Of a stretch of DNA of 64,000 nucleotides, positions 1 to 64,000 are shown in pieces. The stretch's first letter is position 1; each line of letters begins with the position of its first letter. Origin of the DNA: Pseudoalteromonas xiamenensis (lineage in GTDB: Bacteria; Pseudomonadota; Gammaproteobacteria; Enterobacterales; Alteromonadaceae). Under the pieces are notes generated by a model. The model did no database searches. It had not been told where the DNA came from and saw nothing but the letters and a program-made list of their open reading frames with translations. The position numbers and the translations under genes were made by a program. Location of the stretch: the NCBI RefSeq assembly GCF_030994125.1, contig NZ_CP099917.1, positions 1,798,001-1,862,000 on the forward strand, given 5' to 3'.

Positions 1-2
1 GC

Positions 3-968
3 GATCACTTGCTGTTTCGCTCTGCACGTCGTTCAGGAAAAAAGGTGTTATTACTTGGCCACTTAGACACGGTTTTCCCACCGGATACGTTTACCGACTT
101 CCACATGGACGAACAGTGGGTTTATGGACCCGGTGCCTGTGACATGAAAGGTGGCAACTTTGTGGCCCTTGAAGCACTGCGTTTTCTCAAACGGCAATTT
201 GGACAGCTCGCCAATGTGGACTTTCTGCTGGTGAGCGATGAAGAAATAGGCAGTGACGATAGCCGTACACTGACTGAACATTTAGCGAAAAATTATGATG
301 CCTGTCTGGTGTTTGAAGCCGCAGGCAAAAATCATGAAGTGGTGGTTGCCCGTAAAGGCATTGCAACATTTGAAATTACAATCGAAGGTAAGGCCGCACA
401 CGCAGGCAACCATTACGCTGACGGTATTGATGCGAACTACGCAGCAGCGAACATGATCATTGAACTGTGCAACCTTACTGAACTGAAAAAAGGCAGCACC
501 GTGAATGTGGGTAAAATCCAAGGAGGTATAGGTGCAAACACTATTTCACCTAAATCCACCTTACTCGTCGAAGCGCGTTTTACCAGCGATGTTGAACAAG
601 CGCGTTTGCTCAATAGCATTGAAAACATTTGCCATGCGATTGAAGTAACGGGCGTCAAGGTCACGCTTTGTGGAGGGTTACAACGTCCAGTGATGATGCC
701 TTCGGAGGCACAACAAGAACTGCTTGAAGAAGTTTCCGCGATTCTCGGCGAATCGATCCCGACCGAACGTCGCGGTGGGGTTTCTGATGCAAATATTGTT
801 GCGGCAGCTGGTGTTCCAACACTAGATGGATTTGGCCCATTTGGTGACGGCGATCACACGATTCATGAACGCGCGTTGAAATCGAGCTTCTCAAAACGCA
901 TTGAGCAAGTGAGCAAAATCCTTGCGGTGCTCTGTTTCGAAGAAGCGGTAGAGATGGCCAACGTTTAA
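3..968 (+). CDS. M20 family metallopeptidase, glutamate carboxypeptidase (CPG2)-like, 5'-truncated
   Basis: Zinc-dependent exopeptidase of the M20 family that probably removes C-terminal amino acids such as glutamate from small peptides or conjugates. Seen: GHLDTVF with the first metal His and Asp, DMKGG, DEEIG holding the catalytic and metal-binding glutamates, an AHAGNH dimerisation-domain motif, and a C-terminal DHTIHE with the last metal His. The reading frame runs open to the window edge. The first in-frame start-like codon is a TTG at 9, inside the conserved fold, so the true N-terminus lies outside the window. It converges with mutM, and the two ends overlap by a few bases. The family call is firm; the exact substrate is not. 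Confidence 0.85.
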
Positions 969-1774
969 CGTTGGCATCGCTTACAGTACACGGTGCTGCG
1001 CTGACCTAAACGGATTTCAGTCAGCTCCGTAAAGCACGAAACACACGGCTGTCCTTTGCGGCCATACACCAATAATTCCTGTGCAAAATAACCCGGTTTT
1101 CCATCACTTTGAGCAAAGTCTTTGAGGGTTGTGCCACCTTGTTCAATTGCGGCGGCCAACGTTGACTTAATGATGGGCGTTAATCGTTGGTAACGAGCCA
1201 ACGAAACTTTACCAGCCTCACATTGCGGATGAATACCGGCCTTGAACAAGGATTCATTCGCATAGATATTGCCCACCCCAACGACCACATGGTTATCCAT
1301 AATAAATTGCTTTATCGCCACTTTTTTCCCTCGTGACGCATCAAACAAATGCTTTGCTGTAAACGCCTCGGTTAACGGCTCTGGGCCTAGCTTTTTAAAC
1401 ACCGAATGACATTCATTCGGCTGCTGCCATAAACACGCCCCGAATCGACGCGGGTCGTTTAACCGTAAAGCCACCCCATTGTCGAAATGAAACTCAATGT
1501 GGTCGTGCTTTTTGAGAGGTTCAGTTTGTGAAACCACTCTTAAATTGCCCGACATCCCTAAATGCACAATGGCGCAGCCCACTGGCGAGTGCAAAAGTAA
1601 ATACTTAGCGCGGCGCTCAACGCTCGTAATGTGCTGACCAATGAGCGATTTAACGTCCTCTGGGACAGGCCAACGCAAATTGGGGTTATGAATTTTCACC
1701 TCAACCACAAGTTGATGTTCAATGTGCGGGCGTATTCCCAGTCGACTGACTTCGACCTCTGGTAATTCAGGCAT
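965..1774 (-). CDS. mutM: Formamidopyrimidine-DNA glycosylase MutM (Fpg)
   Basis: Bifunctional base-excision repair enzyme that removes 8-oxoguanine and other oxidised purines and nicks the abasic site. Seen: it starts MPELPEVE, where the Pro after the removed Met is the catalytic nucleophile and the Glu is conserved. The NIYANE helix motif lies near the middle, and a C-terminal C4 zinc finger (CVSC...CKRC) ends the protein. At 269 residues it has normal length for the family. A short membrane-protein gene lies 4 bp upstream on the same strand, so the two are probably co-transcribed. Confidence 0.96.
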
Positions 1775-1778
1775 GGAC

Positions 1779-2294
1779 TTATTCGCTTTGTTCTGACGTT
1801 ATTGCTGAAGATTCAGCCATACGTGTATTGGCGTAAATGGGTTTAAAAAATTGATTCACTTGTTCAGGCGTAGGTGAAAACCACACTTGGCGTTGTTTAT
1901 CGTAAAAGAAGGGAGTGTTCCCTTGCTGGTAAAGCGTCACCACCCAAGGCAATTCTTGACCGGCCAACCAAAACTGAATGGCACTGCTAGGTTCTGGTAA
2001 GTTTTGAGGCTTATCAATTGTTTGTAACGTAGTTGAAGTCCACGCCACAAGCCAAGTTTCAATGTCTGTTGCCGTCGTCTGCCATATTCCTTCACTTCGC
2101 CAAGACGTGCCTATGCGCTCCACCTTGACGCCTGGCAAAGCTGCAGCGAGAATAAAACTCGACTCAGGCAGCACGGGCAATACTGGGAAAGAATCGGCCT
2201 CTTTAAAGAGTTTATGATGTAAGCCATTTAAGAAAAATATCATTAATAACATGGAGAAAATCACCACGTTATTCCAACCTGCTCGACTTAACAT
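1779..2294 (-). CDS. Hypothetical membrane-anchored protein upstream of mutM
   Basis: 171-residue protein that I do not recognise. Seen: one hydrophobic segment near residues 9-25 ([16 protein letters not shown]), then a soluble region rich in Trp and aromatic residues. This suggests a type II inner-membrane protein with a periplasmic domain of about 140 residues. It has no cysteines and no catalytic motif I can name. It sits 4 bp upstream of mutM on the same strand and probably shares its transcript. That does not imply a repair role, since the N-terminal anchor would place it in the periplasm. Confidence 0.7.
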
Positions 2295-2429
2295 TTATTT
2301 CTCCTTTCCCTTATCTTGCCAGTGTATCGAAAATCATCATCTAAGATAAGTACAATTGGCGCGTCGCAAGGATTTCATTCAGGCTAATCTTTGCTAAAAT
2401 ATCCAGCAAATTTTTAAGGAGTTCCGTCA

Positions 2430-3350
2430 ATGGCAATGTATGTAGTGGGTCACAAGATCCCTGATTCTGATTCAATCTGTGGTGCAATCGCGCTTGCTTA
2501 CCTAAAAAACCAAATCGGTGAAGCAGCAATCCCTACGCGTTTAGGTGAAGTGTCACCTGAAACCCAATTCATTCTGGACCGTTTTGGTTTTGACGCACCA
2601 GAACTTAAAATGAGCTACGCAGGTGAAGAAGTTTACATTGTTGACCACACTGAAAAAACACAGGCTCCTGATGACATCGACCAAGCAACCGTTGTCGGCG
2701 TCGTTGACCACCACAAATTAGGCGACTTAACTACGTCAACACCTCTTGAGTGCTGGATCCGCCCAGTCGGTTGCAGTAACACCATCATCAAGATGATGTA
2801 TGACTTCTACAACGTTGAAATTCCTGCAAACATTGCGGGTATCATGATGTGCGCAATCCTAAGCGACACGGTTATCTTCAAATCACCTACGTGTACTACC
2901 GCAGACATCAAGTGTGTTGAAGCACTGGCTGAAATCGCAGGCGTTGAAGATTTTAAAGCGCTCGGCATGGACATGTTCAAGGTTAAATCAGCCGTGCAAG
3001 GCACACCCGCTCGTGACCTCGTTATGCGCGATTTCAAAGACTTCAACATGAACGGCAATCTAGTCGGTATCGGCCAACTTGAAGTAATTGACTTGTCGGT
3101 ATTTGACGACATCAAAGCTGACCTAGAAGCGGACATCGCGAAGTTAAAAGAAGAAGGCAACCGTCACTCAGTGCTGCTGCTTCTTACTGACATCATGAAA
3201 GAAGGTTCAGAGATGCTCATCGTGTCTAACGATGAATCTATCATTGAGAAAGCTTACAATGCGAAGCCTGAAGCGGGCCGTGTTTGGTTGGATGGTGTAT
3301 TGAGCCGTAAAAAGCAAGTTGTACCGCCACTACAAGACGCATTTGCATAA
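2430..3350 (+). CDS. ppaC: Manganese-dependent inorganic pyrophosphatase (family II)
   Basis: Hydrolyses pyrophosphate to two phosphates in the cytoplasm, driving biosynthetic reactions forward. Seen: an N-terminal GHKIPDSDSICGAIA with metal-binding His and Asp residues, the DHH motif in VVDHHKLGD near residue 97, and a C-terminal DHHA2-type domain ending in SRKKQVVPPL. At 306 residues it matches family II enzymes. The start is supported by an AAGGAG ribosome-binding site just upstream. A long perfect hairpin with a T-run follows the stop codon. Family II enzymes are Mn/Co-dependent and unrelated to the Mg-dependent Ppa. Confidence 0.95.
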   Translation: MAMYVVGHKIPDSDSICGAIALAYLKNQIGEAAIPTRLGEVSPETQFILDRFGFDAPELKMSYAGEEVYIVDHTEKTQAPDDIDQATVVGVVDHHKLGDLTTSTPLECWIRPVGCSNTIIKMMYDFYNVEIPANIAGIMMCAILSDTVIFKSPTCTTADIKCVEALAEIAGVEDFKALGMDMFKVKSAVQGTPARDLVMRDFKDFNMNGNLVGIGQLEVIDLSVFDDIKADLEADIAKLKEEGNRHSVLLLLTDIMKEGSEMLIVSNDESIIEKAYNAKPEAGRVWLDGVLSRKKQVVPPLQDAFA

Positions 3351-3374
3351 GCTCTTTTTGAGCTCTCAAATCGA

Positions 3375-3414
3375 GACAATAAAAAACCGAGGATAACCTC
3401 GGTTTTTTATTGTC
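3375..3414. terminator. Bidirectional Rho-independent terminator after ppaC
   Basis: A perfect inverted repeat with 18-base arms (first arm GACAATAAAAAACCGAGG) and a 4-base loop. The GC core is flanked by A6 on one side and T6 on the other, so it works as a terminator on either strand. It lies between ppaC (+) and the converging HTH/membrane array (-) and can serve both. Confidence 0.9.
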
Positions 3415-3437
3415 TGAATTCTTATCGTGCAGATTTT

Positions 3438-4055
3438 CTATGCAGCACTAGGCATTTGACGCTTACGGATTACGACGCCCATGTAGAGGACTGTAATGCT
3501 CAAAGCCATTAATGTACCTTTAAGGTACTCATAGTAGTCATAGAAAAATGTAACGTGCCAAAATTGCTTAGCGAATTCTTTACTAAAACCAAAATATTCA
3601 AGATTCCGAACTACATTCTCCACAAAAGCAACTAAATCTATCGAAGCATATCCAAGCAGTAGCCCAAACAACGGCCCTTCTGTATAATTTTTTTCAAGTA
3701 CCGAAGGCTCTTCACCCCCTGTAAGCATTAATGAAAACAACATTCTATTTCTTACAAGATAAATCAATAGAATGTCTAAAAGAAAGCTCATTCCAAATGC
3801 CGCCGAATTTTGTACTAGACTATTAAAGTTCGGATATACATACATTTCAATGGGATAAAAGACTATCTTACCTAATGTAAAGACCATTAAATATGAGACA
3901 ACCATATAGCGACTATTCAAATCATTTTTCGCGAATACCACTAACGCAATTAATAATACACAAAAAACGGTCTGGACATTTTGTCCCGCTGAAATATTAT
4001 TCAGCAAGAGAAAGCTTGAGAGTATAGTCACCAAGATTAAATTGACAACCTTCAT
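3438..4055 (-). CDS. Multi-pass membrane protein, stand-alone membrane half of the HTH/membrane family (unit 1)
   Basis: 205-residue hydrophobic protein of unknown function with about five or six predicted membrane segments. Seen: it aligns along its length with the C-terminal membrane domains of the fused proteins at 5628-6533 and 6641-7525. It shares a KNDLNSR-type motif after the first helices, a FVENVVRNLEYFG motif, an FAKQFW motif followed by a YDYYEY segment, and a basic C-terminus (RKRQ). It starts exactly where the first helix of the fused paralogues begins, so it is a natural split rather than a truncation. Its ATG overlaps the stop of the upstream small peptide gene (ATGA), implying translational coupling. 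Confidence 0.75.
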   Translation of the reverse strand: MKVVNLILVTILSSFLLLNNISAGQNVQTVFCVLLIALVVFAKNDLNSRYMVVSYLMVFTLGKIVFYPIEMYVYPNFNSLVQNSAAFGMSFLLDILLIYLVRNRMLFSLMLTGGEEPSVLEKNYTEGPLFGLLLGYASIDLVAFVENVVRNLEYFGFSKEFAKQFWHVTFFYDYYEYLKGTLMALSITVLYMGVVIRKRQMPSAA

Positions 4056-4243
4056 GGAGTTACTTTTTGCTCCTCTTCAGCAACCGCAACTTCTAAAGGT
4101 GGTGGGGGTAAGGCTACTCGCTTTTCATCAGGCTTAGCATCACCTTTACCCGTGTATGTACCACCATAGATCTTTTCTACATCAAGCATGTTCAGTATAT
4201 TAATCTTCTTTAGTTTCAATTTGGGCTGAAGTCCTTGTTTCAT
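4052..4243 (-). CDS. Small peptide with Gly-Gly leader-like motif, candidate RiPP or microcin-like precursor
   Basis: 63-residue peptide between the HTH gene and the membrane-protein gene of unit 1. Seen: a basic N-terminal stretch (KLKLKKINILNMLDVEKIYG) ends in GG at residues 27-28. This resembles the leader-plus-GG layout of class I lanthipeptide or 'natural product precursor' peptides and of double-glycine leader bacteriocins. The 35-residue tail after GG is hydrophilic, has a PPPP stretch and an acidic patch, and contains no Cys. An AGAAGG ribosome-binding site lies 9 bases before the ATG, inside the 3' end of the HTH gene, which it overlaps by 44 bp. No modification enzyme or peptidase transporter is nearby, so the precursor role is inference. 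Confidence 0.55.
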   Translation of the reverse strand: MKQGLQPKLKLKKINILNMLDVEKIYGGTYTGKGDAKPDEKRVALPPPPLEVAVAEEEQKVTP

Positions 4244-4508
4244 TTTTGTTTACCTTCTTTTCGTAGAGCTTAGTTAAGTTCTCAGAATCTTCTAAAATAT
4301 CGCTTAGGCTTACTTTACAAAGTTGTGCAAATTTTAGCAACGTTCCCAACCGAAATGAACTTACACCATTTAAGTAATCATCTAACGTTGTAAGGCCAAC
4401 CCCTAACAGTCGGCTAATGTCCTTTTTGGTATAACCGCGCTGCTTTTTTAAGCTTTTCATTAGCGTTGCAACGCGTTCAGTGACCTCATATTCCTCGGGT
4501 GTTTGCAT
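4200..4508 (-). CDS. HTH (Xre-like) transcriptional regulator, stand-alone DNA-binding half (unit 1)
   Basis: 102-residue protein that probably binds DNA. Seen: it starts MQTPEEYE, as the other three array members do, followed by GYTKKDISRLLGVGLTTLDD, a helix-turn-helix typical of lambda-repressor/Xre proteins, and a hydrophilic tail. It is clearly homologous to, but more diverged than, the nearly identical N-termini of units 2-4. Instead of continuing into a membrane domain it stops, and the small GG peptide gene begins inside its 3' end. The three genes of unit 1 therefore form a coupled mini-operon reading HTH, peptide, membrane protein. Confidence 0.75.
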   Translation of the reverse strand: MQTPEEYEVTERVATLMKSLKKQRGYTKKDISRLLGVGLTTLDDYLNGVSSFRLGTLLKFAQLCKVSLSDILEDSENLTKLYEKKVNKNETRTSAQIETKED

Positions 4509-4672
4509 CGTGCCCCACCATCAAACGCTCAAATCGAGCAACCTAGAATCACACATAAATTTAACAAAAGTGAATTCTAGCAGTAACAAAAAAATATTCA
4601 ACGAAATGTGATGGATTTCGAACCCCTTTTAGAAACGCACCTTTTTCACATTTCAAATTCAATCTTTATGAA

Positions 4673-5580
4673 CTAGGTATCCAGACCAAGTCTGGACTCG
4701 CTCAAGGCTAAACGGAGTTGTCGCTGCCTAATTCGTATGCCTATAAAAAGCAAGATAAGAATCAGCGCCATTAGGAAGATTTTAACGTATTCGAAATGGT
4801 CATAAATAAACCGTACATTCCAAAACTGCTTAGCAAACTCTTTGCTGATACCAAGTTTGTCCAAATGACGGATAATATTTTCTATGAATGCGGATAAATC
4901 TACACACAAAAGCCCAACTGTGACACCATAAAGAGGTCCTTCAATATAGTTTTTCTCTAATATGGAGGAATAGTTTATCTTTTTTAACCTAACCCCAAGA
5001 TGCATCTTATTCTTTAATAGATAAAGTAGAAGTAAATCCGATAGTATTGCCAAACTAAAAGCCGCAATATTTTGAACAAAGCCACTGTAATTCGGATAAA
5101 CATACTCTTTAACTGGAATAAACAAGAGATAGCAAGGAGCCATAACCGCAATATAAACTAGCGCAAGAGACTGGCTATTAAGATCCTTTCTTGCGAAAAA
5201 AATAGCAGAACAAGCAAAGCCAGAAAGACCCATTGAATGGTAAATGCTCCAAGTACTGCGGGTATAAAAATTACAAACGCCAAAAAATCCAACGTATTTT
5301 TACCCGCATTTGCCTTGTCGGCCAATTCTTCTGAATACAGTTTTTTCGCTTCCAGCGTGTCATCAAGAATATCCGGCAAAGTCAGTTTGCACAGTGCGGC
5401 AAATTGAATAAGCGTGCCGAGTTTAAAAGAGCTAACGCCATTGAGGTAATCGTTAAAGGTGGTAAGGCCAATACCCAGTTTTTGGCTGATGTCCTTTTTC
5501 GTATAACCTCTACGTTTTTTTAGTCCTTTGACCAAGGCATTGACGCGTAGAGTGATTTCATACTCTTCTGGTGTTTGCAT
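4673..5580 (-). pseudogene. HTH/membrane fusion protein, unit 2, interrupted by a frameshift in an A7 tract
   Basis: The 5' part (5580 down to about 5196) encodes the HTH domain and the first membrane helix. The rest of the membrane domain continues in another frame down to 4673. Seen: the two frames meet at a run of seven A (5196-5202; T7 on the coding strand). A single -1 shift or one extra T restores an FFARKDLNS motif, as in unit 4. Downstream the protein keeps the FIENIIRHL, FAKQFW and RQRQL motifs without stops. It may be a recent pseudogene, a contingency locus switched by tract length, a product of transcript slippage, or a sequencing error. Lack of further decay favours a recent or reversible event. 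Confidence 0.7.
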
Positions 5581-5627
5581 GTTTAATACTCTGTCCTTTG
5601 TACACTACTATTCCTCATTCTCTATTT

Positions 5628-6533
5628 TTAAATCGATTCTTGCGATTGAAATACTGCACTCTGTTTATCTTGTCGTTCTTGGATCTTGATTCCTATGTAT
5701 AGGACAACTACTGTCATGAATGTCAAGACTAGGTTGAAAGCTTCAAAATTATCGTAAATGTATGTCAGTTTCCAAAATTGCTTTGCAAAGTTCTCGTCTA
5801 CACCCAAATGTTCCAAATTTCTTATTAGGTTCTCAATGAACGCGCCTAGATTAAGTAACGCATAACCAAATAATAGAGCTATTAAAGGTGCATCGATACA
5901 GTTTAGCTGTAACACTTTTGGGCATTTAGCTTTAGTCATATATAGAGAAATGACAATTCTGAATCGAACAAAATAAATAAGTAAAACAAAAAGAATGAAT
6001 TGAATACCAAATGCAATTATGTTTCCTTCAAATCCATTTACATGAGGGAATACAACCAACTTTATAGGATAGAGCATTAGTAATTCAACACAAAAATGGG
6101 CTAACAATAATCCAGATAAATATCGATTATTTATATTTTTCCCAGAAAGAAAAATAAGTACAACAAATGAAAGACAAGTGGTTATCAGCATATACTTGAC
6201 AGACAAAATTGCTGGTAAAAAGAAAGCAAGAGCCAAAAAATCCAGTGTATTTTTACCAGCATTAGCTCTATCCGCTAGGTCTTCCGAGTAAAGCTTTTTC
6301 GCTTCCAATGTGTCATCAAGAATATCCGGCAAAGTCAGTTTGCACAGTGCGGCAAATTGAATAAGCGTGCCGAGTTTAAAAGAGCTAACGCCATTGAGGT
6401 AATCGTTAAAGGTGGTAAGGCCAATACCCAGTTTTTGGCTAATGTCCTTTTTCGTATAGCCTCTACGTTTCTTTAGTCCTTTGACCAAGGCATTGACACG
6501 CAGAGTGATTTCGTATTCTTCAGGTGTTTGCAT
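5628..6533 (-). CDS. HTH domain fused to multi-pass membrane domain, unit 3
   Basis: 301-residue protein that I do not recognise as a named family. Seen: residues 1-75 carry an Xre-like helix-turn-helix (GYTKKDISQKLGIGLTTFND), nearly identical to units 2 and 4. A short linker (YSEDLADRANAGKN) follows, then about six hydrophobic segments with the family motifs FIENLIRNLEHLG, FAKQFW and YDNFE. The N-terminal 95 residues are almost identical between units 2-4 while the membrane domains differ strongly. A membrane-bound DNA-binding protein of this kind could be a one-component sensor-regulator, but no ligand or target is evident. Confidence 0.75.
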   Translation of the reverse strand: MQTPEEYEITLRVNALVKGLKKRRGYTKKDISQKLGIGLTTFNDYLNGVSSFKLGTLIQFAALCKLTLPDILDDTLEAKKLYSEDLADRANAGKNTLDFLALAFFLPAILSVKYMLITTCLSFVVLIFLSGKNINNRYLSGLLLAHFCVELLMLYPIKLVVFPHVNGFEGNIIAFGIQFILFVLLIYFVRFRIVISLYMTKAKCPKVLQLNCIDAPLIALLFGYALLNLGAFIENLIRNLEHLGVDENFAKQFWKLTYIYDNFEAFNLVLTFMTVVVLYIGIKIQERQDKQSAVFQSQESI

Positions 6534-6640
6534 TGCGTTTTACTCTATCCATTTCCTTTACTTCATTTCCTTGCATATTTTCAATTTGGAACGTTTTCAA
6601 ACCTACCACCTTCGTGTTTTCTGTTAGCAAAAAACTCTGT

Positions 6641-7525
6641 TCAGACAACCGCAAAATCTAGTTGGCGCTGCCGAATTCGAGTACCAATGAAAAGTAATAT
6701 TACGCCTATCGCCATAAGGCTTGATTTTAAGTATTCAAAATAGTCATAGATATACGTTATTTTCCAAAAATGTTTTGCGAAACTTTCGTCAATGCCAAAG
6801 TGTTCTAGATTGCGAATTATATTTTCAAAAAATGCCAAGCCGTCTACTAACAAAAAGCCTATTGCGACAGCGTATATTGGACCTTCAATAAAATTTTTTT
6901 CTAGCACTAGTTTATTTCTACCCTGAGAGAACCAAAGTGAAAGCAAAGTTCTATTTTTCAAAAGTACAATCAGCAATACATCGATAACAATATTCGCCCC
7001 AAAAGCCACTGCATTTTGAACCAAACCGTTAAAGTATGGAAAAATATAGGCTTCTATTGGATAAATTAGGAGATCACCAAACACGTATACAACCAAAAAA
7101 ACCAACGACATGGTCATGCTATTGAGGTCTTTTCTTGCGAAAAAGAGGAGTAAAATCTGCAGAAAACAAAAGAGATATTGAGTGCCGTGGGCGTTGGTAA
7201 TAGCTGGCACTAATAAAATAAAAGCCAAAAAATCTAATGTGTTTTTACCCGCATTTGCCTTGTCGGCCAATTCTTCTGAATACAGCTTTTTTGCTTCCAA
7301 TGTGTCTTCGAGAATATCCGGCAAAGTCAGTTTGCACAGCGCTGCAAACTGAATAAGCGTGCCGAGTTTAAAAGAGCTAACGCCATTGAGGTAATCATTA
7401 AAGGTGGTAAGGCCAATACCAAGCTTTTGGCTAATGTCCTTTTTTGTATAGCCTCTACGTTTCTTTAGCCCCTTGACCAAGGCATTGACACGTAGAGTGA
7501 TTTCGTATTCTTCAGGTGTTTGCAT
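6641..7525 (-). CDS. HTH domain fused to multi-pass membrane domain, unit 4
   Basis: 294-residue protein, the first-transcribed unit of the array. Seen: the same MQTPEEYE start and HTH as units 2 and 3, the ADKANAGKNTLDFLA linker, then about six membrane segments. These carry the motifs FFARKDLNS, FFENIIRNLEHFG, FAKHFW, IYDYFEY and a basic C-terminal RQRQL. The membrane domain is closest to units 1 and 2. Family function is unknown. The cytoplasmic HTH joined to a membrane domain suggests signal-dependent regulation at the membrane. No integrase or phage gene is nearby. Confidence 0.75.
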   Translation of the reverse strand: MQTPEEYEITLRVNALVKGLKKRRGYTKKDISQKLGIGLTTFNDYLNGVSSFKLGTLIQFAALCKLTLPDILEDTLEAKKLYSEELADKANAGKNTLDFLAFILLVPAITNAHGTQYLFCFLQILLLFFARKDLNSMTMSLVFLVVYVFGDLLIYPIEAYIFPYFNGLVQNAVAFGANIVIDVLLIVLLKNRTLLSLWFSQGRNKLVLEKNFIEGPIYAVAIGFLLVDGLAFFENIIRNLEHFGIDESFAKHFWKITYIYDYFEYLKSSLMAIGVILLFIGTRIRQRQLDFAVV

Positions 7526-7967
7526 TGAACCTCACCCCGTTACAACGCTGAAAATTCCAATTCACCTTACGAATCCTTCTATGAAAACAACAACATTATC
7601 AAATTGTTAATTATGTTTTTATTGCTTCCATATTGTCAACATTCAGTTTATCAACGGCGTGTTTTGTTTCTTTGCCTCGAACAGGAAAGACCAAGTTTCT
7701 CGGATGCAAAGGTGAGAGCAAAATATCAGTTGGGGAAATTACAGTGCAAAAACATTGGAAATGAACGAACAAAGGTAAAAAACAATTGTGACATCGCGCA
7801 GATTTTGGTCATTTCAGGCCTAAGAGTGAACACTCATCCATCTAGCACGTTTAGTTTAATAGACTGGCTGTGGTGAGCCGCGCACAAGCGATTACGTAAC
7901 CAATACAATGCAACATGACTTTATCGACGTCTTAATTCAACACTCTAAAACGTCAAATTTTAGGCAT
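7526..7967. other. Intergenic region between the HTH/membrane array and rpmG
   Basis: AT-rich stretch of about 440 bp without a convincing gene. It should hold the promoter of unit 4 on the minus strand. A 90-codon plus-strand open frame (7604-7876) has no recognisable domain and no good ribosome-binding site, and I do not call it. No tRNA, repeat or attachment site is visible. Confidence 0.5.
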
Positions 7968-7995
7968 AAAAAAACCCGGCTAAACCGGGCTTTTT
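7968..7995 (-). terminator. Rho-independent terminator after rpmBG
   Basis: On the minus strand a GCCCGG...CCGGGT hairpin with a short TTTA-containing loop is followed by a run of seven T. It lies about 18 bp after the rpmG stop codon and ends the rpmB-rpmG transcript. Confidence 0.85.
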
Positions 7996-8012
7996 GCGAA
8001 CATGGAAGCAAA

Positions 8013-8168
8013 TTACTTGATTTTTGCTTCTTTGAAGATCACGTGTTTACGAACTTTAGGATCGTATTTTTTGATCTCCATTTTTTCAGGCATGTTGCGC
8101 TTGTTCTTGTCGGTAGTGTAGAAGTAACCAGTACCAGCAGTAGAAACTAAACGAATCTTATCACGCAT
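8013..8168 (-). CDS. rpmG: 50S ribosomal protein L33
   Basis: 51-residue ribosomal protein of the large subunit, near the E site. Seen: it starts [17 protein letters not shown], continues [20 protein letters not shown] and ends [10 protein letters not shown], the standard L33 pattern. It lacks the Cys pairs of the zinc-binding paralogue, so it is the zinc-free C-minus type. It lies 11 bp downstream of rpmB on the same strand, the usual gammaproteobacterial pairing. Confidence 0.97.
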
Positions 8169-8179
8169 GACTTAGCTCC

Positions 8180-8416
8180 TTATACCTTTTCGCCGCGAGC
8201 ACGGATTTCAACTAATACCGCGTCGATGCCTTTTTTATCGATAATACGCATACCTTTAGTAGTAGTACGTAGAGTAACGAAGCGCTTTTCGCTTTCAACC
8301 CAAAAACGGTGCGTTTGTAGGTTAGGTAGGAAACGACGCTTAGTCGCGTTGCGCGCGTGTGAACGGTTGTTACCAACCACTGGGCGCTTACCTGTAACTT
8401 GACAGACTTTAGACAT
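8180..8416 (-). CDS. rpmB: 50S ribosomal protein L28
   Basis: 78-residue large-subunit ribosomal protein. Seen: [20 protein letters not shown] at the start, [15 protein letters not shown] in the middle and a basic end. The ATG at 8416 is chosen because all L28 proteins begin MS+VCQVTGK. The open frame runs further upstream, but that part is unrelated. It is first in the rpmB-rpmG operon. About 290 bp of upstream DNA up to radC holds its promoter and no other gene I can see. Confidence 0.97.
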
Positions 8417-8703
8417 GTCTATGTATCTCCAATAACTTCGCTCGAGCTTAATTTTTCCCTTGAGGCCGTTAACTGCGTGCCCCGGGATTAATCGAAGGGC
8501 GCTCTTTATACAGCATATACAGGCAGAGATCAAGGATCTGATCCTTTGTAATCAGCTCATGTGTAAATTTGATAGCGGCCAATTATAATGATCCAATGCC
8601 CGAAACGAAAGCAAAAACTGCATTTAAATTAAACTATTTTTACCGAAGTCACAGCTACTGTACGAAATCTCGCCTAGAACCACGATGTTAGCGTTAAATT
8701 GCG

Positions 8704-9378
8704 CTATATCAGGCCTCGCTCAGCGAAAGACAAACAATCAGGTCCCGCCACAATCAAGTGGTCTAAAACCTGTACATCGATAAGGCCGAGTGCTTGTTGT
8801 AACTTTTTGGTGATAAGCTTGTCAGCCTGACTTGGCTCTGCTACGCCTGATGGATGATTGTGCGCCAAAATTAATGACGCGGCGTTAATTTTCAATGCTG
8901 CTTTCACCACTTCCCGAGGATATACTGACGCTGCATTGATCGTCCCTTGAAAAAGGACTTCGTCTTTAATCAAACGGTTTTGATTGTCTAAATAAAGTAC
9001 CACGAACACTTCATGACCGAGTCCGCGTAACTTCATCGTAAGGTATTGCCTTACGGAGTCAGGTGAATCAAATAAAGTCGTGCGCAAACAAGGTTCTTTA
9101 AGATACCGCTTGCACAATTCAAGCACCGCTTGAAGTTGCACGTATTTCGCCTCTCCCATCCCTTTAATGGCCGCAAATTCTGGCAACGTAGCATTAAATA
9201 AATTATGTAAACTTTCCGTTTTTCGAAGCAGTGTTTCCGCCAATTCAATCGCGTTCATCCCGGCGATGCCTGTGCGTAAAAAAATAGCTAATAACTCAGC
9301 ATCCGACAGCATTTCAGGCCCGTGATTGAGTAATTTTTCTCGTGGTCGCTGTGATTTTGGTAAAGCAAGCAAATGCAT
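8704..9378 (-). CDS. radC: RadC family JAB1/MPN-domain protein
   Basis: 224-residue protein of the RadC family. The precise role is unsettled despite its historic DNA-repair name. Seen: an N-terminal helix-hairpin-helix-like region (RPREKLLNHG, LSDAELLAIFLRTG), then the metal-binding JAMM signature with HNHPSG near residue 173 and a downstream Asp, followed by a VLDHLIVA strand. The ATG at 9378 matches the usual RadC start and has an AGGAAGG box upstream. A longer frame reaches 9456 but adds no conserved residues. It is divergent from coaBC, the usual gammaproteobacterial neighbour. Confidence 0.92.
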   Translation of the reverse strand: MHLLALPKSQRPREKLLNHGPEMLSDAELLAIFLRTGIAGMNAIELAETLLRKTESLHNLFNATLPEFAAIKGMGEAKYVQLQAVLELCKRYLKEPCLRTTLFDSPDSVRQYLTMKLRGLGHEVFVVLYLDNQNRLIKDEVLFQGTINAASVYPREVVKAALKINAASLILAHNHPSGVAEPSQADKLITKKLQQALGLIDVQVLDHLIVAGPDCLSFAERGLI

Positions 9379-9532
9379 CCCGATTCTATCCTTCCTTGAA
9401 TTGATTGGGTCGCTAAGTGTAGATGGAAATCCTATATGTGCCAGTGAGTTCACCAACTTGATGGTGAAAGCTCAACAGACTAAGCAGAGTGTGGTAAGGT
9501 TGTGCGAGTTTTTCGAGTTTGAGTAACCGTGA

Positions 9533-10732
9533 ATGAATCATAGTGCTAAAAAAATCGTTTTGGGGATCACCGGTGGTATTGCGGCATATAAGTGCGCCGA
9601 GCTAGTACGCCGATTAAAAGACAACGGCCATCAAGTGAAAGTCGTCATGACTGAATCGGCCAAGGCATTTATAACACCTTTGACCATGCAAGCGGTTTCT
9701 GGCGAAATGATTTCGGACTCGCTGCTCGACCCAAATGCGGAAGCTGCAATGGGCCATATTGAATTTGCGAAATGGGCTGATTTAATTCTGATTGCACCAG
9801 CTACAGCAAACACCATTGCGAAAATGGCAGCGGGTATTGCCGATGATTTATTGACAACCCTGCTACTGGCAACACCTGCCAAGGTTGCTATCGCCCCTGC
9901 AATGAACCAACAAATGTACAAGCACGCAGCCACGCAAGATAATCTGCGCTTACTGGCGAGCCGTGGAATTACCATTTGGGGTCCGGGAGTCGGAGAACAA
10001 GCCTGTGGCGACGTAGGAGCGGGTCGCATGCTTGAACCCCATGAACTAGTCGTCCATTGCCTAGATGCGCTTTCACCTGAAACCCCGTTGCTGGCAGGCA
10101 AAACCGTTACTATTACGGCGGGTCCTACACGAGAAGCACTTGACCCAGTGCGTTTTATTAGTAATCACAGCTCTGGAAAAATGGGTTTTGCACTTGCTGA
10201 AGCCGCACTCAAATTAGGCGCAAAGGTCACGCTGATTGCTGGCCCAGTTTCACTCAGTACGCCAAAAGGCGCGACTCGCATTAACGTTGATAGCGCACTC
10301 GACATGCGTGAGGCGGCACTCGAACAGGCCGTTCAATCAGACGTTTTTATCGGATGTGCTGCCGTTGCCGATTATCGCCCCGCGGTTGTTGCTGAGCAAA
10401 AGATGAAAAAGCAAGGTGATGAGCTCACTATCACGATGGTGAAAAACCCAGACATCATCGCAGAAGTCGCCCATTTAACCGAAAATCGACCTTATACCGT
10501 GGGTTTTGCTGCAGAAACGCAGGATGTGGCGAACTACGCAAAGGGCAAACTGAAAAACAAAAAACTCGATATGATTTGTGCGAATGACGTATCGCGTGAA
10601 GGCTTAGGATTTAATGCGGACAGCAATGCGTTGACGTTATTTTGGCAAGATGAAAGTGTTGAATTGCCACCGTGTGATAAAAAAGAGCTAGCGCTTACTG
10701 TCTTAAAACGGCTTGCCACCAAGCTGTCATAA
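9533..10732 (+). CDS. coaBC: Bifunctional phosphopantothenoylcysteine decarboxylase/phosphopantothenate-cysteine ligase
   Basis: Catalyses two consecutive steps of coenzyme A synthesis: joining cysteine to 4'-phosphopantothenate, then decarboxylating the product. Seen: the N-terminal CoaC flavoprotein half with [10 protein letters not shown], a [19 protein letters not shown] stretch and PAMNQQMY. The C-terminal CoaB half has [27 protein letters not shown] and the late AAVADYRP and KMKK segments. The 399-residue length is normal. It is divergent from radC, and the next gene downstream is slmA; dut, which often lies between them, is absent. Confidence 0.96.
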
Positions 10733-10843
10733 CCACCCTTTAAAATGCTGGAAAGAAACTGAATAAAACATTAACATGAACTCACCATTTGCGTGGAGGT
10801 GGGTTCATGCAAAATTATAATAATGATAAATAAGGGAAGCTTC

Positions 10844-11431
10844 ATGCCAGCGACAAAGCGCAGCAACCGCAAAGAGCAGATCCTGCAATGTCTTGCTCAA
10901 ATGCTCGAAACCTGTCCAGGACAACGCATCACAACCGCTAAATTGGCCACCGAAGTGGGCGTATCAGAGGCTGCTCTGTATCGTCACTTTCCAAGTAAAG
11001 CACGTATGTTTGAGGGATTGATTGAATTTATTGAAGATACACTGCTATCTCGAATCAATCTTATTCTGGAAAACGAAAAAGAAACGCAAAGTCGAATCTA
11101 CAACATCATGATGTTGCTACTTACGTTTGCAGAACGTAATCCCGGTATCACTCGAATTTTAACGGGTGATGCACTTCAAGGTGAACAAGAACGTTTGCGT
11201 GAACGCGTGCAAGGCTTCTTTAATAAGCTCGAAACACAATTCAAACAAGTACTTCGCGAACGAAAACTGCGCGAAGGTAAAGCATTCTCAACAGATGAAG
11301 GTGCACTTGCGAATCTCTTTCTTGCCTTTGTTGAAGGTAAAATGAACCAATTCGTACGTAGCGACTTTAAGCAAAGCCCATCAGCGGTGTTCGATACACA
11401 GTGGCAAGAATTGCAAAAAATCTGGCTTTAA
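10844..11431 (+). CDS. slmA: Nucleoid occlusion factor SlmA (TetR family)
   Basis: DNA-binding protein that blocks FtsZ ring assembly over the nucleoid. Seen: a start [20 protein letters not shown], a TetR helix-turn-helix ([20 protein letters not shown]) and an all-helical C-terminal domain ending in [10 protein letters not shown]. The ATG at 10844 fits the 195-198 residue family length. The open frame extends 17 codons further without conservation. It follows coaBC by 111 bp. Confidence 0.94.
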
Positions 11432-11563
11432 CTGCTATCACGAATGCGTAGCAAAACCTGCTGCGCATTCACACTCCCTGCCTAAACATTTCTATCCATT
11501 TTTAAAACAAAATGTTAACCTGCTCCTCAATAAAAATAAATTATTCAAAGGTAAGGATACAAA

Positions 11564-11950
11564 ATGAAAATTAATGCACTTTTGCTAAGCATGCTAGCGC
11601 TACTAAGCAATAACGCATTTGCGGCCAATGATGTTTATGGCACAGTAAGTGAGGTGATTACGCGTTCAGGTCCAAATGGTGACAACGCGTTGTATTTTCG
11701 TATTGCGCCGATTGAAAACAATGCTCATTTTGAAAGTTGCATTGTTGATGGACAATCAATGACTTGGCATATTGATTTAGATTCGGCTGTTGCAAATTTC
11801 CAATATCAACTCATCATGAAAAGCTACACCGAGCAACTCCCTGTTCGCGTTATTGGACAGGACAATGTTTGTAGCGAAGGAAATACATCGAGTGATAGCG
11901 TGTTTGAGCTAAGTCCGTGGTCGTGGCCGACACTGTCCACACAGAAATAA
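11564..11950 (+). CDS. Hypothetical secreted protein
   Basis: 128-residue protein that I do not recognise. Seen: a clear Sec signal peptide (MKINALLLSMLALLSNNAFA, cleavage after AFA), leaving a mature domain of about 108 residues with two cysteines that may form a disulphide. The composition suggests a small beta-rich periplasmic protein. A ribosome-binding site (AAGGTAAGG) lies before the ATG and a strong bidirectional terminator follows. It appears monocistronic. Confidence 0.7.
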   Translation: MKINALLLSMLALLSNNAFAANDVYGTVSEVITRSGPNGDNALYFRIAPIENNAHFESCIVDGQSMTWHIDLDSAVANFQYQLIMKSYTEQLPVRVIGQDNVCSEGNTSSDSVFELSPWSWPTLSTQK

Positions 11951-11963
11951 TGCTTGTTCAAAC

Positions 11964-11998
11964 AAATAAATAAAGGGCTAATCGCCCTTTATTTATTT
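11964..11998. terminator. Bidirectional terminator
   Basis: Perfect inverted repeat with 15-base arms (first arm AAATAAATAAAGGGC) and a 5-base loop, between the secreted-protein gene (+) and the converging metallo-hydrolase gene (-). The stop codon of the latter lies inside the second arm. Confidence 0.8.
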
Positions 11999-12936
11999 TC
12001 GTTCAGTTCATTCGCGACTTCCGCTAACAGCCCTCGTACATTGTACCCTGTGATAAGTGCTTGAGTTGGCATTCCATAGCCAGAATAACCACCGAATTGC
12101 GTTGAGATAAGAGCCCCAACGTGACGAATATCGTCCGCGGTAAAGTGCTTATTTTTGAGCTGTTCGGGATTTTGCTGCAAATACTGCATGGCAATGTTAC
12201 GCATCATCATCACCTGCTTACGATTGTCTGCAACGACTTGAGCAAGAGGCTGTACGCCACCGTGACCTGGGTAAACCCTGTAATCATCTGAAACTAACGT
12301 GACCATTTTATCGTAAAGTGCAAGCAATGCTTTTGAACGTCCCTCACCCACGTACACAACGTAAGAAGATACCAACGCATCCCCCGTAAAGAGTTGACGT
12401 GTGTCCGCACGTTCGTAAGCTACATGCTCAGCAGCTTCTCCCGCACCTAATGCATGTACGTTAAAGAGTAATCCATCAACATTAAGCGACTGACCATCAT
12501 TTATAACCACAACGTTAGGCGTGAGTGTTTTGGGATATTGATCGCCAAATACGTTTATCCAGCCACTTGTCAGCGCATCCTTGTGCACCTCATACATTGC
12601 CTTTTCCGAGGCTTTTGTCATATAGACCGAGAGCTTCGGAAACTCCGCTTGTAACCATGCAATTCCTGCAAAATGATCAACATGAGGGTGCGTGATTAAC
12701 ACCCCTTTCAATGGCTTTTTACTGTTTTTAATGGTTGCAACAATTGACGCAAGATCGTCGCGTAACATGAGCGCATCCACCAGCACCCACCCCTCTTTCG
12801 ATTCCAGTAGATAGGCGTTGGCTTCATAGGCTGCGGCGCTTGCCGTGAACCGATAAATCTGTTCGGCTGGCGCTTGAAATGCCGACAGCAAACCAATTCC
12901 AAAAAACATGTTTTTCATTATTGATTTAAGCTTCAT
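11989..12936 (-). CDS. Periplasmic MBL-fold metallo-hydrolase
   Basis: 315-residue metallo-beta-lactamase-fold hydrolase, probably exported. Seen: an N-terminal signal-like stretch (MKNMFFGIGLLSAFQAPAEQ), the zinc motif THPHVDHFAG near residue 84, FTGDALVSS with the bridging Asp, and YPGHGG with the last metal His. The fold covers lactamases, glyoxalase II and other hydrolases, and the substrate cannot be read from motifs. It is last in a three-gene minus-strand run with a beta-barrel protein (10 bp upstream) and a cupredoxin, so it probably works in the same envelope process. Confidence 0.82.
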   Translation of the reverse strand: MKLKSIMKNMFFGIGLLSAFQAPAEQIYRFTASAAAYEANAYLLESKEGWVLVDALMLRDDLASIVATIKNSKKPLKGVLITHPHVDHFAGIAWLQAEFPKLSVYMTKASEKAMYEVHKDALTSGWINVFGDQYPKTLTPNVVVINDGQSLNVDGLLFNVHALGAGEAAEHVAYERADTRQLFTGDALVSSYVVYVGEGRSKALLALYDKMVTLVSDDYRVYPGHGGVQPLAQVVADNRKQVMMMRNIAMQYLQQNPEQLKNKHFTADDIRHVGALISTQFGGYSGYGMPTQALITGYNVRGLLAEVANELNENK

Positions 12937-12946
12937 TTCTTAGCCT

Positions 12947-14191
12947 CTAAAATGAGTATTCAGCCACAAAGCGCCATTGTGATTGCGATAGCGCTTCAGG
13001 TAACGCGACTGCCGTGCGGTTCTCCACGGTACTTTTTTGGTACAGCCACTCAACACCACCTTGCCAGTGCTTGTCGAATTGATAGCGATAGTTCAATGTC
13101 AGCGCTTTGGTTTCGCTGCTATTGGGGTCAAATACCCACGTGTCGTTGTCCTTTACTTCGCTGTATTCCACTCGCCCCGAAAAACGATGTGCGGCTATTT
13201 TATGGCTCAACAAAACATAGTAACTGGAAAAGTCATTGTTCACGCCTCTGTTTTTACCCATTGCCGTTGAGCCATCTAGCCACTGAGCAATTAAACGCGT
13301 TTGCTTATTGAATTTATACAACCATGCGACACTTAAAAACTTGGTATCCCACGCATATTGACCGGTATTTTTGTTAATGGCCGCAGGGTCGCCTTGATTG
13401 TCATACCAATACACTTTCAATTGCTGCTGCTTTTGATAATCCCAGTGTACGCCTAAATAATATCCCCATTTTCCATCCACTTCTGAAAACGGTTTCACTT
13501 GAGGCGCTTGAAAACGCAATTGAGGTTCGTTTAGGGAACGAACTGGGGGGAAATACACCGATTCATTGAACATCGATTGACGGTCATGTGACGCAAAGCC
13601 GCGCCAAGCCAACATCGTTCCTGCGGGATCGTTTCCTTTGAACAACGCCGCATGTACACTCACATCGTGTGGTGAGCGAAAACGTTTACCTATTCGGCTA
13701 ATTTCAAATTCAGCACCGAAGGTACGCACCTCTTCGCCTAGCCATGCGTTGATGCCAGAAAAACTGTATGTATATGGAGAACTCCAGCCCACTTGTGGAT
13801 TTTCCATCGACATCGCAGGATAAAAGCCGCCCACTTTCACATTCCATTGATAAGGATTGTTTGTCAGAGGGTTATATTTTAAGAACGCTTCAGTTAGGCC
13901 TATCTTATCGGAAGGATCAGGTACATATTGAGCGCTGACATGGGCTGACCAATCCATGCCAATATCCGCTCGCACATCAACCCACGCTCGTGATATTTCA
14001 ATCAATTCCGCTTCTTTATCAAAACGCTGATTTCCCCAGCCATGGTTTAACCAACTTTTGCTGTTATCACGTTCAAAGGTGCTAGCTTGTACTTTTCCCT
14101 GCCACGTAATATCTGCGTGTGCAGCCATTGAAACCACCAGCCCAAATCCGACAATGGTGCCTTGCCAAAGGTTACGATTATTCATATTCAT
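12947..14191 (-). CDS. Outer-membrane beta-barrel protein (porin-like)
   Basis: 414-residue protein of unknown specificity. Seen: a signal peptide ending in VSMAAHA before DITWQGKVQAS, alternating aromatic beta-strand patterns throughout, no Cys, and a C-terminal Phe in the last strand (WRFVAEYSF), the signature recognised by the BAM machinery. The length fits a barrel of about 16 strands. It lies between the cupredoxin gene, which it overlaps by 14 bp, and the metallo-hydrolase gene. It may be an uptake or export pore for the pathway of these genes. Confidence 0.75.
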   Translation of the reverse strand: MNMNNRNLWQGTIVGFGLVVSMAAHADITWQGKVQASTFERDNSKSWLNHGWGNQRFDKEAELIEISRAWVDVRADIGMDWSAHVSAQYVPDPSDKIGLTEAFLKYNPLTNNPYQWNVKVGGFYPAMSMENPQVGWSSPYTYSFSGINAWLGEEVRTFGAEFEISRIGKRFRSPHDVSVHAALFKGNDPAGTMLAWRGFASHDRQSMFNESVYFPPVRSLNEPQLRFQAPQVKPFSEVDGKWGYYLGVHWDYQKQQQLKVYWYDNQGDPAAINKNTGQYAWDTKFLSVAWLYKFNKQTRLIAQWLDGSTAMGKNRGVNNDFSSYYVLLSHKIAAHRFSGRVEYSEVKDNDTWVFDPNSSETKALTLNYRYQFDKHWQGGVEWLYQKSTVENRTAVALPEALSQSQWRFVAEYSF

Positions 14192-14813
14192 CGAATTCGT
14201 CCGCCATCGATTCTATTTTTTTCACAAGATTTTGTTTGATTGAAAAGGACAACGCATCCGTATTTTTGAGCTCTTGCCATGCAAGTGTTTCCGGTAGATT
14301 CAATTCTTCAAACTGCTCGTGCCAGACTTTGGGTTGATAGTGTCCATCAGGAATTGTTAGCTCTACTACCCCTTCAGCATTCGACACACCGAAATAGGGG
14401 CCATCCACCACCACGATATAGCCAAGCATCCAGTCGTGAATATTACAGCCCAGCTCGACAATCCCTGCACTTTCAAATTGGATGGGCGCATGCGGTTTGT
14501 CGCGATAAAGCTTCAGCTCAAACGGTTTTGTATCTGAGAAAGAATACACATGATGCAAAATGTTATCGAAATTCGGAAAATCAACATTAGCCCCAGCAGG
14601 GACTGCCAAAATGTGAGGTTGGAACGTCCGGTTTTTTTGGCCCATTTCATAATGAACCTCACTGGAGTGCGCAGGCAACACTTTAGGCATCATCCAGACG
14701 ACAGCCCCTTGCAATGCCTGGCCTTGCTTATCCGTTACAGACACTGTTACCGCGTGCGTCGATATACTGAGCGTCAATAATAACAGCCCCATTATTTTCA
14801 TTACGTTTTCCAT
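14178..14813 (-). CDS. Periplasmic cupredoxin-like (methylamine utilisation-type) protein
   Basis: Copper-binding-domain protein of about 211 residues. Seen: a short signal peptide (MKIMGLLLLTLSISTHA), then a cupredoxin fold with likely type 1 copper ligands: His in NILHHVYSF, then Cys, His and Met in GCNIHDWM. A C-terminal beta domain (VVELTIPDGHYQPKVWHEQF) resembles a carboxypeptidase-regulatory-like repeat. The frame opens with a GTG at 14843, but the ATGs at 14813 or 14801 better match a signal peptide start. It is first in a coupled operon with the beta-barrel and metallo-hydrolase genes. Electron transfer or copper delivery in the periplasm is inferred. Confidence 0.78.
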   Translation of the reverse strand: MENVMKIMGLLLLTLSISTHAVTVSVTDKQGQALQGAVVWMMPKVLPAHSSEVHYEMGQKNRTFQPHILAVPAGANVDFPNFDNILHHVYSFSDTKPFELKLYRDKPHAPIQFESAGIVELGCNIHDWMLGYIVVVDGPYFGVSNAEGVVELTIPDGHYQPKVWHEQFEELNLPETLAWQELKNTDALSFSIKQNLVKKIESMADEFDEYE

Positions 14814-15028
14814 ACCATGAAGACCTGATTTTGTTCCTTTCACTATACGCCAAGTTTAGAATTTGCACAGCCAAAACCTAATGCGTTCAACGAACTCGCG
14901 GCTTTCGCTAAAAGACCGTTTTAAAGCAGGTTTTCATTCAATGTTTGAATACGTATGCAAAACGTGGTGTAGACCTGCCCCCCTAGGTAAGGTAGGAGAA
15001 TGACTTACAATAGAATATAGGACCACCT

Positions 15029-17062
15029 ATGCGATTACGTTACCTTTCCTTGTGTTTAGCAGTCTTGTCTGCAAACGCAATGGCAAAAACAGAGCAAGTC
15101 CGCTCACCCAATGGTCAGATTGAAGTGCGAATTTCGGATGATAATCACCCTCACTATTCTGTCTTTTTCCGAGGTAAACCCATTATAAATGAGTCGAAGC
15201 TCGGCTTTGATTTTCAAACAGCACCTTCCTTTCGCGATGGCTTTGAAATCGTCGAATCAACGCAAGACAGCGTTTCGTCGACTTGGCAACAACCTTGGGG
15301 TGAAGAGCGAGAAATCACAGATAACCATCACGAACTTGCCGTGACATTTAACAACAAAGCACAGCAACAAGTTTATACGGTACGCATTCGTGCGTTCGAT
15401 GATGGCATCGGGTTTCGCTACGAAGTGAATCAAGCCAACCCTCTAACGATTGTCCGTGAATTAACTGAATTTTCGGTGGCACAAAGTGACAAAGCCACGG
15501 CATGGTGGATCCCCGCTCGTGGCTGGAATCGCTATGAATACATCTACAACACCACACCTTTACAACAAGCCCAGCTTGTCCATACCCCCTTTACCTTCAA
15601 GAATGCCGATAACGTACATTTAAGTATTCACGAAGCGGCGCTCGTTGACTATGCGGCCATGGTACTGGATCAACGCCGCCCGGGGACCTTTGTGAGCAAT
15701 TTAACGCCTTGGTCTGATGGCACTGCGGTGAAAACCAATGGAAAATTTAAGACGCCGTGGCGCACGATCCAAATCGCGAAAGACGCTACAGGGTTGCTCA
15801 ACTCTCGCCTTATTCTAAACCTCAACGAGCCAAACAAACTTGGCGATGTGTCTTGGGTGGAACCAGGCAAGTATGTGGGTATTTGGTGGGGTATGCACAT
15901 AAACAAAAATACGTGGGGCAGTGGTGAAAAACATGGTGCCACAACCGAAAACACCAAACATTACCTCGATTTCGCTGCTAAAAATGGCTTTGACGGCGTC
16001 CTCGTTGAAGGTTGGAACATTGGCTGGGATGGCGATTGGTTCTTCAATGGCGATGTATTCAGCTTTTCAAAACCTTATGATGATTTTGATATTGAAGCGA
16101 TTACACAGTACGGTAAACAAGTCGGCGCAAAGCTTATCGGCCATCATGAAACCTCAGGGAATGTTACCAACTACCGCAATCAAATGACGGATGCCTTTGA
16201 GCTCTATGCTAAGAACAACGTCACTCAAGTGAAAACAGGCTACGTCGCAGACGGTGGAAACATCAAGCGAATTGATGCCGATGGGATAGCGCGCTACGAA
16301 TGGCATGACGGTCAGTTTATGGTGAATGAATATCTCGACAACGTGAAATTGGCAGCAAAATACAAAATCAGCATCAATACACACGAGCCGATTAAAGACA
16401 CCGGCCTTCGCCGTACCTACCCGAATTGGTTAGCTCGTGAAGGCGCGCGAGGCCAAGAGTTCAATGCGTGGGGCACGCCACCTAATCCACCAGAACACAC
16501 CACATTGCTCGCCTACACACGCATGTTGGCTGGCCCAATGGACTTTACGCCGGGCATTTTTGACATGAGCTTTAACGGCTTAGGTGATCAAACTAATCGT
16601 CCACAAACGACACTAGCAAAACAGCTCGCGCTGTACGTGGTGCTCTACAGTCCCATTCAAATGGCCGCTGACTTACCTGAAAACTACGAAGCAAAACCGG
16701 ATGCATTCCAATTTATCAAGGATGTCCCAACCGATTGGGAAAAAAGTATCGCCCTAGCGGGAGAGGTCGGGGACTACGTGGTGTATGCAAGAAAGGCCAA
16801 AAAGCATAAAAAGTACTCAGGTAATGATTGGTTCCTTGGCGCTATTACCGATGAACAGGCACGCGACATAGACGTGAAACTGGATTTCCTTGAAACGGGT
16901 AAGCGCTTTGAAGCGCAAATTTACCAAGACGGTAAAGACGCGGAATGGAAATGGAAACCCTATGAACTAGAAGTGAAAAAACAAATTGTCACGCAAAAAG
17001 ACACGCTGTCACTGCACCTAGCAACCAGTGGTGGTGTAGCAATTCGCTTTAAAGCGCTGTAA
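15029..17062 (+). CDS. Glycoside hydrolase family 97 (SusB-like alpha-glucosidase)
   Basis: 677-residue secreted or periplasmic glycosidase. Seen: a signal peptide (cleavage after NAMA), an N-terminal beta-sandwich, the GH97 core with YVGIWWGMH and FDGVLVEGWNIGWDGDW, glutamates in NTHEPIKDTG and REGARGQEFNAWG, and a C-terminal beta domain. The Glu pattern suits the inverting, SusB-type alpha-glucosidase branch rather than the retaining galactosidase branch, but this is inference. It appears to be transcribed alone, with no TonB-dependent receptor or maltose regulon gene adjacent, and a stem-loop follows its stop codon. Confidence 0.9.
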   Translation: MRLRYLSLCLAVLSANAMAKTEQVRSPNGQIEVRISDDNHPHYSVFFRGKPIINESKLGFDFQTAPSFRDGFEIVESTQDSVSSTWQQPWGEEREITDNHHELAVTFNNKAQQQVYTVRIRAFDDGIGFRYEVNQANPLTIVRELTEFSVAQSDKATAWWIPARGWNRYEYIYNTTPLQQAQLVHTPFTFKNADNVHLSIHEAALVDYAAMVLDQRRPGTFVSNLTPWSDGTAVKTNGKFKTPWRTIQIAKDATGLLNSRLILNLNEPNKLGDVSWVEPGKYVGIWWGMHINKNTWGSGEKHGATTENTKHYLDFAAKNGFDGVLVEGWNIGWDGDWFFNGDVFSFSKPYDDFDIEAITQYGKQVGAKLIGHHETSGNVTNYRNQMTDAFELYAKNNVTQVKTGYVADGGNIKRIDADGIARYEWHDGQFMVNEYLDNVKLAAKYKISINTHEPIKDTGLRRTYPNWLAREGARGQEFNAWGTPPNPPEHTTLLAYTRMLAGPMDFTPGIFDMSFNGLGDQTNRPQTTLAKQLALYVVLYSPIQMAADLPENYEAKPDAFQFIKDVPTDWEKSIALAGEVGDYVVYARKAKKHKKYSGNDWFLGAITDEQARDIDVKLDFLETGKRFEAQIYQDGKDAEWKWKPYELEVKKQIVTQKDTLSLHLATSGGVAIRFKAL

Positions 17063-17081
17063 ATAAGCGTTAGATTACCAA

Positions 17082-17111
17082 GCCCTTGGCAAACGACTAA
17101 TTGCCAAGGGC
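17082..17111 (+). terminator. Stem-loop after the GH97 gene
   Basis: Inverted repeat GCCCTTGGCAA / TTGCCAAGGGC with an 8-base loop, 20 bp after the GH97 stop codon. The T-run is short, so it is at best a weak intrinsic terminator. The following 200 bp up to the DksA-like gene show nothing clear. Confidence 0.5.
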
Positions 17112-17314
17112 CTTATCAAACTCATCATTTAATGAAATCAGTACGTAATACCGGCCTAATGTGTATTAGTGTGATTACGTCAAAATTGCTTGGTACTTAT
17201 ACCGTCAGTATCCCTTGGTAATCACACTTATTCACCGAATGATCCGGCTGAACAAATGATGCACTCGCACACCGAATAACGATGACACAACATTTCTAAT
17301 CCGAAAGAGAGCAA

Positions 17315-17623
17315 TTAGACCGCGCAACGTTGGCAATGCACCGTATACGGCACGGCGCTTAGTCGTTCTTTCGCAATATCTTCGCCACACGCACTGCAAT
17401 GCCCATATTGACCTGCGGCTTCTCGCGCCAGTGCAAAGGCCACCAAGCCCAACTCATCACTGAGGTGTTTCTCCAGTTCTTGCAAAACTTCGTCATTTTC
17501 ACGTTGTTGAGCCTGTTCTTGGCTGTCCGCAGTATTTAAGCACTTTAAATCCGTTCGAACTTTTTCCAAACGGGTTTGTAATTGCAATTGTAGCGACAGT
17601 AAATGTTGGCGAGCTTCAGTCAT
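17315..17623 (-). CDS. DksA/TraR family C4 zinc-finger protein
   Basis: 102-residue protein related to the RNA polymerase secondary-channel factor DksA. Seen: an N-terminal coiled coil of about 60 residues (LLSLQLQLQTRLEKVRTDL), then a C4 zinc finger with CSACGED and CQRC. It is shorter than true DksA, which has about 150 residues, and resembles the small YbiI/TraR-like branch. It may modulate transcription, but the tip residues that define DksA activity cannot be assigned with confidence. Confidence 0.85.
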   Translation of the reverse strand: MTEARQHLLSLQLQLQTRLEKVRTDLKCLNTADSQEQAQQRENDEVLQELEKHLSDELGLVAFALAREAAGQYGHCSACGEDIAKERLSAVPYTVHCQRCAV

Positions 17624-18016
17624 TGGCTTCTCCTTTGTTATTTTAACTCTAGTTCAAATCGCCTTTTTGACTCAGGATCTAAGTCACCACAACATGATCT
17701 ATCGCAACTTCTGTCCACAAACCATGTAAAAACGGCGGTCAAAGCATGTCATGGTTGTGTTTGAAACAGACAAAAAAAAGGCCAGAAAAACTGGCCAAGC
17801 AGTAACATCAAAATAATGGGAGAATGTGAAAAGTAAAACGAATTTCAAAACGCTAAATGCTCTACTCGTAAGATAAGACGGCGAAAGCGTCGATTTAGTT
17901 GCATCCTGAAGTGTAAAAAAGTGTGTCAGTTGTAACGCTACATCTTTAAAGTAAATTTGGAAATAATTGAAATCTCTACTTATAGTTAATGGAATATCGC
18001 AATACAGGAAAGGACA
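17624..18016. other. Intergenic region upstream of the globin gene
   Basis: About 390 bp. It holds an intrinsic terminator facing the minus strand at 17772-17796 and the globin promoter close to 18016. A 136-codon minus-strand open frame spans 17699-18109 but overlaps the globin gene and crosses the terminator, so I do not treat it as a gene. Confidence 0.5.
17772..17796 (-). terminator. Intrinsic terminator with no obvious gene upstream
   Basis: On the minus strand the hairpin GGCCAG-TTTTT-CTGGCC is followed by T8, a strong Rho-independent signal. No protein gene on that strand ends here. It may terminate a small RNA arising between 17800 and 18016, or antisense transcription from the globin locus. 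Confidence 0.7.
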
Positions 18017-18433
18017 ATGGCCATCACTCCACGCCAAAAACTGCTTGTGCAAGAAAGCTTCAAGTTGGTTGAACCCATTGCTGAGCAAGCTGCTGGGCTT
18101 TTTTATCAAACGTTGTTTACGTACGATCCAAGTTTGAAACCGCTCTTCAAATCCGATTTAAAAAGCCAAGGTAAAAAACTAATGATGACACTCAAAGTCG
18201 CAGTGAAAGGGCTAGATGATTTAGATGCGTTAGTCCCTGTATTGCAGCAACTTGCCGCTCGTCATGTGGACTATGGTGTCAAAGCATCTCATTTCACGCC
18301 AGTAGGCAATGCGCTACTTTATACTTTAAAACAAGGGCTTGGTGAAAAGTGGAATCCTGAACTTCGACAAGCTTGGGTCGATACATTTCGGGTCGTAGCA
18401 ACAGTAATGAAAGCCCATGCCTTTCCACATTAG
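18017..18433 (+). CDS. Single-domain globin (Vitreoscilla haemoglobin-like)
   Basis: 138-residue haem protein that probably binds oxygen or nitric oxide. Seen: the classic globin layout. It starts MAITPRQKLLVQESF, has AAGLFYQTLFTYDP in helices B-C and a proximal His in AARHVDYGVK, and ends WVDTFRVVATVMK. It matches the globin part of flavohaemoglobins and bacterial haemoglobins, without a reductase domain. An AGGAAAGGAC box precedes the ATG. It is transcribed alone; a role in oxygen or NO handling is by family analogy. Confidence 0.88.
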   Translation: MAITPRQKLLVQESFKLVEPIAEQAAGLFYQTLFTYDPSLKPLFKSDLKSQGKKLMMTLKVAVKGLDDLDALVPVLQQLAARHVDYGVKASHFTPVGNALLYTLKQGLGEKWNPELRQAWVDTFRVVATVMKAHAFPH

Positions 18434-18559
18434 TACACCGTAGGGTAATTCAAGACGAATATCGGCGTTCAATACTCGTCTACCACATCGAATACCCAAA
18501 CTAGGAGACTAAAATCATTACGTCGACGCGATAGCGTTTTATGTTACCGCTGCTGACGC

Positions 18560-18880
18560 TTAATCTTCAAATGGCGCGATAGTCAGTTCCAAACCGTCCA
18601 ATGCGTCGGTCATTTGAATTTGGCAAGACAAACGAGAATTTGTTTGCTGCGTTGAAAGTCCGGATAACAATTCCAACTCTTCTTCGTGTTTGTCAGACAA
18701 TTTATCTAACCAACCTTCTTTCACATAAACATGACAGGTTGCGCAAGAACGAATGCCTCCGCATACCCCTTCGATTTCCTCAAAGTCATTCTCGTTTAAC
18801 ACTTCCATTAAAATTTCGCCAACAGCAATTGGCACTTCGCTACGTTGACCCTCGGTGTCGGTGACGATGATATTTGGCAT
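18560..18880 (-). CDS. 2Fe-2S ferredoxin (adrenodoxin/putidaredoxin type)
   Basis: 106-residue electron carrier. Seen: the cluster-binding pattern in CGGIRSCATCHVYV (Cys-x5-Cys-x2-Cys) and a distant Cys in RLSCQIQM. This is the vertebrate/adrenodoxin-like pattern used by P450 and dioxygenase systems, and it is distinct from the isc fdx at 57585. It is divergent from the FAD-dependent reductase at 19046, which probably reduces it. No P450 or oxygenase partner is adjacent. Confidence 0.9.
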   Translation of the reverse strand: MPNIIVTDTEGQRSEVPIAVGEILMEVLNENDFEEIEGVCGGIRSCATCHVYVKEGWLDKLSDKHEEELELLSGLSTQQTNSRLSCQIQMTDALDGLELTIAPFED

Positions 18881-19045
18881 GCATTCTCCTTAACTAATTC
18901 GTGTTTCTTAAATCTCAATATCGACGTCCATACTACGGACGAGCCTAATCACTGTATAGATGTAAAATGTTTCAGGTTAATTTTTAATAAATAAAAATAT
19001 AACATTTGAGAAACATTTAAAGTCGCGCTTGAAATTAGGACACAT

Positions 19046-20284
19046 ATGAACTCTGAAACTTGCCTCATCATCGGTGCCGGTCAGGCCGCATCGCAACTTG
19101 CATTTAGCTTAAGAAAAGAAGGCTGGCTTGGCTCGATCACGTTGCTTGGCGCAGAGGCCGAAGCGCCATATCAAAAACCCGTTCTATCAAAAGAATTCTT
19201 ATTTAGCGAAAAAACAGCAGATGATATCGCGATAAAAAGTACTGGGGCGTATGAAAAAAAGGCCATTCACGTACATCGACACGCTACAGTCACCAAAATA
19301 GACAGAGCGACCAAACAGGTCACGTTATCAGATGGACAGCAGCTACATTACGACAAGCTCGCAATATGTACCGGAGCAACACCTAGGCATCTCACAATTG
19401 CAGGATACAACAAAGCAAACATCTTCTACCTAAACAGTTTTATTGATGCTCAGTCTTTACGTTCCACGATTGCAGTGCAGCAGCCAAAAAAAGCGGTGAT
19501 CGTCGGCGGTGGTTTTATTGGTCTTGAGATTGCCAGCAGTCTTCGCAAACTCGGTATAGATGTCACCTTGATTGAAACTGAAAGCCGTATTCTTGCGCGC
19601 GTTTCTGCACCTGAAATTTCTGCCTATTTCACCTCTTTGCATCAACAAGCGGGTGTAAACATTGTACTGAATACAAAAGTCACGGCATTTAAAGGCGGTG
19701 ATACCGTCTCGGGTGTGGAGTGCGACAACGGTACGCACTTTGATGCCGACCTTGTCCTCGTTGGGATTGGCGTAACGCCAAATAGCATGCTTGCTGAAGA
19801 CGCAAAACTTGATGTAAATAATGGCATTGTAGTCGATGCCAGAGGCTTAACAAGCGATCCGGATATTGTCGCTGCGGGCGATTGTACCGTTCAGTATCAC
19901 CCGCAAAGTGGTCGCCATCTTCGCATCGAATCGATTCAAAATGCGGTTTTTCAAGCAAAGAAAGCGGCAGCAACACTTTGCCAAAAAACGATACCAAATG
20001 AAGAAACGCCTTGGTTTTGGTCAGATCAATATCAAACAAAACTGCAGATTGCGGGTCTGAGTTTGCAATATACTCACACAATAAAACGAGGCACCAACGA
20101 TAAATTTTCACTGTGGTATTTTGATGGTGAAAAACTGCAAGCTGTTGATTGTATCAACAACCCAAAAGACTTCTTATTTGCGAAAAAAGCGCTTACCAAG
20201 CACCTTCCTCTTGATCAGAACAAGTTGAAAGCGCAAGATACGCCTCTTGAAGAGGCATGCCTAACTGAATTAGAACCCCTGTAA
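19046..20284 (+). CDS. FAD-dependent ferredoxin reductase (rubredoxin/putidaredoxin reductase type)
   Basis: 412-residue NAD(P)H-dependent flavoprotein. Seen: an N-terminal FAD-binding GAGQAASQLAF, a second dinucleotide motif VIVGGGFIGLEIAS near residue 154 for NAD(P)H, the VAAGDCTVQYHP FAD-contact strand, and a C-terminal reductase domain. The family transfers electrons from NADH to 2Fe-2S ferredoxins. The divergent ferredoxin gene 165 bp away is the obvious partner. The electron acceptor beyond the ferredoxin is not encoded nearby. Confidence 0.9.
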   Translation: MNSETCLIIGAGQAASQLAFSLRKEGWLGSITLLGAEAEAPYQKPVLSKEFLFSEKTADDIAIKSTGAYEKKAIHVHRHATVTKIDRATKQVTLSDGQQLHYDKLAICTGATPRHLTIAGYNKANIFYLNSFIDAQSLRSTIAVQQPKKAVIVGGGFIGLEIASSLRKLGIDVTLIETESRILARVSAPEISAYFTSLHQQAGVNIVLNTKVTAFKGGDTVSGVECDNGTHFDADLVLVGIGVTPNSMLAEDAKLDVNNGIVVDARGLTSDPDIVAAGDCTVQYHPQSGRHLRIESIQNAVFQAKKAAATLCQKTIPNEETPWFWSDQYQTKLQIAGLSLQYTHTIKRGTNDKFSLWYFDGEKLQAVDCINNPKDFLFAKKALTKHLPLDQNKLKAQDTPLEEACLTELEPL

Positions 20285-20333
20285 CTGGGCGGCATCTCTC
20301 TAATCAATTAAGGTATATTTGAAGGTAGGTGCA

Positions 20334-21146
20334 ATGAGTAATTCGGTTTTGGTATTTGATTCAGGTTCAGGTGGACTCACGGTCGCAGCCGAAATCAGAA
20401 AGAAAATGCCAAACGTACAGCTGAGTTACGTCTCTGACGGTGGTTTTTTTCCTTATGGAAAAAAACCACATGATTTACTCAAACAACGCATTTTAAATGT
20501 CGTTTCGGCCGCAAGTGAACTAACCCAACCGGACATCATCGTCATTGCCTGTAATACCGCAAGTACGATTGCGCTTGATTTACTCCGAGCTAAACTCAAT
20601 GTGCCGATTGTTGGAGTTGTACCGGCGATTAAGCCTGCTGCGGCGCTGACAAAAACAGGCGTAGTGATGGTACTTGGTACACATACCACGGTTAACTCTG
20701 CCTATGTAAAACAGCTCATCGCCGACTTTGCGACTGGCTGTAGAGTACTGATTGAAGACTCAGAAGCACTGGTCCTTGCCTCAGAACAAAAGCTCATATC
20801 AGATCCCTTTGATGCACAAAATGTAACCCAGGAAATGCAACGAATTTTTGCGCAAGATGCGGCATGTGAAACCGATGTATTAGTGCTTGCCTGTACGCAC
20901 TTTCCGTTATTGAATGACGAGATCAAACATGCCATCCCAAGTCATGTAAATGTCATTGATTCAGGATTGGCAATTGCCAACCGAGTAAACACATTGCTAA
21001 AAATGGAATGTAAACTCGACGAGAAGGCTAAAACCCGAGAGGTGACGTTTTACACTACCGGCGAACTGAACTCGAGTGAGGTCAAACAGCGCAATATTGA
21101 ATTGCTGCTTGACTGCTCACTGACTCAAAGACATTTATCAATTTGA
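20334..21146 (+). CDS. murI: Glutamate racemase
   Basis: Converts L- to D-glutamate for peptidoglycan synthesis. Seen: VFDSGSGGLTV with the first catalytic region, a catalytic Cys in IACNTAST near residue 74, a second catalytic Cys in LACTHFPLL, and SYVSDGGFFPYG. At 270 residues it has normal length. The ATG at 20334 with AAGGTAGGT upstream is preferred over an in-frame TTG at 20319. It converges with the LysR gene, overlapping by 9 bp. Confidence 0.94.
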   Translation: MSNSVLVFDSGSGGLTVAAEIRKKMPNVQLSYVSDGGFFPYGKKPHDLLKQRILNVVSAASELTQPDIIVIACNTASTIALDLLRAKLNVPIVGVVPAIKPAAALTKTGVVMVLGTHTTVNSAYVKQLIADFATGCRVLIEDSEALVLASEQKLISDPFDAQNVTQEMQRIFAQDAACETDVLVLACTHFPLLNDEIKHAIPSHVNVIDSGLAIANRVNTLLKMECKLDEKAKTREVTFYTTGELNSSEVKQRNIELLLDCSLTQRHLSI

Positions 21147-22034
21147 TGATTTTAGGTCGTTTTTCTTCTTAAACCACTGCTCAAAAAAGTCTAAAAAGTG
21201 CCGCAACGAAGTGGGCACGTGGTGCCGAGCTGGGTACATCGCATAGAGCGTTAATTTCGCTGTATTATGCTCTGATAAGATGGAAACAATTTCCCCATCG
21301 TCAATCGCTTTTTGACAGACAAAATCGGGGAAGAAGCCAATTCCATGACCCGCCCTGACCAAATCTAACATGAATATTGTGCTATTGGCTTTTAACGATC
21401 CATTGACTGCAACCCCCTGTCCAACGGGCCAGACATTCTTTTTTCTAAAGTAGCGATAGACAAAACAGTTATGCCGTTCTAAATCTTCAGGCAATAGTAT
21501 CGGCGCGTGCGCAGACAAATACTCAGGTGAAGCAACCACGTGATAGTTGAATTGCGTTAATTTTTTACCCACATAGTTTGAATCGAATGTCGCACTCGCG
21601 GCACGAAATCCGACATCAAATCCCTGTTCGATGAGATCAATTGATTCATCACTTAAAAAAACTTCGAGCTCAATATGCGGATACAAACGCATAAACTCGG
21701 TGAAAATGGGTGACAGTTCTGTCAAACCCAATGCCATCGGGAGGCTAATTTTTAGTTTTCCGGCTGGACGTTTTTGAATTAATTGAATGTCAGAATGGGC
21801 TTCTTCCACTTCGCGCAAAATGCTTTTACAACGCTTCAAGTAAATCATGCCAAGTGACGTGAGCTGCAAATGGCGTGTCGATCGGTGTAACAAACGCGCC
21901 CCAACATATTCTTCTAACTTACTTATTTCTTTGCTTATTTTAGATTTAGACAAGTTTGCTTCTTCCGCCACAGCGGTAAAACTGCCTAACTCTGATAGAC
22001 GGATAAAAATCTCCATCGCCCCTAATCTATCCAT
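21138..22034 (-). CDS. LysR family transcriptional regulator
   Basis: 298-residue regulator. Seen: an N-terminal winged HTH (MEIFIRLSELGSFTAVAEEA then SKISKEISKLEEYVGARLLH) and a C-terminal periplasmic-binding-like effector domain. It is divergent from the GST gene with 259 bp between. By the usual LysR arrangement it probably controls that gene and the downstream DsbA-like, LuxR-type and monohaem genes, perhaps through the inverted repeat at 22132-22148. The effector is unknown. Confidence 0.92.
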   Translation of the reverse strand: MDRLGAMEIFIRLSELGSFTAVAEEANLSKSKISKEISKLEEYVGARLLHRSTRHLQLTSLGMIYLKRCKSILREVEEAHSDIQLIQKRPAGKLKISLPMALGLTELSPIFTEFMRLYPHIELEVFLSDESIDLIEQGFDVGFRAASATFDSNYVGKKLTQFNYHVVASPEYLSAHAPILLPEDLERHNCFVYRYFRKKNVWPVGQGVAVNGSLKANSTIFMLDLVRAGHGIGFFPDFVCQKAIDDGEIVSILSEHNTAKLTLYAMYPARHHVPTSLRHFLDFFEQWFKKKNDLKSSN

Positions 22035-22131
22035 TGAACCACCTACCTAAATGAACAAATGAAGGCGTATCGTACACTAACGCCCCTTAAAAAAAACAAC
22101 ATTTAAATTACATTTTTACAATCATCCATAA

Positions 22132-22148
22132 ACAGGATTGTTTCCTGT
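22132..22148. promoter_or_regulatory. Inverted repeat in the lysR-gst divergent region, possible operator
   Basis: ACAGGA-TTGTT-TCCTGT is a perfect 6-base inverted repeat with a 5-base spacer, about 100 bp from the LysR start and 146 bp before the GST start. Its length and place suit a LysR binding site, but there is no experimental or comparative support in this window. Confidence 0.4.
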
Positions 22149-22293
22149 ACGTAAACGGTATGTTTGAAAAGCGACTGTTTATCGTCAATGCCGAACTGAT
22201 TAACCTTGTCACAACGTTGAGCATTAGGAGCTGAACGTTTGTGCTTAGGAGCTAGAAGGCCCTCTAAGCGATATCAATTTAAAAGGATCTATC

Positions 22294-22893
22294 ATGTATA
22301 CACTTTATTATATGACGGGCGCTTGTTCTCTAGCGACTCAAGTAGTACTTCGCGAGCTAGGCGTTGAATTCAAGCTAATCAACAAAGACTCTGTAGAAGA
22401 TTTCAAAGCTATCAACCCAGTTGGCGCGGTACCAGTACTTTTAGACAACGGCAAAAAGTACACTGAAGGCGCTGCAATTTTGCTACATCTTTTAGATAAG
22501 CACGCAAACAACCTATTCCCGGCGTCTGGTGATGCACGTGAAGAAGCAATTCAAAACCTACTTTTTGCTAATGCAACAATGCATCCTGCGTACAGCAAGC
22601 TATTCTTCATCGGTCAATCAATGACTGACACGGAAGTGAAACAAGCTGCTCTAGAAAGTGCTGCACAGTCAATCAACCAACTATGGAAAGTGGTTGAAGC
22701 TAAATTAGCAAACCAACCTTTCCTTGGCGGTAACCACTACTCTGCTGCAGATATTCTTTTAACCGTTTATCACTCATGGGGTCAGTACTTCCCAGTGGAT
22801 ATCGTTATTGGTGACAAAACTGCGAAGCTTATCGACACAGTTAGCAATCTACCTAGCTTCAAAGCTTCTCAAGAAGCTGAACAGCAAAACTAG
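22294..22893 (+). CDS. Glutathione S-transferase family protein
   Basis: 199-residue protein of the GST superfamily. Seen: a thioredoxin-like N-terminal domain (MYTLYYMTGACSLATQVVL) with a Cys in the GACS position as in beta-class bacterial GSTs, the cis-Pro region NPVGAVPVLL, TEGAAILLHLLD for glutathione contact, and an all-helical C-terminal domain. It is first in a plus-strand run with DsbA-like, LuxR-type and monohaem genes, divergent from the LysR regulator. The substrate is unknown. Confidence 0.93.
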   Translation: MYTLYYMTGACSLATQVVLRELGVEFKLINKDSVEDFKAINPVGAVPVLLDNGKKYTEGAAILLHLLDKHANNLFPASGDAREEAIQNLLFANATMHPAYSKLFFIGQSMTDTEVKQAALESAAQSINQLWKVVEAKLANQPFLGGNHYSAADILLTVYHSWGQYFPVDIVIGDKTAKLIDTVSNLPSFKASQEAEQQN

Positions 22894-22905
22894 CGTTAAC
22901 TCGAA

Positions 22906-22927
22906 GACGGGTGCATTCGCACCTGTC
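22906..22927 (+). other. Intercistronic stem-loop after gst
   Basis: GACGGGTGC-ATTC-GCACCTGTC forms a 9-bp stem with one G-T pair, 12 bp after the GST stop codon. There is no T-run, so it is more likely an mRNA-stability or partial-attenuation element between gst and the DsbA-like gene than a terminator. Confidence 0.4.
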
Positions 22928-22958
22928 CTCATTATTCACTGAATATAGGCCCAATTTT

Positions 22959-23597
22959 ATGAAAAATTTAAAAATTGAGTATGTTCACGACATCGATTGC
23001 TCATGGTGTCCGATCAACTACGCAAATTTAAAAACCGCAATTAAAGCGCTTAACGATGAAGTGAGCGTTGAGATTGAATTTCTTCCTTATGAAGTAAAAC
23101 CAAACTTCAAAGTGGAAGGTGAAAAAATCAGTACGCATCTCATGAAGCTAAATGGCTGGAATGAGCAACAGCATGCGGAATACAGAGAAAGTCTATTAAG
23201 AACCGCGGCTCAAGCTGGCGTCAAAATCGACTTTTCAAAACGCACGCATTACTACAATACCTCGCTTGGTCACCGCTTGGTGCATTTTGCAAGCCTGTCG
23301 AACAAACAAGCTGCAATGAATGAGCTATTGATTGAAGGGTACTTTGAAAAAGGCCTTAACCCAACAAAAGTAGAACAATTGTTGGCGCTAGCAGAGCGTC
23401 TAGATCTAGATCTAAGTGAAGCTAAACAAGCGCTTACTGCGCAGTTTCAAGAACCTGCTTTAGTTGAAAAGTACCAACGTGCAAGACAAATCACGACACG
23501 GGGTGTTCCGGCACTTCGTATTAACGGCAAACAAGTGGTTATCGGTACTCGACCACCTGAATATTTCATCGATTTACTTCGAAATATTGAGACCTAA
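22959..23597 (+). CDS. DsbA family oxidoreductase (FrnE/2-hydroxychromene-isomerase-like)
   Basis: 212-residue cytoplasmic thioredoxin-fold protein with a helical insertion. Seen: no signal peptide, a CSWCP active-site motif in YVHDIDCSWCPINY, a cis-Pro region TTRGVPALRINGKQVV and the typical C-terminal GTRPPEYF. The ATG at 22959 is the natural start; the frame opens 16 codons earlier without conservation. It follows gst by 65 bp, and the two may act together on thiol chemistry. FrnE-type enzymes often accompany polyketide or aromatic biosynthesis. Confidence 0.9.
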   Translation: MKNLKIEYVHDIDCSWCPINYANLKTAIKALNDEVSVEIEFLPYEVKPNFKVEGEKISTHLMKLNGWNEQQHAEYRESLLRTAAQAGVKIDFSKRTHYYNTSLGHRLVHFASLSNKQAAMNELLIEGYFEKGLNPTKVEQLLALAERLDLDLSEAKQALTAQFQEPALVEKYQRARQITTRGVPALRINGKQVVIGTRPPEYFIDLLRNIET

Positions 23598-23631
23598 GTG
23601 CTGAAATAAGCATATAAGGAAATTCGTCACC

Positions 23632-24366
23632 ATGGATATTAAAAAGTTCTCTAGTTTAGCAAAAAGAACAACATCTATCAGCTGTTTCGAAAGCATTCAT
23701 TTATTATGTGAAGAGTTTGCTAAATTAGCAAACATGAAGCAATTTATATTCACCATCGTTGAGAATAACTCATTATACTCATCAAAACTTAGAAATTTTT
23801 CAAACCTTTCTGATGAAGTAAAAAATGATATTAAATCGAGTAGCGAAGGTGAAAGTGCATTTATTAATTGCCAATTAGATAATTACACTCCACAACATTG
23901 GAATGCAACAAGTTCTAAGGGTGATTCTGATGTAAAAATGGTTGCAACGTTCTTCAGTAAATATGGTTTCTCTTGTGGGGTTAATATCCCAATAAAAGCA
24001 AAAAGTGGTGACTTAGCCTTTTTTAACTTGGTATGTGAAACACCTCTGGACGCCAATGAGTTGGATTCAATTCTCGTGTTTGCACATACCTTTTCCTCTT
24101 ATTTGTTCGCAAGTTATGTGCGAATAAAAGAAGAATGCGGCGCAGTAAGTAAACTCTCACCACGTGAAAACGACTGTTTATTTTGGGCATGCGAAGGAAA
24201 AACGGCATGGGAAATCTCCAAAATCATTGGTCTTTCACAACGCACTGTGACCTTTCATTTGATGAATATCATCTCAAAATTGCAAGCAAATAACAGACAG
24301 CACGCTGTCGCTCTCGCGATCATGAAAGGGATCGTGAAACCAACTTTTAGAAACGTACAAGTCTAG
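23632..24366 (+). CDS. LuxR family transcriptional regulator with autoinducer-binding-like domain
   Basis: 244-residue regulator. Seen: a C-terminal quorum-type HTH (LSPRENDCLFWACEGKTAWE, then SQRTVTFHLMNIISKLQANN) that closely follows LuxR/TraR proteins, and an N-terminal domain of about 160 residues of the autoinducer-binding size. The usual Trp/Tyr/Asp-Pro ligand contacts are only partly recognisable (NYTPQHW), so the ligand may not be an N-acyl-homoserine lactone. No luxI-type synthase gene is in the window, making this a LuxR solo. It lies 34 bp after the DsbA-like gene. Confidence 0.88.
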   Translation: MDIKKFSSLAKRTTSISCFESIHLLCEEFAKLANMKQFIFTIVENNSLYSSKLRNFSNLSDEVKNDIKSSSEGESAFINCQLDNYTPQHWNATSSKGDSDVKMVATFFSKYGFSCGVNIPIKAKSGDLAFFNLVCETPLDANELDSILVFAHTFSSYLFASYVRIKEECGAVSKLSPRENDCLFWACEGKTAWEISKIIGLSQRTVTFHLMNIISKLQANNRQHAVALAIMKGIVKPTFRNVQV

Positions 24367-24370
24367 AAGA

Positions 24371-24410
24371 CACAACACAACACAACACAACACAACACAA
24401 CACAACACAT
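24371..24410. repeat. Pentanucleotide tandem repeat (CACAA)7 plus a partial unit
   Basis: Seven perfect copies of CACAA followed by CACAT, lying between the LuxR-type gene stop and the AAGGA ribosome-binding site of the monohaem gene at 24422. Short-unit tandem repeats next to a ribosome-binding site are a classic site of slipped-strand copy-number change, which could alter transcript leader structure or promoter spacing. Confidence 0.95.
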
Positions 24411-24421
24411 AAGGAAATATA

Positions 24422-25570
24422 ATGAGAAGTTTAGTGGGAAGACTCCTATTAATAAATTTGATGTTATTTTCTCAGCTTTCGGCCGCAGAAAACATCGATA
24501 GGCCCAAGCACCGCCCTTGGAACGCAGAAAAACCTTGGTTGATCCCTCAAGATACAACCACAGCGATGAATAACCCTGATTACTACGCATGGCAGCTTTT
24601 TGTCGCATTGAACTGGCCGGCAGACACGTCGCGCTGTAAAGCCGACACCTATGCGCAACTTGGCGAAGCGGGATTAACCGTCTGGGAAAGCTGGCAATCA
24701 CGCGAAGAAACATTTTTAGACGGTGCTGCTGAACCGCAAACGTGGCGACAAGGCTGTAAACAAGGCGGCTTTACCTCTTTGCCTACTGGCGATTACAGTG
24801 TCTTTGCTGACGAAACTATTCGCCTCAATAAAGCCGCTTATGATTACATCCGAGACCACAAACTATACAGCCTTGACGAACAAGAACGTCTCGCTCGCGC
24901 TGGTGTCGAAAACGTTAATTTCCCGCTCGGGTCAATGACGGTAAAGGGCAACTGGGTGCGTATTACGGAAGCCGATAAACCAAATTACCACTGGCAAGAA
25001 ATTGAACGTGATGGTCATGTTGACCTTTATGGTTTATCCGGACTTCACATCGTTTCAAAAGACAGTCCAACGTGGTTTTGGGCAACCTTTGAGCACGTAG
25101 ACAACGAACGCCGCTGGGCGCAAACATACCCTACCGCCTTTGTCGGTTGGTTAACACAATCTGTTGACCATGCAGCTTGTCCATCCGATAACTTGGCATG
25201 CAACGAGATCCCTAGTGGCTTTGGACTTGAAGATACGCGCTGGGCAAACTACCGATTACGTGGCACACAAGTCGATTGGTCGACAAATCGAGGGGTTCCA
25301 ACTGTACTGGCCAACTCACAACTTGAAGCGTTTATGGACTTGGAAACCAGTTCTTGTATTACTTGCCATGCGTTGGCAGTAAAGGGTGAAGAAGGCGCTC
25401 CAAAACCGATTGGCTTTTTACTAGAGGAAGTCAATATTCACGGCAAAAAGCTAGGCTACGTTGGTCCACCAAATCCACAACTCTTTTTTGATGGTAATGG
25501 CGAGGCTATTCCTTACCTAGGATTGGATTACGTTTGGGCGCTGCGTAAAGCGAAGCGTGAGCAACCGTAA
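24422..25570 (+). CDS. Secreted monohaem (CxxCH) protein of unknown function
   Basis: 382-residue exported protein. Seen: a signal peptide (LLLINLMLFSQLSAAEN) and a single haem c attachment motif CITCH near residue 314 in SSCITCHALAV. A large N-terminal domain rich in Trp and Tyr precedes it (YYAWQLFVALNWPAD, PTWFWATFEHVDNERRW). Four further cysteines could form disulphides. The domain resembles uncharacterised cytochrome-c-like proteins; I do not recognise a named enzyme. Its start follows a tandem repeat that may vary in length. It is last in the plus-strand run after the LuxR-type gene. Confidence 0.75.
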   Translation: MRSLVGRLLLINLMLFSQLSAAENIDRPKHRPWNAEKPWLIPQDTTTAMNNPDYYAWQLFVALNWPADTSRCKADTYAQLGEAGLTVWESWQSREETFLDGAAEPQTWRQGCKQGGFTSLPTGDYSVFADETIRLNKAAYDYIRDHKLYSLDEQERLARAGVENVNFPLGSMTVKGNWVRITEADKPNYHWQEIERDGHVDLYGLSGLHIVSKDSPTWFWATFEHVDNERRWAQTYPTAFVGWLTQSVDHAACPSDNLACNEIPSGFGLEDTRWANYRLRGTQVDWSTNRGVPTVLANSQLEAFMDLETSSCITCHALAVKGEEGAPKPIGFLLEEVNIHGKKLGYVGPPNPQLFFDGNGEAIPYLGLDYVWALRKAKREQP

Positions 25571-26051
25571 TTAGCGCTCAATAGAAGGTTGTTGGTTCGT
25601 TGTAAAAACGTGTGGTACCAACCCCTTAAATGCTCGCTCAGTTTAATTGTACAGACATTCGATTTCCGCAGCCGCTCACTGCAAATTGCACGCTTCATCA
25701 CCACACCCGTTTAATTCAAAACCACCATACACTTTCCGCCTCAACCTCTGACCCCATATTTCAAAAGACTCAGGGATAAACATCGAGTCCACTGAAGACA
25801 GAAATAAACGCAACACCTTAATCAGTTCAACGGTGATCTCAACAAGAACGACTATTGGCATACCCTTTAACCGTTAAGCTTTAATAGTGGCTTTAGCCGT
25901 TCTCACGTACAACATGCGGTTTCGGAACACGCGAGAATAAAAGGCAAGTAACCCAATATTTGTAGGAGAATAATGATGTATCGATTCGAGTCTGGCGAGT
26001 GTGATCGTGCTCATGAATAGAGCTCACTGAGCCCCGAGACCTGCACGCAAA
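25571..26051. other. Intergenic region with one possible mini-ORF
   Basis: About 480 bp between the monohaem gene and the terminator of the biosynthetic operon. It has no convincing gene. A 61-codon minus-strand open frame (25676-25861) shows no domain or ribosome-binding site. At 25973-26020 a 15-codon ORF (MMYRFESGECDRAHE) follows a good GTAGGAGAAT ribosome-binding site. It could be a leaderless remnant or a tiny gene. Confidence 0.4.
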
Positions 26052-26088
26052 CAAAAACGGCTGGTTACTTCAACGTACCCAGCCGTGC
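26052..26088 (-). terminator. Rho-independent terminator of the biosynthetic/transport operon
   Basis: On the minus strand the hairpin CGGCTGGGTAC...GTAACCAGCCG, with a loop of about 6 bases, is followed by TTTTTGTTTG. It sits 30 bp after the TauE/SafE-type gene and ends the long minus-strand run starting near 36868. Confidence 0.85.
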
Positions 26089-26116
26089 GATGTGAAAATA
26101 GTGAACGTGAATTAGG

Positions 26117-26887
26117 CTAGAAGTTAAACACCAATTTCCCAACGTTAGCAGAGAGCATGGCAATAAGCACAAAACTCAGTATTTTCTTCACAAATCCTGC
26201 GCCTTTAGCAACTGCCGCGTGTCCGCCAATCCAACCACCGATAGAGTTGGCGATTAACATAGGGATGGCTATCGGCCACACTACTTTGCCCGCAAACACA
26301 AACACGAGTGTCGCAGCAACATTGGTGGTCAAGTTAATCGGTTTGGCAATGGCGGTAGACACCAACAAGTCGTAACGCAGGCTTTTGTTGGTCGCCAACA
26401 CCATAAAAGAGCCCGTACCTGGTCCTGCTAATCCGTCGTACACGCCAATACCCGTTAAGAGTGACACAAACTTAGGCTTACTCTGCGGCTGGTTTTCAAC
26501 GTGGTGATCCGTTTTTACTAGTCGCGTAAACACGAGCGCAATCACGATGCTGGTCAGAATCAAGCCTTCTAAAAACCAATCAGGAGCTAAAATGGCTAAC
26601 TTGCTACCTAAAATCGATCCCAAGAAACAAGGTATGATAGCCAATGCGACATAACGCCATTTGATTAACTTGTTGAGCGAATATTTAAGTACTACAAAGC
26701 TGGTGCCTACCATCGAAACCACTTTGTTCGTCGCTAGTGATGAAATAGGACTCACACCACATAACAGTAATGCTGGCACTTGCAATACTCCGCCGCCGCC
26801 AGCGATGGCATCGATATAGCCAGCGCACAGCGCGACAAAGACAAGTGTGACTACCACCCAAATTTCATATCCAAAGAATAAATCCAT
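26117..26887 (-). CDS. TauE/SafE (TSUP) family anion transporter
   Basis: 256-residue inner-membrane protein with about eight predicted helices. Seen: the N-terminal GYIDAIAGGGGVLQVPALLL repeat motif and a second half-repeat GVYDGLAGPGTGSFMVL, typical of the TSUP/TauE-SafE family exporting sulphite, sulphoacetate or other small organic anions. It lies 12 bp after the BenE gene and is the last gene before the terminator. It may move sulphite or thiosulphate linked to the rhodanese upstream, or an organic acid; this is inference. Confidence 0.88.
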   Translation of the reverse strand: MDLFFGYEIWVVVTLVFVALCAGYIDAIAGGGGVLQVPALLLCGVSPISSLATNKVVSMVGTSFVVLKYSLNKLIKWRYVALAIIPCFLGSILGSKLAILAPDWFLEGLILTSIVIALVFTRLVKTDHHVENQPQSKPKFVSLLTGIGVYDGLAGPGTGSFMVLATNKSLRYDLLVSTAIAKPINLTTNVAATLVFVFAGKVVWPIAIPMLIANSIGGWIGGHAAVAKGAGFVKKILSFVLIAMLSANVGKLVFNF

Positions 26888-26899
26888 TTGAGTTATTAC

Positions 26900-28153
26900 C
26901 TATTTCGAGACTTCGAATTGAGCCGCTTTACTCTTTTTTGCCCATTTTGAGCTAAAGAACGTCACAAAACGAGGGTGATTCACGAGCATCGCAAACACGC
27001 CTGCAATTATACCCCAAAATGCAGAGCCTATTCCCATAAACGAAATACCTGAGGCCGTCACTAAGAAGGTGATCATCGCCGCCTGACGATTTGACTCATC
27101 CTGTACGGCTGAATTCAACGCATTACCTATTGTGCCAAGTAGAGCGATGCCGGCAATTGCAAGGATGAGAGCTTCAGGAAAAATCGTAAACGCTTGGACT
27201 ACTGCCGCGCCAAAAATCCCCGTTAAAATATAGAAAAAACCCGCTGCAATAGCCGCGACATAACGCTTGCTTGGATCTGGATGCGCTTCTTTGCCGACAC
27301 AAATTGCTGAAGTAATCGTTGCGAGGTTGATGGCGTAAGCACCGAACACGGACAGCACAGTTGTACTCACACCGGTCCATGCGATAAGCGGAGAAACGGG
27401 CGTATCTTTGTAATCAGAGGCACGCAATACGGAAAGACCTGGTAGATTTTGCGATGCCATCGTTACGATGAACAGCGGGATCGTAATACCGATAAAAGCC
27501 TGCATACTAAACTCAGGCATAATGAATTCAGGTTTCGTTATCACAAAATCAAGGCTTTGAGCCTGAATGATTCCTTGGTTGTAGGCAATTAAACAGCCCA
27601 CTAATAAAGCTAAGATCACCGAGTAGCGTGCCGAAAACTTCTGACATACGATAAACACTAACAACATCGCCAGTACCAGCACTAAGTTTGATTGCATCGC
27701 CGAGAATGCATTAATACCGAAGTCCAGCAATACGCCCGACAACATCGCAGCAGCAAGCGAGAGTGGGATTTTCTTCATCACGCGCTCAAACAGCCCGCTA
27801 AATCCAGCGATACTGATCAACACACCAGTCAGCACAAAGGCACCTATTGCTTCGTTCAGGCTAGCACCAGATGCGCCCGTCACCAGCATCGCCGCACCGG
27901 ATGTCGACCAAGCAGTGGTAATGGGGGTTTTATAACGGATGGAGAGGGCAATACCTGAAATTCCCATCCCTAGGCCTAATGCCAAAATCCACGAACTGAT
28001 TTGCTGTGGGTTAGCGCCAAGTGCCTGAGCGGCTTGAAAAACAATAACAACTGAACTGGTGAAACCCACCAATACCGTCACGAATCCAGCATTAATTGCT
28101 GAAAGAGACATATCCTTCGCTATCTCTTTAACTACTTTAAATAAATTAGCCAT
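26900..28153 (-). CDS. BenE family benzoate/H+ symporter-like transporter
   Basis: 417-residue membrane protein with about 12 predicted helices. Seen: the BenE pattern with GFVTVLVGFTSSVVIVFQAA at the start, TPITTAWSTSGAAML, NLPGLSVLRA and a PDPSKRYVAA loop. Characterised members import aromatic acids such as benzoate. Its place after the tautomerase gene (173 bp away) suggests transport of a substrate or product of the operon, though it may have its own promoter in the AT-rich gap. Confidence 0.9.
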   Translation of the reverse strand: MANLFKVVKEIAKDMSLSAINAGFVTVLVGFTSSVVIVFQAAQALGANPQQISSWILALGLGMGISGIALSIRYKTPITTAWSTSGAAMLVTGASGASLNEAIGAFVLTGVLISIAGFSGLFERVMKKIPLSLAAAMLSGVLLDFGINAFSAMQSNLVLVLAMLLVFIVCQKFSARYSVILALLVGCLIAYNQGIIQAQSLDFVITKPEFIMPEFSMQAFIGITIPLFIVTMASQNLPGLSVLRASDYKDTPVSPLIAWTGVSTTVLSVFGAYAINLATITSAICVGKEAHPDPSKRYVAAIAAGFFYILTGIFGAAVVQAFTIFPEALILAIAGIALLGTIGNALNSAVQDESNRQAAMITFLVTASGISFMGIGSAFWGIIAGVFAMLVNHPRFVTFFSSKWAKKSKAAQFEVSK

Positions 28154-28326
28154 AATATTTTGTCACTATCCTTTTCACAATATCAACAGCACAATAACAT
28201 GTTTTATAGTGCCAGATAATATTTATGCAAATAATAATTAGCAATAAATAATAGGCACTCATATTAATATAACTTAATAAAGAGCACCTATACTCGACGC
28301 TAATAAATATATTTACTAAATATGGC
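28154..28326 (-). other. AT-rich spacer inside the operon
   Basis: 173 bp between the tautomerase gene and the BenE gene, with many A/T runs and no gene. It is long enough to hold a secondary promoter for the two transporter genes. I see no clear terminator in it. Confidence 0.4.
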
Positions 28327-28524
28327 TTAAACAGGCTTCTGAACTTGTTTACCTCCAGAACCCCAGTTATCTAATGCCACCTCGTCAATCACAACGGTGG
28401 TTAGGCTTTCTGGTTTTCCGAGTACATCTTTTAGTACTTTTGCAACGCCTTCAATTAGCTCTGCTTTTTGCTCTCTAGTGATACCTGTTGGCGTTGGTGT
28501 CACTTTAATATTTACGTACGGCAT
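28327..28524 (-). CDS. 4-oxalocrotonate tautomerase family protein
   Basis: 65-residue small tautomerase. Seen: it starts MPYVNIKVTPT, so Pro becomes the N-terminal catalytic base after Met removal, and TREQKAELIEGVAKVLKDVL follows the standard beta-alpha-beta fold. The ATG at 28524 is chosen because the catalytic Pro must be residue 2; the frame opens 11 codons earlier. It lies 46 bp after the rhodanese gene in the biosynthetic operon. It probably isomerises a keto-enol intermediate, but its substrate is unknown. Confidence 0.9.
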   Translation of the reverse strand: MPYVNIKVTPTPTGITREQKAELIEGVAKVLKDVLGKPESLTTVVIDEVALDNWGSGGKQVQKPV

Positions 28525-28570
28525 TATATTTATCCTTTGTCTTACTCGCTGCCTCATTGACAGCCTATGG

Positions 28571-28948
28571 TTAAGAAGCAGCTCGTGCTGGTGACGGTTC
28601 TAACACCGTTGGGTAACCGTGTTCACTCCACCAGCTCAATCCACCAATGAGCTCTTTCACATTCAACCCTAATTTCGCCATTTTGAGTGCGCCATTGGTT
28701 GCCGCGTTACAGCCCAAGCCGTCACAATACGTGACGTATAAGGTGTTTTGATTAAAGTCAGCGAGGTTTTCCGCCGTGATGTTTTTGTGCGGATAACTCA
28801 CCGCGCCATCAATGTGTTTTTTGTTGAAAGACGGAGTTTGTCTCACATCAAGTACCACAACGTCTTGACCCGCTTTCATCGCTTCGTGTAAATCCCACGC
28901 ATCCATTTCATACGCTAATTTACTTTCATAAAATTTGATTTGATCCAC
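28571..28948 (-). CDS. Rhodanese-like domain protein
   Basis: 125-residue single-domain protein. Seen: VVVLDVRQTPSFNKKHIDGA and a predicted active Cys in TYCDGLGCNAA, with PHKNI between. The active loop CDGLGC differs from classic thiosulphate sulphurtransferase CRKGVT, so its acceptor may not be cyanide. It lies 11 bp after the PhyH-like dioxygenase gene, so it is translationally close to it. Sulphur transfer or redox support for the biosynthetic pathway is inference. Confidence 0.88.
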   Translation of the reverse strand: MDQIKFYESKLAYEMDAWDLHEAMKAGQDVVVLDVRQTPSFNKKHIDGAVSYPHKNITAENLADFNQNTLYVTYCDGLGCNAATNGALKMAKLGLNVKELIGGLSWWSEHGYPTVLEPSPARAAS

Positions 28949-28959
28949 GATGTTAATCC

Positions 28960-29940
28960 TTACGCGACTTCTTCAAGTTTGCTTGGCTTCACATTATCGT
29001 AAAAATTCGCGTCTGCGCGGATGAAACGGCGCTCGCGATCTGCATCAAAATAGGCACTTTCAACAATCAGTTCGTTGTCTTCTTTACAAATTTCTAAGTG
29101 GAACTTTGTTGGACCTTCGTAACCATAGTAATTACGTGGAATTTCAATCATTTCTGCACGCTCTTTGTCATAACGAGAATCTGCTGAAATAAAACGTAAT
29201 GAGAACGCATCACGTGCTTCAAGTGGACCTGCTTCTAAAGGTGCACTGCGGTGTAAAACGTACTTGTCGAATAGAATGACATCACCAAGCTCAAAATCAT
29301 CTTCGATTGAGAAGTATTCAAGCAAACGAGCAATACCACCTGAGTTTAATGGGTCGTCACGAAGTGCTACGTAGTCTTCAAATTCAATACCACCTGACTT
29401 GATGTGTTCATCCATACATCTGAATACAGCTGGGTCAATGAAGTCATACATGAATTCACCCGAGATGATGTCACGCGGCACGTAGCACATACCACCACGT
29501 TGCTTCTTACTATCGATTGCATGTAATGGTGCCCAAAGCGTCGTACCGTTGTCTTCTGCACGGTTAAAACCAAAGCTTTGTGATTCGATGTGCCATGTAA
29601 AGCCTTTGTTTACTTTACCTGGTTCACTGCGTTTTAAGCTAAAACCCACGCCTTGCGTGTAGAACAAGTCTTCTTGGCACAGTGACAACATCACGTTTTG
29701 GAACATTTCTTCTTCAAGTAATTCAAAAATCGTTTCGTCACCGTTACAAAGATCATAACGCAACTTATCAAACCCTTTTTGGTAGTGGTCTGTTGGCGTT
29801 TCAAACTCATCGTTTACACGTGCTTTCAAAAACTCAATCATCTCTAGCGAGAAGAATTGCTTTAATACAACGAATCCTTGACGTTGGTATTTCTCGACAT
29901 GATCCGCTGTTAGTTGGAAATCTGGGTTTAACTTTCTCAT
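28960..29940 (-). CDS. Phytanoyl-CoA dioxygenase (PhyH) family Fe(II)/2-oxoglutarate oxygenase
   Basis: 326-residue likely hydroxylase. Seen: an N-terminal YQRQGFVVLKQFFSLEMIEF typical of PhyH proteins, a metal motif WHIESQSF (HxE instead of the more common HxD), and a distal His and 2-oxoglutarate Arg region YVLHRSAPLEAG. The HxE variant may alter chemistry. It lies 48 bp after the NRPS gene in the same operon and probably oxidises an amino-acid-derived intermediate. Confidence 0.85.
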   Translation of the reverse strand: MRKLNPDFQLTADHVEKYQRQGFVVLKQFFSLEMIEFLKARVNDEFETPTDHYQKGFDKLRYDLCNGDETIFELLEEEMFQNVMLSLCQEDLFYTQGVGFSLKRSEPGKVNKGFTWHIESQSFGFNRAEDNGTTLWAPLHAIDSKKQRGGMCYVPRDIISGEFMYDFIDPAVFRCMDEHIKSGGIEFEDYVALRDDPLNSGGIARLLEYFSIEDDFELGDVILFDKYVLHRSAPLEAGPLEARDAFSLRFISADSRYDKERAEMIEIPRNYYGYEGPTKFHLEICKEDNELIVESAYFDADRERRFIRADANFYDNVKPSKLEEVA

Positions 29941-29988
29941 TTTACTAGTCCTTTTCTTTGTCAGAATTAAATAAACATTGCTACATTT

Positions 29989-32900
29989 TTACGCTGAAGC
30001 TTTCAGCAAAACTGATGGATAATCCGGATTTTTGAAAATCCGTTTTCTCGTAAATTGGCCCAAGTGCAGTAGATCTGGGTCTGATTTCGAAATCGCCTTT
30101 TGTTCAATCAAATGGCAGATGAATTTTTCAATCCAAGCCTCTGTTGGCTCCTCGAAACGACAGCCCAGTTTCTCCAACTTTCTGAGCGTGACGCTGTGGT
30201 CGTAAATCACGTTACGTGGGCTTCTCGAACTCCATAATTTGCCAAGTGCAAAATCGGAATCCACCGTACTGTCGAGCCACCCAAACACTTCACCGAAGGT
30301 TTTGTTTGTCGAGTGGTTTAACGTAAAGCCGTTATTTGCTAACGCTTTATAGAGCGCCTTCATAGAGAAGTAGTGAGGTGTATCCACATGGAAAACCCCC
30401 GGGGCTTGTTCGTGATCTAGAGACAACTTCACAACGAATGCGGCAACCACATCCACAGGGCTTAAGTTCACTTCTTCATCGATGCTTGTCGGCAACACCC
30501 CAACTTTCGCCGTGGCATTCAAGAATTGAATGAGGCGATTCGCTTTGGAATTGCGCTGGAACTTACCTGTAATGGAGTTACCCGATACGTTACCTGTTCG
30601 GTAAATATACGCACGGTAGCCCTCAACGATGTGGCTATTCACCAACTCTTCGGCTTGATACTTGGTTTTCTCGTAACCGTTTTGGAAATCTTGACCGATG
30701 TTCAGTGAGCTTTCTCTAAACTTCACCATGTCACGATTCACACCACATACGGCCAACGTCGACATGTAGTGCAGGTCTTTGACTTTGCCCACTTTTGAGA
30801 AATTGATGATTTGTTTTAGAGGAACAATATTTGACTCATAAAACTCTTGCGTTGAGCCAATTAAGCGTGTGTCTGCAGCTAGGTGGTAAATCGCATCAAC
30901 GACGTTTTTCAGCCCTTCATACTGTTCGTCACGAAGTCCAAATTGCGTGCGTGTTAAATCGCTGTCTAACACCGCAATCCGACTTGCGTAGGTTTGCCAA
31001 TCTTCATCACTGAAGTACCAACACCAATTGTCATATAGGCGTTCTGCGGCTGATTTATCCGCTGAAGAACGAACCAAGCAGACAATCTCAGCCGACGTGG
31101 TCTCTAACAGTTCTTTTAAACAATGCACGCCGATAAACCCGCTTGCGCCTGTGAGCAGAACCGTACCGTAGTGACGCTGGTGCGTTGACTCCGACGCTGA
31201 AATAAAGCCCTCAGGGCAATAATGGATGGCACCCGTGCTGGTTCCTTCCGTTAATACCGGAGCCATTACCGCCGATTGGTCAACCAAAAGACTGTTTAAA
31301 CGATCGCGATAGCGCTCAAGTAGCGCAACGATTTGTGCTTTTTGGGTTTCATCGCAAACCGACGGATAGGATATATCGACGACGTATTGCCCATGCATTT
31401 TTTGAATAGACACTTTGATGTCGTGGAAACGAATATTATCTCGGCCACGACATGGCCCAATGTCCATCGTGCTTGGCGTTAAGGCTAAGCGGTCGTCATG
31501 TGGGAAGTCCGTGTCACCCAAGTAATTGAAACAAATTGGGGCGTGGTATAGTGTTTCAACGTCCTCGATGTGTTTTACTTGCCAACTTTTTTCGACACCT
31601 AAATTGACTGCACTATCAAACTCTTTTTTGGTGTTCAACAGTGTTTGGTCAATCACGTAAGCATCCACATCCACTTCAAACGGATACGTTGAAGTATGCC
31701 ACCCAACGACGCGTGAGATATCCACTTCAGGGTCAAACGACACACGACCATGGCTTTCAACATCAATGCATACGCGGTTTGCGTTGTTCAACTTACCGTA
31801 TTCATGTGCCAATGTACCCAATAAAAGTGTGTGTAGCGGGACGTTCTTAGCGGCAGATGCAGCCTCCAATTCAATCGAATGCTCTTTGGAGTACGCGAAC
31901 CAGAACGTATGCGCGTTACCTTCCGTGTGCGGCATTTTTGACGCGAATACCGAAGGCTTAGGATCTGTGCTAACCGAGGACGACGTGTCTTTTGCAATTG
32001 ACGAATCAAGGTGGTCAACCCAATCCCAGAAGCTGCAACGCACCGGGTTCGACACAATGTCGATTCCGTCAATTAAATCACCATAAAGCTGTGACAACTC
32101 ACTGGTGATGATGCGCCATGAAATCACATCTACACTGATGTGGTGCGCCACGAGCAACAAGTAACTTTCAGCGTCGGTTGTTTCAAAAAGGTGCGCTTTA
32201 AACACTTCGCCAGACGCAAGGTTAATTGCCTCTTGTACCGCTGTTGATTGCGTTTTAATGAGTGCGCGATGATCTTCATTCGCAGGCAAGGTAGAGCGAC
32301 TTAACACACTATCGATTGACGCGTTAAGCGGCTTGGCAAGGTAATGGCCTTCATGACGCACAAATGAGGTTCGGAGCAATTCGTGCTGTTCACACAAAAT
32401 ACCCATCGCCTGCTTCAACACGTCAAAATCAACGCGCTGGTCGATGCGGAACATCAACGCTTGGTTATACAGATCAGGTGATGCAAGCTCTTCTTTAAAG
32501 AAGAAATCTTGCGCGGCTGCAAACGTAGTGACTTCCGTACGCTCTACAACTTTACCGGCTTTATCCGCTGATTCGCGGTTTTTCACCACACTTTTGACGA
32601 TTCCATCGATAGTCGGTGTGTTGTTAAAATCGAATGCTGACAGCGACAGTCCTTTATATTGCAAATTCGCGACTAGTTGCACCGAATCAAGTGAGTTACC
32701 ACCTAATTCAAAGAAACTGTCATGGATGGTGTAGTCGGTTTTCGCAATGTATTTGTGGAATATCGGCTGCACGCCGAGGTAGACCTCTAACTCGACACCG
32801 TCGTAATCTTGGTCAATTGACGGTGCATCTGAGCTAGTCGCTTGATTTGCCAATTCTTCCGTAAGTTTCTCGGTCAAGATAGCTTTAATGGCTTTAACGT

Positions 32901-34368
32901 CTGTTTTACCATTCTCATTACGCGGGAAGTCTTCCAACACGTAAATACGCTGTGGCACCATATAACCCGGCATAACGTTTTCAAGGCGAGCCTTCATGTC
33001 AGCACAGGGTTCACTCGGTGGCGTAATTGCGGCAACTAACCATTTCTTTTGGTTCAATTCAAAATACGCAACCGATGCGCCAAAGATAGGTAAGTTGTCA
33101 CGCATCGTATTTTCAATGCTTTCCAACTCGACTCGATAGCCATTGATCTTCACTTGGCGGTCTAATCGACCAATAAAGCTGGTAATACCATCCTCATCGA
33201 TGTCTACATAATCACCCGTTTTGTAGCAACGCACAGCACGGCCATCATTGAGTTCAATGGTAATAAAGCGATTCGCGTTTTCTTCTGGCAAATTGCGGTA
33301 GCCTTTTGATACAGAAGGCCCTGCAATCAACAATTCCCCTTTTACCGAGCTTGAGCGGTAATGCCCTTGCTCATCTAAAATGTAAAATGTCGTTTCGCCA
33401 AACGGTGCACCAATTGGGATCACGTCACCTGGAATGAGTGCCACGTGTTCAAGGCTTTCTAAACGTAATGCAGCTACTCCAACGGTGGTTTCAGTCGGTC
33501 CATAATGGTTAAACACGTTGCTTACTGTGTTTGAACTCAATACCTTTTCAACGACAGTTTTGAGTAATGGTTCGCCACCAAAAACAAGGTATTCTAGGTG
33601 TGGGTATGGGTTACCACTCAATTGATGAGCATCTGAAACGGCAGACCAATGAGATGGAGTGATCTTCACAAATTCAATGCGATTCGTAACAAAGTACTCG
33701 AATAACTTGATCGGGTCTTTACGTGTGTATTGATCGATAAGGTGCAAGCTACCCGCTTTATAGAGCGACAAGAACAATGAGGTGTTTCCAAGATCCGCCG
33801 CTAAGGTGCTTAAGTGACCATAGTTAAGCCCCTCAGGCACCTGTGTTAGTGAGGCAATAGACTGAGTGTAGTGCTCAATATTTCCGTGACTCACTTTAAC
33901 GCCTTTTGGCTTGCCCGTTGAACCCGAGGTATACAACACATACGCGACGTCTTCTTGCGTTAATGCTGGTAAAGTAATGTCGTCGGAGGTTGCTCGTGTT
34001 AGTTCTTCAAAAATAAAACATGGAACAACGTCAGAGAATATCGCCGCTTCTTTCGCATCCGCTAAGACGAAATCAGGTTCAATGTTTTTTGTGTGAATCA
34101 CGCATTCAATGCGCTTCTCTGTCATTTCTACGATGGTGTAGGCAGCGCCTGATAGCATGACAGCAAACATGCTTATAACGGTGTTGATGCCACGATCTGA
34201 ATAAATCGCAATAACATCACCACGTGATACGCCTAAACGTACAAGATTTTTGGCCATCATCGTCGCTTGAGCCGCCAATTGAGCGTATGACACGCTTTTT
34301 CCTTGAGCGACTACAGCATTATCATGTTCAAATTTTAATGCGTTGTTTAATAAGGCTTGTACTATCAT
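29989..34368 (-). CDS. Non-ribosomal peptide synthetase, A-T-E/C-like-reductase module
   Basis: Single-module synthetase of about 1460 residues. Seen, numbered from an upstream ATG at 34401: adenylation domain at about 30-510 with TSGSTGKPKG (158), ADLGNTSLF with the alpha-amino-binding Asp, YGPTET (300), TGDY and the catalytic Lys in NENGKTDVK; carrier protein with GGNSLDS (Ser 570); a condensation-superfamily domain from about 628 with HHISVDVISW, DVESHGR and FNYLGD, closest in pattern to epimerisation domains; and a C-terminal NAD(P)-binding thioester reductase with TGASGFIG. The reductase should release an aldehyde or alcohol. The ATG at 34368 has a GGGGAG box 9 bases upstream. Substrate is not assignable. 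Confidence 0.88.
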   Translation of the reverse strand: MIVQALLNNALKFEHDNAVVAQGKSVSYAQLAAQATMMAKNLVRLGVSRGDVIAIYSDRGINTVISMFAVMLSGAAYTIVEMTEKRIECVIHTKNIEPDFVLADAKEAAIFSDVVPCFIFEELTRATSDDITLPALTQEDVAYVLYTSGSTGKPKGVKVSHGNIEHYTQSIASLTQVPEGLNYGHLSTLAADLGNTSLFLSLYKAGSLHLIDQYTRKDPIKLFEYFVTNRIEFVKITPSHWSAVSDAHQLSGNPYPHLEYLVFGGEPLLKTVVEKVLSSNTVSNVFNHYGPTETTVGVAALRLESLEHVALIPGDVIPIGAPFGETTFYILDEQGHYRSSSVKGELLIAGPSVSKGYRNLPEENANRFITIELNDGRAVRCYKTGDYVDIDEDGITSFIGRLDRQVKINGYRVELESIENTMRDNLPIFGASVAYFELNQKKWLVAAITPPSEPCADMKARLENVMPGYMVPQRIYVLEDFPRNENGKTDVKAIKAILTEKLTEELANQATSSDAPSIDQDYDGVELEVYLGVQPIFHKYIAKTDYTIHDSFFELGGNSLDSVQLVANLQYKGLSLSAFDFNNTPTIDGIVKSVVKNRESADKAGKVVERTEVTTFAAAQDFFFKEELASPDLYNQALMFRIDQRVDFDVLKQAMGILCEQHELLRTSFVRHEGHYLAKPLNASIDSVLSRSTLPANEDHRALIKTQSTAVQEAINLASGEVFKAHLFETTDAESYLLLVAHHISVDVISWRIITSELSQLYGDLIDGIDIVSNPVRCSFWDWVDHLDSSIAKDTSSSVSTDPKPSVFASKMPHTEGNAHTFWFAYSKEHSIELEAASAAKNVPLHTLLLGTLAHEYGKLNNANRVCIDVESHGRVSFDPEVDISRVVGWHTSTYPFEVDVDAYVIDQTLLNTKKEFDSAVNLGVEKSWQVKHIEDVETLYHAPICFNYLGDTDFPHDDRLALTPSTMDIGPCRGRDNIRFHDIKVSIQKMHGQYVVDISYPSVCDETQKAQIVALLERYRDRLNSLLVDQSAVMAPVLTEGTSTGAIHYCPEGFISASESTHQRHYGTVLLTGASGFIGVHCLKELLETTSAEIVCLVRSSADKSAAERLYDNWCWYFSDEDWQTYASRIAVLDSDLTRTQFGLRDEQYEGLKNVVDAIYHLAADTRLIGSTQEFYESNIVPLKQIINFSKVGKVKDLHYMSTLAVCGVNRDMVKFRESSLNIGQDFQNGYEKTKYQAEELVNSHIVEGYRAYIYRTGNVSGNSITGKFQRNSKANRLIQFLNATAKVGVLPTSIDEEVNLSPVDVVAAFVVKLSLDHEQAPGVFHVDTPHYFSMKALYKALANNGFTLNHSTNKTFGEVFGWLDSTVDSDFALGKLWSSRSPRNVIYDHSVTLRKLEKLGCRFEEPTEAWIEKFICHLIEQKAISKSDPDLLHLGQFTRKRIFKNPDYPSVLLKASA

Positions 34369-34527
34369 TTTGCTTAACTCCCCTGTGCAGAGAACATTCA
34401 TACCTCGGTATTAAGCACGTCGTCTGGTTTTAGCTTCCCTGACAAGAGGTATGTCATTTCATGGATTTAAAGTGAGCAAGCGGTCACGAGAGTGAAACTC
34501 TCGCCACGCCTGCCTGCACTTTGGAAA

Positions 34528-35508
34528 TTAAACGTTATGACCGTGAGCAATGAACGCTTGCTTTGTCTTCTCGTGGTTCAATAAACCCATTTTTTCAACA
34601 CACTCAACAAGTTGAAGAGTTGTCTTTTCAATGTATGCATTCATTTTGCCAAGATAAACTTCTGCCGTGTCATCCAGAATTTGCTGTGTTTCTGCTTCAG
34701 TGAAACCACTGGCTAACAACACTTTGCGGTCAAAATCTCGTTCTTCATCGCCTTTCAAATATTCGTCGATGTACGCTGGTAAGAACTGACCGATTTCGTC
34801 TTTAACTACGTCAGGTAATTTCACCCAGTAGTTTGTCGTTGCCGTCATGAAGAAACTCGCGTGGCGGCCTTCGTCTGCTACGTGGTCTGTCATTACTTGG
34901 TTAAAGGTTTCCGTTGCGCTCTTTTCTTCCCCAATCGCCAGCAAATCTTTTGTCAACGTATGCTCCGCAAGCGTGACTGACAATAGTTGGAAATGGTGAT
35001 GAATTTCTGGGCTCAATACCTGGTATGCATGACGTACAGCATCTAAGTTGCCGTTTGTTTGCGGTACTTCAAGTGGTTGAATTGCATTTTGTTCTTTCAT
35101 TTGCATGATGAAATCCAATGCAACGTAAGCGTGGTAACCTTCGTCGATAACGATAGCTAACGCTTCACGTTTAGTGACATCGCTGAAGCCTTCAATCACG
35201 TTATTTACGATGTTTAATGAACAATCGATAACAAAACGCGTTTCCAACAAACCAATTTCATACATGTAGCGATACGCTGATTGCGCCAAAATATAGGAAA
35301 TTGTCTCTTTACCTTTGTTGATCACCATTGGGTGTGACACTAATGGCTGACGTGATGGCGGGAAAATGTACTCATCACTGTTTAAGCTAGGTACGATGAT
35401 ACGATCAGTTGTTCTAACCGTTGCTTTTCGGTACCAATGCTTAATGTTATTTGCTTCTTTCTTCACGTTTTCTACATTTGGTAGAATTTTGGTTGCTAAA
35501 TTGCTCAT
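34528..35508 (-). CDS. AurF-like diiron N-oxygenase
   Basis: 326-residue non-haem diiron oxygenase. Seen: carboxylate and His ligands in EIGLLETRFV, IDEGYHAYVALDF, LAEHTLTKDL and VADEGRHASFF, the paired E-x6-xxH pattern of AurF/CmlI-type enzymes that oxidise amines to hydroxylamine or nitro groups. It is second in the operon, between the aminotransferase and the NRPS. AurF-type enzymes beside reductase-terminated NRPSs are known from fragin (ham) and mgo clusters, where they contribute to N-N bond (diazeniumdiolate) formation. The equivalent role here is inference. Confidence 0.85.
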   Translation of the reverse strand: MSNLATKILPNVENVKKEANNIKHWYRKATVRTTDRIIVPSLNSDEYIFPPSRQPLVSHPMVINKGKETISYILAQSAYRYMYEIGLLETRFVIDCSLNIVNNVIEGFSDVTKREALAIVIDEGYHAYVALDFIMQMKEQNAIQPLEVPQTNGNLDAVRHAYQVLSPEIHHHFQLLSVTLAEHTLTKDLLAIGEEKSATETFNQVMTDHVADEGRHASFFMTATTNYWVKLPDVVKDEIGQFLPAYIDEYLKGDEERDFDRKVLLASGFTEAETQQILDDTAEVYLGKMNAYIEKTTLQLVECVEKMGLLNHEKTKQAFIAHGHNV

Positions 35509-35584
35509 GGTTTAGATCCTTTAAAATTGGTATTCAAAATTGAGTCGGTGCGCTTTGCTACAGTAAGCGCACGCGGTAATTCAT

Positions 35585-36868
35585 TTACTTAATTTGTTCT
35601 GCGATCGATACCGCTAACGCTTCAGCAAAACGGATGATGTCGTCGTTTGTATGTGCGTCATTCAAGAAAATGGGCTCTTCCAAACTTGGTGCCATTAGGA
35701 AACCTTTTTCACGCATGGCTAAATGCACGTTTTTATAGATTTCATATTCTTGCTGTTTCACATCGGAATAGTTCTGCATGTCGGCACCTGAACGTCTAAA
35801 TGCGATGCCAGACAGTGCGCCAAAACGAGTGAAGTGGAATGGGATGTCGTATTTTTCGAAATTCTGTTTGATTTCTTTTTCAAGCAACGCGCCTTTTTCA
35901 TCCATTGCTTCATAGAAACCAGGTTTTGCCATCAAATCTAGGGCAGCATTACCTGCAGCCATAGTGATTGGGTTACCAGCGAACGTGCCTGATTGGAACA
36001 CTTTATTGCCGATTTCGACTAACTTCATGAACTTCTCTTTACCACCGTACGCGCCAACTGGAGCACCACCACCGATGATTTTGCCAAACGTCGTTAAATC
36101 GGGATCGACACCAAGTAACGCAGACACACCACCGAAGCGGAAACGGAAGCCTGTAACCACTTCGTCGAAGATGAACAGTGAACCGTAATCTGTACACAAC
36201 TGTCTGATGTCTTGGTGGAAGTGAGCATGTGGTTTAACAAAGCCCATATTTGTTGCAAATGGCTCAACAATAACCGCTGCAATTTCATGACCACGTTCTT
36301 CGAAAATTTGACGCAGTTGCTCAGAGTTATTGTATTCACACATGATCACATTGTTTTCAGCTACGCCGTTTGTCGTTCCTTTCACTGCCACAGCAACATT
36401 ACCACCTGGTTGCGCTAACAATGCATCCGCATGACCATGGTAGGAGCCTACAAAGCGTACGAAATATTTACGGTCAGTGTACGCACGAGCAATGCGAAGT
36501 GCAGTCATAACCGCTTCACTACCACTGACAACAAAACGGAGCTTGTCGATAGCTGGTGTGCTTTCCACAATCTTTCGTGCTAATTCTTTCTCTATCTCTG
36601 TAGAGAGCCCCACAACTAGACCTTTGTCTAGTTGAGCAGCGACTGCTTGAGAGATTTCTTCACGTGAATGGCCGAGGAAAATTGCCCCAAAACCACTTAG
36701 AAAGTCCGTGTACTCACGACCGTCTACGTCAATGATTTTGGTGCCTTTCGCTGATTCCAAAATGATTGGATCACCGCCTACAAGCGAGAAAGTTCTCATC
36801 GGTGAACTTACACCATTTGGAATGTACTTGTTTGCTTCGTTAAAGATAATTTCTGATTTACGGGTCAT
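35585..36868 (-). CDS. Class III PLP-dependent aminotransferase (glutamate-1-semialdehyde aminotransferase-like)
   Basis: 427-residue PLP enzyme, first gene of the biosynthetic operon. Seen: PNGVSSPMR at the start, SGSEAVMTALRIAR, SYHGHADALL, FDEVVTGFRF with the PLP Asp, and the PLP Lys in TFGKIIGGGAPVGAYGG. The pattern is that of the HemL group but diverges from true HemL at several conserved positions, so I read it as a pathway-specific aminotransferase or aminomutase rather than the tetrapyrrole enzyme. HamG-type aminotransferases occur in fragin-like clusters. It is divergent from the porin, with a lux-box-like site between. Confidence 0.85.
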   Translation of the reverse strand: MTRKSEIIFNEANKYIPNGVSSPMRTFSLVGGDPIILESAKGTKIIDVDGREYTDFLSGFGAIFLGHSREEISQAVAAQLDKGLVVGLSTEIEKELARKIVESTPAIDKLRFVVSGSEAVMTALRIARAYTDRKYFVRFVGSYHGHADALLAQPGGNVAVAVKGTTNGVAENNVIMCEYNNSEQLRQIFEERGHEIAAVIVEPFATNMGFVKPHAHFHQDIRQLCTDYGSLFIFDEVVTGFRFRFGGVSALLGVDPDLTTFGKIIGGGAPVGAYGGKEKFMKLVEIGNKVFQSGTFAGNPITMAAGNAALDLMAKPGFYEAMDEKGALLEKEIKQNFEKYDIPFHFTRFGALSGIAFRRSGADMQNYSDVKQQEYEIYKNVHLAMREKGFLMAPSLEEPIFLNDAHTNDDIIRFAEALAVSIAEQIK

Positions 36869-37077
36869 TTTATGGCCTACATATAATTAAAGTATTCGTT
36901 ACTCACTCAGCGCATTCACCATTCGGTTCGTTCAATAAGTGTGCGTGTTTATGAGGCCAATTATTCTTGCATTGCTCGAAATCAACAACTGCAACATGTT
37001 ACAGTAGATTAACTTATCGCCTTAAAGTTTAATAAGTTGTAAATTAAAACAAGTTGTAAAACCGATACTTACCCGCT
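36869..37077. promoter_or_regulatory. Divergent promoter region between biosynthetic operon and porin
   Basis: About 210 bp. It must carry the minus-strand promoter of the aminotransferase-first operon and the plus-strand promoter of the porin gene. AT-rich sequence (TTTAATAAGTTGTAAATTAA) lies near the porin start. A near-palindromic site is centred at about 36996. Confidence 0.6.
36987..37006. promoter_or_regulatory. lux-box-like palindrome, possible operator of the biosynthetic operon
   Basis: AACTGCAACATGTTACAGTA is a 20-base imperfect palindrome. It matches the CTGnAnnATnnTnCAG core of LuxR-type binding sites and the CT-N12-AG rule, with one mismatched pair. It lies about 120 bp before the aminotransferase start. 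The LuxR-type regulator at 23632 is a plausible but untested partner. Confidence 0.45.
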
Positions 37078-38046
37078 ATGAAATTAATCACACACACCTG
37101 CACTACAGCACTCTTAATCGTCACTACTCCGCTACTTGCGGCATCACCGTCTTTAACTTCTTATGGCATTGTCGCGCTGGCAGGCGAGGACGTGCAGTAC
37201 ACTGATGAGTCTTTATCCGATGACAGCAGTGCTTTTAGAAGCAAAGCTTCACGCATTGGTATAAAAGGTGAAGAAACGTTTTCAGACAATGAACACGCCT
37301 TCTATTTATTGGAATATGGTGTGAACTTAAAGACACAAAAAAAGGACGACTCGTTTTTCTTACGTGAAGCCGTTGTTGGACTTAAAAATCAATATGGTAG
37401 TCTTAAACTCGGCTTCAGTAATACGCCGTTTAAGCTTTCTCAAGGTCGTGTTGATGCATTTAACGATGTGGTTGATTTACGCACCTTTTTACCGGGTGAA
37501 TACGTAGAAAACATGGTGGTTGTTGAATCCGCATCTCTTCACGGTGTCAGCGCAGCGGTTGCCTATGTCCTAGTTGATAAAGACGGGGATAAGCGTGAAC
37601 GCCGAGGAACCTCGAGCAGTCTTAAATACCAACACGACAACCTCTATGTTGCACTGGCTTATGAACAAAACATCACGCAACAAGACTTGCTCAGGTTATC
37701 GGCAACCTATCAGTATGAACAATGGCAAATCGGGGTGTTAACTGAACAGAGCGTCGCGACGGAAAACAATCTCGACAAGCAATCCGGCCAACTGGTCAGT
37801 GTACTCTATCATTTGGACAAATTAACGTTCAAAGCGCAGTGGATAAATGCTCGCTTTACGACGGGCATCAAATCCTTCTACGGGATTAAGGGTGATAACA
37901 ATGCTAGCGTCACGTTGGGTGTAGATTACCACCTCAGCCAACATAGCACGCTGATGTTCTATGGTGCTCATGGTGAGGCAAAGTCCAATCAACATGGTAA
38001 ACAGGAAGCGGATGTCATTGGCCTTGGCATGCGAGTCACATTTTAG
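37078..38046 (+). CDS. Gram-negative general porin
   Basis: 322-residue outer-membrane protein. Seen: a signal peptide (cleavage after PLLAA), an N-terminal SLTSYGIVALAGE strand, the porin motif SRIGIKGEE, an L3-like FLPGEYVENMV loop, and a last strand ending VIGLGMRVTF with the C-terminal Phe. The size fits a 16-strand OmpC-like trimeric porin. It is divergent from the biosynthetic operon and may share regulation with it. Confidence 0.9.
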   Translation: MKLITHTCTTALLIVTTPLLAASPSLTSYGIVALAGEDVQYTDESLSDDSSAFRSKASRIGIKGEETFSDNEHAFYLLEYGVNLKTQKKDDSFFLREAVVGLKNQYGSLKLGFSNTPFKLSQGRVDAFNDVVDLRTFLPGEYVENMVVVESASLHGVSAAVAYVLVDKDGDKRERRGTSSSLKYQHDNLYVALAYEQNITQQDLLRLSATYQYEQWQIGVLTEQSVATENNLDKQSGQLVSVLYHLDKLTFKAQWINARFTTGIKSFYGIKGDNNASVTLGVDYHLSQHSTLMFYGAHGEAKSNQHGKQEADVIGLGMRVTF

Positions 38047-38069
38047 TCGAAAAGTGTAAATCAATGATT

Positions 38070-38089
38070 CGGGCACCAATAGGTGCCCG
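38070..38089. terminator. Stem-loop between convergent porin and dut genes
   Basis: CGGGCACC-AATA-GGTGCCCG is a perfect 8-bp stem with a 4-base loop, 24 bp after the porin stop codon and 22 bp after the dut stop on the other strand. The T-run is poor on both sides, so terminator function is likely but weak. Confidence 0.55.
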
Positions 38090-38110
38090 ATTGGGTGTAG
38101 CGCTAAATCA

Positions 38111-38731
38111 TTAAGCTGGGTAGCGTGACTTTAAGCCTTCATACACTTGCGTTGCGAAGTCAGACGCACTGGTATCAAGTGATTTAACCACTTCAACTAG
38201 ATGTTCGTTATCTTCTTTGCCATCCCAAACTTTGATGTAAGTACCGTCTTTATAACCGAAATCTTGGCGGAAGAAATTCAACGTATTTTTACCAACATAA
38301 CCACGATATAAATCATCAAATGACATACCGATTTGAGCCATACATCCCGCAAATGCCTGCGCATCAAAACGCTTTTCGGTGACTGCTGCACCCGCTAGTT
38401 TTTCGAGCGTTACTTTAAAGTCTTCGCCTTGGACTGGCGCGTCTAGCTCCGTGTTTAAATGCGCTGCGATATCCGCAAACGATGTTTTGCCATCAATACG
38501 CAGTGACAATCCAAAATGGAAAATATCCACCAGCTCAAGGATCACTTGTTCTGTGTCCGGCGTTTGCTTTTTCCACCATTTCCAACCGTAGTGGTCTAAC
38601 ATTTCTGCACATTCAACCCAAATAGCACGATACCAATCAAAGCCTTGGTCAAACCAACTTTCATGTACTTTGGTGTTCATCGCATTTTGCATTTCAAGCA
38701 TAACAACTAGTTTTGCAACGTTTGTAGACAT
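38111..38731 (-). CDS. dut: Dimeric dUTP diphosphatase (MazG-like/all-alpha type)
   Basis: 206-residue nucleotide pyrophosphatase converting dUTP to dUMP, keeping uracil out of DNA. Seen: the all-alpha NTP pyrophosphatase metal motifs WVECAEMLDHYGWKWWKK and ILELVDIFHFGLS, then YVGKNTLNFFRQDFGYKDGTY, typical of dimeric dUTPases of protozoa, phages and some bacteria. It is unrelated to the trimeric Dut usually found between coaBC and slmA, which is missing from that place here. It probably supplies the cell's dUTPase activity. Confidence 0.85.
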   Translation of the reverse strand: MSTNVAKLVVMLEMQNAMNTKVHESWFDQGFDWYRAIWVECAEMLDHYGWKWWKKQTPDTEQVILELVDIFHFGLSLRIDGKTSFADIAAHLNTELDAPVQGEDFKVTLEKLAGAAVTEKRFDAQAFAGCMAQIGMSFDDLYRGYVGKNTLNFFRQDFGYKDGTYIKVWDGKEDNEHLVEVVKSLDTSASDFATQVYEGLKSRYPA

Positions 38732-38802
38732 CTTCCACTCTCTTCAATTTCTTTGTTTTTATCATACGCTATGGCAAGCGGCTCGCTCAACTTTCAACGT
38801 GC

Positions 38803-39141
38803 TTAGGCTGTCAGTAATTCCATTGGTGGAGACACAAACAGTTTACCGGTTGGCACTTCAACAACCGCGCTCAGTACAGGTCCATGATTTAACAGTAGCT
38901 GTACATCAAGGTTACCTTCTATCGTCTGGGCAAACGCGCTATTCACTGCCTCAACATTAAACTGCTCAACATGAATGCTCACACTTTCTTCTTCTGTTGG
39001 TTCTTGCGATAACGCTTCAATCGCATCATCCGCCAATACGACGGTGAGTTCTAAATCCACTGCATTCATATCGCGAGTGGCGAGTGTGTCATTGAGTTCA
39101 AACAACCCAAAAGTCAGCACAATCTTATTTTCTTCGTTCAC
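38803..39141 (-). CDS. Hypothetical acidic protein
   Basis: 112-residue soluble protein that I do not recognise. Seen: it is acidic, with beta-strand-like alternation (DLELTVVLADDAIEAL, VSIHVEQFNV, LDVQLLLNHG) and no Cys, signal peptide or membrane segment. It follows the SDR gene on the same strand with a 15 bp gap, so the two are probably co-transcribed. Confidence 0.6.
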   Translation of the reverse strand: MNEENKIVLTFGLFELNDTLATRDMNAVDLELTVVLADDAIEALSQEPTEEESVSIHVEQFNVEAVNSAFAQTIEGNLDVQLLLNHGPVLSAVVEVPTGKLFVSPPMELLTA

Positions 39142-39156
39142 GAGTTATTTCCTAAA

Positions 39157-39831
39157 TTACCAAGGCAACGCTTCGCCATTTGCATGCCAAAAGCTACCCG
39201 TATTATCTAAATTCAACGCATCAATTCGAGCCATTAATCGAGCTGCCGCTTCGTTTGGCGAAATATCACCTGCAAACCCCACCATTTGAGTTTGCACAAA
39301 TCCTGGATGCAATAACGCAAGGGCGATGCCTTTCGGTTTCAGTTCGTGCGCCAAACTAATACTCGCCGCATTCAATGCCGCTTTCGACATACGATAGCCA
39401 ATGTAACCGCCTGAACTATTGTCTGCAATTGACCCCATACGACTTGTGATCATGGCCACTTTGCTACCACGGTTCAAGCATGAGCACAGAGCATGCGTTA
39501 CGCGGATTGGGGCGATGGCGTTTACTTGAAGCTGCTGTTCCAACGCGTCAAAATCGAGACTGTCTAATGTCTCGTTGTGGAAAAGCCCAGCATTATTGAT
39601 TAGAAGATGGATTGCACGCCCCCTCATGTGTTGTGCAAGCTTGGCGACATCGTTGGCTTCAGTGACGTCTATTCCTTCTAGTATGTCCACGCCCAACTGA
39701 CGAAGTTCCGAAGACGAAGTACGAACAACCGCGACAACTGAATAGCCGAGGCGCTGATATAGCTCACATAATGCCAACCCGATCCCTCGGCTTGCACCAG
39801 TAATAACCACCGTTTGCTGTGTGTGTGCCAT
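39157..39831 (-). CDS. Short-chain dehydrogenase/reductase (SDR) family protein
   Basis: 224-residue NAD(P)-dependent oxidoreductase. Seen: TGASRGIGLAL for the cofactor, LLINNAGLF, a catalytic Ser in MITSRMGS, and catalytic Tyr and Lys in YRMSKAALN. It is a classical single-domain SDR, similar to C-factor/YbbO-like cytoplasmic enzymes. The substrate is unknown. It is first in a two-gene unit with the small acidic protein. Confidence 0.9.
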   Translation of the reverse strand: MAHTQQTVVITGASRGIGLALCELYQRLGYSVVAVVRTSSSELRQLGVDILEGIDVTEANDVAKLAQHMRGRAIHLLINNAGLFHNETLDSLDFDALEQQLQVNAIAPIRVTHALCSCLNRGSKVAMITSRMGSIADNSSGGYIGYRMSKAALNAASISLAHELKPKGIALALLHPGFVQTQMVGFAGDISPNEAAARLMARIDALNLDNTGSFWHANGEALPW

Positions 39832-39921
39832 TGTCTCTTCCCATCAAAAATAAAGGGGCATTATAGCCCCATCGAATACTTATACCAATTAATGCAAGGA
39901 GACGAGATCACCTTTTTGCGC

Positions 39922-40722
39922 TCAAGCCAACTCAACATCGCCCATTGACGACTGAATAATCGAGAATACGGCCCCACTGGGATCGGTGACCACAGCAAAT
40001 CGCCCAACCTCGGGAATGTCTGTCGCCGGAACACACACCTCACCGCCCAAGTTGATGACGTTGTCCGCCATGGCATCGGTGTTTGCAACGGCAAAGTAGA
40101 CCATCCAATGTGCTGGAATATCTCCCCACTCTTCGGTCATTTCCATGAGCCCTGCGATAGGCAGGCCATTTTGACAAAACAACGAGTACTCCATACCTTC
40201 CATGGGTTTTATCTGGACTTCCCAATCAAACAGCGCACTGTAAAATGCTCGACTTTTTGACGCATTTTTACTCACCAGTTCATGCCAGTAAGGCACATTT
40301 GTTTCTAATTTACGTTGCGTGCCCATGTGATCACTGCCCTGCCATAAAGCGAACACCGCACCACCCGGTTCATTCAACATGACCATACGCCCAGCGCCTG
40401 GCACATCATGAGGACCATGAATGATCTCAGCCCCGAGGGCGGTGGCCTTTACTGCCATTTCATCCACGTTGTTCACAGCGATATACAGTAGCCAGTGACT
40501 TGGGATTTGTTCAGCTTGTTGAGATGCCATCATTTGATACATTGCCGCGACATCAACCCCGTCTTTTTGCGTAATGGTGTAAAAGCAATCGGCACCAATG
40601 GGTTGATCGATAGATGTCCAATTAAATAACGTTTGATAGAATTGCTTAGCGGCCTTCCAATCACTTGAACAAAGCTCTGCCCAGCAGAATGTGTGAACGG
40701 GTGAAGAAGAAACGATAGCCAT
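39922..40722 (-). CDS. VOC family protein with two glyoxalase-like domains
   Basis: 266-residue protein of the vicinal-oxygen-chelate superfamily. Seen: two repeats, the first starting HTFCWAELCSSDWKAAKQFY, the second starting VPYWHELVSKNASKSRAFY, each ending in a GAVFALWQ or GAVFSIIQ strand. Similar proteins include the CFP-30B/glyoxalase-like group. The ATG at 40722 places the start at the first repeat; the frame opens 15 codons upstream. Substrate and metal are unknown. No antibiotic resistance should be assumed. Confidence 0.85.
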   Translation of the reverse strand: MAIVSSSPVHTFCWAELCSSDWKAAKQFYQTLFNWTSIDQPIGADCFYTITQKDGVDVAAMYQMMASQQAEQIPSHWLLYIAVNNVDEMAVKATALGAEIIHGPHDVPGAGRMVMLNEPGGAVFALWQGSDHMGTQRKLETNVPYWHELVSKNASKSRAFYSALFDWEVQIKPMEGMEYSLFCQNGLPIAGLMEMTEEWGDIPAHWMVYFAVANTDAMADNVINLGGEVCVPATDIPEVGRFAVVTDPSGAVFSIIQSSMGDVELA

Positions 40723-40922
40723 AATTTTGCTCCTTGTTTGCGTTCTGTCAGTTAAGCAGAATCTCACTATTTCGCAACTTGCACTTCTTTACAGATTTTC
40801 CATTGCAGAGCCAAAATGGATGCATTACCCTGTCCCGCAAAGTCTATGGGGCAGGCAAATATCGTTATGTCGATAGCCTCTCCCTTGACGCCATTTACTC
40901 ATTTAACCTCAAGAGATAAAGC

Positions 40923-41297
40923 ATGATAAACAAGCCCAACGGTGACGGTATTCTGCGTGTGATTAAAGCCACTGATTGTTCTCGAAAAGGCATGATTGCC
41001 GCATGGCAAAACGAGGCTGCTTTTCGCCAAGAAGCGATGCTTGCATTGGTTATGTTGCCTGGTTCATTTTGGTTGGCACAATCTTTAGGTCATTGGGCAT
41101 TACTGGTGAGCGTATTGCTGTTGGTGATGATTGTTGAACTACTCAACTCGGCTATCGAGGCCTTGACCGATCGCGTGAGTTTAGAGCGTCATGAATTGTC
41201 TGGGCGCGCCAAAGACATGGGCTCCGCTGCGGTGACATTCAGCTTGACGATCGTTGCTCTTGTGTGGGGCACGGCACTGTACGATAAACTTGTCTAA
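40923..41297 (+). CDS. dgkA: Diacylglycerol kinase
   Basis: 124-residue trimeric inner-membrane kinase that phosphorylates diacylglycerol to phosphatidic acid in membrane-lipid recycling. Seen: three predicted helices, an N-terminal amphipathic region with AWQNEAAFRQE, the signature ELLNSAIEALTDRVSLE with catalytic Glu and nucleotide-binding residues, and RAKDMGSAAV. Normal length. An intrinsic terminator follows its stop codon. Confidence 0.96.
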   Translation: MINKPNGDGILRVIKATDCSRKGMIAAWQNEAAFRQEAMLALVMLPGSFWLAQSLGHWALLVSVLLLVMIVELLNSAIEALTDRVSLERHELSGRAKDMGSAAVTFSLTIVALVWGTALYDKLV

Positions 41298-41308
41298 CGA
41301 CTTATAAG

Positions 41309-41330
41309 GCGAAGCTTTAGCTTCGCTTTT
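41309..41330 (+). terminator. Rho-independent terminator after dgkA
   Basis: GCGAAGC-TTTA-GCTTCGC followed by TTTT, starting 12 bp after the dgkA stop codon. It lies between dgkA and the converging thioesterase gene. Confidence 0.85.
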
Positions 41331-41332
41331 GA

Positions 41333-41788
41333 TTATCCAACTAAGTAAGTTGCTGTACCGAAAGCAATTTGTATACCTTCGTTGTTGTGTAATTCCATCC
41401 GACACACACACACTTTATTACCCGAACGAATGAGCTGTGCGCTGGCAACAAAGGAATCACCGCGTCCTGGACGAATAAAATCCGTTCGAATATCAATCGT
41501 CCCCAGTGTGGCCAGTTTACTTGGTACGGTATGAAGCTCCGAGTCGGGGAGTTTATCAATGATGGATGCCGCAGCTAACATTCCACCCACGTTATCCAAA
41601 ACGGCGGAAATAACCCCTCCATGAAGAATTTTCTGCGTTGGATTACCAATAAATTCGTCTTTCCAAGGCAAGACGATCTCTGCACGCTCAGCATTCAACA
41701 CCGCAACCGAGATACCAAGAAATTGGTTATACGGCATTTGATTTACAAAAATCCATTCAACCTTATCTATTAACGCTTTTTTATCCAT
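41333..41788 (-). CDS. PaaI/YigI-like hotdog-fold thioesterase
   Basis: 151-residue hotdog-fold protein, probably an acyl-CoA thioesterase. Seen: the family core motif KILHGGVISAVLDNVGGMLA and later DIRTDFIRPGRGDSFVASA. The ATG at 41788 is preferred to an in-frame TTG at 41800. It lies divergently from recQ with about 100 bp between. Acyl chain preference is unknown. Confidence 0.88.
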   Translation of the reverse strand: MDKKALIDKVEWIFVNQMPYNQFLGISVAVLNAERAEIVLPWKDEFIGNPTQKILHGGVISAVLDNVGGMLAAASIIDKLPDSELHTVPSKLATLGTIDIRTDFIRPGRGDSFVASAQLIRSGNKVCVCRMELHNNEGIQIAFGTATYLVG

Positions 41789-41890
41789 GAGCTTATTCAA
41801 TGCAACTGGTACGATGAGCTCACCCTACTCGCTTTCTCGTACCGCATCAACCTAAAAAAGCTAAAGACATCCCCAACAAAAACTTCTAGA

Positions 41891-43726
41891 ATGCCCCGCA
41901 TGAACCAGATAGCCACTCCTATGCCTGTTACGCTTGATGTGCAATCTATTTTGAATGACGTTTTCGGCTATCACGAATTTCGTGATGGTCAACGCGATGT
42001 TATTCAAGCAGCACTCAGCGGCAAAGACAGTTTAGTTTTGCTTCCAACCGGAGGTGGAAAATCCCTTTGCTATCAAGTTCCTGCTTTGGCTCTCAGTGGA
42101 CTCACGGTTGTTGTGTCCCCACTGATATCGCTCATGCAAGACCAAGTCGCACAGTTGCAAGCATTGGGCGTTGCCGCAGAATTCATCAATAACAGTGTTG
42201 CCCGCGAAGACCAAGTGGAGATCTATCGCCGCTTGCACGAAGGTGAAATTAAACTGCTTTACGTTGCACCTGAAAAAGTGCTGCAACGCGAGTTTATTGA
42301 GCGCCTGCACCATTTGCCATTATCCCTGTTTGCCATTGATGAAGCGCACTGCGTATCTCATTGGGGCCATGATTTTCGACCTCATTATTGTCAACTGAAA
42401 CAACTCAAGCACGCTTTCCCAAATGTCCCAATGATGGCATTAACCGCAACCGCAGACACCGCGACACGGCGCGATATTGTGCATCAGCTTGCTCTGCAAA
42501 ACCCGTTTATCTATACGGGGAGCTTTGATCGCCCTAACATTCGTTACACCATCGAAGAAAAATTTAAACCGATGGCGCAGCTTATGCGTTATTTGCGCAC
42601 TCAACAGGGTCAAAGTGGCATTATCTATTGCACTAGTCGCAAACGCGTTGATGAAGTCGCCGAAAAGTTGAGCGAAGCGGGGTTTAATGTTGCAGCTTAC
42701 CATGCGGGTTTATCAAACGAAGAACGGCAGTTTGTGCAAAGTGGGTTTTCTCGTGACGACATCCACATTGTGGTTGCAACGGTCGCGTTTGGCATGGGGA
42801 TCAACAAGCCCAATGTGCGGTTTGTCTTACACTACGACATTCCTAAAAGCGTTGAAGCCTATTATCAAGAAACCGGTCGAGCTGGCCGAGATGGACTGGC
42901 TGCTGAAGCCATTATGTATTTTGACCCAGCGGATATTGGGCGCGTACGTCGCTTTTTTGAAGACATTGAAGACGAGCATCGCCGACGAGTTGAAGAGCAA
43001 CGCTTTTCTGCTATGGCTGCGTTTGCTGAAGCACAAACCTGTCGACGCCAAATTCTCTTAAACTACTTCAGTGAATATCAGCGCAACCCTTGTGGCAACT
43101 GTGACATCTGCCTAAACCCACCAAAACGATTTGATGGTACGCTGGTCGCGCAGCAAGCACTATCGTGTGTGTACCGCGCGGAACAACGATTTGGCTTTGG
43201 TTATATCGTCGATGTGCTGCGTGGTGCAAACACGAGTCGCATTCGCGATAATCAACATCACACACTAAGCACCTACGGACTTGGCAAAAACCACAGCAGT
43301 GAATATTGGCTCAGCGTCCTACGCCAGCTCGTCCATCATGGTTTGCTGGAACAAGATATCACGCAGGGCGCTACGCTGCGCTTAACGGAAGCCTCTCGTG
43401 CAGTGCTGCGCGGTGAATACACGTTAGAGTTAGCCGAGCCTCGCTTACAAGCTGTACACGTATACGAAGACAAATTGGCCAAGTTTAGTTACGACCGCAA
43501 ACTCTTTGCGAAGTTAAAAAGTTTACGCAAAGAACTGGCGGATGCCGATGACGTTCCACCGTATGTGGTCTTTAACGATAAAACACTGGCTGAAATGGCT
43601 CAAAAAGCCCCGACGACAGACAGCGAGTTTTTGAAAGTTTCCGGTGTTGGCTTCACCAAATTAATGAAATACGGTGGGCCGTTTATGCAGCTCATCGAGA
43701 ATCACCTCACTTTAGATGAATCCTAA
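41891..43726 (+). CDS. recQ: ATP-dependent DNA helicase RecQ
   Basis: 611-residue 3'-5' superfamily 2 helicase for recombination repair and fork processing. Seen: FGYHEFRDGQRDVIQA, Walker A LLPTGGGKSLC, Walker B IDEAHCVSHWGHDFRP, GRAGRDG motif VI, a zinc-binding region CRRQILLNYF with CGNCDIC, a winged helix and a C-terminal HRDC domain (SEFLKVSGVGFTKLMKYG). It is followed 11 bp later by a small conserved gene that probably shares its transcript. Confidence 0.97.
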   Translation: MPRMNQIATPMPVTLDVQSILNDVFGYHEFRDGQRDVIQAALSGKDSLVLLPTGGGKSLCYQVPALALSGLTVVVSPLISLMQDQVAQLQALGVAAEFINNSVAREDQVEIYRRLHEGEIKLLYVAPEKVLQREFIERLHHLPLSLFAIDEAHCVSHWGHDFRPHYCQLKQLKHAFPNVPMMALTATADTATRRDIVHQLALQNPFIYTGSFDRPNIRYTIEEKFKPMAQLMRYLRTQQGQSGIIYCTSRKRVDEVAEKLSEAGFNVAAYHAGLSNEERQFVQSGFSRDDIHIVVATVAFGMGINKPNVRFVLHYDIPKSVEAYYQETGRAGRDGLAAEAIMYFDPADIGRVRRFFEDIEDEHRRRVEEQRFSAMAAFAEAQTCRRQILLNYFSEYQRNPCGNCDICLNPPKRFDGTLVAQQALSCVYRAEQRFGFGYIVDVLRGANTSRIRDNQHHTLSTYGLGKNHSSEYWLSVLRQLVHHGLLEQDITQGATLRLTEASRAVLRGEYTLELAEPRLQAVHVYEDKLAKFSYDRKLFAKLKSLRKELADADDVPPYVVFNDKTLAEMAQKAPTTDSEFLKVSGVGFTKLMKYGGPFMQLIENHLTLDES

Positions 43727-43737
43727 CAAAGGCCATT

Positions 43738-44019
43738 ATGACCGCGCTCCACGTTGATGAACAACACACCATTTTATGGGTTAAACCAGACTTGTTTCCA
43801 CACCAAGAAGAATTCGAGCTTTGGGCTACCGTCTTTTTGCATCACGACGCGTTAACTTGGCTTGAAATGCACACGGGTGCTGATCGCTGCCAAGTTCGAT
43901 TTCGCTTTCAAGATGAAAGTTTTAACCTCAATTACGATTATTACTCTGACAGTATTTGGATAAGCCCTGAAGGGATAGAAGCGGAGGCGTTGCTGCTTCA
44001 ACTTCACAAAATATTTTAA
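43738..44019 (+). CDS. DUF3630-like small protein downstream of recQ
   Basis: 93-residue soluble protein. Seen: it has Trp and aromatic residues and acidic stretches (FNLNYDYYSDSIWISPEG), no Cys pair, signal peptide or membrane segment. I tentatively assign it to the DUF3630 family found in Alteromonadales; this rests on memory of the family and was not searched. The function is unknown. It lies 11 bp after recQ and is probably co-transcribed with it. Confidence 0.65.
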   Translation: MTALHVDEQHTILWVKPDLFPHQEEFELWATVFLHHDALTWLEMHTGADRCQVRFRFQDESFNLNYDYYSDSIWISPEGIEAEALLLQLHKIF

Positions 44020-44085
44020 GCAAACTCGCTTGCGCCCATTACACTTAAAAGAAAACCATCTTTACAAAGTTATATAGGGCGCACA

Positions 44086-45819
44086 ATGCAACTTGCTGTT
44101 TTTGAAAGCCTAACATTCAACGTTCCTCGTGGCTTCAGTCGCGCATACGGCGTTGTTTGGTTTTTCGCTTGCTTGCTCAGCACCCCACTTACGGCACAGG
44201 ATTTTAGCAATGAAGCCTGCGCCAACGCGCACGATAAAAACCAAGAATCACTGGCTCCGAACCGACAGATTTTAGAAGCCAGTCCTCTACCAAACCGCCA
44301 GCCCAAACGAACCATACATCACATCGAACTTGTGCAACTAAATGTCTTCAACACCGATTTACCCGAAGAGAATAACGCACTGTTTCGATTTGCAAACCGT
44401 GCACACATCCAAACGGAGGCGGAGGTCATTAAGCAGGTTTTGTTGTTTCAAGAAGGCGATGAGTACCTACCTGAAAAATTAATAGAAAGCGAACGCTTAC
44501 TTCGCCAGCAACGCTATCTTTATGATGCTCGCATATATGCCGATGTGGCTTGTGAAGGAGACATTCACATCACCGTCGTTACGCGTGATTTATGGACATT
44601 ATTACCCGATCTCGGATTTAGCCACAGCGGAGGCGAGAGTAAAAGCCGGATCGGATTTCGGGAAACGAATTTGCTGGGCAAAGGAAAGCGCTTGTCACTT
44701 ACCTACACCACCGATGAAACTCGCAAAGGGTATTTATTTGTCTATGAAGACCCCAATATCTGGGGCACTCGCTATACCGGTCGTCTTGATTATGCCGATA
44801 ACGACGACGGACAAATGCACATGCTATCGATGGCCTATCCTTTCTACGCCCTCGATACACCCTATGCTTATGGTTTTGCTACGGGGTCGAACAAACGTAC
44901 TGAATCTCTGTATGAGCGCGGAGAAGTGGTGCATGAGTTCAGCCAACAAACTGACCTACATCAAATTTATTTTGGACACTCAACGGCGGTTGCCCAAGAT
45001 TGGACTCGCCGCATTATTTTTGGGTTTCAAGAAGACAAAGAGCATTTTACGTCGCTTTCAACCAGTACTCGAATCTTACCCACAGACCGCCTTTATCGCT
45101 ATCCCTACATTGAATATAACTGGCTTGAAAACGCGTATGTCAAAGTCCGAAATGTAGACTCAATTTTTCGAACTGAAGATTTACAGTTAGGGTGGAATAT
45201 CGGTGCAAAATTAGGCTACTCTGACAAAGGGCTGGGTGACGATGAGTCGAGATGGCTGTATTGGTTTTTTGCCTCAAAATCGCATTACGTCAATGATCGC
45301 AGTCTCATTAAATTTACCGCGCAAAGCCATGGCGCATGGAAAGTAGACAGCCGCGAAACTGAAAATCAACGCCTACAGTTGGGGCTTCAATATTACTACA
45401 ACGATAACTCGACTGAATCCTGGTTTGCCAATCTTGAATACCAACATATTCGCAAGATGACCTCGGATAAACAACTCACTCTTGGCGGCGAAACCGGGCT
45501 TCGTGGTTACCCTGCTCATTACCTCCAAGGCGACTCTACATGGTTACTAAATATAGAAAGGCGCTATTACTGGGAATACGATTTATGGCAATTATTCAAA
45601 GTTGGCGGTGCCGTGTTTGTCGATGTTGGAAAAACAACGGGTAAGCCCCTATTTCAACCTGAACTTAGTACTCTAAGTGACGCTGGTTTCGGCCTGCGAC
45701 TTGCACCAAGTCGCGCTAACTCCAATTTAATGTTGCACATGGATATCGCATGGCCAATACAAAAAGACGAAAAGGTTGATGCAATGCAATGGCAATTTAC
45801 CGTGAAAAATCGCTTTTAA
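44086..45819 (+). CDS. Omp85/BamA-superfamily outer-membrane protein with one POTRA-like domain
   Basis: 577-residue outer-membrane barrel. Seen: a signal-like hydrophobic segment (VVWFFACLLSTPLTA), a single POTRA-like domain around residues 80-170 (IHHIELVQLNVFNTD, LIESERLLRQQRYLYDARIY), then a barrel with FRETNLLGKGKRLSLTY and a late RGYPAHYLQGDSTWLLNIE resembling the surface-antigen signature, ending in Phe. It is shorter than BamA and TamA and lacks their multiple POTRA domains. It may assemble or export lipids or proteins; the substrate is unknown. Confidence 0.78.
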   Translation: MQLAVFESLTFNVPRGFSRAYGVVWFFACLLSTPLTAQDFSNEACANAHDKNQESLAPNRQILEASPLPNRQPKRTIHHIELVQLNVFNTDLPEENNALFRFANRAHIQTEAEVIKQVLLFQEGDEYLPEKLIESERLLRQQRYLYDARIYADVACEGDIHITVVTRDLWTLLPDLGFSHSGGESKSRIGFRETNLLGKGKRLSLTYTTDETRKGYLFVYEDPNIWGTRYTGRLDYADNDDGQMHMLSMAYPFYALDTPYAYGFATGSNKRTESLYERGEVVHEFSQQTDLHQIYFGHSTAVAQDWTRRIIFGFQEDKEHFTSLSTSTRILPTDRLYRYPYIEYNWLENAYVKVRNVDSIFRTEDLQLGWNIGAKLGYSDKGLGDDESRWLYWFFASKSHYVNDRSLIKFTAQSHGAWKVDSRETENQRLQLGLQYYYNDNSTESWFANLEYQHIRKMTSDKQLTLGGETGLRGYPAHYLQGDSTWLLNIERRYYWEYDLWQLFKVGGAVFVDVGKTTGKPLFQPELSTLSDAGFGLRLAPSRANSNLMLHMDIAWPIQKDEKVDAMQWQFTVKNRF

Positions 45820-45871
45820 CAGCCAATTTATTTATCCTACGCATTCTCATTGCAAAGGAGCTTTTACTGGC

Positions 45872-46432
45872 ATGGAAATCATTCAATTTCTACAAAGCCA
45901 ATATCGTCTGATCATTACTTTACTGGTGTTGCTGAGCTTTCCACTGTTTCAATCTGCGTCTGTGCGCATTCTGGCCAAAGTAACTCGAGGAAAAATTGAT
46001 GAACACCGTCAGTTTCGCGCTGAGTTACTGCTAAAAATTATTGTGGCTATCATTTTATGCTGCGCCTTACTGGTCTTTTGGGGCATAGAACTAAAAGGGC
46101 TGCTGGTTGTGGGATCCTCGCTCTTTGCTGTTGCAGGCGTCGCACTTTTTGCGGCATGGTCGCTCCTGTCAAACCTAACTTCGTTTCTCATTATGTTTGT
46201 ACAAAATGACTATAAAGTTGGCTCATGGGTCCGAGTGATTGATGGGGCAAACTTTATGGAAGGACGCATCGTTGAAATGGGGCTGATGAATGTGATGTTG
46301 CGGCATGTCGATGGTCACAAAATTGTTTACCCAAATAACTTGTTTGTCACGCGCCCTGTGCTTGTATTGAATGACGAACCACAAAAACAAAAAGTGATTG
46401 CACCGAAACGCACATTGGGACCGAAAAAATAA
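45872..46432 (+). CDS. Small mechanosensitive (MscS-type) channel family protein
   Basis: 186-residue membrane protein. Seen: three predicted hydrophobic segments, then the MscS core helix pattern LLVVGSSLFAVAGVALFAAW, and a beta domain with FVQNDYKVGSWVRV and GRIVEMGLMNVMLR. It lacks the C-terminal cytoplasmic vestibule, so it is a minimal MscS-like protein. It may gate at hypo-osmotic stress; there is no direct evidence. It lies 52 bp after the Omp85-like gene. Confidence 0.85.
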   Translation: MEIIQFLQSQYRLIITLLVLLSFPLFQSASVRILAKVTRGKIDEHRQFRAELLLKIIVAIILCCALLVFWGIELKGLLVVGSSLFAVAGVALFAAWSLLSNLTSFLIMFVQNDYKVGSWVRVIDGANFMEGRIVEMGLMNVMLRHVDGHKIVYPNNLFVTRPVLVLNDEPQKQKVIAPKRTLGPKK

Positions 46433-46444
46433 GTCCTGAAGTAA

Positions 46445-46485
46445 AACAAGAGAGATTGGTGTACTTGCGGCCAATCTCTCAAAAA
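46445..46485. terminator. Stem-loop between convergent mscS-like and aspartoacylase-like genes
   Basis: GAGAGATTGG / CCAATCTCTC form a perfect 10-bp stem with an 11-base loop, flanked by AAAAA on the right and a GTTTTAC stretch on the minus-strand side. It probably terminates both converging transcripts. Confidence 0.6.
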
Positions 46486-46498
46486 CCGCTCAGCCCAC

Positions 46499-47596
46499 TT
46501 AGGAGTTACCGTAAAAATCAGCGCTCTTTAATTCATCAAAATCACTGACTTCATCGATAAAATCTTCAAGTTGCTGCTCAACGAGACTGTTTGCATGCGC
46601 AAAATACGCCAGATGAAAGACCGCGTCACCTTCATTCACTAAAGGCAACGTTTGTTGGCCAATCACAATCCCACTTCGCGGTGCGACACATTGCACTTCA
46701 TTACTGCCAAGCGGATTATCAATAAAGGCGAGTATTTGTCCCTTAGCAACGCGTTCACCTAGGCTTACTTGCGCTCGAACAATACCATCCGTATCCGCAC
46801 GAACCCAACTCGTTGCTGCAGCAATGACCGGGTCGGCTTTACCTTTTTTGCCTCGCCCTTTCATCATCTTGAGCTTCCGCATGACGTTTTCAACGCCCAA
46901 CAGTCCGGCACCAATGGCAATCGGGTCAAAGCGCAAGGCTTCACCGGCTTCGTAAGTCACGACTGGGATCCCCATGCTGGCCGCTTCGCTACGCAAAGAA
47001 CCATTTCGTAACGACGCATCGATGACCACCGGCGTACCGAATGCTTTCGCCATTTCAGCAGCATCTTGGTTACTTAAGTCGGCGCGAATTTGTGGTAAGT
47101 TTGAGCGATGGATTGCCCCGGTATGCAGGTCAATAATGTGCGTGCATTTCCCGACGACTTGGCGGTAAAAAATTTCAGCCATGCGAGCGCCCAGAGAACC
47201 TCGAACGGATCCAGGAAAACACCGATTCAAATCTCGTCTGTCTGGCAGATAACGTGATTTATGGATGAAACCAAACACGTTCACAACCGGTACGGCAATA
47301 AGCGTACCTTGCAGGGTTCTTGGATCTATTTTGGAGAGTAACTGGCGTACAATTTCGACACCATTCAATTCGTCACCATGGATGGCAGCACACACCAAAA
47401 GCACAGGCCCTTTGAGCACTCCGTTGACAACCTCTATCGGGATCGTCAACGGTGTGTGGGTGTATAATTTAGATACTTCCAAATCAAGCGTCCGCCTTTC
47501 GCCAACACCTACGGTCGTATCTAAAAGAGTAAAGGGTTGGTTTATCTTACCCCTCGGCACGAGTCGACCCTTTGCGTTGTTGAAGCGTTTTATCAA
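46499..47596 (-). CDS. Succinylglutamate desuccinylase/aspartoacylase family protein
   Basis: 365-residue M14-like zinc hydrolase. Seen: [14 protein letters not shown] with zinc His and Glu, [21 protein letters not shown] with the second zinc His, [10 protein letters not shown] with the catalytic Glu, and a C-terminal beta domain. Family members hydrolyse N-acyl amino acids or glutamate-containing conjugates. The frame overlaps rimK by 50 bp; a GTG at 47560 with an AAAGGG box may be the real start, reducing the overlap to 14 bp. Its place after rimK suggests action on glutamylated or acylated products. Confidence 0.85.
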
Positions 47597-48452
47597 TGTA
47601 GTCGATGATCATACCCGCAATGTCTTTGCCTGTTGCCGTTTCTATACCTTCAAGACCAGGTGAAGAGTTAACCTCCATAACCAATGGTCCACGCTCTGAA
47701 CGCAGTAAATCAACACCTGCAACGCCAAGGCCCATTGCTTTTGCGGCTTTAACCGCCGTTCGACGCTCTTCAGGCGTAATACGTACCAGCGCAGCCGAAC
47801 CACCACGGTGTAGATTAGAACGGAACTCACCTTCTTGCGCTTGACGCTTCATTGATGCAATCACTTTGTCGCCAATGACAAAACAACGAATGTCCGCGCC
47901 ACCTGCTTCTTTAATATACTCTTGCACCATGATGTTAGCTTTAAGGCCCATAAACGCTTCAATTACGCTCTCTGCCGCTTTGCGCGTTTCCGCAAGCACC
48001 ACACCAATGCCTTGCGTACCTTCAAGTAATTTAATGACCACCGGCGCACCACCGACCATCGTTAAAAGATCTTTAACGTCATCAGGCTTGCTCGCGAATC
48101 CAGTAATTGGCATGCCTACGCCGCGCTTTGACAACACCTGTAGCGAACGTAATTTATCGCGAGAGCGTGTAATCGCGACTGAGCCATTCGGCGTATACAC
48201 ATCCATGGATTCAAACTGACGCAAAACCGCACAGCCATAGAATGTCACCGATGCGCCGATGCGTGGAATAACTGCATCAAAATTCGTTAATTCTTCACCT
48301 TGGTAATGAATCTCAGGTTTATCCGAATTAATGTTCATGTAACAACGAAGTGCATCGATCACTTCCACTTCGTGACCACGTTGTTGCGCCGCTTCGATTA
48401 ATCGTTTGGTTGAATATAGGGATTTGTTGCGTGAGAGCACACCTATCTTCAT
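47547..48452 (-). CDS. rimK: Ribosomal protein S6-L-glutamate ligase RimK
   Basis: 301-residue ATP-grasp ligase adding glutamates to the C-terminus of ribosomal protein S6. Seen: [20 protein letters not shown], the ATP-binding [35 protein letters not shown], and [21 protein letters not shown] with metal-binding Glu and Asn. Normal length. It follows a RimB-type gene by 13 bp and overlaps the aspartoacylase-like gene, giving a three-gene operon. Confidence 0.95.
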
Positions 48453-48465
48453 AATCTTGTAAGTC

Positions 48466-48894
48466 CTATTGTCCGGTTAAAAATGATGCTGCTGGGTCTA
48501 CAATTATTCGGCCATTCATCGCCGTGCGCCCAAGCAACATTCTAAATTTCATTGAGTCTCGATTTGTTAGCGTGATTTCGATAAGCCAACGATGATCGGC
48601 AATTTCCAACATCGACTCGATAACAAAACGTCGTTCTCTGTGTCCACCCGAATCCGTTACTACACGGCTGTCTTTCACTTTAGCTTCACAACGTAACGTT
48701 GTTTCTGTGTCGTTTTGATGTGGATGAATCCAAAATTCCACCCATTGCTCGCCATTTTTTTTAAACGGTGTAACTTCGAAAGCATGTAAACAAGACGTCC
48801 GTGCTCCCGTATCGATTTTTGCTTTAATACGGTCGAGGCCCAGTTCTGGCAATGCCAGCCACTCGCGCCATCCTACTTGAAACTGTTCTGCCAT
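48466..48894 (-). CDS. PF05618-family (RimB-type) retropepsin-like protein
   Basis: 142-residue protein annotated in databases as an ATP-dependent zinc protease. Seen: [19 protein letters not shown], with the DTG(A) signature of retropepsin-like aspartic proteases, and [14 protein letters not shown] near the end. The fold and the DTGA motif argue against a zinc enzyme. RimB proteins of this family act with RimK in pseudomonads. It is first in the operon with rimK and the aspartoacylase-like gene. Confidence 0.85.
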
Positions 48895-49120
48895 CGTCTC
48901 TTCTTCGCTAAAAAAGTGCTTTATACGCTAACAGTTACAATACGCCAGCAAGATATTTTTATCCAATAAATAAGGGAATTTTATTGAGCTAACGATGTAT
49001 ATTTAATGACATTTAAACAATTAAAAAGCCTTGCAATACGTTAGATCTGAAACCGTTTGCTATTTAAACTATAAGCGATAAAGATATAAACAACTCAAAG
49101 AAACTAGCTTAGGTATTAGG

Positions 49121-50098
49121 ATGAGAGAATTCAAAGGACTCGTACACGCCGTACAACTTGACGGGAAAGGTGGGTGTATTGCGATTCCAAATTTGGCTGA
49201 AGCCATGAACATGGCGACAAAAGAACAACCGCTTTGGGTCCATATGGACTTTAGTGATGAAAGTTCAATTGATTGGTTAAGTAAACAAAATTTATTCACC
49301 ACCCTTGAACTTGAGTCCTTCATTGCGGATGAAACACGTCCACGACTCAGTAAAGCACAAAAAGGCGATATGTTGTTCGTGCGGGGCGTAAACCTTAATC
49401 CAGACCAAAGTCCAGAAGACATGGTCGCCATTCGCTTTTTCGTCAGGGACAATTTATTGATCACCTGTCGAAGACGTTTAATTCGTTCAGTGCAAGATGT
49501 ACTTGGTGCACTTAAGCAGCAACAGGGCCCTACTTCTATTTCAGCGTTAGTCGATGAAATACTCAATCGCCTCACTATTCGAATGCAAGATGTCATCTAC
49601 GCATTGGACGAACAGCTTGACGTTATCGAAGAACATGTTGAAGCGCATGCCCCACCGTATGACACAACAACACTGTCTCAATGTCGTCGCCAAGCAATTA
49701 GCCTAAAAAGACACATTCGCCCGCAAAAAGAGGCAATTTGGCAACTAGGTCAAGCAAAAGTCGACTGGCTCGAGGACAAAGATCGCTTAAAACTGGCCGA
49801 AATTGTCAATGATTTAACCCGTTATATTGAAGAGCTTGAAACCAGTATTGAACGCGCAAACGTACTGCATCAGAGCATGACCAGCCAAATGTCGGAACAA
49901 CTTAACCAGCGTATGTACGTGATGTCGGTCGTCGCGGCACTCTTTTTGCCGTTAGGCTTTTTAACTGGATTACTTGGTGTGAATATCGGCGGGATCCCAG
50001 GCACTGAAAACCCATTCGCGTTTATACTGTTTGTTGTCTTTTTGGTGGTATTAACGTTTGGAATTGGCGTGTATTTTCGCTGGCGAAAATGGCTTTAA
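49121..50098 (+). CDS. zntB: Zinc transporter ZntB (CorA family)
   Basis: 325-residue pentameric inner-membrane cation transporter. Seen: a large cytoplasmic N-terminal domain (WVHMDFSDESSIDWL, then TRPRLSKAQKGDMLFVRGVN), long helices, two C-terminal membrane segments, and the GVNIGGIPG motif, a ZntB variant of the CorA GMN loop. Length is normal. It is transcribed alone, and a tRNA gene follows on the opposite strand. Confidence 0.92.
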   Translation: MREFKGLVHAVQLDGKGGCIAIPNLAEAMNMATKEQPLWVHMDFSDESSIDWLSKQNLFTTLELESFIADETRPRLSKAQKGDMLFVRGVNLNPDQSPEDMVAIRFFVRDNLLITCRRRLIRSVQDVLGALKQQQGPTSISALVDEILNRLTIRMQDVIYALDEQLDVIEEHVEAHAPPYDTTTLSQCRRQAISLKRHIRPQKEAIWQLGQAKVDWLEDKDRLKLAEIVNDLTRYIEELETSIERANVLHQSMTSQMSEQLNQRMYVMSVVAALFLPLGFLTGLLGVNIGGIPGTENPFAFILFVVFLVVLTFGIGVYFRWRKWL

Positions 50099-50115
50099 AT
50101 TTGTGAGGATGCTGA

Positions 50116-50190
50116 TGGCGCTCTCGACAGGGATCGAACCTGTAACTTGGCCTCCGGAGGGCCACGTGATATCCATTTCACCACGAGAGC
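50116..50190 (-). tRNA. tRNA-Arg (anticodon CCG)
   Basis: 75-nt cloverleaf read on the minus strand. The acceptor stem is GCTCTCG/CGAGAGC with discriminator G and an encoded CCA. The D stem is GTGA/TCAC. The anticodon stem is TGGCC/GGCCA with loop CTCCGGA, giving anticodon CCG. The T stem is ACAGG/CCTGT with loop TTCGATC. All stems pair fully. Confidence 0.97.
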
Positions 50191-50403
50191 GTTTCGCATG
50201 TTCAAAGAACTTCGCCATAATAATGAGATAACGCGTAAATTGCTAGTTTGGAACGTTTATATGGTTAATAAACCATCAAAAAACAAAAAAAACTATACAG
50301 ACTGTTAAAAACGCGTTATTTAACTATCCTTTAAGAACAATAATTAAGTATGAGCGACTAATTTCCTAGAAAGCACGCTCATTCATCAATGAGGTATACA
50401 AAT

Positions 50404-50586
50404 ATGTCACTAATGACTACAGAACAAGTTGCAGAATTTTTAGGAGTGAAGGTTGAGCGTGTAAGACGTCTTGCTCGTGAAAATCTGTTGGTTGCGAAAG
50501 GCCAGGATGACGAAGGCGAACCAACCTTCGACAAAACGGACGTTGAAAAATATAAAGAGTTAGCACAACGTTTAGGCGGTATCTAA
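50404..50586 (+). CDS. Small MerR/excisionase-like helix-turn-helix protein
   Basis: 60-residue DNA-binding protein. Seen: MTTEQVAEFLGVKVERVRRL, the winged HTH of MerR/excisionase-like (HTH_17) proteins, and a short acidic C-terminus (FDKTDVEKYKELAQRL). The ATG at 50404 has a GAGG box 9 bases upstream; an earlier ATG at 50389 overlaps that box. There is no integrase or phage gene nearby, so it is not obviously a phage excisionase. Its target is unknown. Confidence 0.75.
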   Translation: MSLMTTEQVAEFLGVKVERVRRLARENLLVAKGQDDEGEPTFDKTDVEKYKELAQRLGGI

Positions 50587-50592
50587 TTTGCC

Positions 50593-51432
50593 TTACGACC
50601 ACAAGTGAAGCTGCATGTCTAATTGTGTGGCTTCCCTTGTGTAGCCTCGAGTCAAATACCAATGTTTACACAGCACAATATATAAATAACGATAAACTTT
50701 GAGTTTTTCTTCATTTGCTTGTGGCGAACTGGTATCGAATTCGTGATAAGCCCGCAGCATACGCATCGCTTCACTCTCGGCCAATTGTAGACTCACTGCC
50801 AACGCCGCCAAATCAAAATACACATCATTAAACCCCGCAAATTCGAAATCAATAATTCGCAGAGACTCACCATCGCACAGTAAATTTTCAATGACTAAAT
50901 CGTTGTGGCAATACGCGGTATAATCTGGAAAGTCATTTAAGCGTAAAAGCGCCTGAACCACAGCCTTACTTTCACTTTCATCGTTAAACACTATACGTTG
51001 AAACTCTTGTGTTAAGTCGATACTCCAATCTTGCTTAGAATGCTTTTTTGGTCGAAAACTCTGATGAACGTCTCGAAGCAGTGGTAGAAACCGAGTCCAC
51101 TCTTGGCCGCGATAGACTTGTCCTGGCCAATAATCAAAGACAGCAACTTGGGCTTTCGTATGCCACGCAATGGGATTAGTGGTGATGTTTTTCAAGGAAA
51201 GACGTTGCTGTTGAAACAGCGCGTCAACCGGCATATGAGCTCGATACTCTTTCACTAAATAACGAGCTTTACCCACAACAAGCAAGTAATTGTTATTGTT
51301 CAACCCTTTTGCTAAACGGCTAAGCGAACAGGCTACATTCGTCGAATCAATTTTTAATAACGTCGTCGCCAAACCAAGCAATTGGTCACAATTCAACAAG
51401 TTTCTTTCCTGTGCGCTGTTCCAGTTCTTCAT
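50593..51432 (-). CDS. Phosphotransferase (APH/choline-thiamine kinase family), probable thiamine kinase
   Basis: 279-residue kinase-fold protein. Seen: CHNDLVIENLLCDGESLRIIDFEFAGFNDVYFD, split as the Brenner motif HNDLVIEN and the metal-binding IDFEF, as in choline/thiamine/aminoglycoside kinases. Its neighbours, a PnuC/PnuT-like transporter and a YkoF-like thiamine-binding protein, suggest thiamine phosphorylation, trapping imported vitamin. The frame overlaps the transporter gene by 47 bp; TTG codons at 51399/51396 with an AGGAAAG box could be the real start. Confidence 0.8.
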   Translation of the reverse strand: MKNWNSAQERNLLNCDQLLGLATTLLKIDSTNVACSLSRLAKGLNNNNYLLVVGKARYLVKEYRAHMPVDALFQQQRLSLKNITTNPIAWHTKAQVAVFDYWPGQVYRGQEWTRFLPLLRDVHQSFRPKKHSKQDWSIDLTQEFQRIVFNDESESKAVVQALLRLNDFPDYTAYCHNDLVIENLLCDGESLRIIDFEFAGFNDVYFDLAALAVSLQLAESEAMRMLRAYHEFDTSSPQANEEKLKVYRYLYIVLCKHWYLTRGYTREATQLDMQLHLWS

Positions 51433-52009
51433 ACCACGTTTTGAACCCCCACATTGCCATTAATGTATAGAAGACAAAGAGCGCCAAAGTAGGGTAATAC
51501 CCTTTTGCGTAGTATAAGTACATTGAAGCGGCATCAATCACGACCCAGTAAAGCCAATTTTCCAACACTTTTTGAGCCACGAGATAGGTTGTCACAATGG
51601 CAAAGCAGGTTGTAAAGCTATCCAAGTAGGCCATCTCTGCACGCGTATAGTTATCCATAAAATAACCAAACACCAATGTTGCAACACCGGTGCACACGAT
51701 CACCACGGTATGCTTTTCAAGTGACCATGACTGGATCTCTAACGGCGCTTGTTGCTTGGGATTTTTCCACCAATACCATCCCACAATGGCCATTACCATA
51801 TAATACACATTGAGCAGCGATTCCATCAGAAGCGCCCCATTCCAGTACAACAAGGTATAAATCAATGTGCTGGCAAACGCCGCAGGCCAACACCAACTGT
51901 TTTCTTTAATTGCGAACAGCAAATAAACAACTGAAAAAAACACCGCGATGTATTCCCAATGCGACATCGCTGTAAAGCCAGTTAATGTCTGTGAAAAAAA
52001 CTCACTCAT
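51386..52009 (-). CDS. PnuC family vitamin transporter, probably PnuT (thiamine)
   Basis: 207-residue inner-membrane protein with about seven predicted helices. Seen: the PnuC core NVYYMVMAIVGWYWW and WVVIDAASMYLYYAKGYYPT, with Trp and Asp residues lining the substrate path. PnuC members carry nicotinamide riboside, thiamine (PnuT) or riboflavin without direct energy coupling, relying on a downstream kinase. The flanking kinase and thiamine-binding protein support thiamine here. No TPP riboswitch is visible upstream. Confidence 0.88.
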   Translation of the reverse strand: MSEFFSQTLTGFTAMSHWEYIAVFFSVVYLLFAIKENSWCWPAAFASTLIYTLLYWNGALLMESLLNVYYMVMAIVGWYWWKNPKQQAPLEIQSWSLEKHTVVIVCTGVATLVFGYFMDNYTRAEMAYLDSFTTCFAIVTTYLVAQKVLENWLYWVVIDAASMYLYYAKGYYPTLALFVFYTLMAMWGFKTWYEELEQRTGKKLVEL

Positions 52010-52012
52010 GTT

Positions 52013-52267
52013 TTAGGCCTCTGGCGACAGATCTCCGCCGATGAATTTGCACACGAATACTGCTTTGCCGAATTGCTCATGTGAACGCTTTATTTCTTCT
52101 GTCAGCACACGCATAACCAGATCATAATCTCCAAACACTTGAGTCGACATCGTGTTGGTCAGTACTTGCAAACCTTCATGCTGATTCAGGCGATCGATAA
52201 AGTCTTTAATAAATGGAATATAATCACTGTGGAGAGGGTATTTACTGATTTCAACAGAGAGTTTCAT
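52013..52267 (-). CDS. YkoF/thiamine-binding family (PF01910-like) protein
   Basis: 84-residue ferredoxin-like-fold protein. Seen: MKLSVEISKYPLHSDYIPFI and a C-terminal KAVFVCKFIGGDL, matching the small thiamine/hydroxymethylpyrimidine-binding (DUF77/YkoF) group. It lies 3 bp before the PnuC/PnuT gene and is first in the presumed thiamine uptake and salvage operon. It may sense or bind thiamine in the cytoplasm. Confidence 0.8.
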   Translation of the reverse strand: MKLSVEISKYPLHSDYIPFIKDFIDRLNQHEGLQVLTNTMSTQVFGDYDLVMRVLTEEIKRSHEQFGKAVFVCKFIGGDLSPEA

Positions 52268-52340
52268 TGGCTCGCCTTTTCGTTGTTTGTGCCTTCATTG
52301 TAACTGAAAAACACCAGAAAAGCCGAGCCGAAGTTCATGA

Positions 52341-53723
52341 TCAAACGTTGATATCTACGATCCCAAGCGGCTTTGCCGTTTGCCACGCACCTCGAGTGAA
52401 ATCGGGGATAGTAACGGAATCACTGCGGTTCGCGACCGATTGCGCCGACAATGGAGAAATCACTGACCACGCAGCACCATCGTAGACATCTTGATCCAAC
52501 GCTTCGCCATTACGCAGACAATAAATCATGCGCCAGAACATTAAGAAATCCATACCGCCATGCCCACCATTGCGCTCCGCTTCCGCCCCCATTTTTTTCC
52601 AAAGCGGGTGGTCGTAACGTTGATACCAGCTTTCCATTTCGTAATCCCATTCGTGAAACGATTGCGATCCCCCTTCTTCCAGTGCAATGCGGTTAGGGAA
52701 TCCGGCGAATACGCCATTCGTACCTTGGATTAAATTGTGGCGCGAATATGGGCGTGGCGTAGTGGTATCATGCTGCACCATGATACTGCGGCCTTGCACT
52801 GTTTTAATGAGCGTTGTATTCATGTCACCCGCGATGTAATTCAAGCGATTACGTTCGTGTTCGGGGGCGAATTCACGTCGCGCGTAAGCGGCACGGCCAA
52901 GAGCCGGTGAGCTCATTGACGTCAGATAATCAAAACGGTCGCCACGGTTAATGTTCATATATTGCGAAACAGGGCCAAGACCATGTGTGGGGTATAAGTT
53001 TCCGTTTCGGCGTGTGTGCCACGCGGTGCGCCAAGAGCCCGTCTTGTGCTCTATTTCCTTCATTTGCCAACGCAACTCGTGAATATAGGCCGCTTCCCCA
53101 TGTAAAAGCTCACCGAAGACGCCTTGACGAACCATATTCAAGACCATTAACTCATCACGACCGTAATTGACGTTCTCCATCATCATGCAGTTCTTTTGGT
53201 TTTTTTCTGCGGTGTCGACAATGGCCCACATTTCTTCAACCGTCAAAGCCAATGGCACTTCAACAAAGGCATGCTTGCCACTGTTCATCGTATCAATGGC
53301 CATAGGCGCATGCCAACGCCACGGCGTAGAAATGATGACGATGTCAATGTCGTCGCGATTAAGCATCGCTTGATAAGCCGTGTCACTGCCTCGATATAAC
53401 GTTGGCTTAGGAAGACCTCGTTCAACCAAAAACGCAGCGGAACGCTCAAGGACTTCATCGTGCGTATCACATAACGCCACAATCTGTGCCCCGTCGATAT
53501 GGCTCATACGCTTAACATGGCCGAATCCACGCTGTCCGACCCCAATGAACCCCACACGAACAACCGGAATTTTGGGAACAACTAGCCCAATCACCGATTC
53601 TCCCTGACGACGAGGTGTCAACGTTGCAGTGGCATTTGATGAACTGGCGCAGCCAGCCACGACTCCCGCAGCCGCGGCGACCCCTGCGGCTTTTAAAAAG
53701 TCGCGACGATTCACGTGTTTCAT
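52341..53723 (-). CDS. Glycoside hydrolase family 109, alpha-N-acetylgalactosaminidase (NAD-dependent)
   Basis: 460-residue exported enzyme that removes terminal alpha-GalNAc using tightly bound NAD. Seen: a twin-arginine signal ([16 protein letters not shown]) with a lipobox-like VAGC, the Rossmann motif [62 protein letters not shown] and [20 protein letters not shown]. The protein follows GH109 enzymes closely along its whole length. It is likely a lipoprotein or periplasmic. A sugar kinase and nucleotidyltransferase lie just upstream on the same strand, separated by a terminator. Confidence 0.9.
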
Positions 53724-53800
53724 TACATTTCCTTGGTGTTTCTTTTGTATCGAACCTAGCTCAAGCAGTTTCTAAAATCAAAACATTGCGTTCAGCAAAC

Positions 53801-53824
53801 AAAAAAAGCGCCAAGGCGCTTTTT
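53801..53824. terminator. Bidirectional Rho-independent terminator
   Basis: AAAAAAAGCGCC-AA-GGCGCTTTTT: a 6-bp GC-rich stem with A7 and T5 flanks, between the sugar kinase gene and the GH109 gene. It separates the two minus-strand transcripts. Confidence 0.85.
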
Positions 53825-53853
53825 ACAGTAATCATTGTCTTGTCGACGCGACT

Positions 53854-54924
53854 TTAAATCGCTTCCAGCATCGATTTTAAGACCGATTCTTGGCGACACA
53901 CGTCTTGGTATAACGCAAATTGGTTACGGGCTCGCACCAAGTTATGCTCGGCGTACTTAGTCGAAAAATAGTTATCTCCGTCGAGGTAGTCCGTCAAAAA
54001 ACGCAAACCAATCATAAACGGCAACACTTTCGCACCGAGCCAAAAACTCTGTAGTTCATCATTTGTAATAAATGGCGCAAGAGGCTTCGCATAGCCCTTC
54101 ACAAGTGCATGAAAGATATCTTCTCGTACCTTAACGTTCTCTAAGTTTGTAGAGTCTTCCGCTTCGGGTGAGCAGCATGTGCGTACCATGTCGCCGAAAT
54201 CGCACAACCAGTATCCCGGCATACACGTATCTAGATCAATCACCGCTTTGGCGACTTCTGTTTCAGTACAGAAAAGCATATTGTTGATTTTCGTATCGTT
54301 ATGACATGGACGTAACGGCACATTGCGTAAATTGGCCAACTCATCCGCTAAACCAAATTGATCAAAACAAAATGCGATTTCATTTTGCGCGGTGACAACA
54401 CGACCAACCACGTCCTTTGCCACTTTGTCTTTAAACAATTCAACACGCATCGCCAAATTGTGAAAATTAGGGATAACAGGAAACAATTGCTTGGCATCAA
54501 AGTCTTGTAGTGCAGCAGCAAACTGCCCAAACGCACTTGCTGCAATTTCTGCTTGCTCGGCGCTTTTCACGACTTCTTCGCTAAAACTCCCCCCGATAAA
54601 TTCGAGAGCACGCCATTTTTCACCATTTATATCCGCAAGAAACTCGCCTTGTGTGGTTGGGAGATGTTTGATTATCTCCAGCGAATAAAGCGCGTTTTCT
54701 GCTTTTTCTGATAGGTGCTTTTCAATCAAACGAGCATTATTCACCAGCTGTTCCGGATCTGGAAATACGTCCGTATTCAACTTCTGCACGACCAAAGCCT
54801 GTTCTTTGTCACGAAGTAACATTGTTGTATTGATATGACCATTACCGATAGGGTTTAATTTTAGACCTTGCTCAGAAAGCCCAAACAGGCCGGCAAGTTC
54901 TACAGCGAGGGGTAAATTACTCAT
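53854..54924 (-). CDS. Sugar kinase of the N-acetylhexosamine 1-kinase (NahK)-like phosphotransferase family
   Basis: 356-residue APH-fold kinase. Seen: LNPIGNGHINTTMLLRD for ATP binding, CHNDTKINNMLF as the catalytic loop and VIDLDTCMPGYWLCDFGD for metal binding, as in NahK/LnpB enzymes that make GlcNAc-1-P or GalNAc-1-P. The ATG at 54924 lies 7 bp after the nucleotidyltransferase stop; a longer frame would overlap that gene by 56 bp. Together with the nucleotidyltransferase and GH109 it suggests salvage of free N-acetylhexosamine. Confidence 0.82.
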   Translation of the reverse strand: MSNLPLAVELAGLFGLSEQGLKLNPIGNGHINTTMLLRDKEQALVVQKLNTDVFPDPEQLVNNARLIEKHLSEKAENALYSLEIIKHLPTTQGEFLADINGEKWRALEFIGGSFSEEVVKSAEQAEIAASAFGQFAAALQDFDAKQLFPVIPNFHNLAMRVELFKDKVAKDVVGRVVTAQNEIAFCFDQFGLADELANLRNVPLRPCHNDTKINNMLFCTETEVAKAVIDLDTCMPGYWLCDFGDMVRTCCSPEAEDSTNLENVKVREDIFHALVKGYAKPLAPFITNDELQSFWLGAKVLPFMIGLRFLTDYLDGDNYFSTKYAEHNLVRARNQFALYQDVCRQESVLKSMLEAI

Positions 54925-54931
54925 ATCTAAA

Positions 54932-55849
54932 CTACTCTTTGATGTCACTGGCTGGGCAGTTTGAATAGCGTCCCTGACGTGATTCATAAATCTTTTCCGA
55001 AATGCGTTCTAATTCTTGTTGGTAAGTCATACCAAACCAAGGCTGAGTTGCAGTATATACTGCAACCTCAATGTGGTTAGCAATGATTGCTTGCTGGATG
55101 CAATCGGGCAAATAGTACTCTTTTTTGACATCGGTGTCATACTTTTCCATAAATTCGCCAAACCCCGCCTCCAAACAAGGAATAATGGCTGGTGTTAAAC
55201 CCCAAAACGTCATTGATGATGGTGCGCTACTATCAAGCAGGACTCTCGCGTCTGCATCTGTGCGCCCCGTTAGTTGCCCAGCATAAACGGCAATGTCTAA
55301 GTGCTCTACAACGAGTTCGAGTAACCCTTCTTTCACCTGACAAATACCTCGATTCACTCCACCCGACTCTGACAATGTGTGTTCCAGTGGATAAGCAACC
55401 ATAGCGCACTGCGCGGACCTTTTGGCAAAATGCGCGACAATCTGTGAAAATGCATCATCACCATAGTAATCATCCGCGGTGATTAACACACTGGGTCCAA
55501 TTATTTGGTTTCTAGCGCACCAAAGCGCGTGACCTGTGCCCCACGGTTTCTCTCGCGTTTGAGCTTTAAGCTCAAACCCTTTTGGTACGTTTGCTATACG
55601 CTGATTGACTAGGACAACCTCAAGATCGTTGGGAAGCCTCGGCAGAATCACCTCTCTGATCACTGTTTCAACTTTGTCATTAATGATAAGTACCACTTTG
55701 CGGATCCCCGCTTGATACGCGTCTAGCGTATTGAGCTCCATAATCGTTTTACGAAAATGAGGCAGTTCGGCGATTTGCTTATCGCCACCAAAGCGACTCC
55801 CAAAACCACCGGCTAGAATAAACAACGAAACAGAGACAGGATCAGTCAT
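54932..55849 (-). CDS. Sugar nucleotidyltransferase-like protein
   Basis: 305-residue GT-A-fold nucleotidyltransferase. Seen: the signature LFILAGGFGSRFGGDKQ, EKPWGTGHALWCAR and ITADDYYGDDAF with metal-binding Asp residues. It probably joins a sugar-1-phosphate to a nucleotide. It lies directly upstream of the NahK-like kinase gene, which would supply hexosamine-1-phosphate, so formation of a UDP- or other NDP-N-acetylhexosamine is the likeliest role. The nucleotide is not assignable from motifs. Confidence 0.82.
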   Translation of the reverse strand: MTDPVSVSLFILAGGFGSRFGGDKQIAELPHFRKTIMELNTLDAYQAGIRKVVLIINDKVETVIREVILPRLPNDLEVVLVNQRIANVPKGFELKAQTREKPWGTGHALWCARNQIIGPSVLITADDYYGDDAFSQIVAHFAKRSAQCAMVAYPLEHTLSESGGVNRGICQVKEGLLELVVEHLDIAVYAGQLTGRTDADARVLLDSSAPSSMTFWGLTPAIIPCLEAGFGEFMEKYDTDVKKEYYLPDCIQQAIIANHIEVAVYTATQPWFGMTYQQELERISEKIYESRQGRYSNCPASDIKE

Positions 55850-55958
55850 GCCATTGAACTAGATTTAGAAACAATAATAGGTTCGAGAGTCTAGCGTCAT
55901 CAGGTGAAATTGCAATAGACCATAGGTCGAGCAACGTCATGCGAAGATGATTCACTGA

Positions 55959-57389
55959 TCAAAAAGTTTGGCAAAGGTATTTCACTTCCAAATATTCATC
56001 CAATCCAATCTGCGCACCTTCACGACCCAAACCTGATTGCTTCATCCCCCCAAAAGGCGCGGCGGGATTGGATATTGCCCCCGTGTTTATGCCAACCATC
56101 CCACACTGCAGGGCATTGCCCACACGTTCAATTTGCCCGGCATGCGAACTGTAGAAATAGCTCGCTAAACCTTCCGGCACGTTGTTAGCGAAGGCGATGA
56201 CTTCATCCTCAGTCGTAAACTGCTGAATGGCGATAATCGGGCCGAACAACTCTTGATTCGCCACCGCCATCTCAGCCTTAACTTCAGTCAAAATAGTGGC
56301 CGGATAGAAATTCCCACCCAAATCTTTCGCTTGATAATGCAAAGTAGCCCCCGCAATAAGCGCCTCGTTTACAACCGAAGTTACGCGTTCTTTTGCTTTC
56401 GCATTAATGAGAGGCCCTAAGGCAATACCCGATTGCAGACCATTTCCTTGTTTGAGTGTCGCTACTTTGGCCGTTAATTTCGTCAAAAATTCCTCATAAC
56501 AAGCCGATTCAACAAACACGCGATTCGCTGCAATACAGGTTTGCCCCGCATTACGGTACTTTGCAGCTATCAACCCCTCCACGGCAGCATCTACATCCGC
56601 GGACGCAAAAACAATAAACGGCGCATTACCACCAAGTTCTAGAGACAAGCGTTTAATCGTCGATGCCCCCTGCTCCATTAAGCTTCTGCCCACTTGAGTT
56701 GAGCCAGTAAACGTAATTTTCTGCACCGCTGCTGAACCGCAGAAATAGGACGCGAGGGCTTTCGGTTCTTGTGTATGGACCAGTTGCCAATCTTGCACTT
56801 CGAAACCTGCTTCAAGTGCAAGATGATGTAGCGCAATAGCGCTAAGCGGCGTGGTTTCCGACGGTTTTAAAATAAAACTACATCCTGCGGCATAGGCTGG
56901 GGCGACTTTACGCGTGATCATCGCCAGTGGGAAATTCCATGGTGTAATACCAAACACCACCCCAACAGGCTGTTTAATCGTGGAGACTTTCTGATTAATG
57001 GCTGTCGCGGGAATGATTTGTCCGTAAGCTCGTTTCGCTTCTTCACCGTACCAAATTACAAAGCCTGCTGCGTAATCCACTTCGGCGAGCGATTCACTCA
57101 AAGGTTTACCACTTTCTCGTGTTACAAGTTCAGCTAACACATCGCGATTTTCAACAATCAACTCATACCAGGTTCGCAAAATTTGTGCTCGTTGAGTTGC
57201 CGTTTTCTGACGAAGAGCGGCTAACCCAGTTTGTGCATTAACGACCACTTTCGCTAATGAATCCAGTACAGTTTCCTCAACACGGGCAATGACTTCTTGA
57301 GTGGCAGGATCGTACACGGCAAAGTGGCCTGCTTGTGCTGACTCAGGTTGCTGCCAACCACCTTCAAAACGAGATATGATTTTATCCAT
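55959..57389 (-). CDS. NAD(P)-dependent aldehyde dehydrogenase, succinate-semialdehyde dehydrogenase-like
   Basis: 476-residue ALDH-superfamily enzyme. Seen: GVVFGITPWNFPLAMITRK, FTGSTQVGRSLM for cofactor binding, catalytic Glu in LSLELGGNAPF and catalytic Cys in NAGQTCIAANR, ending PFGGMKQSGLGREG. The pattern fits the succinate-semialdehyde dehydrogenase branch. The ATG at 57389 has an AGGAG box 8 bases upstream, which the longer frame lacks. It stands between the hexosamine genes and the isc operon with its own promoter. Confidence 0.9.
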   Translation of the reverse strand: MDKIISRFEGGWQQPESAQAGHFAVYDPATQEVIARVEETVLDSLAKVVVNAQTGLAALRQKTATQRAQILRTWYELIVENRDVLAELVTRESGKPLSESLAEVDYAAGFVIWYGEEAKRAYGQIIPATAINQKVSTIKQPVGVVFGITPWNFPLAMITRKVAPAYAAGCSFILKPSETTPLSAIALHHLALEAGFEVQDWQLVHTQEPKALASYFCGSAAVQKITFTGSTQVGRSLMEQGASTIKRLSLELGGNAPFIVFASADVDAAVEGLIAAKYRNAGQTCIAANRVFVESACYEEFLTKLTAKVATLKQGNGLQSGIALGPLINAKAKERVTSVVNEALIAGATLHYQAKDLGGNFYPATILTEVKAEMAVANQELFGPIIAIQQFTTEDEVIAFANNVPEGLASYFYSSHAGQIERVGNALQCGMVGINTGAISNPAAPFGGMKQSGLGREGAQIGLDEYLEVKYLCQTF

Positions 57390-57534
57390 AGCGTTACTCC
57401 TAGAAGTCATTAAATTGATGGAATTCATAGTGACGTGAACCGTTTTAACCCTAACTTTAGGGGAGAAAGGGTGAATTATCTCTTAACCTCGATAGATTTA
57501 ATATCCACTGCAACACGAAACCTTCCATACACAA

Positions 57535-57570
57535 ACAAAAAAGGCGGTTACTTTCGTAAACCGCCTTTTC
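57535..57570 (-). terminator. Rho-independent terminator of the isc operon
   Basis: On the minus strand AAGGCGGTTTAC...GTAACCGCC is followed by TTTTTTG, about 15 bp after the fdx stop codon. It ends the iscR-to-fdx transcript. Confidence 0.88.
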
Positions 57571-57584
57571 TTTTCTGCATTCGA

Positions 57585-57923
57585 TTAGTGATCTTCGTTC
57601 ACGATATTCAGATTGTATTTCGGGATCTCGACAACTAAGTCTTCGTCTGCAATAACCGCTTGGCAACCGAGGCGTGACTCGGGTTCCAATCCCCATGCTT
57701 TATCGAGCATGTCTTCTTCTAACTCATCACTTTCTTCGAGCGAATCAAAGCCTTCACGAATTACAATGTGACACGTCGTACAGGCACACGATTTTTCACA
57801 GGCATGAGGAATCGCAATGCCGTTTTTCAATGCAACATCAAGTACTGTTTCGCCACTTTTGGCTTCAATTGCCGCACCTTCAGGGCAAAGCTCATGATGG
57901 GGTAAGAAAATAATTTGTGGCAT
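57585..57923 (-). CDS. fdx: ISC system 2Fe-2S ferredoxin
   Basis: 112-residue electron donor in Fe-S cluster assembly. Seen: a cluster motif ACEKSCACTTCHIVI (Cys-x5-Cys-x2-Cys pattern) with a distant Cys in RLGCQAVI, and acidic segments. The ATG at 57923 gives the family length. It lies 1 bp after hscA, last in the operon; no iscX follows. Confidence 0.96.
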   Translation of the reverse strand: MPQIIFLPHHELCPEGAAIEAKSGETVLDVALKNGIAIPHACEKSCACTTCHIVIREGFDSLEESDELEEDMLDKAWGLEPESRLGCQAVIADEDLVVEIPKYNLNIVNEDH

Positions 57924-57924
57924 G

Positions 57925-59787
57925 TTACACCTCGTCGATTGACTGCCCTTGCAGTACTCGCTTGATTGATTGGTCCATACGGCGAGAAGCAAATTCACTG
58001 CTCGCTTTATCTACGGCTTCGATTGCCGTTTTAATTTCATCTGGGTCTGCTGCGTTTTCGCGTTTCACATTTAACGCGTTCATAGCAACGCGAAGTTCAT
58101 TAAGTTCTTCTTCATCCAATAAATGTGCGTCGGTCGCAAGTGATGCTTCAAGCGCTTCTAATACGCGTAACGCTTCAACTTGCTGCTCTTTGAGCATGCG
58201 TAGCTTCATGTCATCACGAGCATGACTGATGGACTCTTTCAGCATGTTTGCCACTTGGTCATCTGACAAACCAAAGGAAGGCTTCACTTGGATTTCAGCT
58301 TGCACACCTGTGGATTTTTCCATCGCCGTTACACTGAGTAATCCGTCCGCATCCACTTTGAATGTCACACGAATGTGTGCAGCACCCGCAGCCATTGGTG
58401 GAATACCCTTCAAACTGAATTTAGCAAGCGAACGGCAATCATCCACTAACTCGCGCTCACCTTGTAGTACGTGCAGAGACATCGCCGTTTGACCATCTTT
58501 GAACGTCGTAAACTCTTGCGCTCTTGCAACGGGGATTGTGGTATTGCGTGGAATGATCTTCTCCACCAATCCACCCATGGTTTCGAGTCCTAATGAAAGT
58601 GGTAACACGTCCAAAAGCAACATTTCAGAGTCCGGCTTGTTACCTACCAACACGTCCGCTTGAATCGCTGCTCCAATAGCAACAACACGATCAGGGTCAA
58701 TGCTCGTCAGAGGCGTTTTGCCAAAGAATTCTTCAACAGCCTCACGAATAACCGGCATACGAGTTGAACCACCTACCAGCACGACTTCGATGATGTCGTC
58801 GAGTTCGACTTCCGCATCTTTAACTGCACGACGACACGCTCGAAGCGTCTTTTTCACTAAGCTTTCAACTAACTCAGCAAACTGTGCACGCGTGACGGTC
58901 ACCATATGCTGAGCATCACGTAGCTCAAGGCCTACATTGACTTTCTCATAACTACTCAACGCTTCTTTACAGGCTTTTGCTTTATTGATGAATAAACGGT
59001 GTTCTTTGTTGTTGAGATCCGTAATGCCCGTTTGCGCTTTGAAGTGTTCAACCAAAATGGCGTCAAAATCGTCACCACCTAGGCTCGAGTCCCCGCCGGT
59101 AGCAAGTACTTCAAAGACCCCTTTGTTCAAACGCAGAATCGAGATATCAAATGTACCACCGCCTAAGTCATAAACGGCAATCACACCTTCTTGACCCGAA
59201 TCCAGACCGTAAGCGACTGCGGCTGCTGTCGGTTCATTCAATAAACGTAACACATTTAGGCCAGCTAGTTCCGCGGCATCTTTTGTACTTTGGCGCTGAG
59301 CATCATCAAAGTAGGCAGGCACGGTAATGACTGAACCGACAATGGGTTCACCACCAAAACTTTCCTCGGCACGCGCTTTTAGGACTTTTAAAATTTCGGC
59401 GGACGTTTGCACTGGACTTTGGAGGCCATGCGCAGTTTCAATCATCAAACTACCACTCGTTTCATTGAATACGTAGGGTAGTTGACCATAGCTTGCTGTG
59501 ATCTCTGTGGCTGTCTTACCAAGGAAACGTTTTACCGACACCAACGTGTTACTAGGGTCGTTTATCGCGTTATCTAACGCTGTTTGACCGACAACAACGC
59601 GACTCTCTTGGTAATGAACAACGGACGGAAGCATGGCTTTACCGTCGTGATCAACTAGCGTTTTTGCTTCTCCGCTTTGTACCGTCGCAACCAAAGAGTT
59701 GGTTGTGCCAAGGTCAATACCGATAGCTAATTTGTGTTGATGAGGTGCCGCGCTCTGCCCCGGCTCAGCAATTTGCAATAATGCCAT
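57925..59787 (-). CDS. hscA: Fe-S assembly chaperone HscA (Hsp70 family)
   Basis: 620-residue Hsp70-type chaperone that helps transfer clusters from IscU. Seen: it starts [17 protein letters not shown], as HscA proteins do, then [45 protein letters not shown] and the substrate-binding domain. A start 4 codons earlier is possible but not conserved. It follows hscB by 46 bp. Confidence 0.97.
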
Positions 59788-59833
59788 GATGCTCTTCACT
59801 CGTCATAAATAGAGGTCAATGCTCTACTAATGC

Positions 59834-60358
59834 TTAATCCAATAAACTGTCTTCAATGCGTGATAATTCGTCTTTAAGTTTATAAACGAATTTCAATTTG
59901 CGAATGTGATCTGCTGCTTTTTGTAATTGCGCATTGTCATCCGAACTCAATAACTCACCCAGTTCACTGCTGTAACGTTTATCCAACACTTTAATCTGTT
60001 GTTCGAAATCAGCAATCGCATCATCAGGGTCTGCAGCGTCTGGGATCTCACTTAAGGCTTCACGCAGTTCCATTTGTTCCATCAGGAACATTGGGTCTTG
60101 GAGAGTTTGTTGTTCCGCACGAATGTCCACGCCTTTTTCGCTAAGCATATACTCTGCACGTTTCACGGGGTGTTTTAAGGTGGCGAGGGCGTCATTGATC
60201 TCTGCCGTTTTTTGTACGGCCAACAATTTTTCACGTTCGCTTTTGCCCGCAAATTTATCAGGGTGGACGGCACGTTGTAGTTCGAGATAGTGTTGATTTA
60301 GCTTGGCTAAATCTACTTGGTAGCTTGGCGTTAATCCAAAAAGTTCAAAATAGCGCAT
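59834..60358 (-). CDS. hscB: Fe-S assembly co-chaperone HscB (J-type)
   Basis: 174-residue J-domain protein that delivers IscU to HscA. Seen: the YFELFGL start, an HPDKF motif in RAVHPDKFAGKS, and a C-terminal helical domain. Normal length. It lies 71 bp after iscA. Confidence 0.96.
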   Translation of the reverse strand: MRYFELFGLTPSYQVDLAKLNQHYLELQRAVHPDKFAGKSEREKLLAVQKTAEINDALATLKHPVKRAEYMLSEKGVDIRAEQQTLQDPMFLMEQMELREALSEIPDAADPDDAIADFEQQIKVLDKRYSSELGELLSSDDNAQLQKAADHIRKLKFVYKLKDELSRIEDSLLD

Positions 60359-60429
60359 AATGTCCTATCTTTATGATACGGCAAAGCCCCACCAAGGCAG
60401 GGCTTCGGACTCAAGCAAAGTAATAGGCG

Positions 60430-60753
60430 TTAGACGGTGAAACTCTCACCACATCCACATTCGTCTTTTTGATTTGGGTTAGTAAACTTAAACCCTTCAT
60501 TGAGACCTTCGCGGGTGTAATCCAACTCAGTGCCATCAATGTACACTAAGCTTTTTGCATCAACGATGATCTTAACGTCTTTTAATTCAAAAACTTCGTC
60601 ATCTTCTGCAACTTCGTCAACGAACTCTAGTACATAAGCAAGACCTGAACAGCCGGTGGTTTTAACGCCTACGCGCAAACCAACGCCTTTACCACGGTTT
60701 TTCAAAAATGCTTGAACGCGGCTGGCTGCTGCGTCTGTCAATGTCACTGCCAT
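60430..60753 (-). CDS. iscA: A-type Fe-S carrier IscA
   Basis: 107-residue A-type carrier. Seen: conserved Cys residues in [13 protein letters not shown] and the C-terminal CGCGESF, which coordinate the cluster. It lies 14 bp after iscU. Confidence 0.96.
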
Positions 60754-60767
60754 CGTTTACGACTCTC

Positions 60768-61151
60768 TTACTTCGCGTGTTTACTCTTGTAATCTGCAAT
60801 TGCTGCTTTGATTGCGTCTTCTGCCAAAATTGAACAGTGAATTTTCACTGGTGGCAATTCAAGCTCAGCACTGATATCCGTGTTTTTGATTTCAGCAGCT
60901 TGATCAAGCGTTTTACCCTTCACCCACTCAGTTACAAGTGATGAAGAAGCAATCGCGCTACCACAACCGTAAGTTTTAAATTTTGCGTCTTCAATTACGC
61001 CATCTTCAGACACTTTGATTTGTAGCTTCATTACGTCGCCACATGCTGGAGCCCCAACCATGCCTGTCGCTACACTTGGGTCGTTTTTATCTAACGAGCC
61101 AACGTTACGTGGGTTTTCCACGTGATCAATTACTTTTTCACTGTACGCCAT
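60768..61151 (-). CDS. iscU: Fe-S scaffold IscU
   Basis: 127-residue scaffold on which clusters are built. Seen: three cluster Cys in PACGD, TYGCGSAIASS and KIHCSILAEDAI, and the HscA-recognition LPPVKIHCS. It lies 81 bp after iscS. Confidence 0.98.
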   Translation of the reverse strand: MAYSEKVIDHVENPRNVGSLDKNDPSVATGMVGAPACGDVMKLQIKVSEDGVIEDAKFKTYGCGSAIASSSLVTEWVKGKTLDQAAEIKNTDISAELELPPVKIHCSILAEDAIKAAIADYKSKHAK

Positions 61152-61232
61152 AACGCTTTCCTCACTACTCGTTTGGGTAACCAGCCTTCACTTCTGACTA
61201 CCCGAAATCTTTACTTGCTCGGTAATTGCGGC

Positions 61233-62447
61233 TTAGTGGTGTGCCCACTCAACGCTGTCCAAATCGATACCATCTTTGAACATCTCCCAAAGTGGAGACA
61301 TTTCACGCAGACGACCAATTGAGTTTTTAATCAAATCAACGGTGTAATCAATTTCTTCTTCAGTTGTAAAACGACCGATGCTGAAACGGATTGAACTGTG
61401 CGCTAGCTCATCATTACGACCTAATGCACGAAGTACATAAGATGGCTCAAGGCTTGCAGAAGTACATGCAGAACCTGAAGAAACCGCAATGTCTTTTACT
61501 GCCATCAGTAATGATTCGCCTTCCACAAAGTTGAAACTTACGTTCACAATGCCCGGGACTGACGATTCTGGGCAACCGTTGTAATACACTTCTTCCATAC
61601 CATTCACACCGTCAAGCAAACGCTGACGTAACTTGCTGATGTGTGCATGGTCTTTTGCAAATTCTTCTTTCGCGACGCGGAACGCCGTGCCCATACCAAC
61701 GATTTGGTGTGTCGCCAAAGTACCTGAACGCATACCACGCTCATGACCACCACCGTGCATTTGTGCTTCTAAACGTGCACGCGGTTTACGACGAACATAC
61801 AAAGCACCGATGCCTTTTGGACCATAAATTTTGTGGCCTGAGAAAGACATAAAATCCACTGGCAGCGACTGTAAATCGATTTCCACTTTACCCGCACTTT
61901 GTGCAGCGTCTACGTGGAACATGATTTTACGCGCGCGGCACATTTCGCCGATTGCGTTGATGTCTTGAATAACACCTAGCTCGTTATTTACGTGCATTAC
62001 GCTCACTAGGATCGTGTCGTCACGCATTGCCGCTTCAAGTTTCTGAAGATCCAACATGCCGTTTTCTTCCACGTCCATGTAGGTGACTTCAAAACCTTGA
62101 CGCTCGAGGTCACGGCACGTATCAAGCACCGCTTTGTGCTCTGTTTTTACCGTGATTAGGTGTTTGCCTTTCTTTTGATAGAAATGCGCAGCACCTTTAA
62201 TCGCTAAGTTATTTGATTCAGTTGCACCAGAGGTAAACACGATTTCACGCGGGTCTGCGTTGATTAAGTCAGCGATATCGTTACGCGCTTGATCTACCAA
62301 TTCTTCAGCCTGCCAGCCAAAGCGGTGTGAACGCGAAGCCGGGTTGCCAAATGTGCCATCCATCGTTAAACATTGCATCATTGCTTCTGCAACGCGAGGA
62401 TCCACAGGAGTAGTTGCTGCATAATCTAAGTAAATCGGTAACTTCAT
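61233..62447 (-). CDS. iscS: Cysteine desulfurase IscS
   Basis: 404-residue PLP enzyme that supplies sulphur for Fe-S clusters and tRNA thiolation. Seen: [28 protein letters not shown], the PLP Lys in [14 protein letters not shown], and the mobile-loop catalytic Cys in [14 protein letters not shown]. It lies 23 bp after iscR. Confidence 0.98.
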
Positions 62448-62470
62448 CTCTATCTCCGCTGTGCTTCAAC

Positions 62471-62962
62471 CTAAAGTTGACAGCTCACCTGAATATTATT
62501 TAATTGCTGCACTGTATTTTTGACTTGGTTATCTTGGCGTGTCGCCACAGATTGAACATCTGTATTCGATACCAACTCAGCGAGTGTAATATTGTTCAAA
62601 AAGTCTTCTATTCGAATGCTCAAATCTGACCACAAAGAGTGGGTCAGACAACGTAGACCACTTTGGCAACCACCGGTTGATCCATGGCAACGTGTCGCGT
62701 CAACCGATTCGTCAACCGCGTTAATCACGTCACCAACAGAAATCGCCGCGGCTTCACGACCGAGTAAATAACCACCGCCTGGGCCACGTACCGAGCTGAC
62801 AAGTCCGTGTTTACGTAAACGAGCAAAAAGTTGCTCTAAATAGGACAATGAAATTTCTTGTCGCTCGGAAATATCGGCAAGGGGAACTGGCCCAATACTC
62901 GCGTGTAATGCCACGTCCAACATGGCGGTAACCGCGTATCTACCTTTTGATGTGAGTTTCAT
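62471..62962 (-). CDS. iscR: Fe-S cluster-responsive regulator IscR
   Basis: 163-residue Rrf2-family repressor of the isc operon that senses Fe-S status. Seen: [20 protein letters not shown], a winged HTH ([19 protein letters not shown]), and three cluster ligands in [18 protein letters not shown]. It is first in the operon, and its upstream region holds three IscR-type sites. Confidence 0.97.
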
Positions 62963-62998
62963 GCACGCCCCTTGCTAAAAACCAGACCGCAAATTTTA

Positions 62999-63024
62999 AT
63001 TACCTGACTAAGATAGTCAAGTAT
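62999..63024 (-). promoter_or_regulatory. IscR type 1 binding site A
   Basis: Read on the minus strand, 26 bases beginning ATACTTGACTATCTTAGTC match the E. coli type 1 IscR consensus (ATASYYGACT...AGTCRRSTAT). It is the closest of the three sites to the iscR start codon. Confidence 0.8.
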
Positions 63025-63044
63025 TGTTGTTCAGTTAACAGCGA

Positions 63045-63069
63045 ATACTTGATAAATTTACTCAGGTAT
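63045..63069. promoter_or_regulatory. IscR type 1 binding site B
   Basis: ATACTTGATAAATTTACTC plus AGGTAT matches the same palindromic consensus with one weaker half (GATA for GACT). Lies between sites A and C, in the iscR promoter region. Confidence 0.7.
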
Positions 63070-63083
63070 TAGCTCACATTCTA

Positions 63084-63109
63084 ATTACCTGAGTAAATTA
63101 GTCAAGTAT
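63084..63109 (-). promoter_or_regulatory. IscR type 1 binding site C
   Basis: Read on the minus strand, bases beginning ATACTTGACTAATTTACTC and ending AGGTAAT form another type 1-like site. Three sites in about 110 bp imply strong cluster-dependent repression of isc. Confidence 0.75.
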
Positions 63110-63143
63110 TATAGACGTCGCGTTTCAGAATTTGTCTTAGCGA

Positions 63144-63881
63144 TTAGTCTACTTTTTTGTCATTAATTGAACGGTCTATAGACGTCAGAATACCGCGCAA
63201 AATATTAAGTTCTTGATCTTCTGGTCTTGCGCGTGTGAACAAGCGACGCAGGCGTGTCATCACGATACCTGGGTGCTGTTTGATGATGAAACCCGTTTCA
63301 TTCAAGGTTTTTTCTAAATGCTCGAAAAACAGATCCATTTGTTGTTGAGTTGGGTAACGTACGTCGTCTTCTTCAATCACTTTATCTTGAGTGGCGAGAT
63401 GCGACATGCGGATTTCATAACTAAGCGTCATGACGGCCATCGCAAGATTTAGCGAGCTATATTCTGGGTTCGCAGGAATACATACGTGGTAGTTACAAAG
63501 CTGCAATTCTTCATTCGTTAAGCCGCTGTTTTCACGACCAAACACTAACGCAACTGGGCCATTAACGGCTTCTGCAACTAACTTATCCGCACATTCACGT
63601 GGTTCAACCATCGGCCAAGACAACGTTCTTGAACGCGCGCTTGTGCCAATCACCAATGAGCAGTCCGCAATGGCTTCTTGCAACGAAGCAACCGTTTGAC
63701 TTGCGCCAAGTACATCCGTTGCACCAGCAGCCAGTGCACTTGCATGACTATCCACTTCACACGCAGGATCGACAAGATATAACTTTGACAGCCCCATCGT
63801 CTTCATCGCTCGGGCTACCGAGCCGATATTGCCAGAGTGGGAGGTGTTCACCAGTACAATTCGAATATCACTTAAAGCCAT
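63144..63881 (-). CDS. trmJ: tRNA (cytidine(32)/uridine(32)-2'-O)-methyltransferase TrmJ
   Basis: 245-residue SPOUT-class methyltransferase modifying position 32 of several tRNAs. Seen: [50 protein letters not shown] with the knotted SAM site, and [15 protein letters not shown]. The ATG at 63881 gives the family start; the frame extends 2 codons further. It lies upstream of iscR on the same strand, as in E. coli. Confidence 0.95.
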
Positions 63882-64000
63882 TAGCACAACTCTTAATCTT
63901 TACAACGGGCGCGGATTTTAGCACAGGCTCGCAACGTGACCTAGCCTTTTGCATATTTTGTCAGCGATAACAACGCTGTTCAAATTTTACACTAAAATTT

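Follow-up and report, generated by a model that had tools for sequence, protein, structure and literature searches.

A conserved cluster of 17 genes, running from a ferredoxin through to a porin, occupies about positions 18560-38046 of the window, the whole 64,000-nucleotide stretch of Pseudoalteromonas xiamenensis DNA that was analysed. The identical gene set, in the same order, lies at a different genomic site in a second Pseudoalteromonas genome (G070). The features are as follows, with percentages giving identity to the G070 counterpart.

18560-18880, minus strand: [2Fe-2S] ferredoxin, possible AurF electron donor (Pfam Fer2; 77%, at the equivalent place in the G070 cluster)
19046-20284, plus strand: ferredoxin reductase (Pyr_redox_2 and Reductase_C; 54%)
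20319-21146, plus strand: glutamate racemase (MurI) paralogue, proposed self-protection enzyme (TIGR00067; motifs; tree)
21138-22034, minus strand: LysR-type regulator (Pfam; 74%)
22294-22893, plus strand: glutathione S-transferase, GST (Pfam GST_N/GST_C; 71%)
22911-23597, plus strand, probable start near 22959: DsbA-like thiol oxidoreductase with a CSWC motif (Pfam DSBA; 58%)
23632-24366, plus strand: LuxR-type regulator (Pfam GerE; 50%)
24422-25570, plus strand: protein with one c-type haem motif, CITCH (present in the window and G070 copies; 70%)
26057-26086, minus strand: intrinsic terminator at the operon end (inverted repeat, then T-run)
26117-26887, minus strand: TSUP (TauE/SafE-type) transporter (Pfam PF01925; 67%)
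26900-28153, minus strand: BenE-type transporter (Pfam PF03594 and NCBIfam benE, above cut-off; 81%)
28327-28524, minus strand: 4-oxalocrotonate-tautomerase-like protein, Pro after Met (Pfam PF01361 and TIGR00013, above cut-off; 77%)
28571-28948, minus strand: single-domain rhodanese (Pfam PF00581; 66%)
28960-29940, minus strand: PhyH-type Fe/2-oxoglutarate enzyme of the CurA/BtnX halogenase family, with HxE (Pfam PF05721; PDB; motif count; tree)
29989-34401, minus strand: NRPS module A-T-E-R, predicted to activate aspartate (Pfam; specificity code; E and R regions against PDB)
34528-35508, minus strand: predicted AurF-type di-iron N-oxygenase (Pfam PF11583; seven ligand positions)
35585-36868, minus strand: class III aminotransferase AT3, a diverged glutamate-1-semialdehyde (GSA) aminomutase paralogue (Pfam PF00202; PRK00062; PDB; alignment)
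37078-38046, plus strand: porin, divergent from AT3 (Pfam Porin_4; 42%, a porin at the equivalent place in G070)

The original prediction placed an operon of eight minus-strand genes at 26117-36868. Open reading frame calls and Pfam matches bear out all eight, in the order (5' to 3') AT3, AurF, NRPS, PhyH, rhodanese, tautomerase, BenE and TSUP, the last five being the partners it had singled out as unusual. The operon is genuine, but this extent spans only half of the conserved cluster and misses the half that carries the racemase. Judged on sequence, the eight genes probably make up a single operon, with successive gaps from AT3 to TSUP of 76, 126, 48, 11, 46, 173 and 12 bases. Promoter-like sites are present in the 173-base gap 5' of BenE; across the region they are fewer than expected by chance (16 observed, 25.8 in shuffles). 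The strong terminator that had been predicted is also found just past TSUP, as a 12-base inverted repeat (92% complementary, 26057-26086) followed by TTTTTGTTT. The 78-base terminator stretch folds with a z of -2.26, with 5 of 200 shuffles folding equally well, and the repeat was absent from the output of a generic terminator scan.

Among the genes outside the operon, the ferredoxin reductase has an HcaD-like model as its best NCBIfam match, below cut-off, and at E<=1e-40 it found matches in only four of the 36 genomes searched, its own included. The LuxR-type regulator shows a weak Autoind_bind match (20.9 bits, below the cut-off of 23), making control by signalling possible. The protein at 24422-25570 had no match in Pfam or NCBIfam.

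The cluster is conserved and apparently undescribed. Three Pseudomonas-type genomes share AT3-AurF-NRPS-PhyH-rhodanese-tautomerase-TSUP-GST-BenE-racemase, with the racemase on a separate contig in one of them; identities to the window proteins are 59-64% for BenE, 46-47% for TSUP and 46-48% for GST. Only the AT3-AurF-NRPS trio is found in Trinickia and in one Burkholderia plantarii genome. Since gene content and order are conserved across genera, the grouping exceeds chance. Homologues of AurF and PhyH had 16 contigs in common, contigs of equal size being taken as the same; this comparison drew on all 117 AurF rows, 111 of the 113 PhyH rows and the first 51 of 120 racemase rows, and for AurF and PhyH it used those on contigs of at least 5 kb (69 and 68, respectively). 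A plasmid search returned eight records, all below 60%. We found no description of this cluster in the literature searched, and none of the searches placed it in a family that has a known product.

The NRPS is a single A-T-E-R module, its E and R regions having been compared against the PDB, and Pfam revealed no peptide-forming condensation domain. The specificity code of the A domain reads DLTK[VI]GH[VI]GK in all seven homologues. We take this to be an aspartate code, so that the domain probably activates aspartate. The oxygenase carries the seven metal ligands, including the extra histidine, of AurF-type di-iron N-oxygenases (as listed in PMC12154687); these residues (E89, E123, H126, E182, H209, E213 and H216) are invariant in 38 of 38 sequences, and N-oxygenase activity is predicted accordingly. 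A PDB search with the single AurF sequence gave no matches; the A1 profile retrieved AurF (2.4e-11) and 5hyg (0.0076). In a tree of 35 rows the cluster enzyme falls with obafluorin-type enzymes in a group of 22 (support 100/99), and the ham/mgo-like enzymes lie outside it, the ham/mgo labels on the other group of nine rows being our own assignment; some long branches were flagged.

The trio of reductase-ended NRPS, AurF-like oxygenase and class III aminotransferase does lie in one operon, as in fragin, and had suggested a diazeniumdiolate. In the ham (fragin/valdiazen) and mgo/pvf systems, as in this cluster, an A-T-R type NRPS working on one amino acid has an AurF-type N-oxygenase next to it. 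An aminotransferase likewise acts on the released aldehyde, as proposed for HamG (PMC5878181 and PMC11659414) and as would be the case here. The fragin diazeniumdiolate, however, is ascribed to HamA, HamC and HamE (PMC5878181), and neither the haem-oxygenase (HamA-type) nor the polyketide-cyclase (HamE-type) Pfam family was detected among the 17 cluster proteins, of which the one at 24422-25570 matched nothing. With both partners absent and AurF placed in another group, we reject membership of the fragin/mgo diazeniumdiolate family as unsupported; an N-hydroxy or nitro compound, both among the products first suggested, or alternatively an oxime would still be the best guess. The cluster also lacks HamB and HamF types, has an extra E domain in its NRPS, an aspartate-type rather than a valine-type code and a GSA-aminomutase-like aminotransferase, and adds PhyH, rhodanese, tautomerase, GST, BenE, TSUP and MurI. 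The closest AurF-like enzyme with a known product is that of obafluorin (41-44% identity in the oba-like loci L009-L015), but obafluorin clusters make a nitroaryl beta-lactone and have a long NRPS elsewhere; by BLAST, only AurF and a generic NRPS matched in L009-L015, with no AT3, PhyH or other window gene. Another AurF-like N-oxygenase, LitN of lipothrenin, yields an N-hydroxylated D-amino-acid residue (accessible text of PMC10616846). That pathway, in contrast, is a fatty-diacid threonine one in which the enzyme is proposed to act on an amide, and no A-T-E-R module appears in the same portion of the source.

AT3 passes the PRK00062 subfamily model (460 against a cut-off of 398) and falls short of the hemL equivalog TIGR00713 (429.7 bits against 527.3). 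Its 15 best PDB hits are all named GSA aminomutase or aminotransferase. HemL is thus its closest relative in the PDB, and an SPxR motif is common to both: SP[ML]R is kept in all seven AT3 proteins and in the alignment resembles the SPVR of their own HemL. AT3 is nevertheless only 37-38% identical to the likely HemL of the host, and across the clusters AT3 proteins are 52-85% identical to one another against 36-40% to their own HemL. That AT3 is a resistant HemL copy is unlikely, because it travels with AurF and the NRPS as one diverged family. PhyH matches PDB entries 9pv1 (E 2e-75) and 3nnf (E 5.6e-24), and almost the entire protein can be aligned with BtnX, a 'biotin halogenase' by its PDB name; we found no supporting paper for that function in the literature searched. 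In contrast to CurA and BtnX, which have HxG at the halide site, PhyH has HxE (H117, E119 and H230). As halogenases have HxG (or HxA) at the metal-ligand position, we reject a halogenase on this motif. Among 114 PhyH-family rows, 67 have HxE, 42 HxG and five another motif, and in a midpoint-rooted tree all proteins with HxE come together in a single group apart from the others (65 of 107 rows, support 100/100).

The strongest clue to function is the MurI paralogue. It scores 193.2 bits against TIGR00067 (cut-off 146.65), falls below the cut-offs of the equivalog models PRK00865.1-1 and -3, and retains both catalytic cysteines in CNT and CTH motifs. The residues beside these cysteines give CNTI or ACTH in five of five cluster copies, and non-cluster rows have CNTA (30 of 30) and GCTH (29 of 30, with one GSTH); ACTH also occurs in a Shewanella putrefaciens racemase (P0265) that is 72% like that of the window. 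In G070, P. tumuqii, P. benzenivorans and a MAG, the cluster MurI is accompanied by another MurI, so that these clusters hold a second copy of the candidate target; in the MAG, the copy on C65 is of the cluster type and a fragment on C12 is the ordinary gene. The cluster copy is the only MurI detected in the window genome. A relocated ordinary gene is not supported by the tree, where the window copy pairs with that of the G070 cluster (99/94) and both lie outside 19 ordinary Pseudoalteromonas copies. The tree requires at least two separate recruitments of MurI to the clusters; two ordinary copies (L093 and L094) are placed towards the Pseudomonas sequences, and the branch leading to the G070 cluster copy is long. 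No MurI match was found in five of 108 genomes of the genus, so MurI loss is not unique. In the Burkholderiales versions no racemase lies beside the trio, which implies that MurI is dispensable for synthesis and that a MurI target would not explain those versions. On these sequence data we favour self-protection as the role of the paralogue.

We propose, tentatively and with slightly less than even confidence, that the cluster makes a small aspartate-derived, N-oxygenated antimetabolite, with MurI as a self-protecting copy of its target, glutamate racemase. The A domain would load L-Asp onto the T domain, the E domain would epimerise it, and AurF, perhaps with electrons from the cluster ferredoxin and ferredoxin reductase, would oxidise the amine, giving an N-hydroxy, oxime or nitro group. 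Release of the thioester by the R domain would give an aldehyde of the aspartate-1-semialdehyde type, which is glutamate-1-semialdehyde minus one carbon, and AT3, as a paralogue of the GSA aminomutase, could aminate it or shift its amine. PhyH may then hydroxylate a carbon and the tautomerase isomerise an intermediate; an N-OH and the free side-chain carboxylate could cyclise to an isoxazol(idin)-5-one. BenE, TSUP and the porin are candidates for product transport, and GST, the DsbA-like protein and rhodanese may handle a thiol-reactive compound.

The aspartate and N-oxygenation logic could hold with a racemase that simply supplies D-Glu or D-Asp or does housekeeping, and with a product that has a different target or function. 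As the only MurI detected in its genome, the window copy may simply do the ordinary job, and the Burkholderiales versions manage without one. We consider this possible if doubtful: the cluster has no condensation domain or ligase that would use a D-amino acid, an E domain is already present in the NRPS, a further MurI occurs in G070 and in the Pseudomonas genomes, and the substitutions by the catalytic cysteines are unexpected in a mere supply gene. Some glutamate racemases bind gyrase, and from this link, the one point in its favour, MurI might be thought to shelter DNA gyrase from a product that attacks gyrase and not the cell wall. With the substitutions at the racemase active site and no gyrase-type resistance gene among the Pfam matches of the cluster, that is hardly credible.

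Other readings concern the chemistry. The obafluorin AurF, the nearest characterised enzyme, is a proposed aryl-nitro former, so the amine oxidised here might be aromatic; AurF would then give a nitroaryl product, with BenE, tautomerase, GST and the HcaD-like reductase handling aromatic acids. The AurF grouping and the family names BenE and HcaD fit, but those names denote families whose functions here are putative, genes for p-aminophenylalanine or aminobenzoate synthesis are absent from the 17-gene cluster, and the A-domain code is aspartate-like in every homologue, making a nitroaryl quite unlikely. The common logic of AurF-type enzyme, A-T-R type NRPS and aminotransferase would also suit a new branch of ham/mgo/pvf, making a diazeniumdiolate or pyrazine N-oxide, with the N-N bond formed by unrelated enzymes. 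Given the absent HamA- and HamE-type domains, the extra E domain, the aspartate code and the position of AurF outside the ham/mgo-like group, we regard such a branch as very unlikely.

In its most specific form, the self-protection reading would make the product a natural antibiotic against glutamate racemase: a D-glutamate mimic, N-oxygenated and derived from aspartate, that is assembled by A-T-E-R, AurF and a repurposed aminomutase, with a resistant MurI and with PhyH as a former halogenase that regained its Glu metal ligand and is now an oxygenase. We think this complete picture unlikely to be right in full; no cluster-encoded glutamate racemase inhibitor was found in the literature searched. 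A widespread, uncharacterised oxygenase group, with named homologues in Pseudoalteromonas, Pseudomonas, Acinetobacter, Rubrivivax, Aquabacterium, Polyangium and Sorangium, is now tied to a single predicted substrate, an amino acid, and to a candidate cell-wall target. Should the target have been guessed correctly, the cluster would open a way to a natural inhibitor of glutamate racemase. Independently of the target, it provides a case in which three ideas can be tested: that the logic of fragin extends to aspartate, that an aminomutase has been taken over for a shorter substrate, and that an HxG halogenase family has gained or retained HxE.

All eight minus-strand genes of the original prediction, running from the class III aminotransferase (AT3) to TSUP at 26117-36868, were present among the ORF calls, and Pfam and NCBIfam assigned them to the families that had been named; the expected terminator is also there, as a hairpin with a T-run following the last gene. 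The operon forms part of a 17-gene cluster, and a second Pseudoalteromonas genome, G070, carries the identical set with gene order kept.

Gene order in the window (approximately 18560-38046) and in G070: ferredoxin, ferredoxin reductase, glutamate racemase (MurI) paralogue, LysR, GST, DsbA-like, LuxR, haem-motif protein, eight-gene operon, porin.

Protein identity between the two genomes ranges from 42% (porin) up to 86% (AurF and PhyH), and the closest named AurF homologue, also at 86% identity, is a 'Pseudoalteromonas diiron oxygenase'. The outer flanks of the cluster are unlike in the two genomes, with groEL and efp recognised by eye on one side in G070. The cluster is rare within the genus: AurF has matches at E≤1e-30 in four of 108 genomes, two above 80% (the window's own genome, 4.6 Mb in two contigs, and G070) and two at about 30%. 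A 55% match was found in two of 398 Pseudomonas-genus genomes (G133 and G662; seven matched in all at 1e-60) and a 52% match in two of 398 Burkholderiaceae genomes, while 398 genomes sampled across the phylum gave nothing above 43% except the window's own. P. tumuqii (loci L007 and L048), a Pseudomonadales MAG (L006) and G662 (L049) share the core AT3-AurF-NRPS-PhyH-rhodanese-tautomerase-TSUP, with GST and BenE after it. In L048 and L049 a second racemase comes after BenE; in the MAG this racemase lies on a separate contig, adjoining a BenE tail. Trinickia (L008) and a B. plantarii genome (L051) carry AT3-AurF-NRPS with a LysR gene and, by eye, a membrane-transporter-like gene. In a large protein search 16 contigs, matched by exact length, were apparently common to AurF and PhyH homologues. 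Titles and abstract openings of open-licence papers yielded no account of the cluster, and one may exist elsewhere.

The protein encoded at 24422-25570 bears a single CITCH haem motif and matched neither Pfam nor NCBIfam; it is 70% identical in G070 and unmatched in the Pseudomonas-type clusters. A long hairpin is predicted for the gap between AurF and NRPS (34402-34527), with z -2.86 and 3 of 200 shuffled sequences folding as well; folding is likewise strong in the corresponding gap of G070, and this may be a processing or attenuation site. Elsewhere in the window, a tandem family of related ORFs (3438-7525, minus strand) shares a near-identical XRE-like N-terminal part of about 72 residues, beyond which come diverged membrane segments.

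5628-6533 and 6641-7525, minus strand: full-length copies, identical at 170 positions when compared without gaps
3438-4055, 4200-4508 and 4673-5233, minus strand: pieces of the same family

The NRPS comprises adenylation and thiolation domains, one condensation-family domain and a reductase (Pfam). HHxxxDxxSW, ESHGR and FNYLG/FNFLG-type motifs, which typify epimerisation domains, occur in the condensation-family domain. Among its PDB matches are gramicidin synthetase 1 and tyrocidine synthetase A (E domains), as well as bacitracin synthetase 3 and PvdL. No further condensation domain is encoded, and therefore a single amino acid would be processed. The reductase region matches those of MxaA and AusA and retains YxxxK. 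The adenylation code is DLTKVGHVGK, with DLTK[VI]GH[VI]GK in seven of seven homologues; DLTKVGHIGK is the aspartate code, and aspartate is the putative substrate.

AT3 scores above the cut-off of the glutamate-1-semialdehyde (GSA) aminomutase subfamily model and below that of the hemL equivalog. Its 15 best PDB matches are all named GSA aminomutase or aminotransferase, and its identity to the nearest other copy encoded in the window genome is 37-38%. The SPxR motif, whose arginine presumably binds the substrate carboxylate, is kept in seven of seven cluster copies. If aspartate were released reductively at C1, the aldehyde formed would be glutamate-1-semialdehyde shortened by one carbon, and for this reason it may be the AT3 substrate. 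In the proposed fragin pathway the aldehyde, once released, is aminated by an aminotransferase (PMC5878181; PMC11659414).

AurF residues E89, E123, H126, E182, H209, E213 and H216 correspond to the seven metal ligands set out for this family in PMC12154687 and are invariant in 38 of 38 sequences. In a 35-row tree the window AurF falls in a 22-row group (support 100/99) with seven obafluorin-type rows, the contig of L015 being described as an oba-like cluster in PMC5490192. A nine-row group, in which B. cenocepacia and Pseudomonas rows occur and which we take as ham/mgo-like, stays outside, with long branches flagged. Because oxidation of an arylamine is the proposed role of the obafluorin enzyme (PMC5490192), an aliphatic substrate for the window AurF calls for caution. 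The lipothrenin pathway reportedly includes an AurF-like enzyme leading to an N-hydroxylated D-amino acid residue (PMC10616846). The Pseudoalteromonas genomes G018 and G079 (loci L002 and L027) carry a different AurF-type gene, of about 30% identity and in the ham/mgo-like group, which in L002 is adjoined by an NRPS-like ORF.

The closest solved relatives of PhyH are BtnX ('biotin halogenase', PDB 9pv1, E 2e-75) and the CurA halogenase (3nnf, 5.6e-24). Both have HVG where the window protein has HIE. Among 114 homologues 67 have HxE, 42 HxG and five another motif, and in a midpoint-rooted tree of 107 of them a single branch (100/100) separates the 65 HxE proteins from the rest. HxG in CurA and BtnX tentatively favours HxE as the derived state. 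One metagenome homologue, P0190 (253 residues, 60% of the query covered), carries the Pfam tag of the tautomerase family, which may reflect the fusion of two neighbouring cluster genes or an artefact of the reading frame.

The MurI paralogue (20319-21146, plus strand) passes TIGR00067 and is the sole MurI match in the window genome; matches occur in 103 of 108 genus genomes and are absent from the other five. A cluster copy and another MurI coexist in each of G070, P. tumuqii, G662 and the MAG. A tree of 31 rows places the two Pseudoalteromonas cluster copies together (99/94) and outside 19 ordinary ones; the G070 cluster copy sits on a long branch. The three Pseudomonas-type cluster copies form a separate group (100/100), so that at least two recruitments are needed. 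The first catalytic cysteine lies in CNTA in 30 of 30 non-cluster rows read, one duplicating another and the MAG fragment lacking the site, and in CNTI in four of five cluster copies. At the second, non-cluster rows read GCTH (29 of 30) or GSTH (one), one further row being unread, and both Pseudoalteromonas cluster copies read ACTH. The GSTH racemase, with serine for the second cysteine, is in Trinickia (L059, 1384-2238), whose genome carries the AT3-AurF-NRPS trio, but away from it. A further search used a profile built from the five cluster racemases; among the best 120 of 7,999 matches, a sample biased by ranking on likeness to those copies, CNTI occurs 27 times (26 of the first 27 rows and P0261, the one instance in the last 93) and ACTH five times (four in the last 93). 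Three of these ACTH rows are 70-72% like the window MurI, one named Shewanella putrefaciens and another on a contig equal in length (21181) to that of a PhyH homologue. An order-wide search, which may or may not include Shewanella, gave no other genome among 394 with a match at E≤1e-60.

We conclude with high confidence that the cluster is biosynthetic for a small molecule, because it is rare, mobile and conserved in distant genera and pairs a single-module NRPS with an oxygenase and an aminotransferase. With moderate confidence, the product would be aspartate-derived and N-oxygenated. GST, DsbA-like and rhodanese genes suggest that the product or an intermediate is thiol-reactive. The Burkholderiales versions lack the racemase and a Shewanella copy exists, both of which hold back a target role for it; nevertheless, it has been recruited repeatedly, bears substitutions beside catalytic residues and, in one host, takes the place of the ordinary gene, and we propose, with low to moderate confidence, that the MurI paralogue may be a spared or resistant copy of the target.
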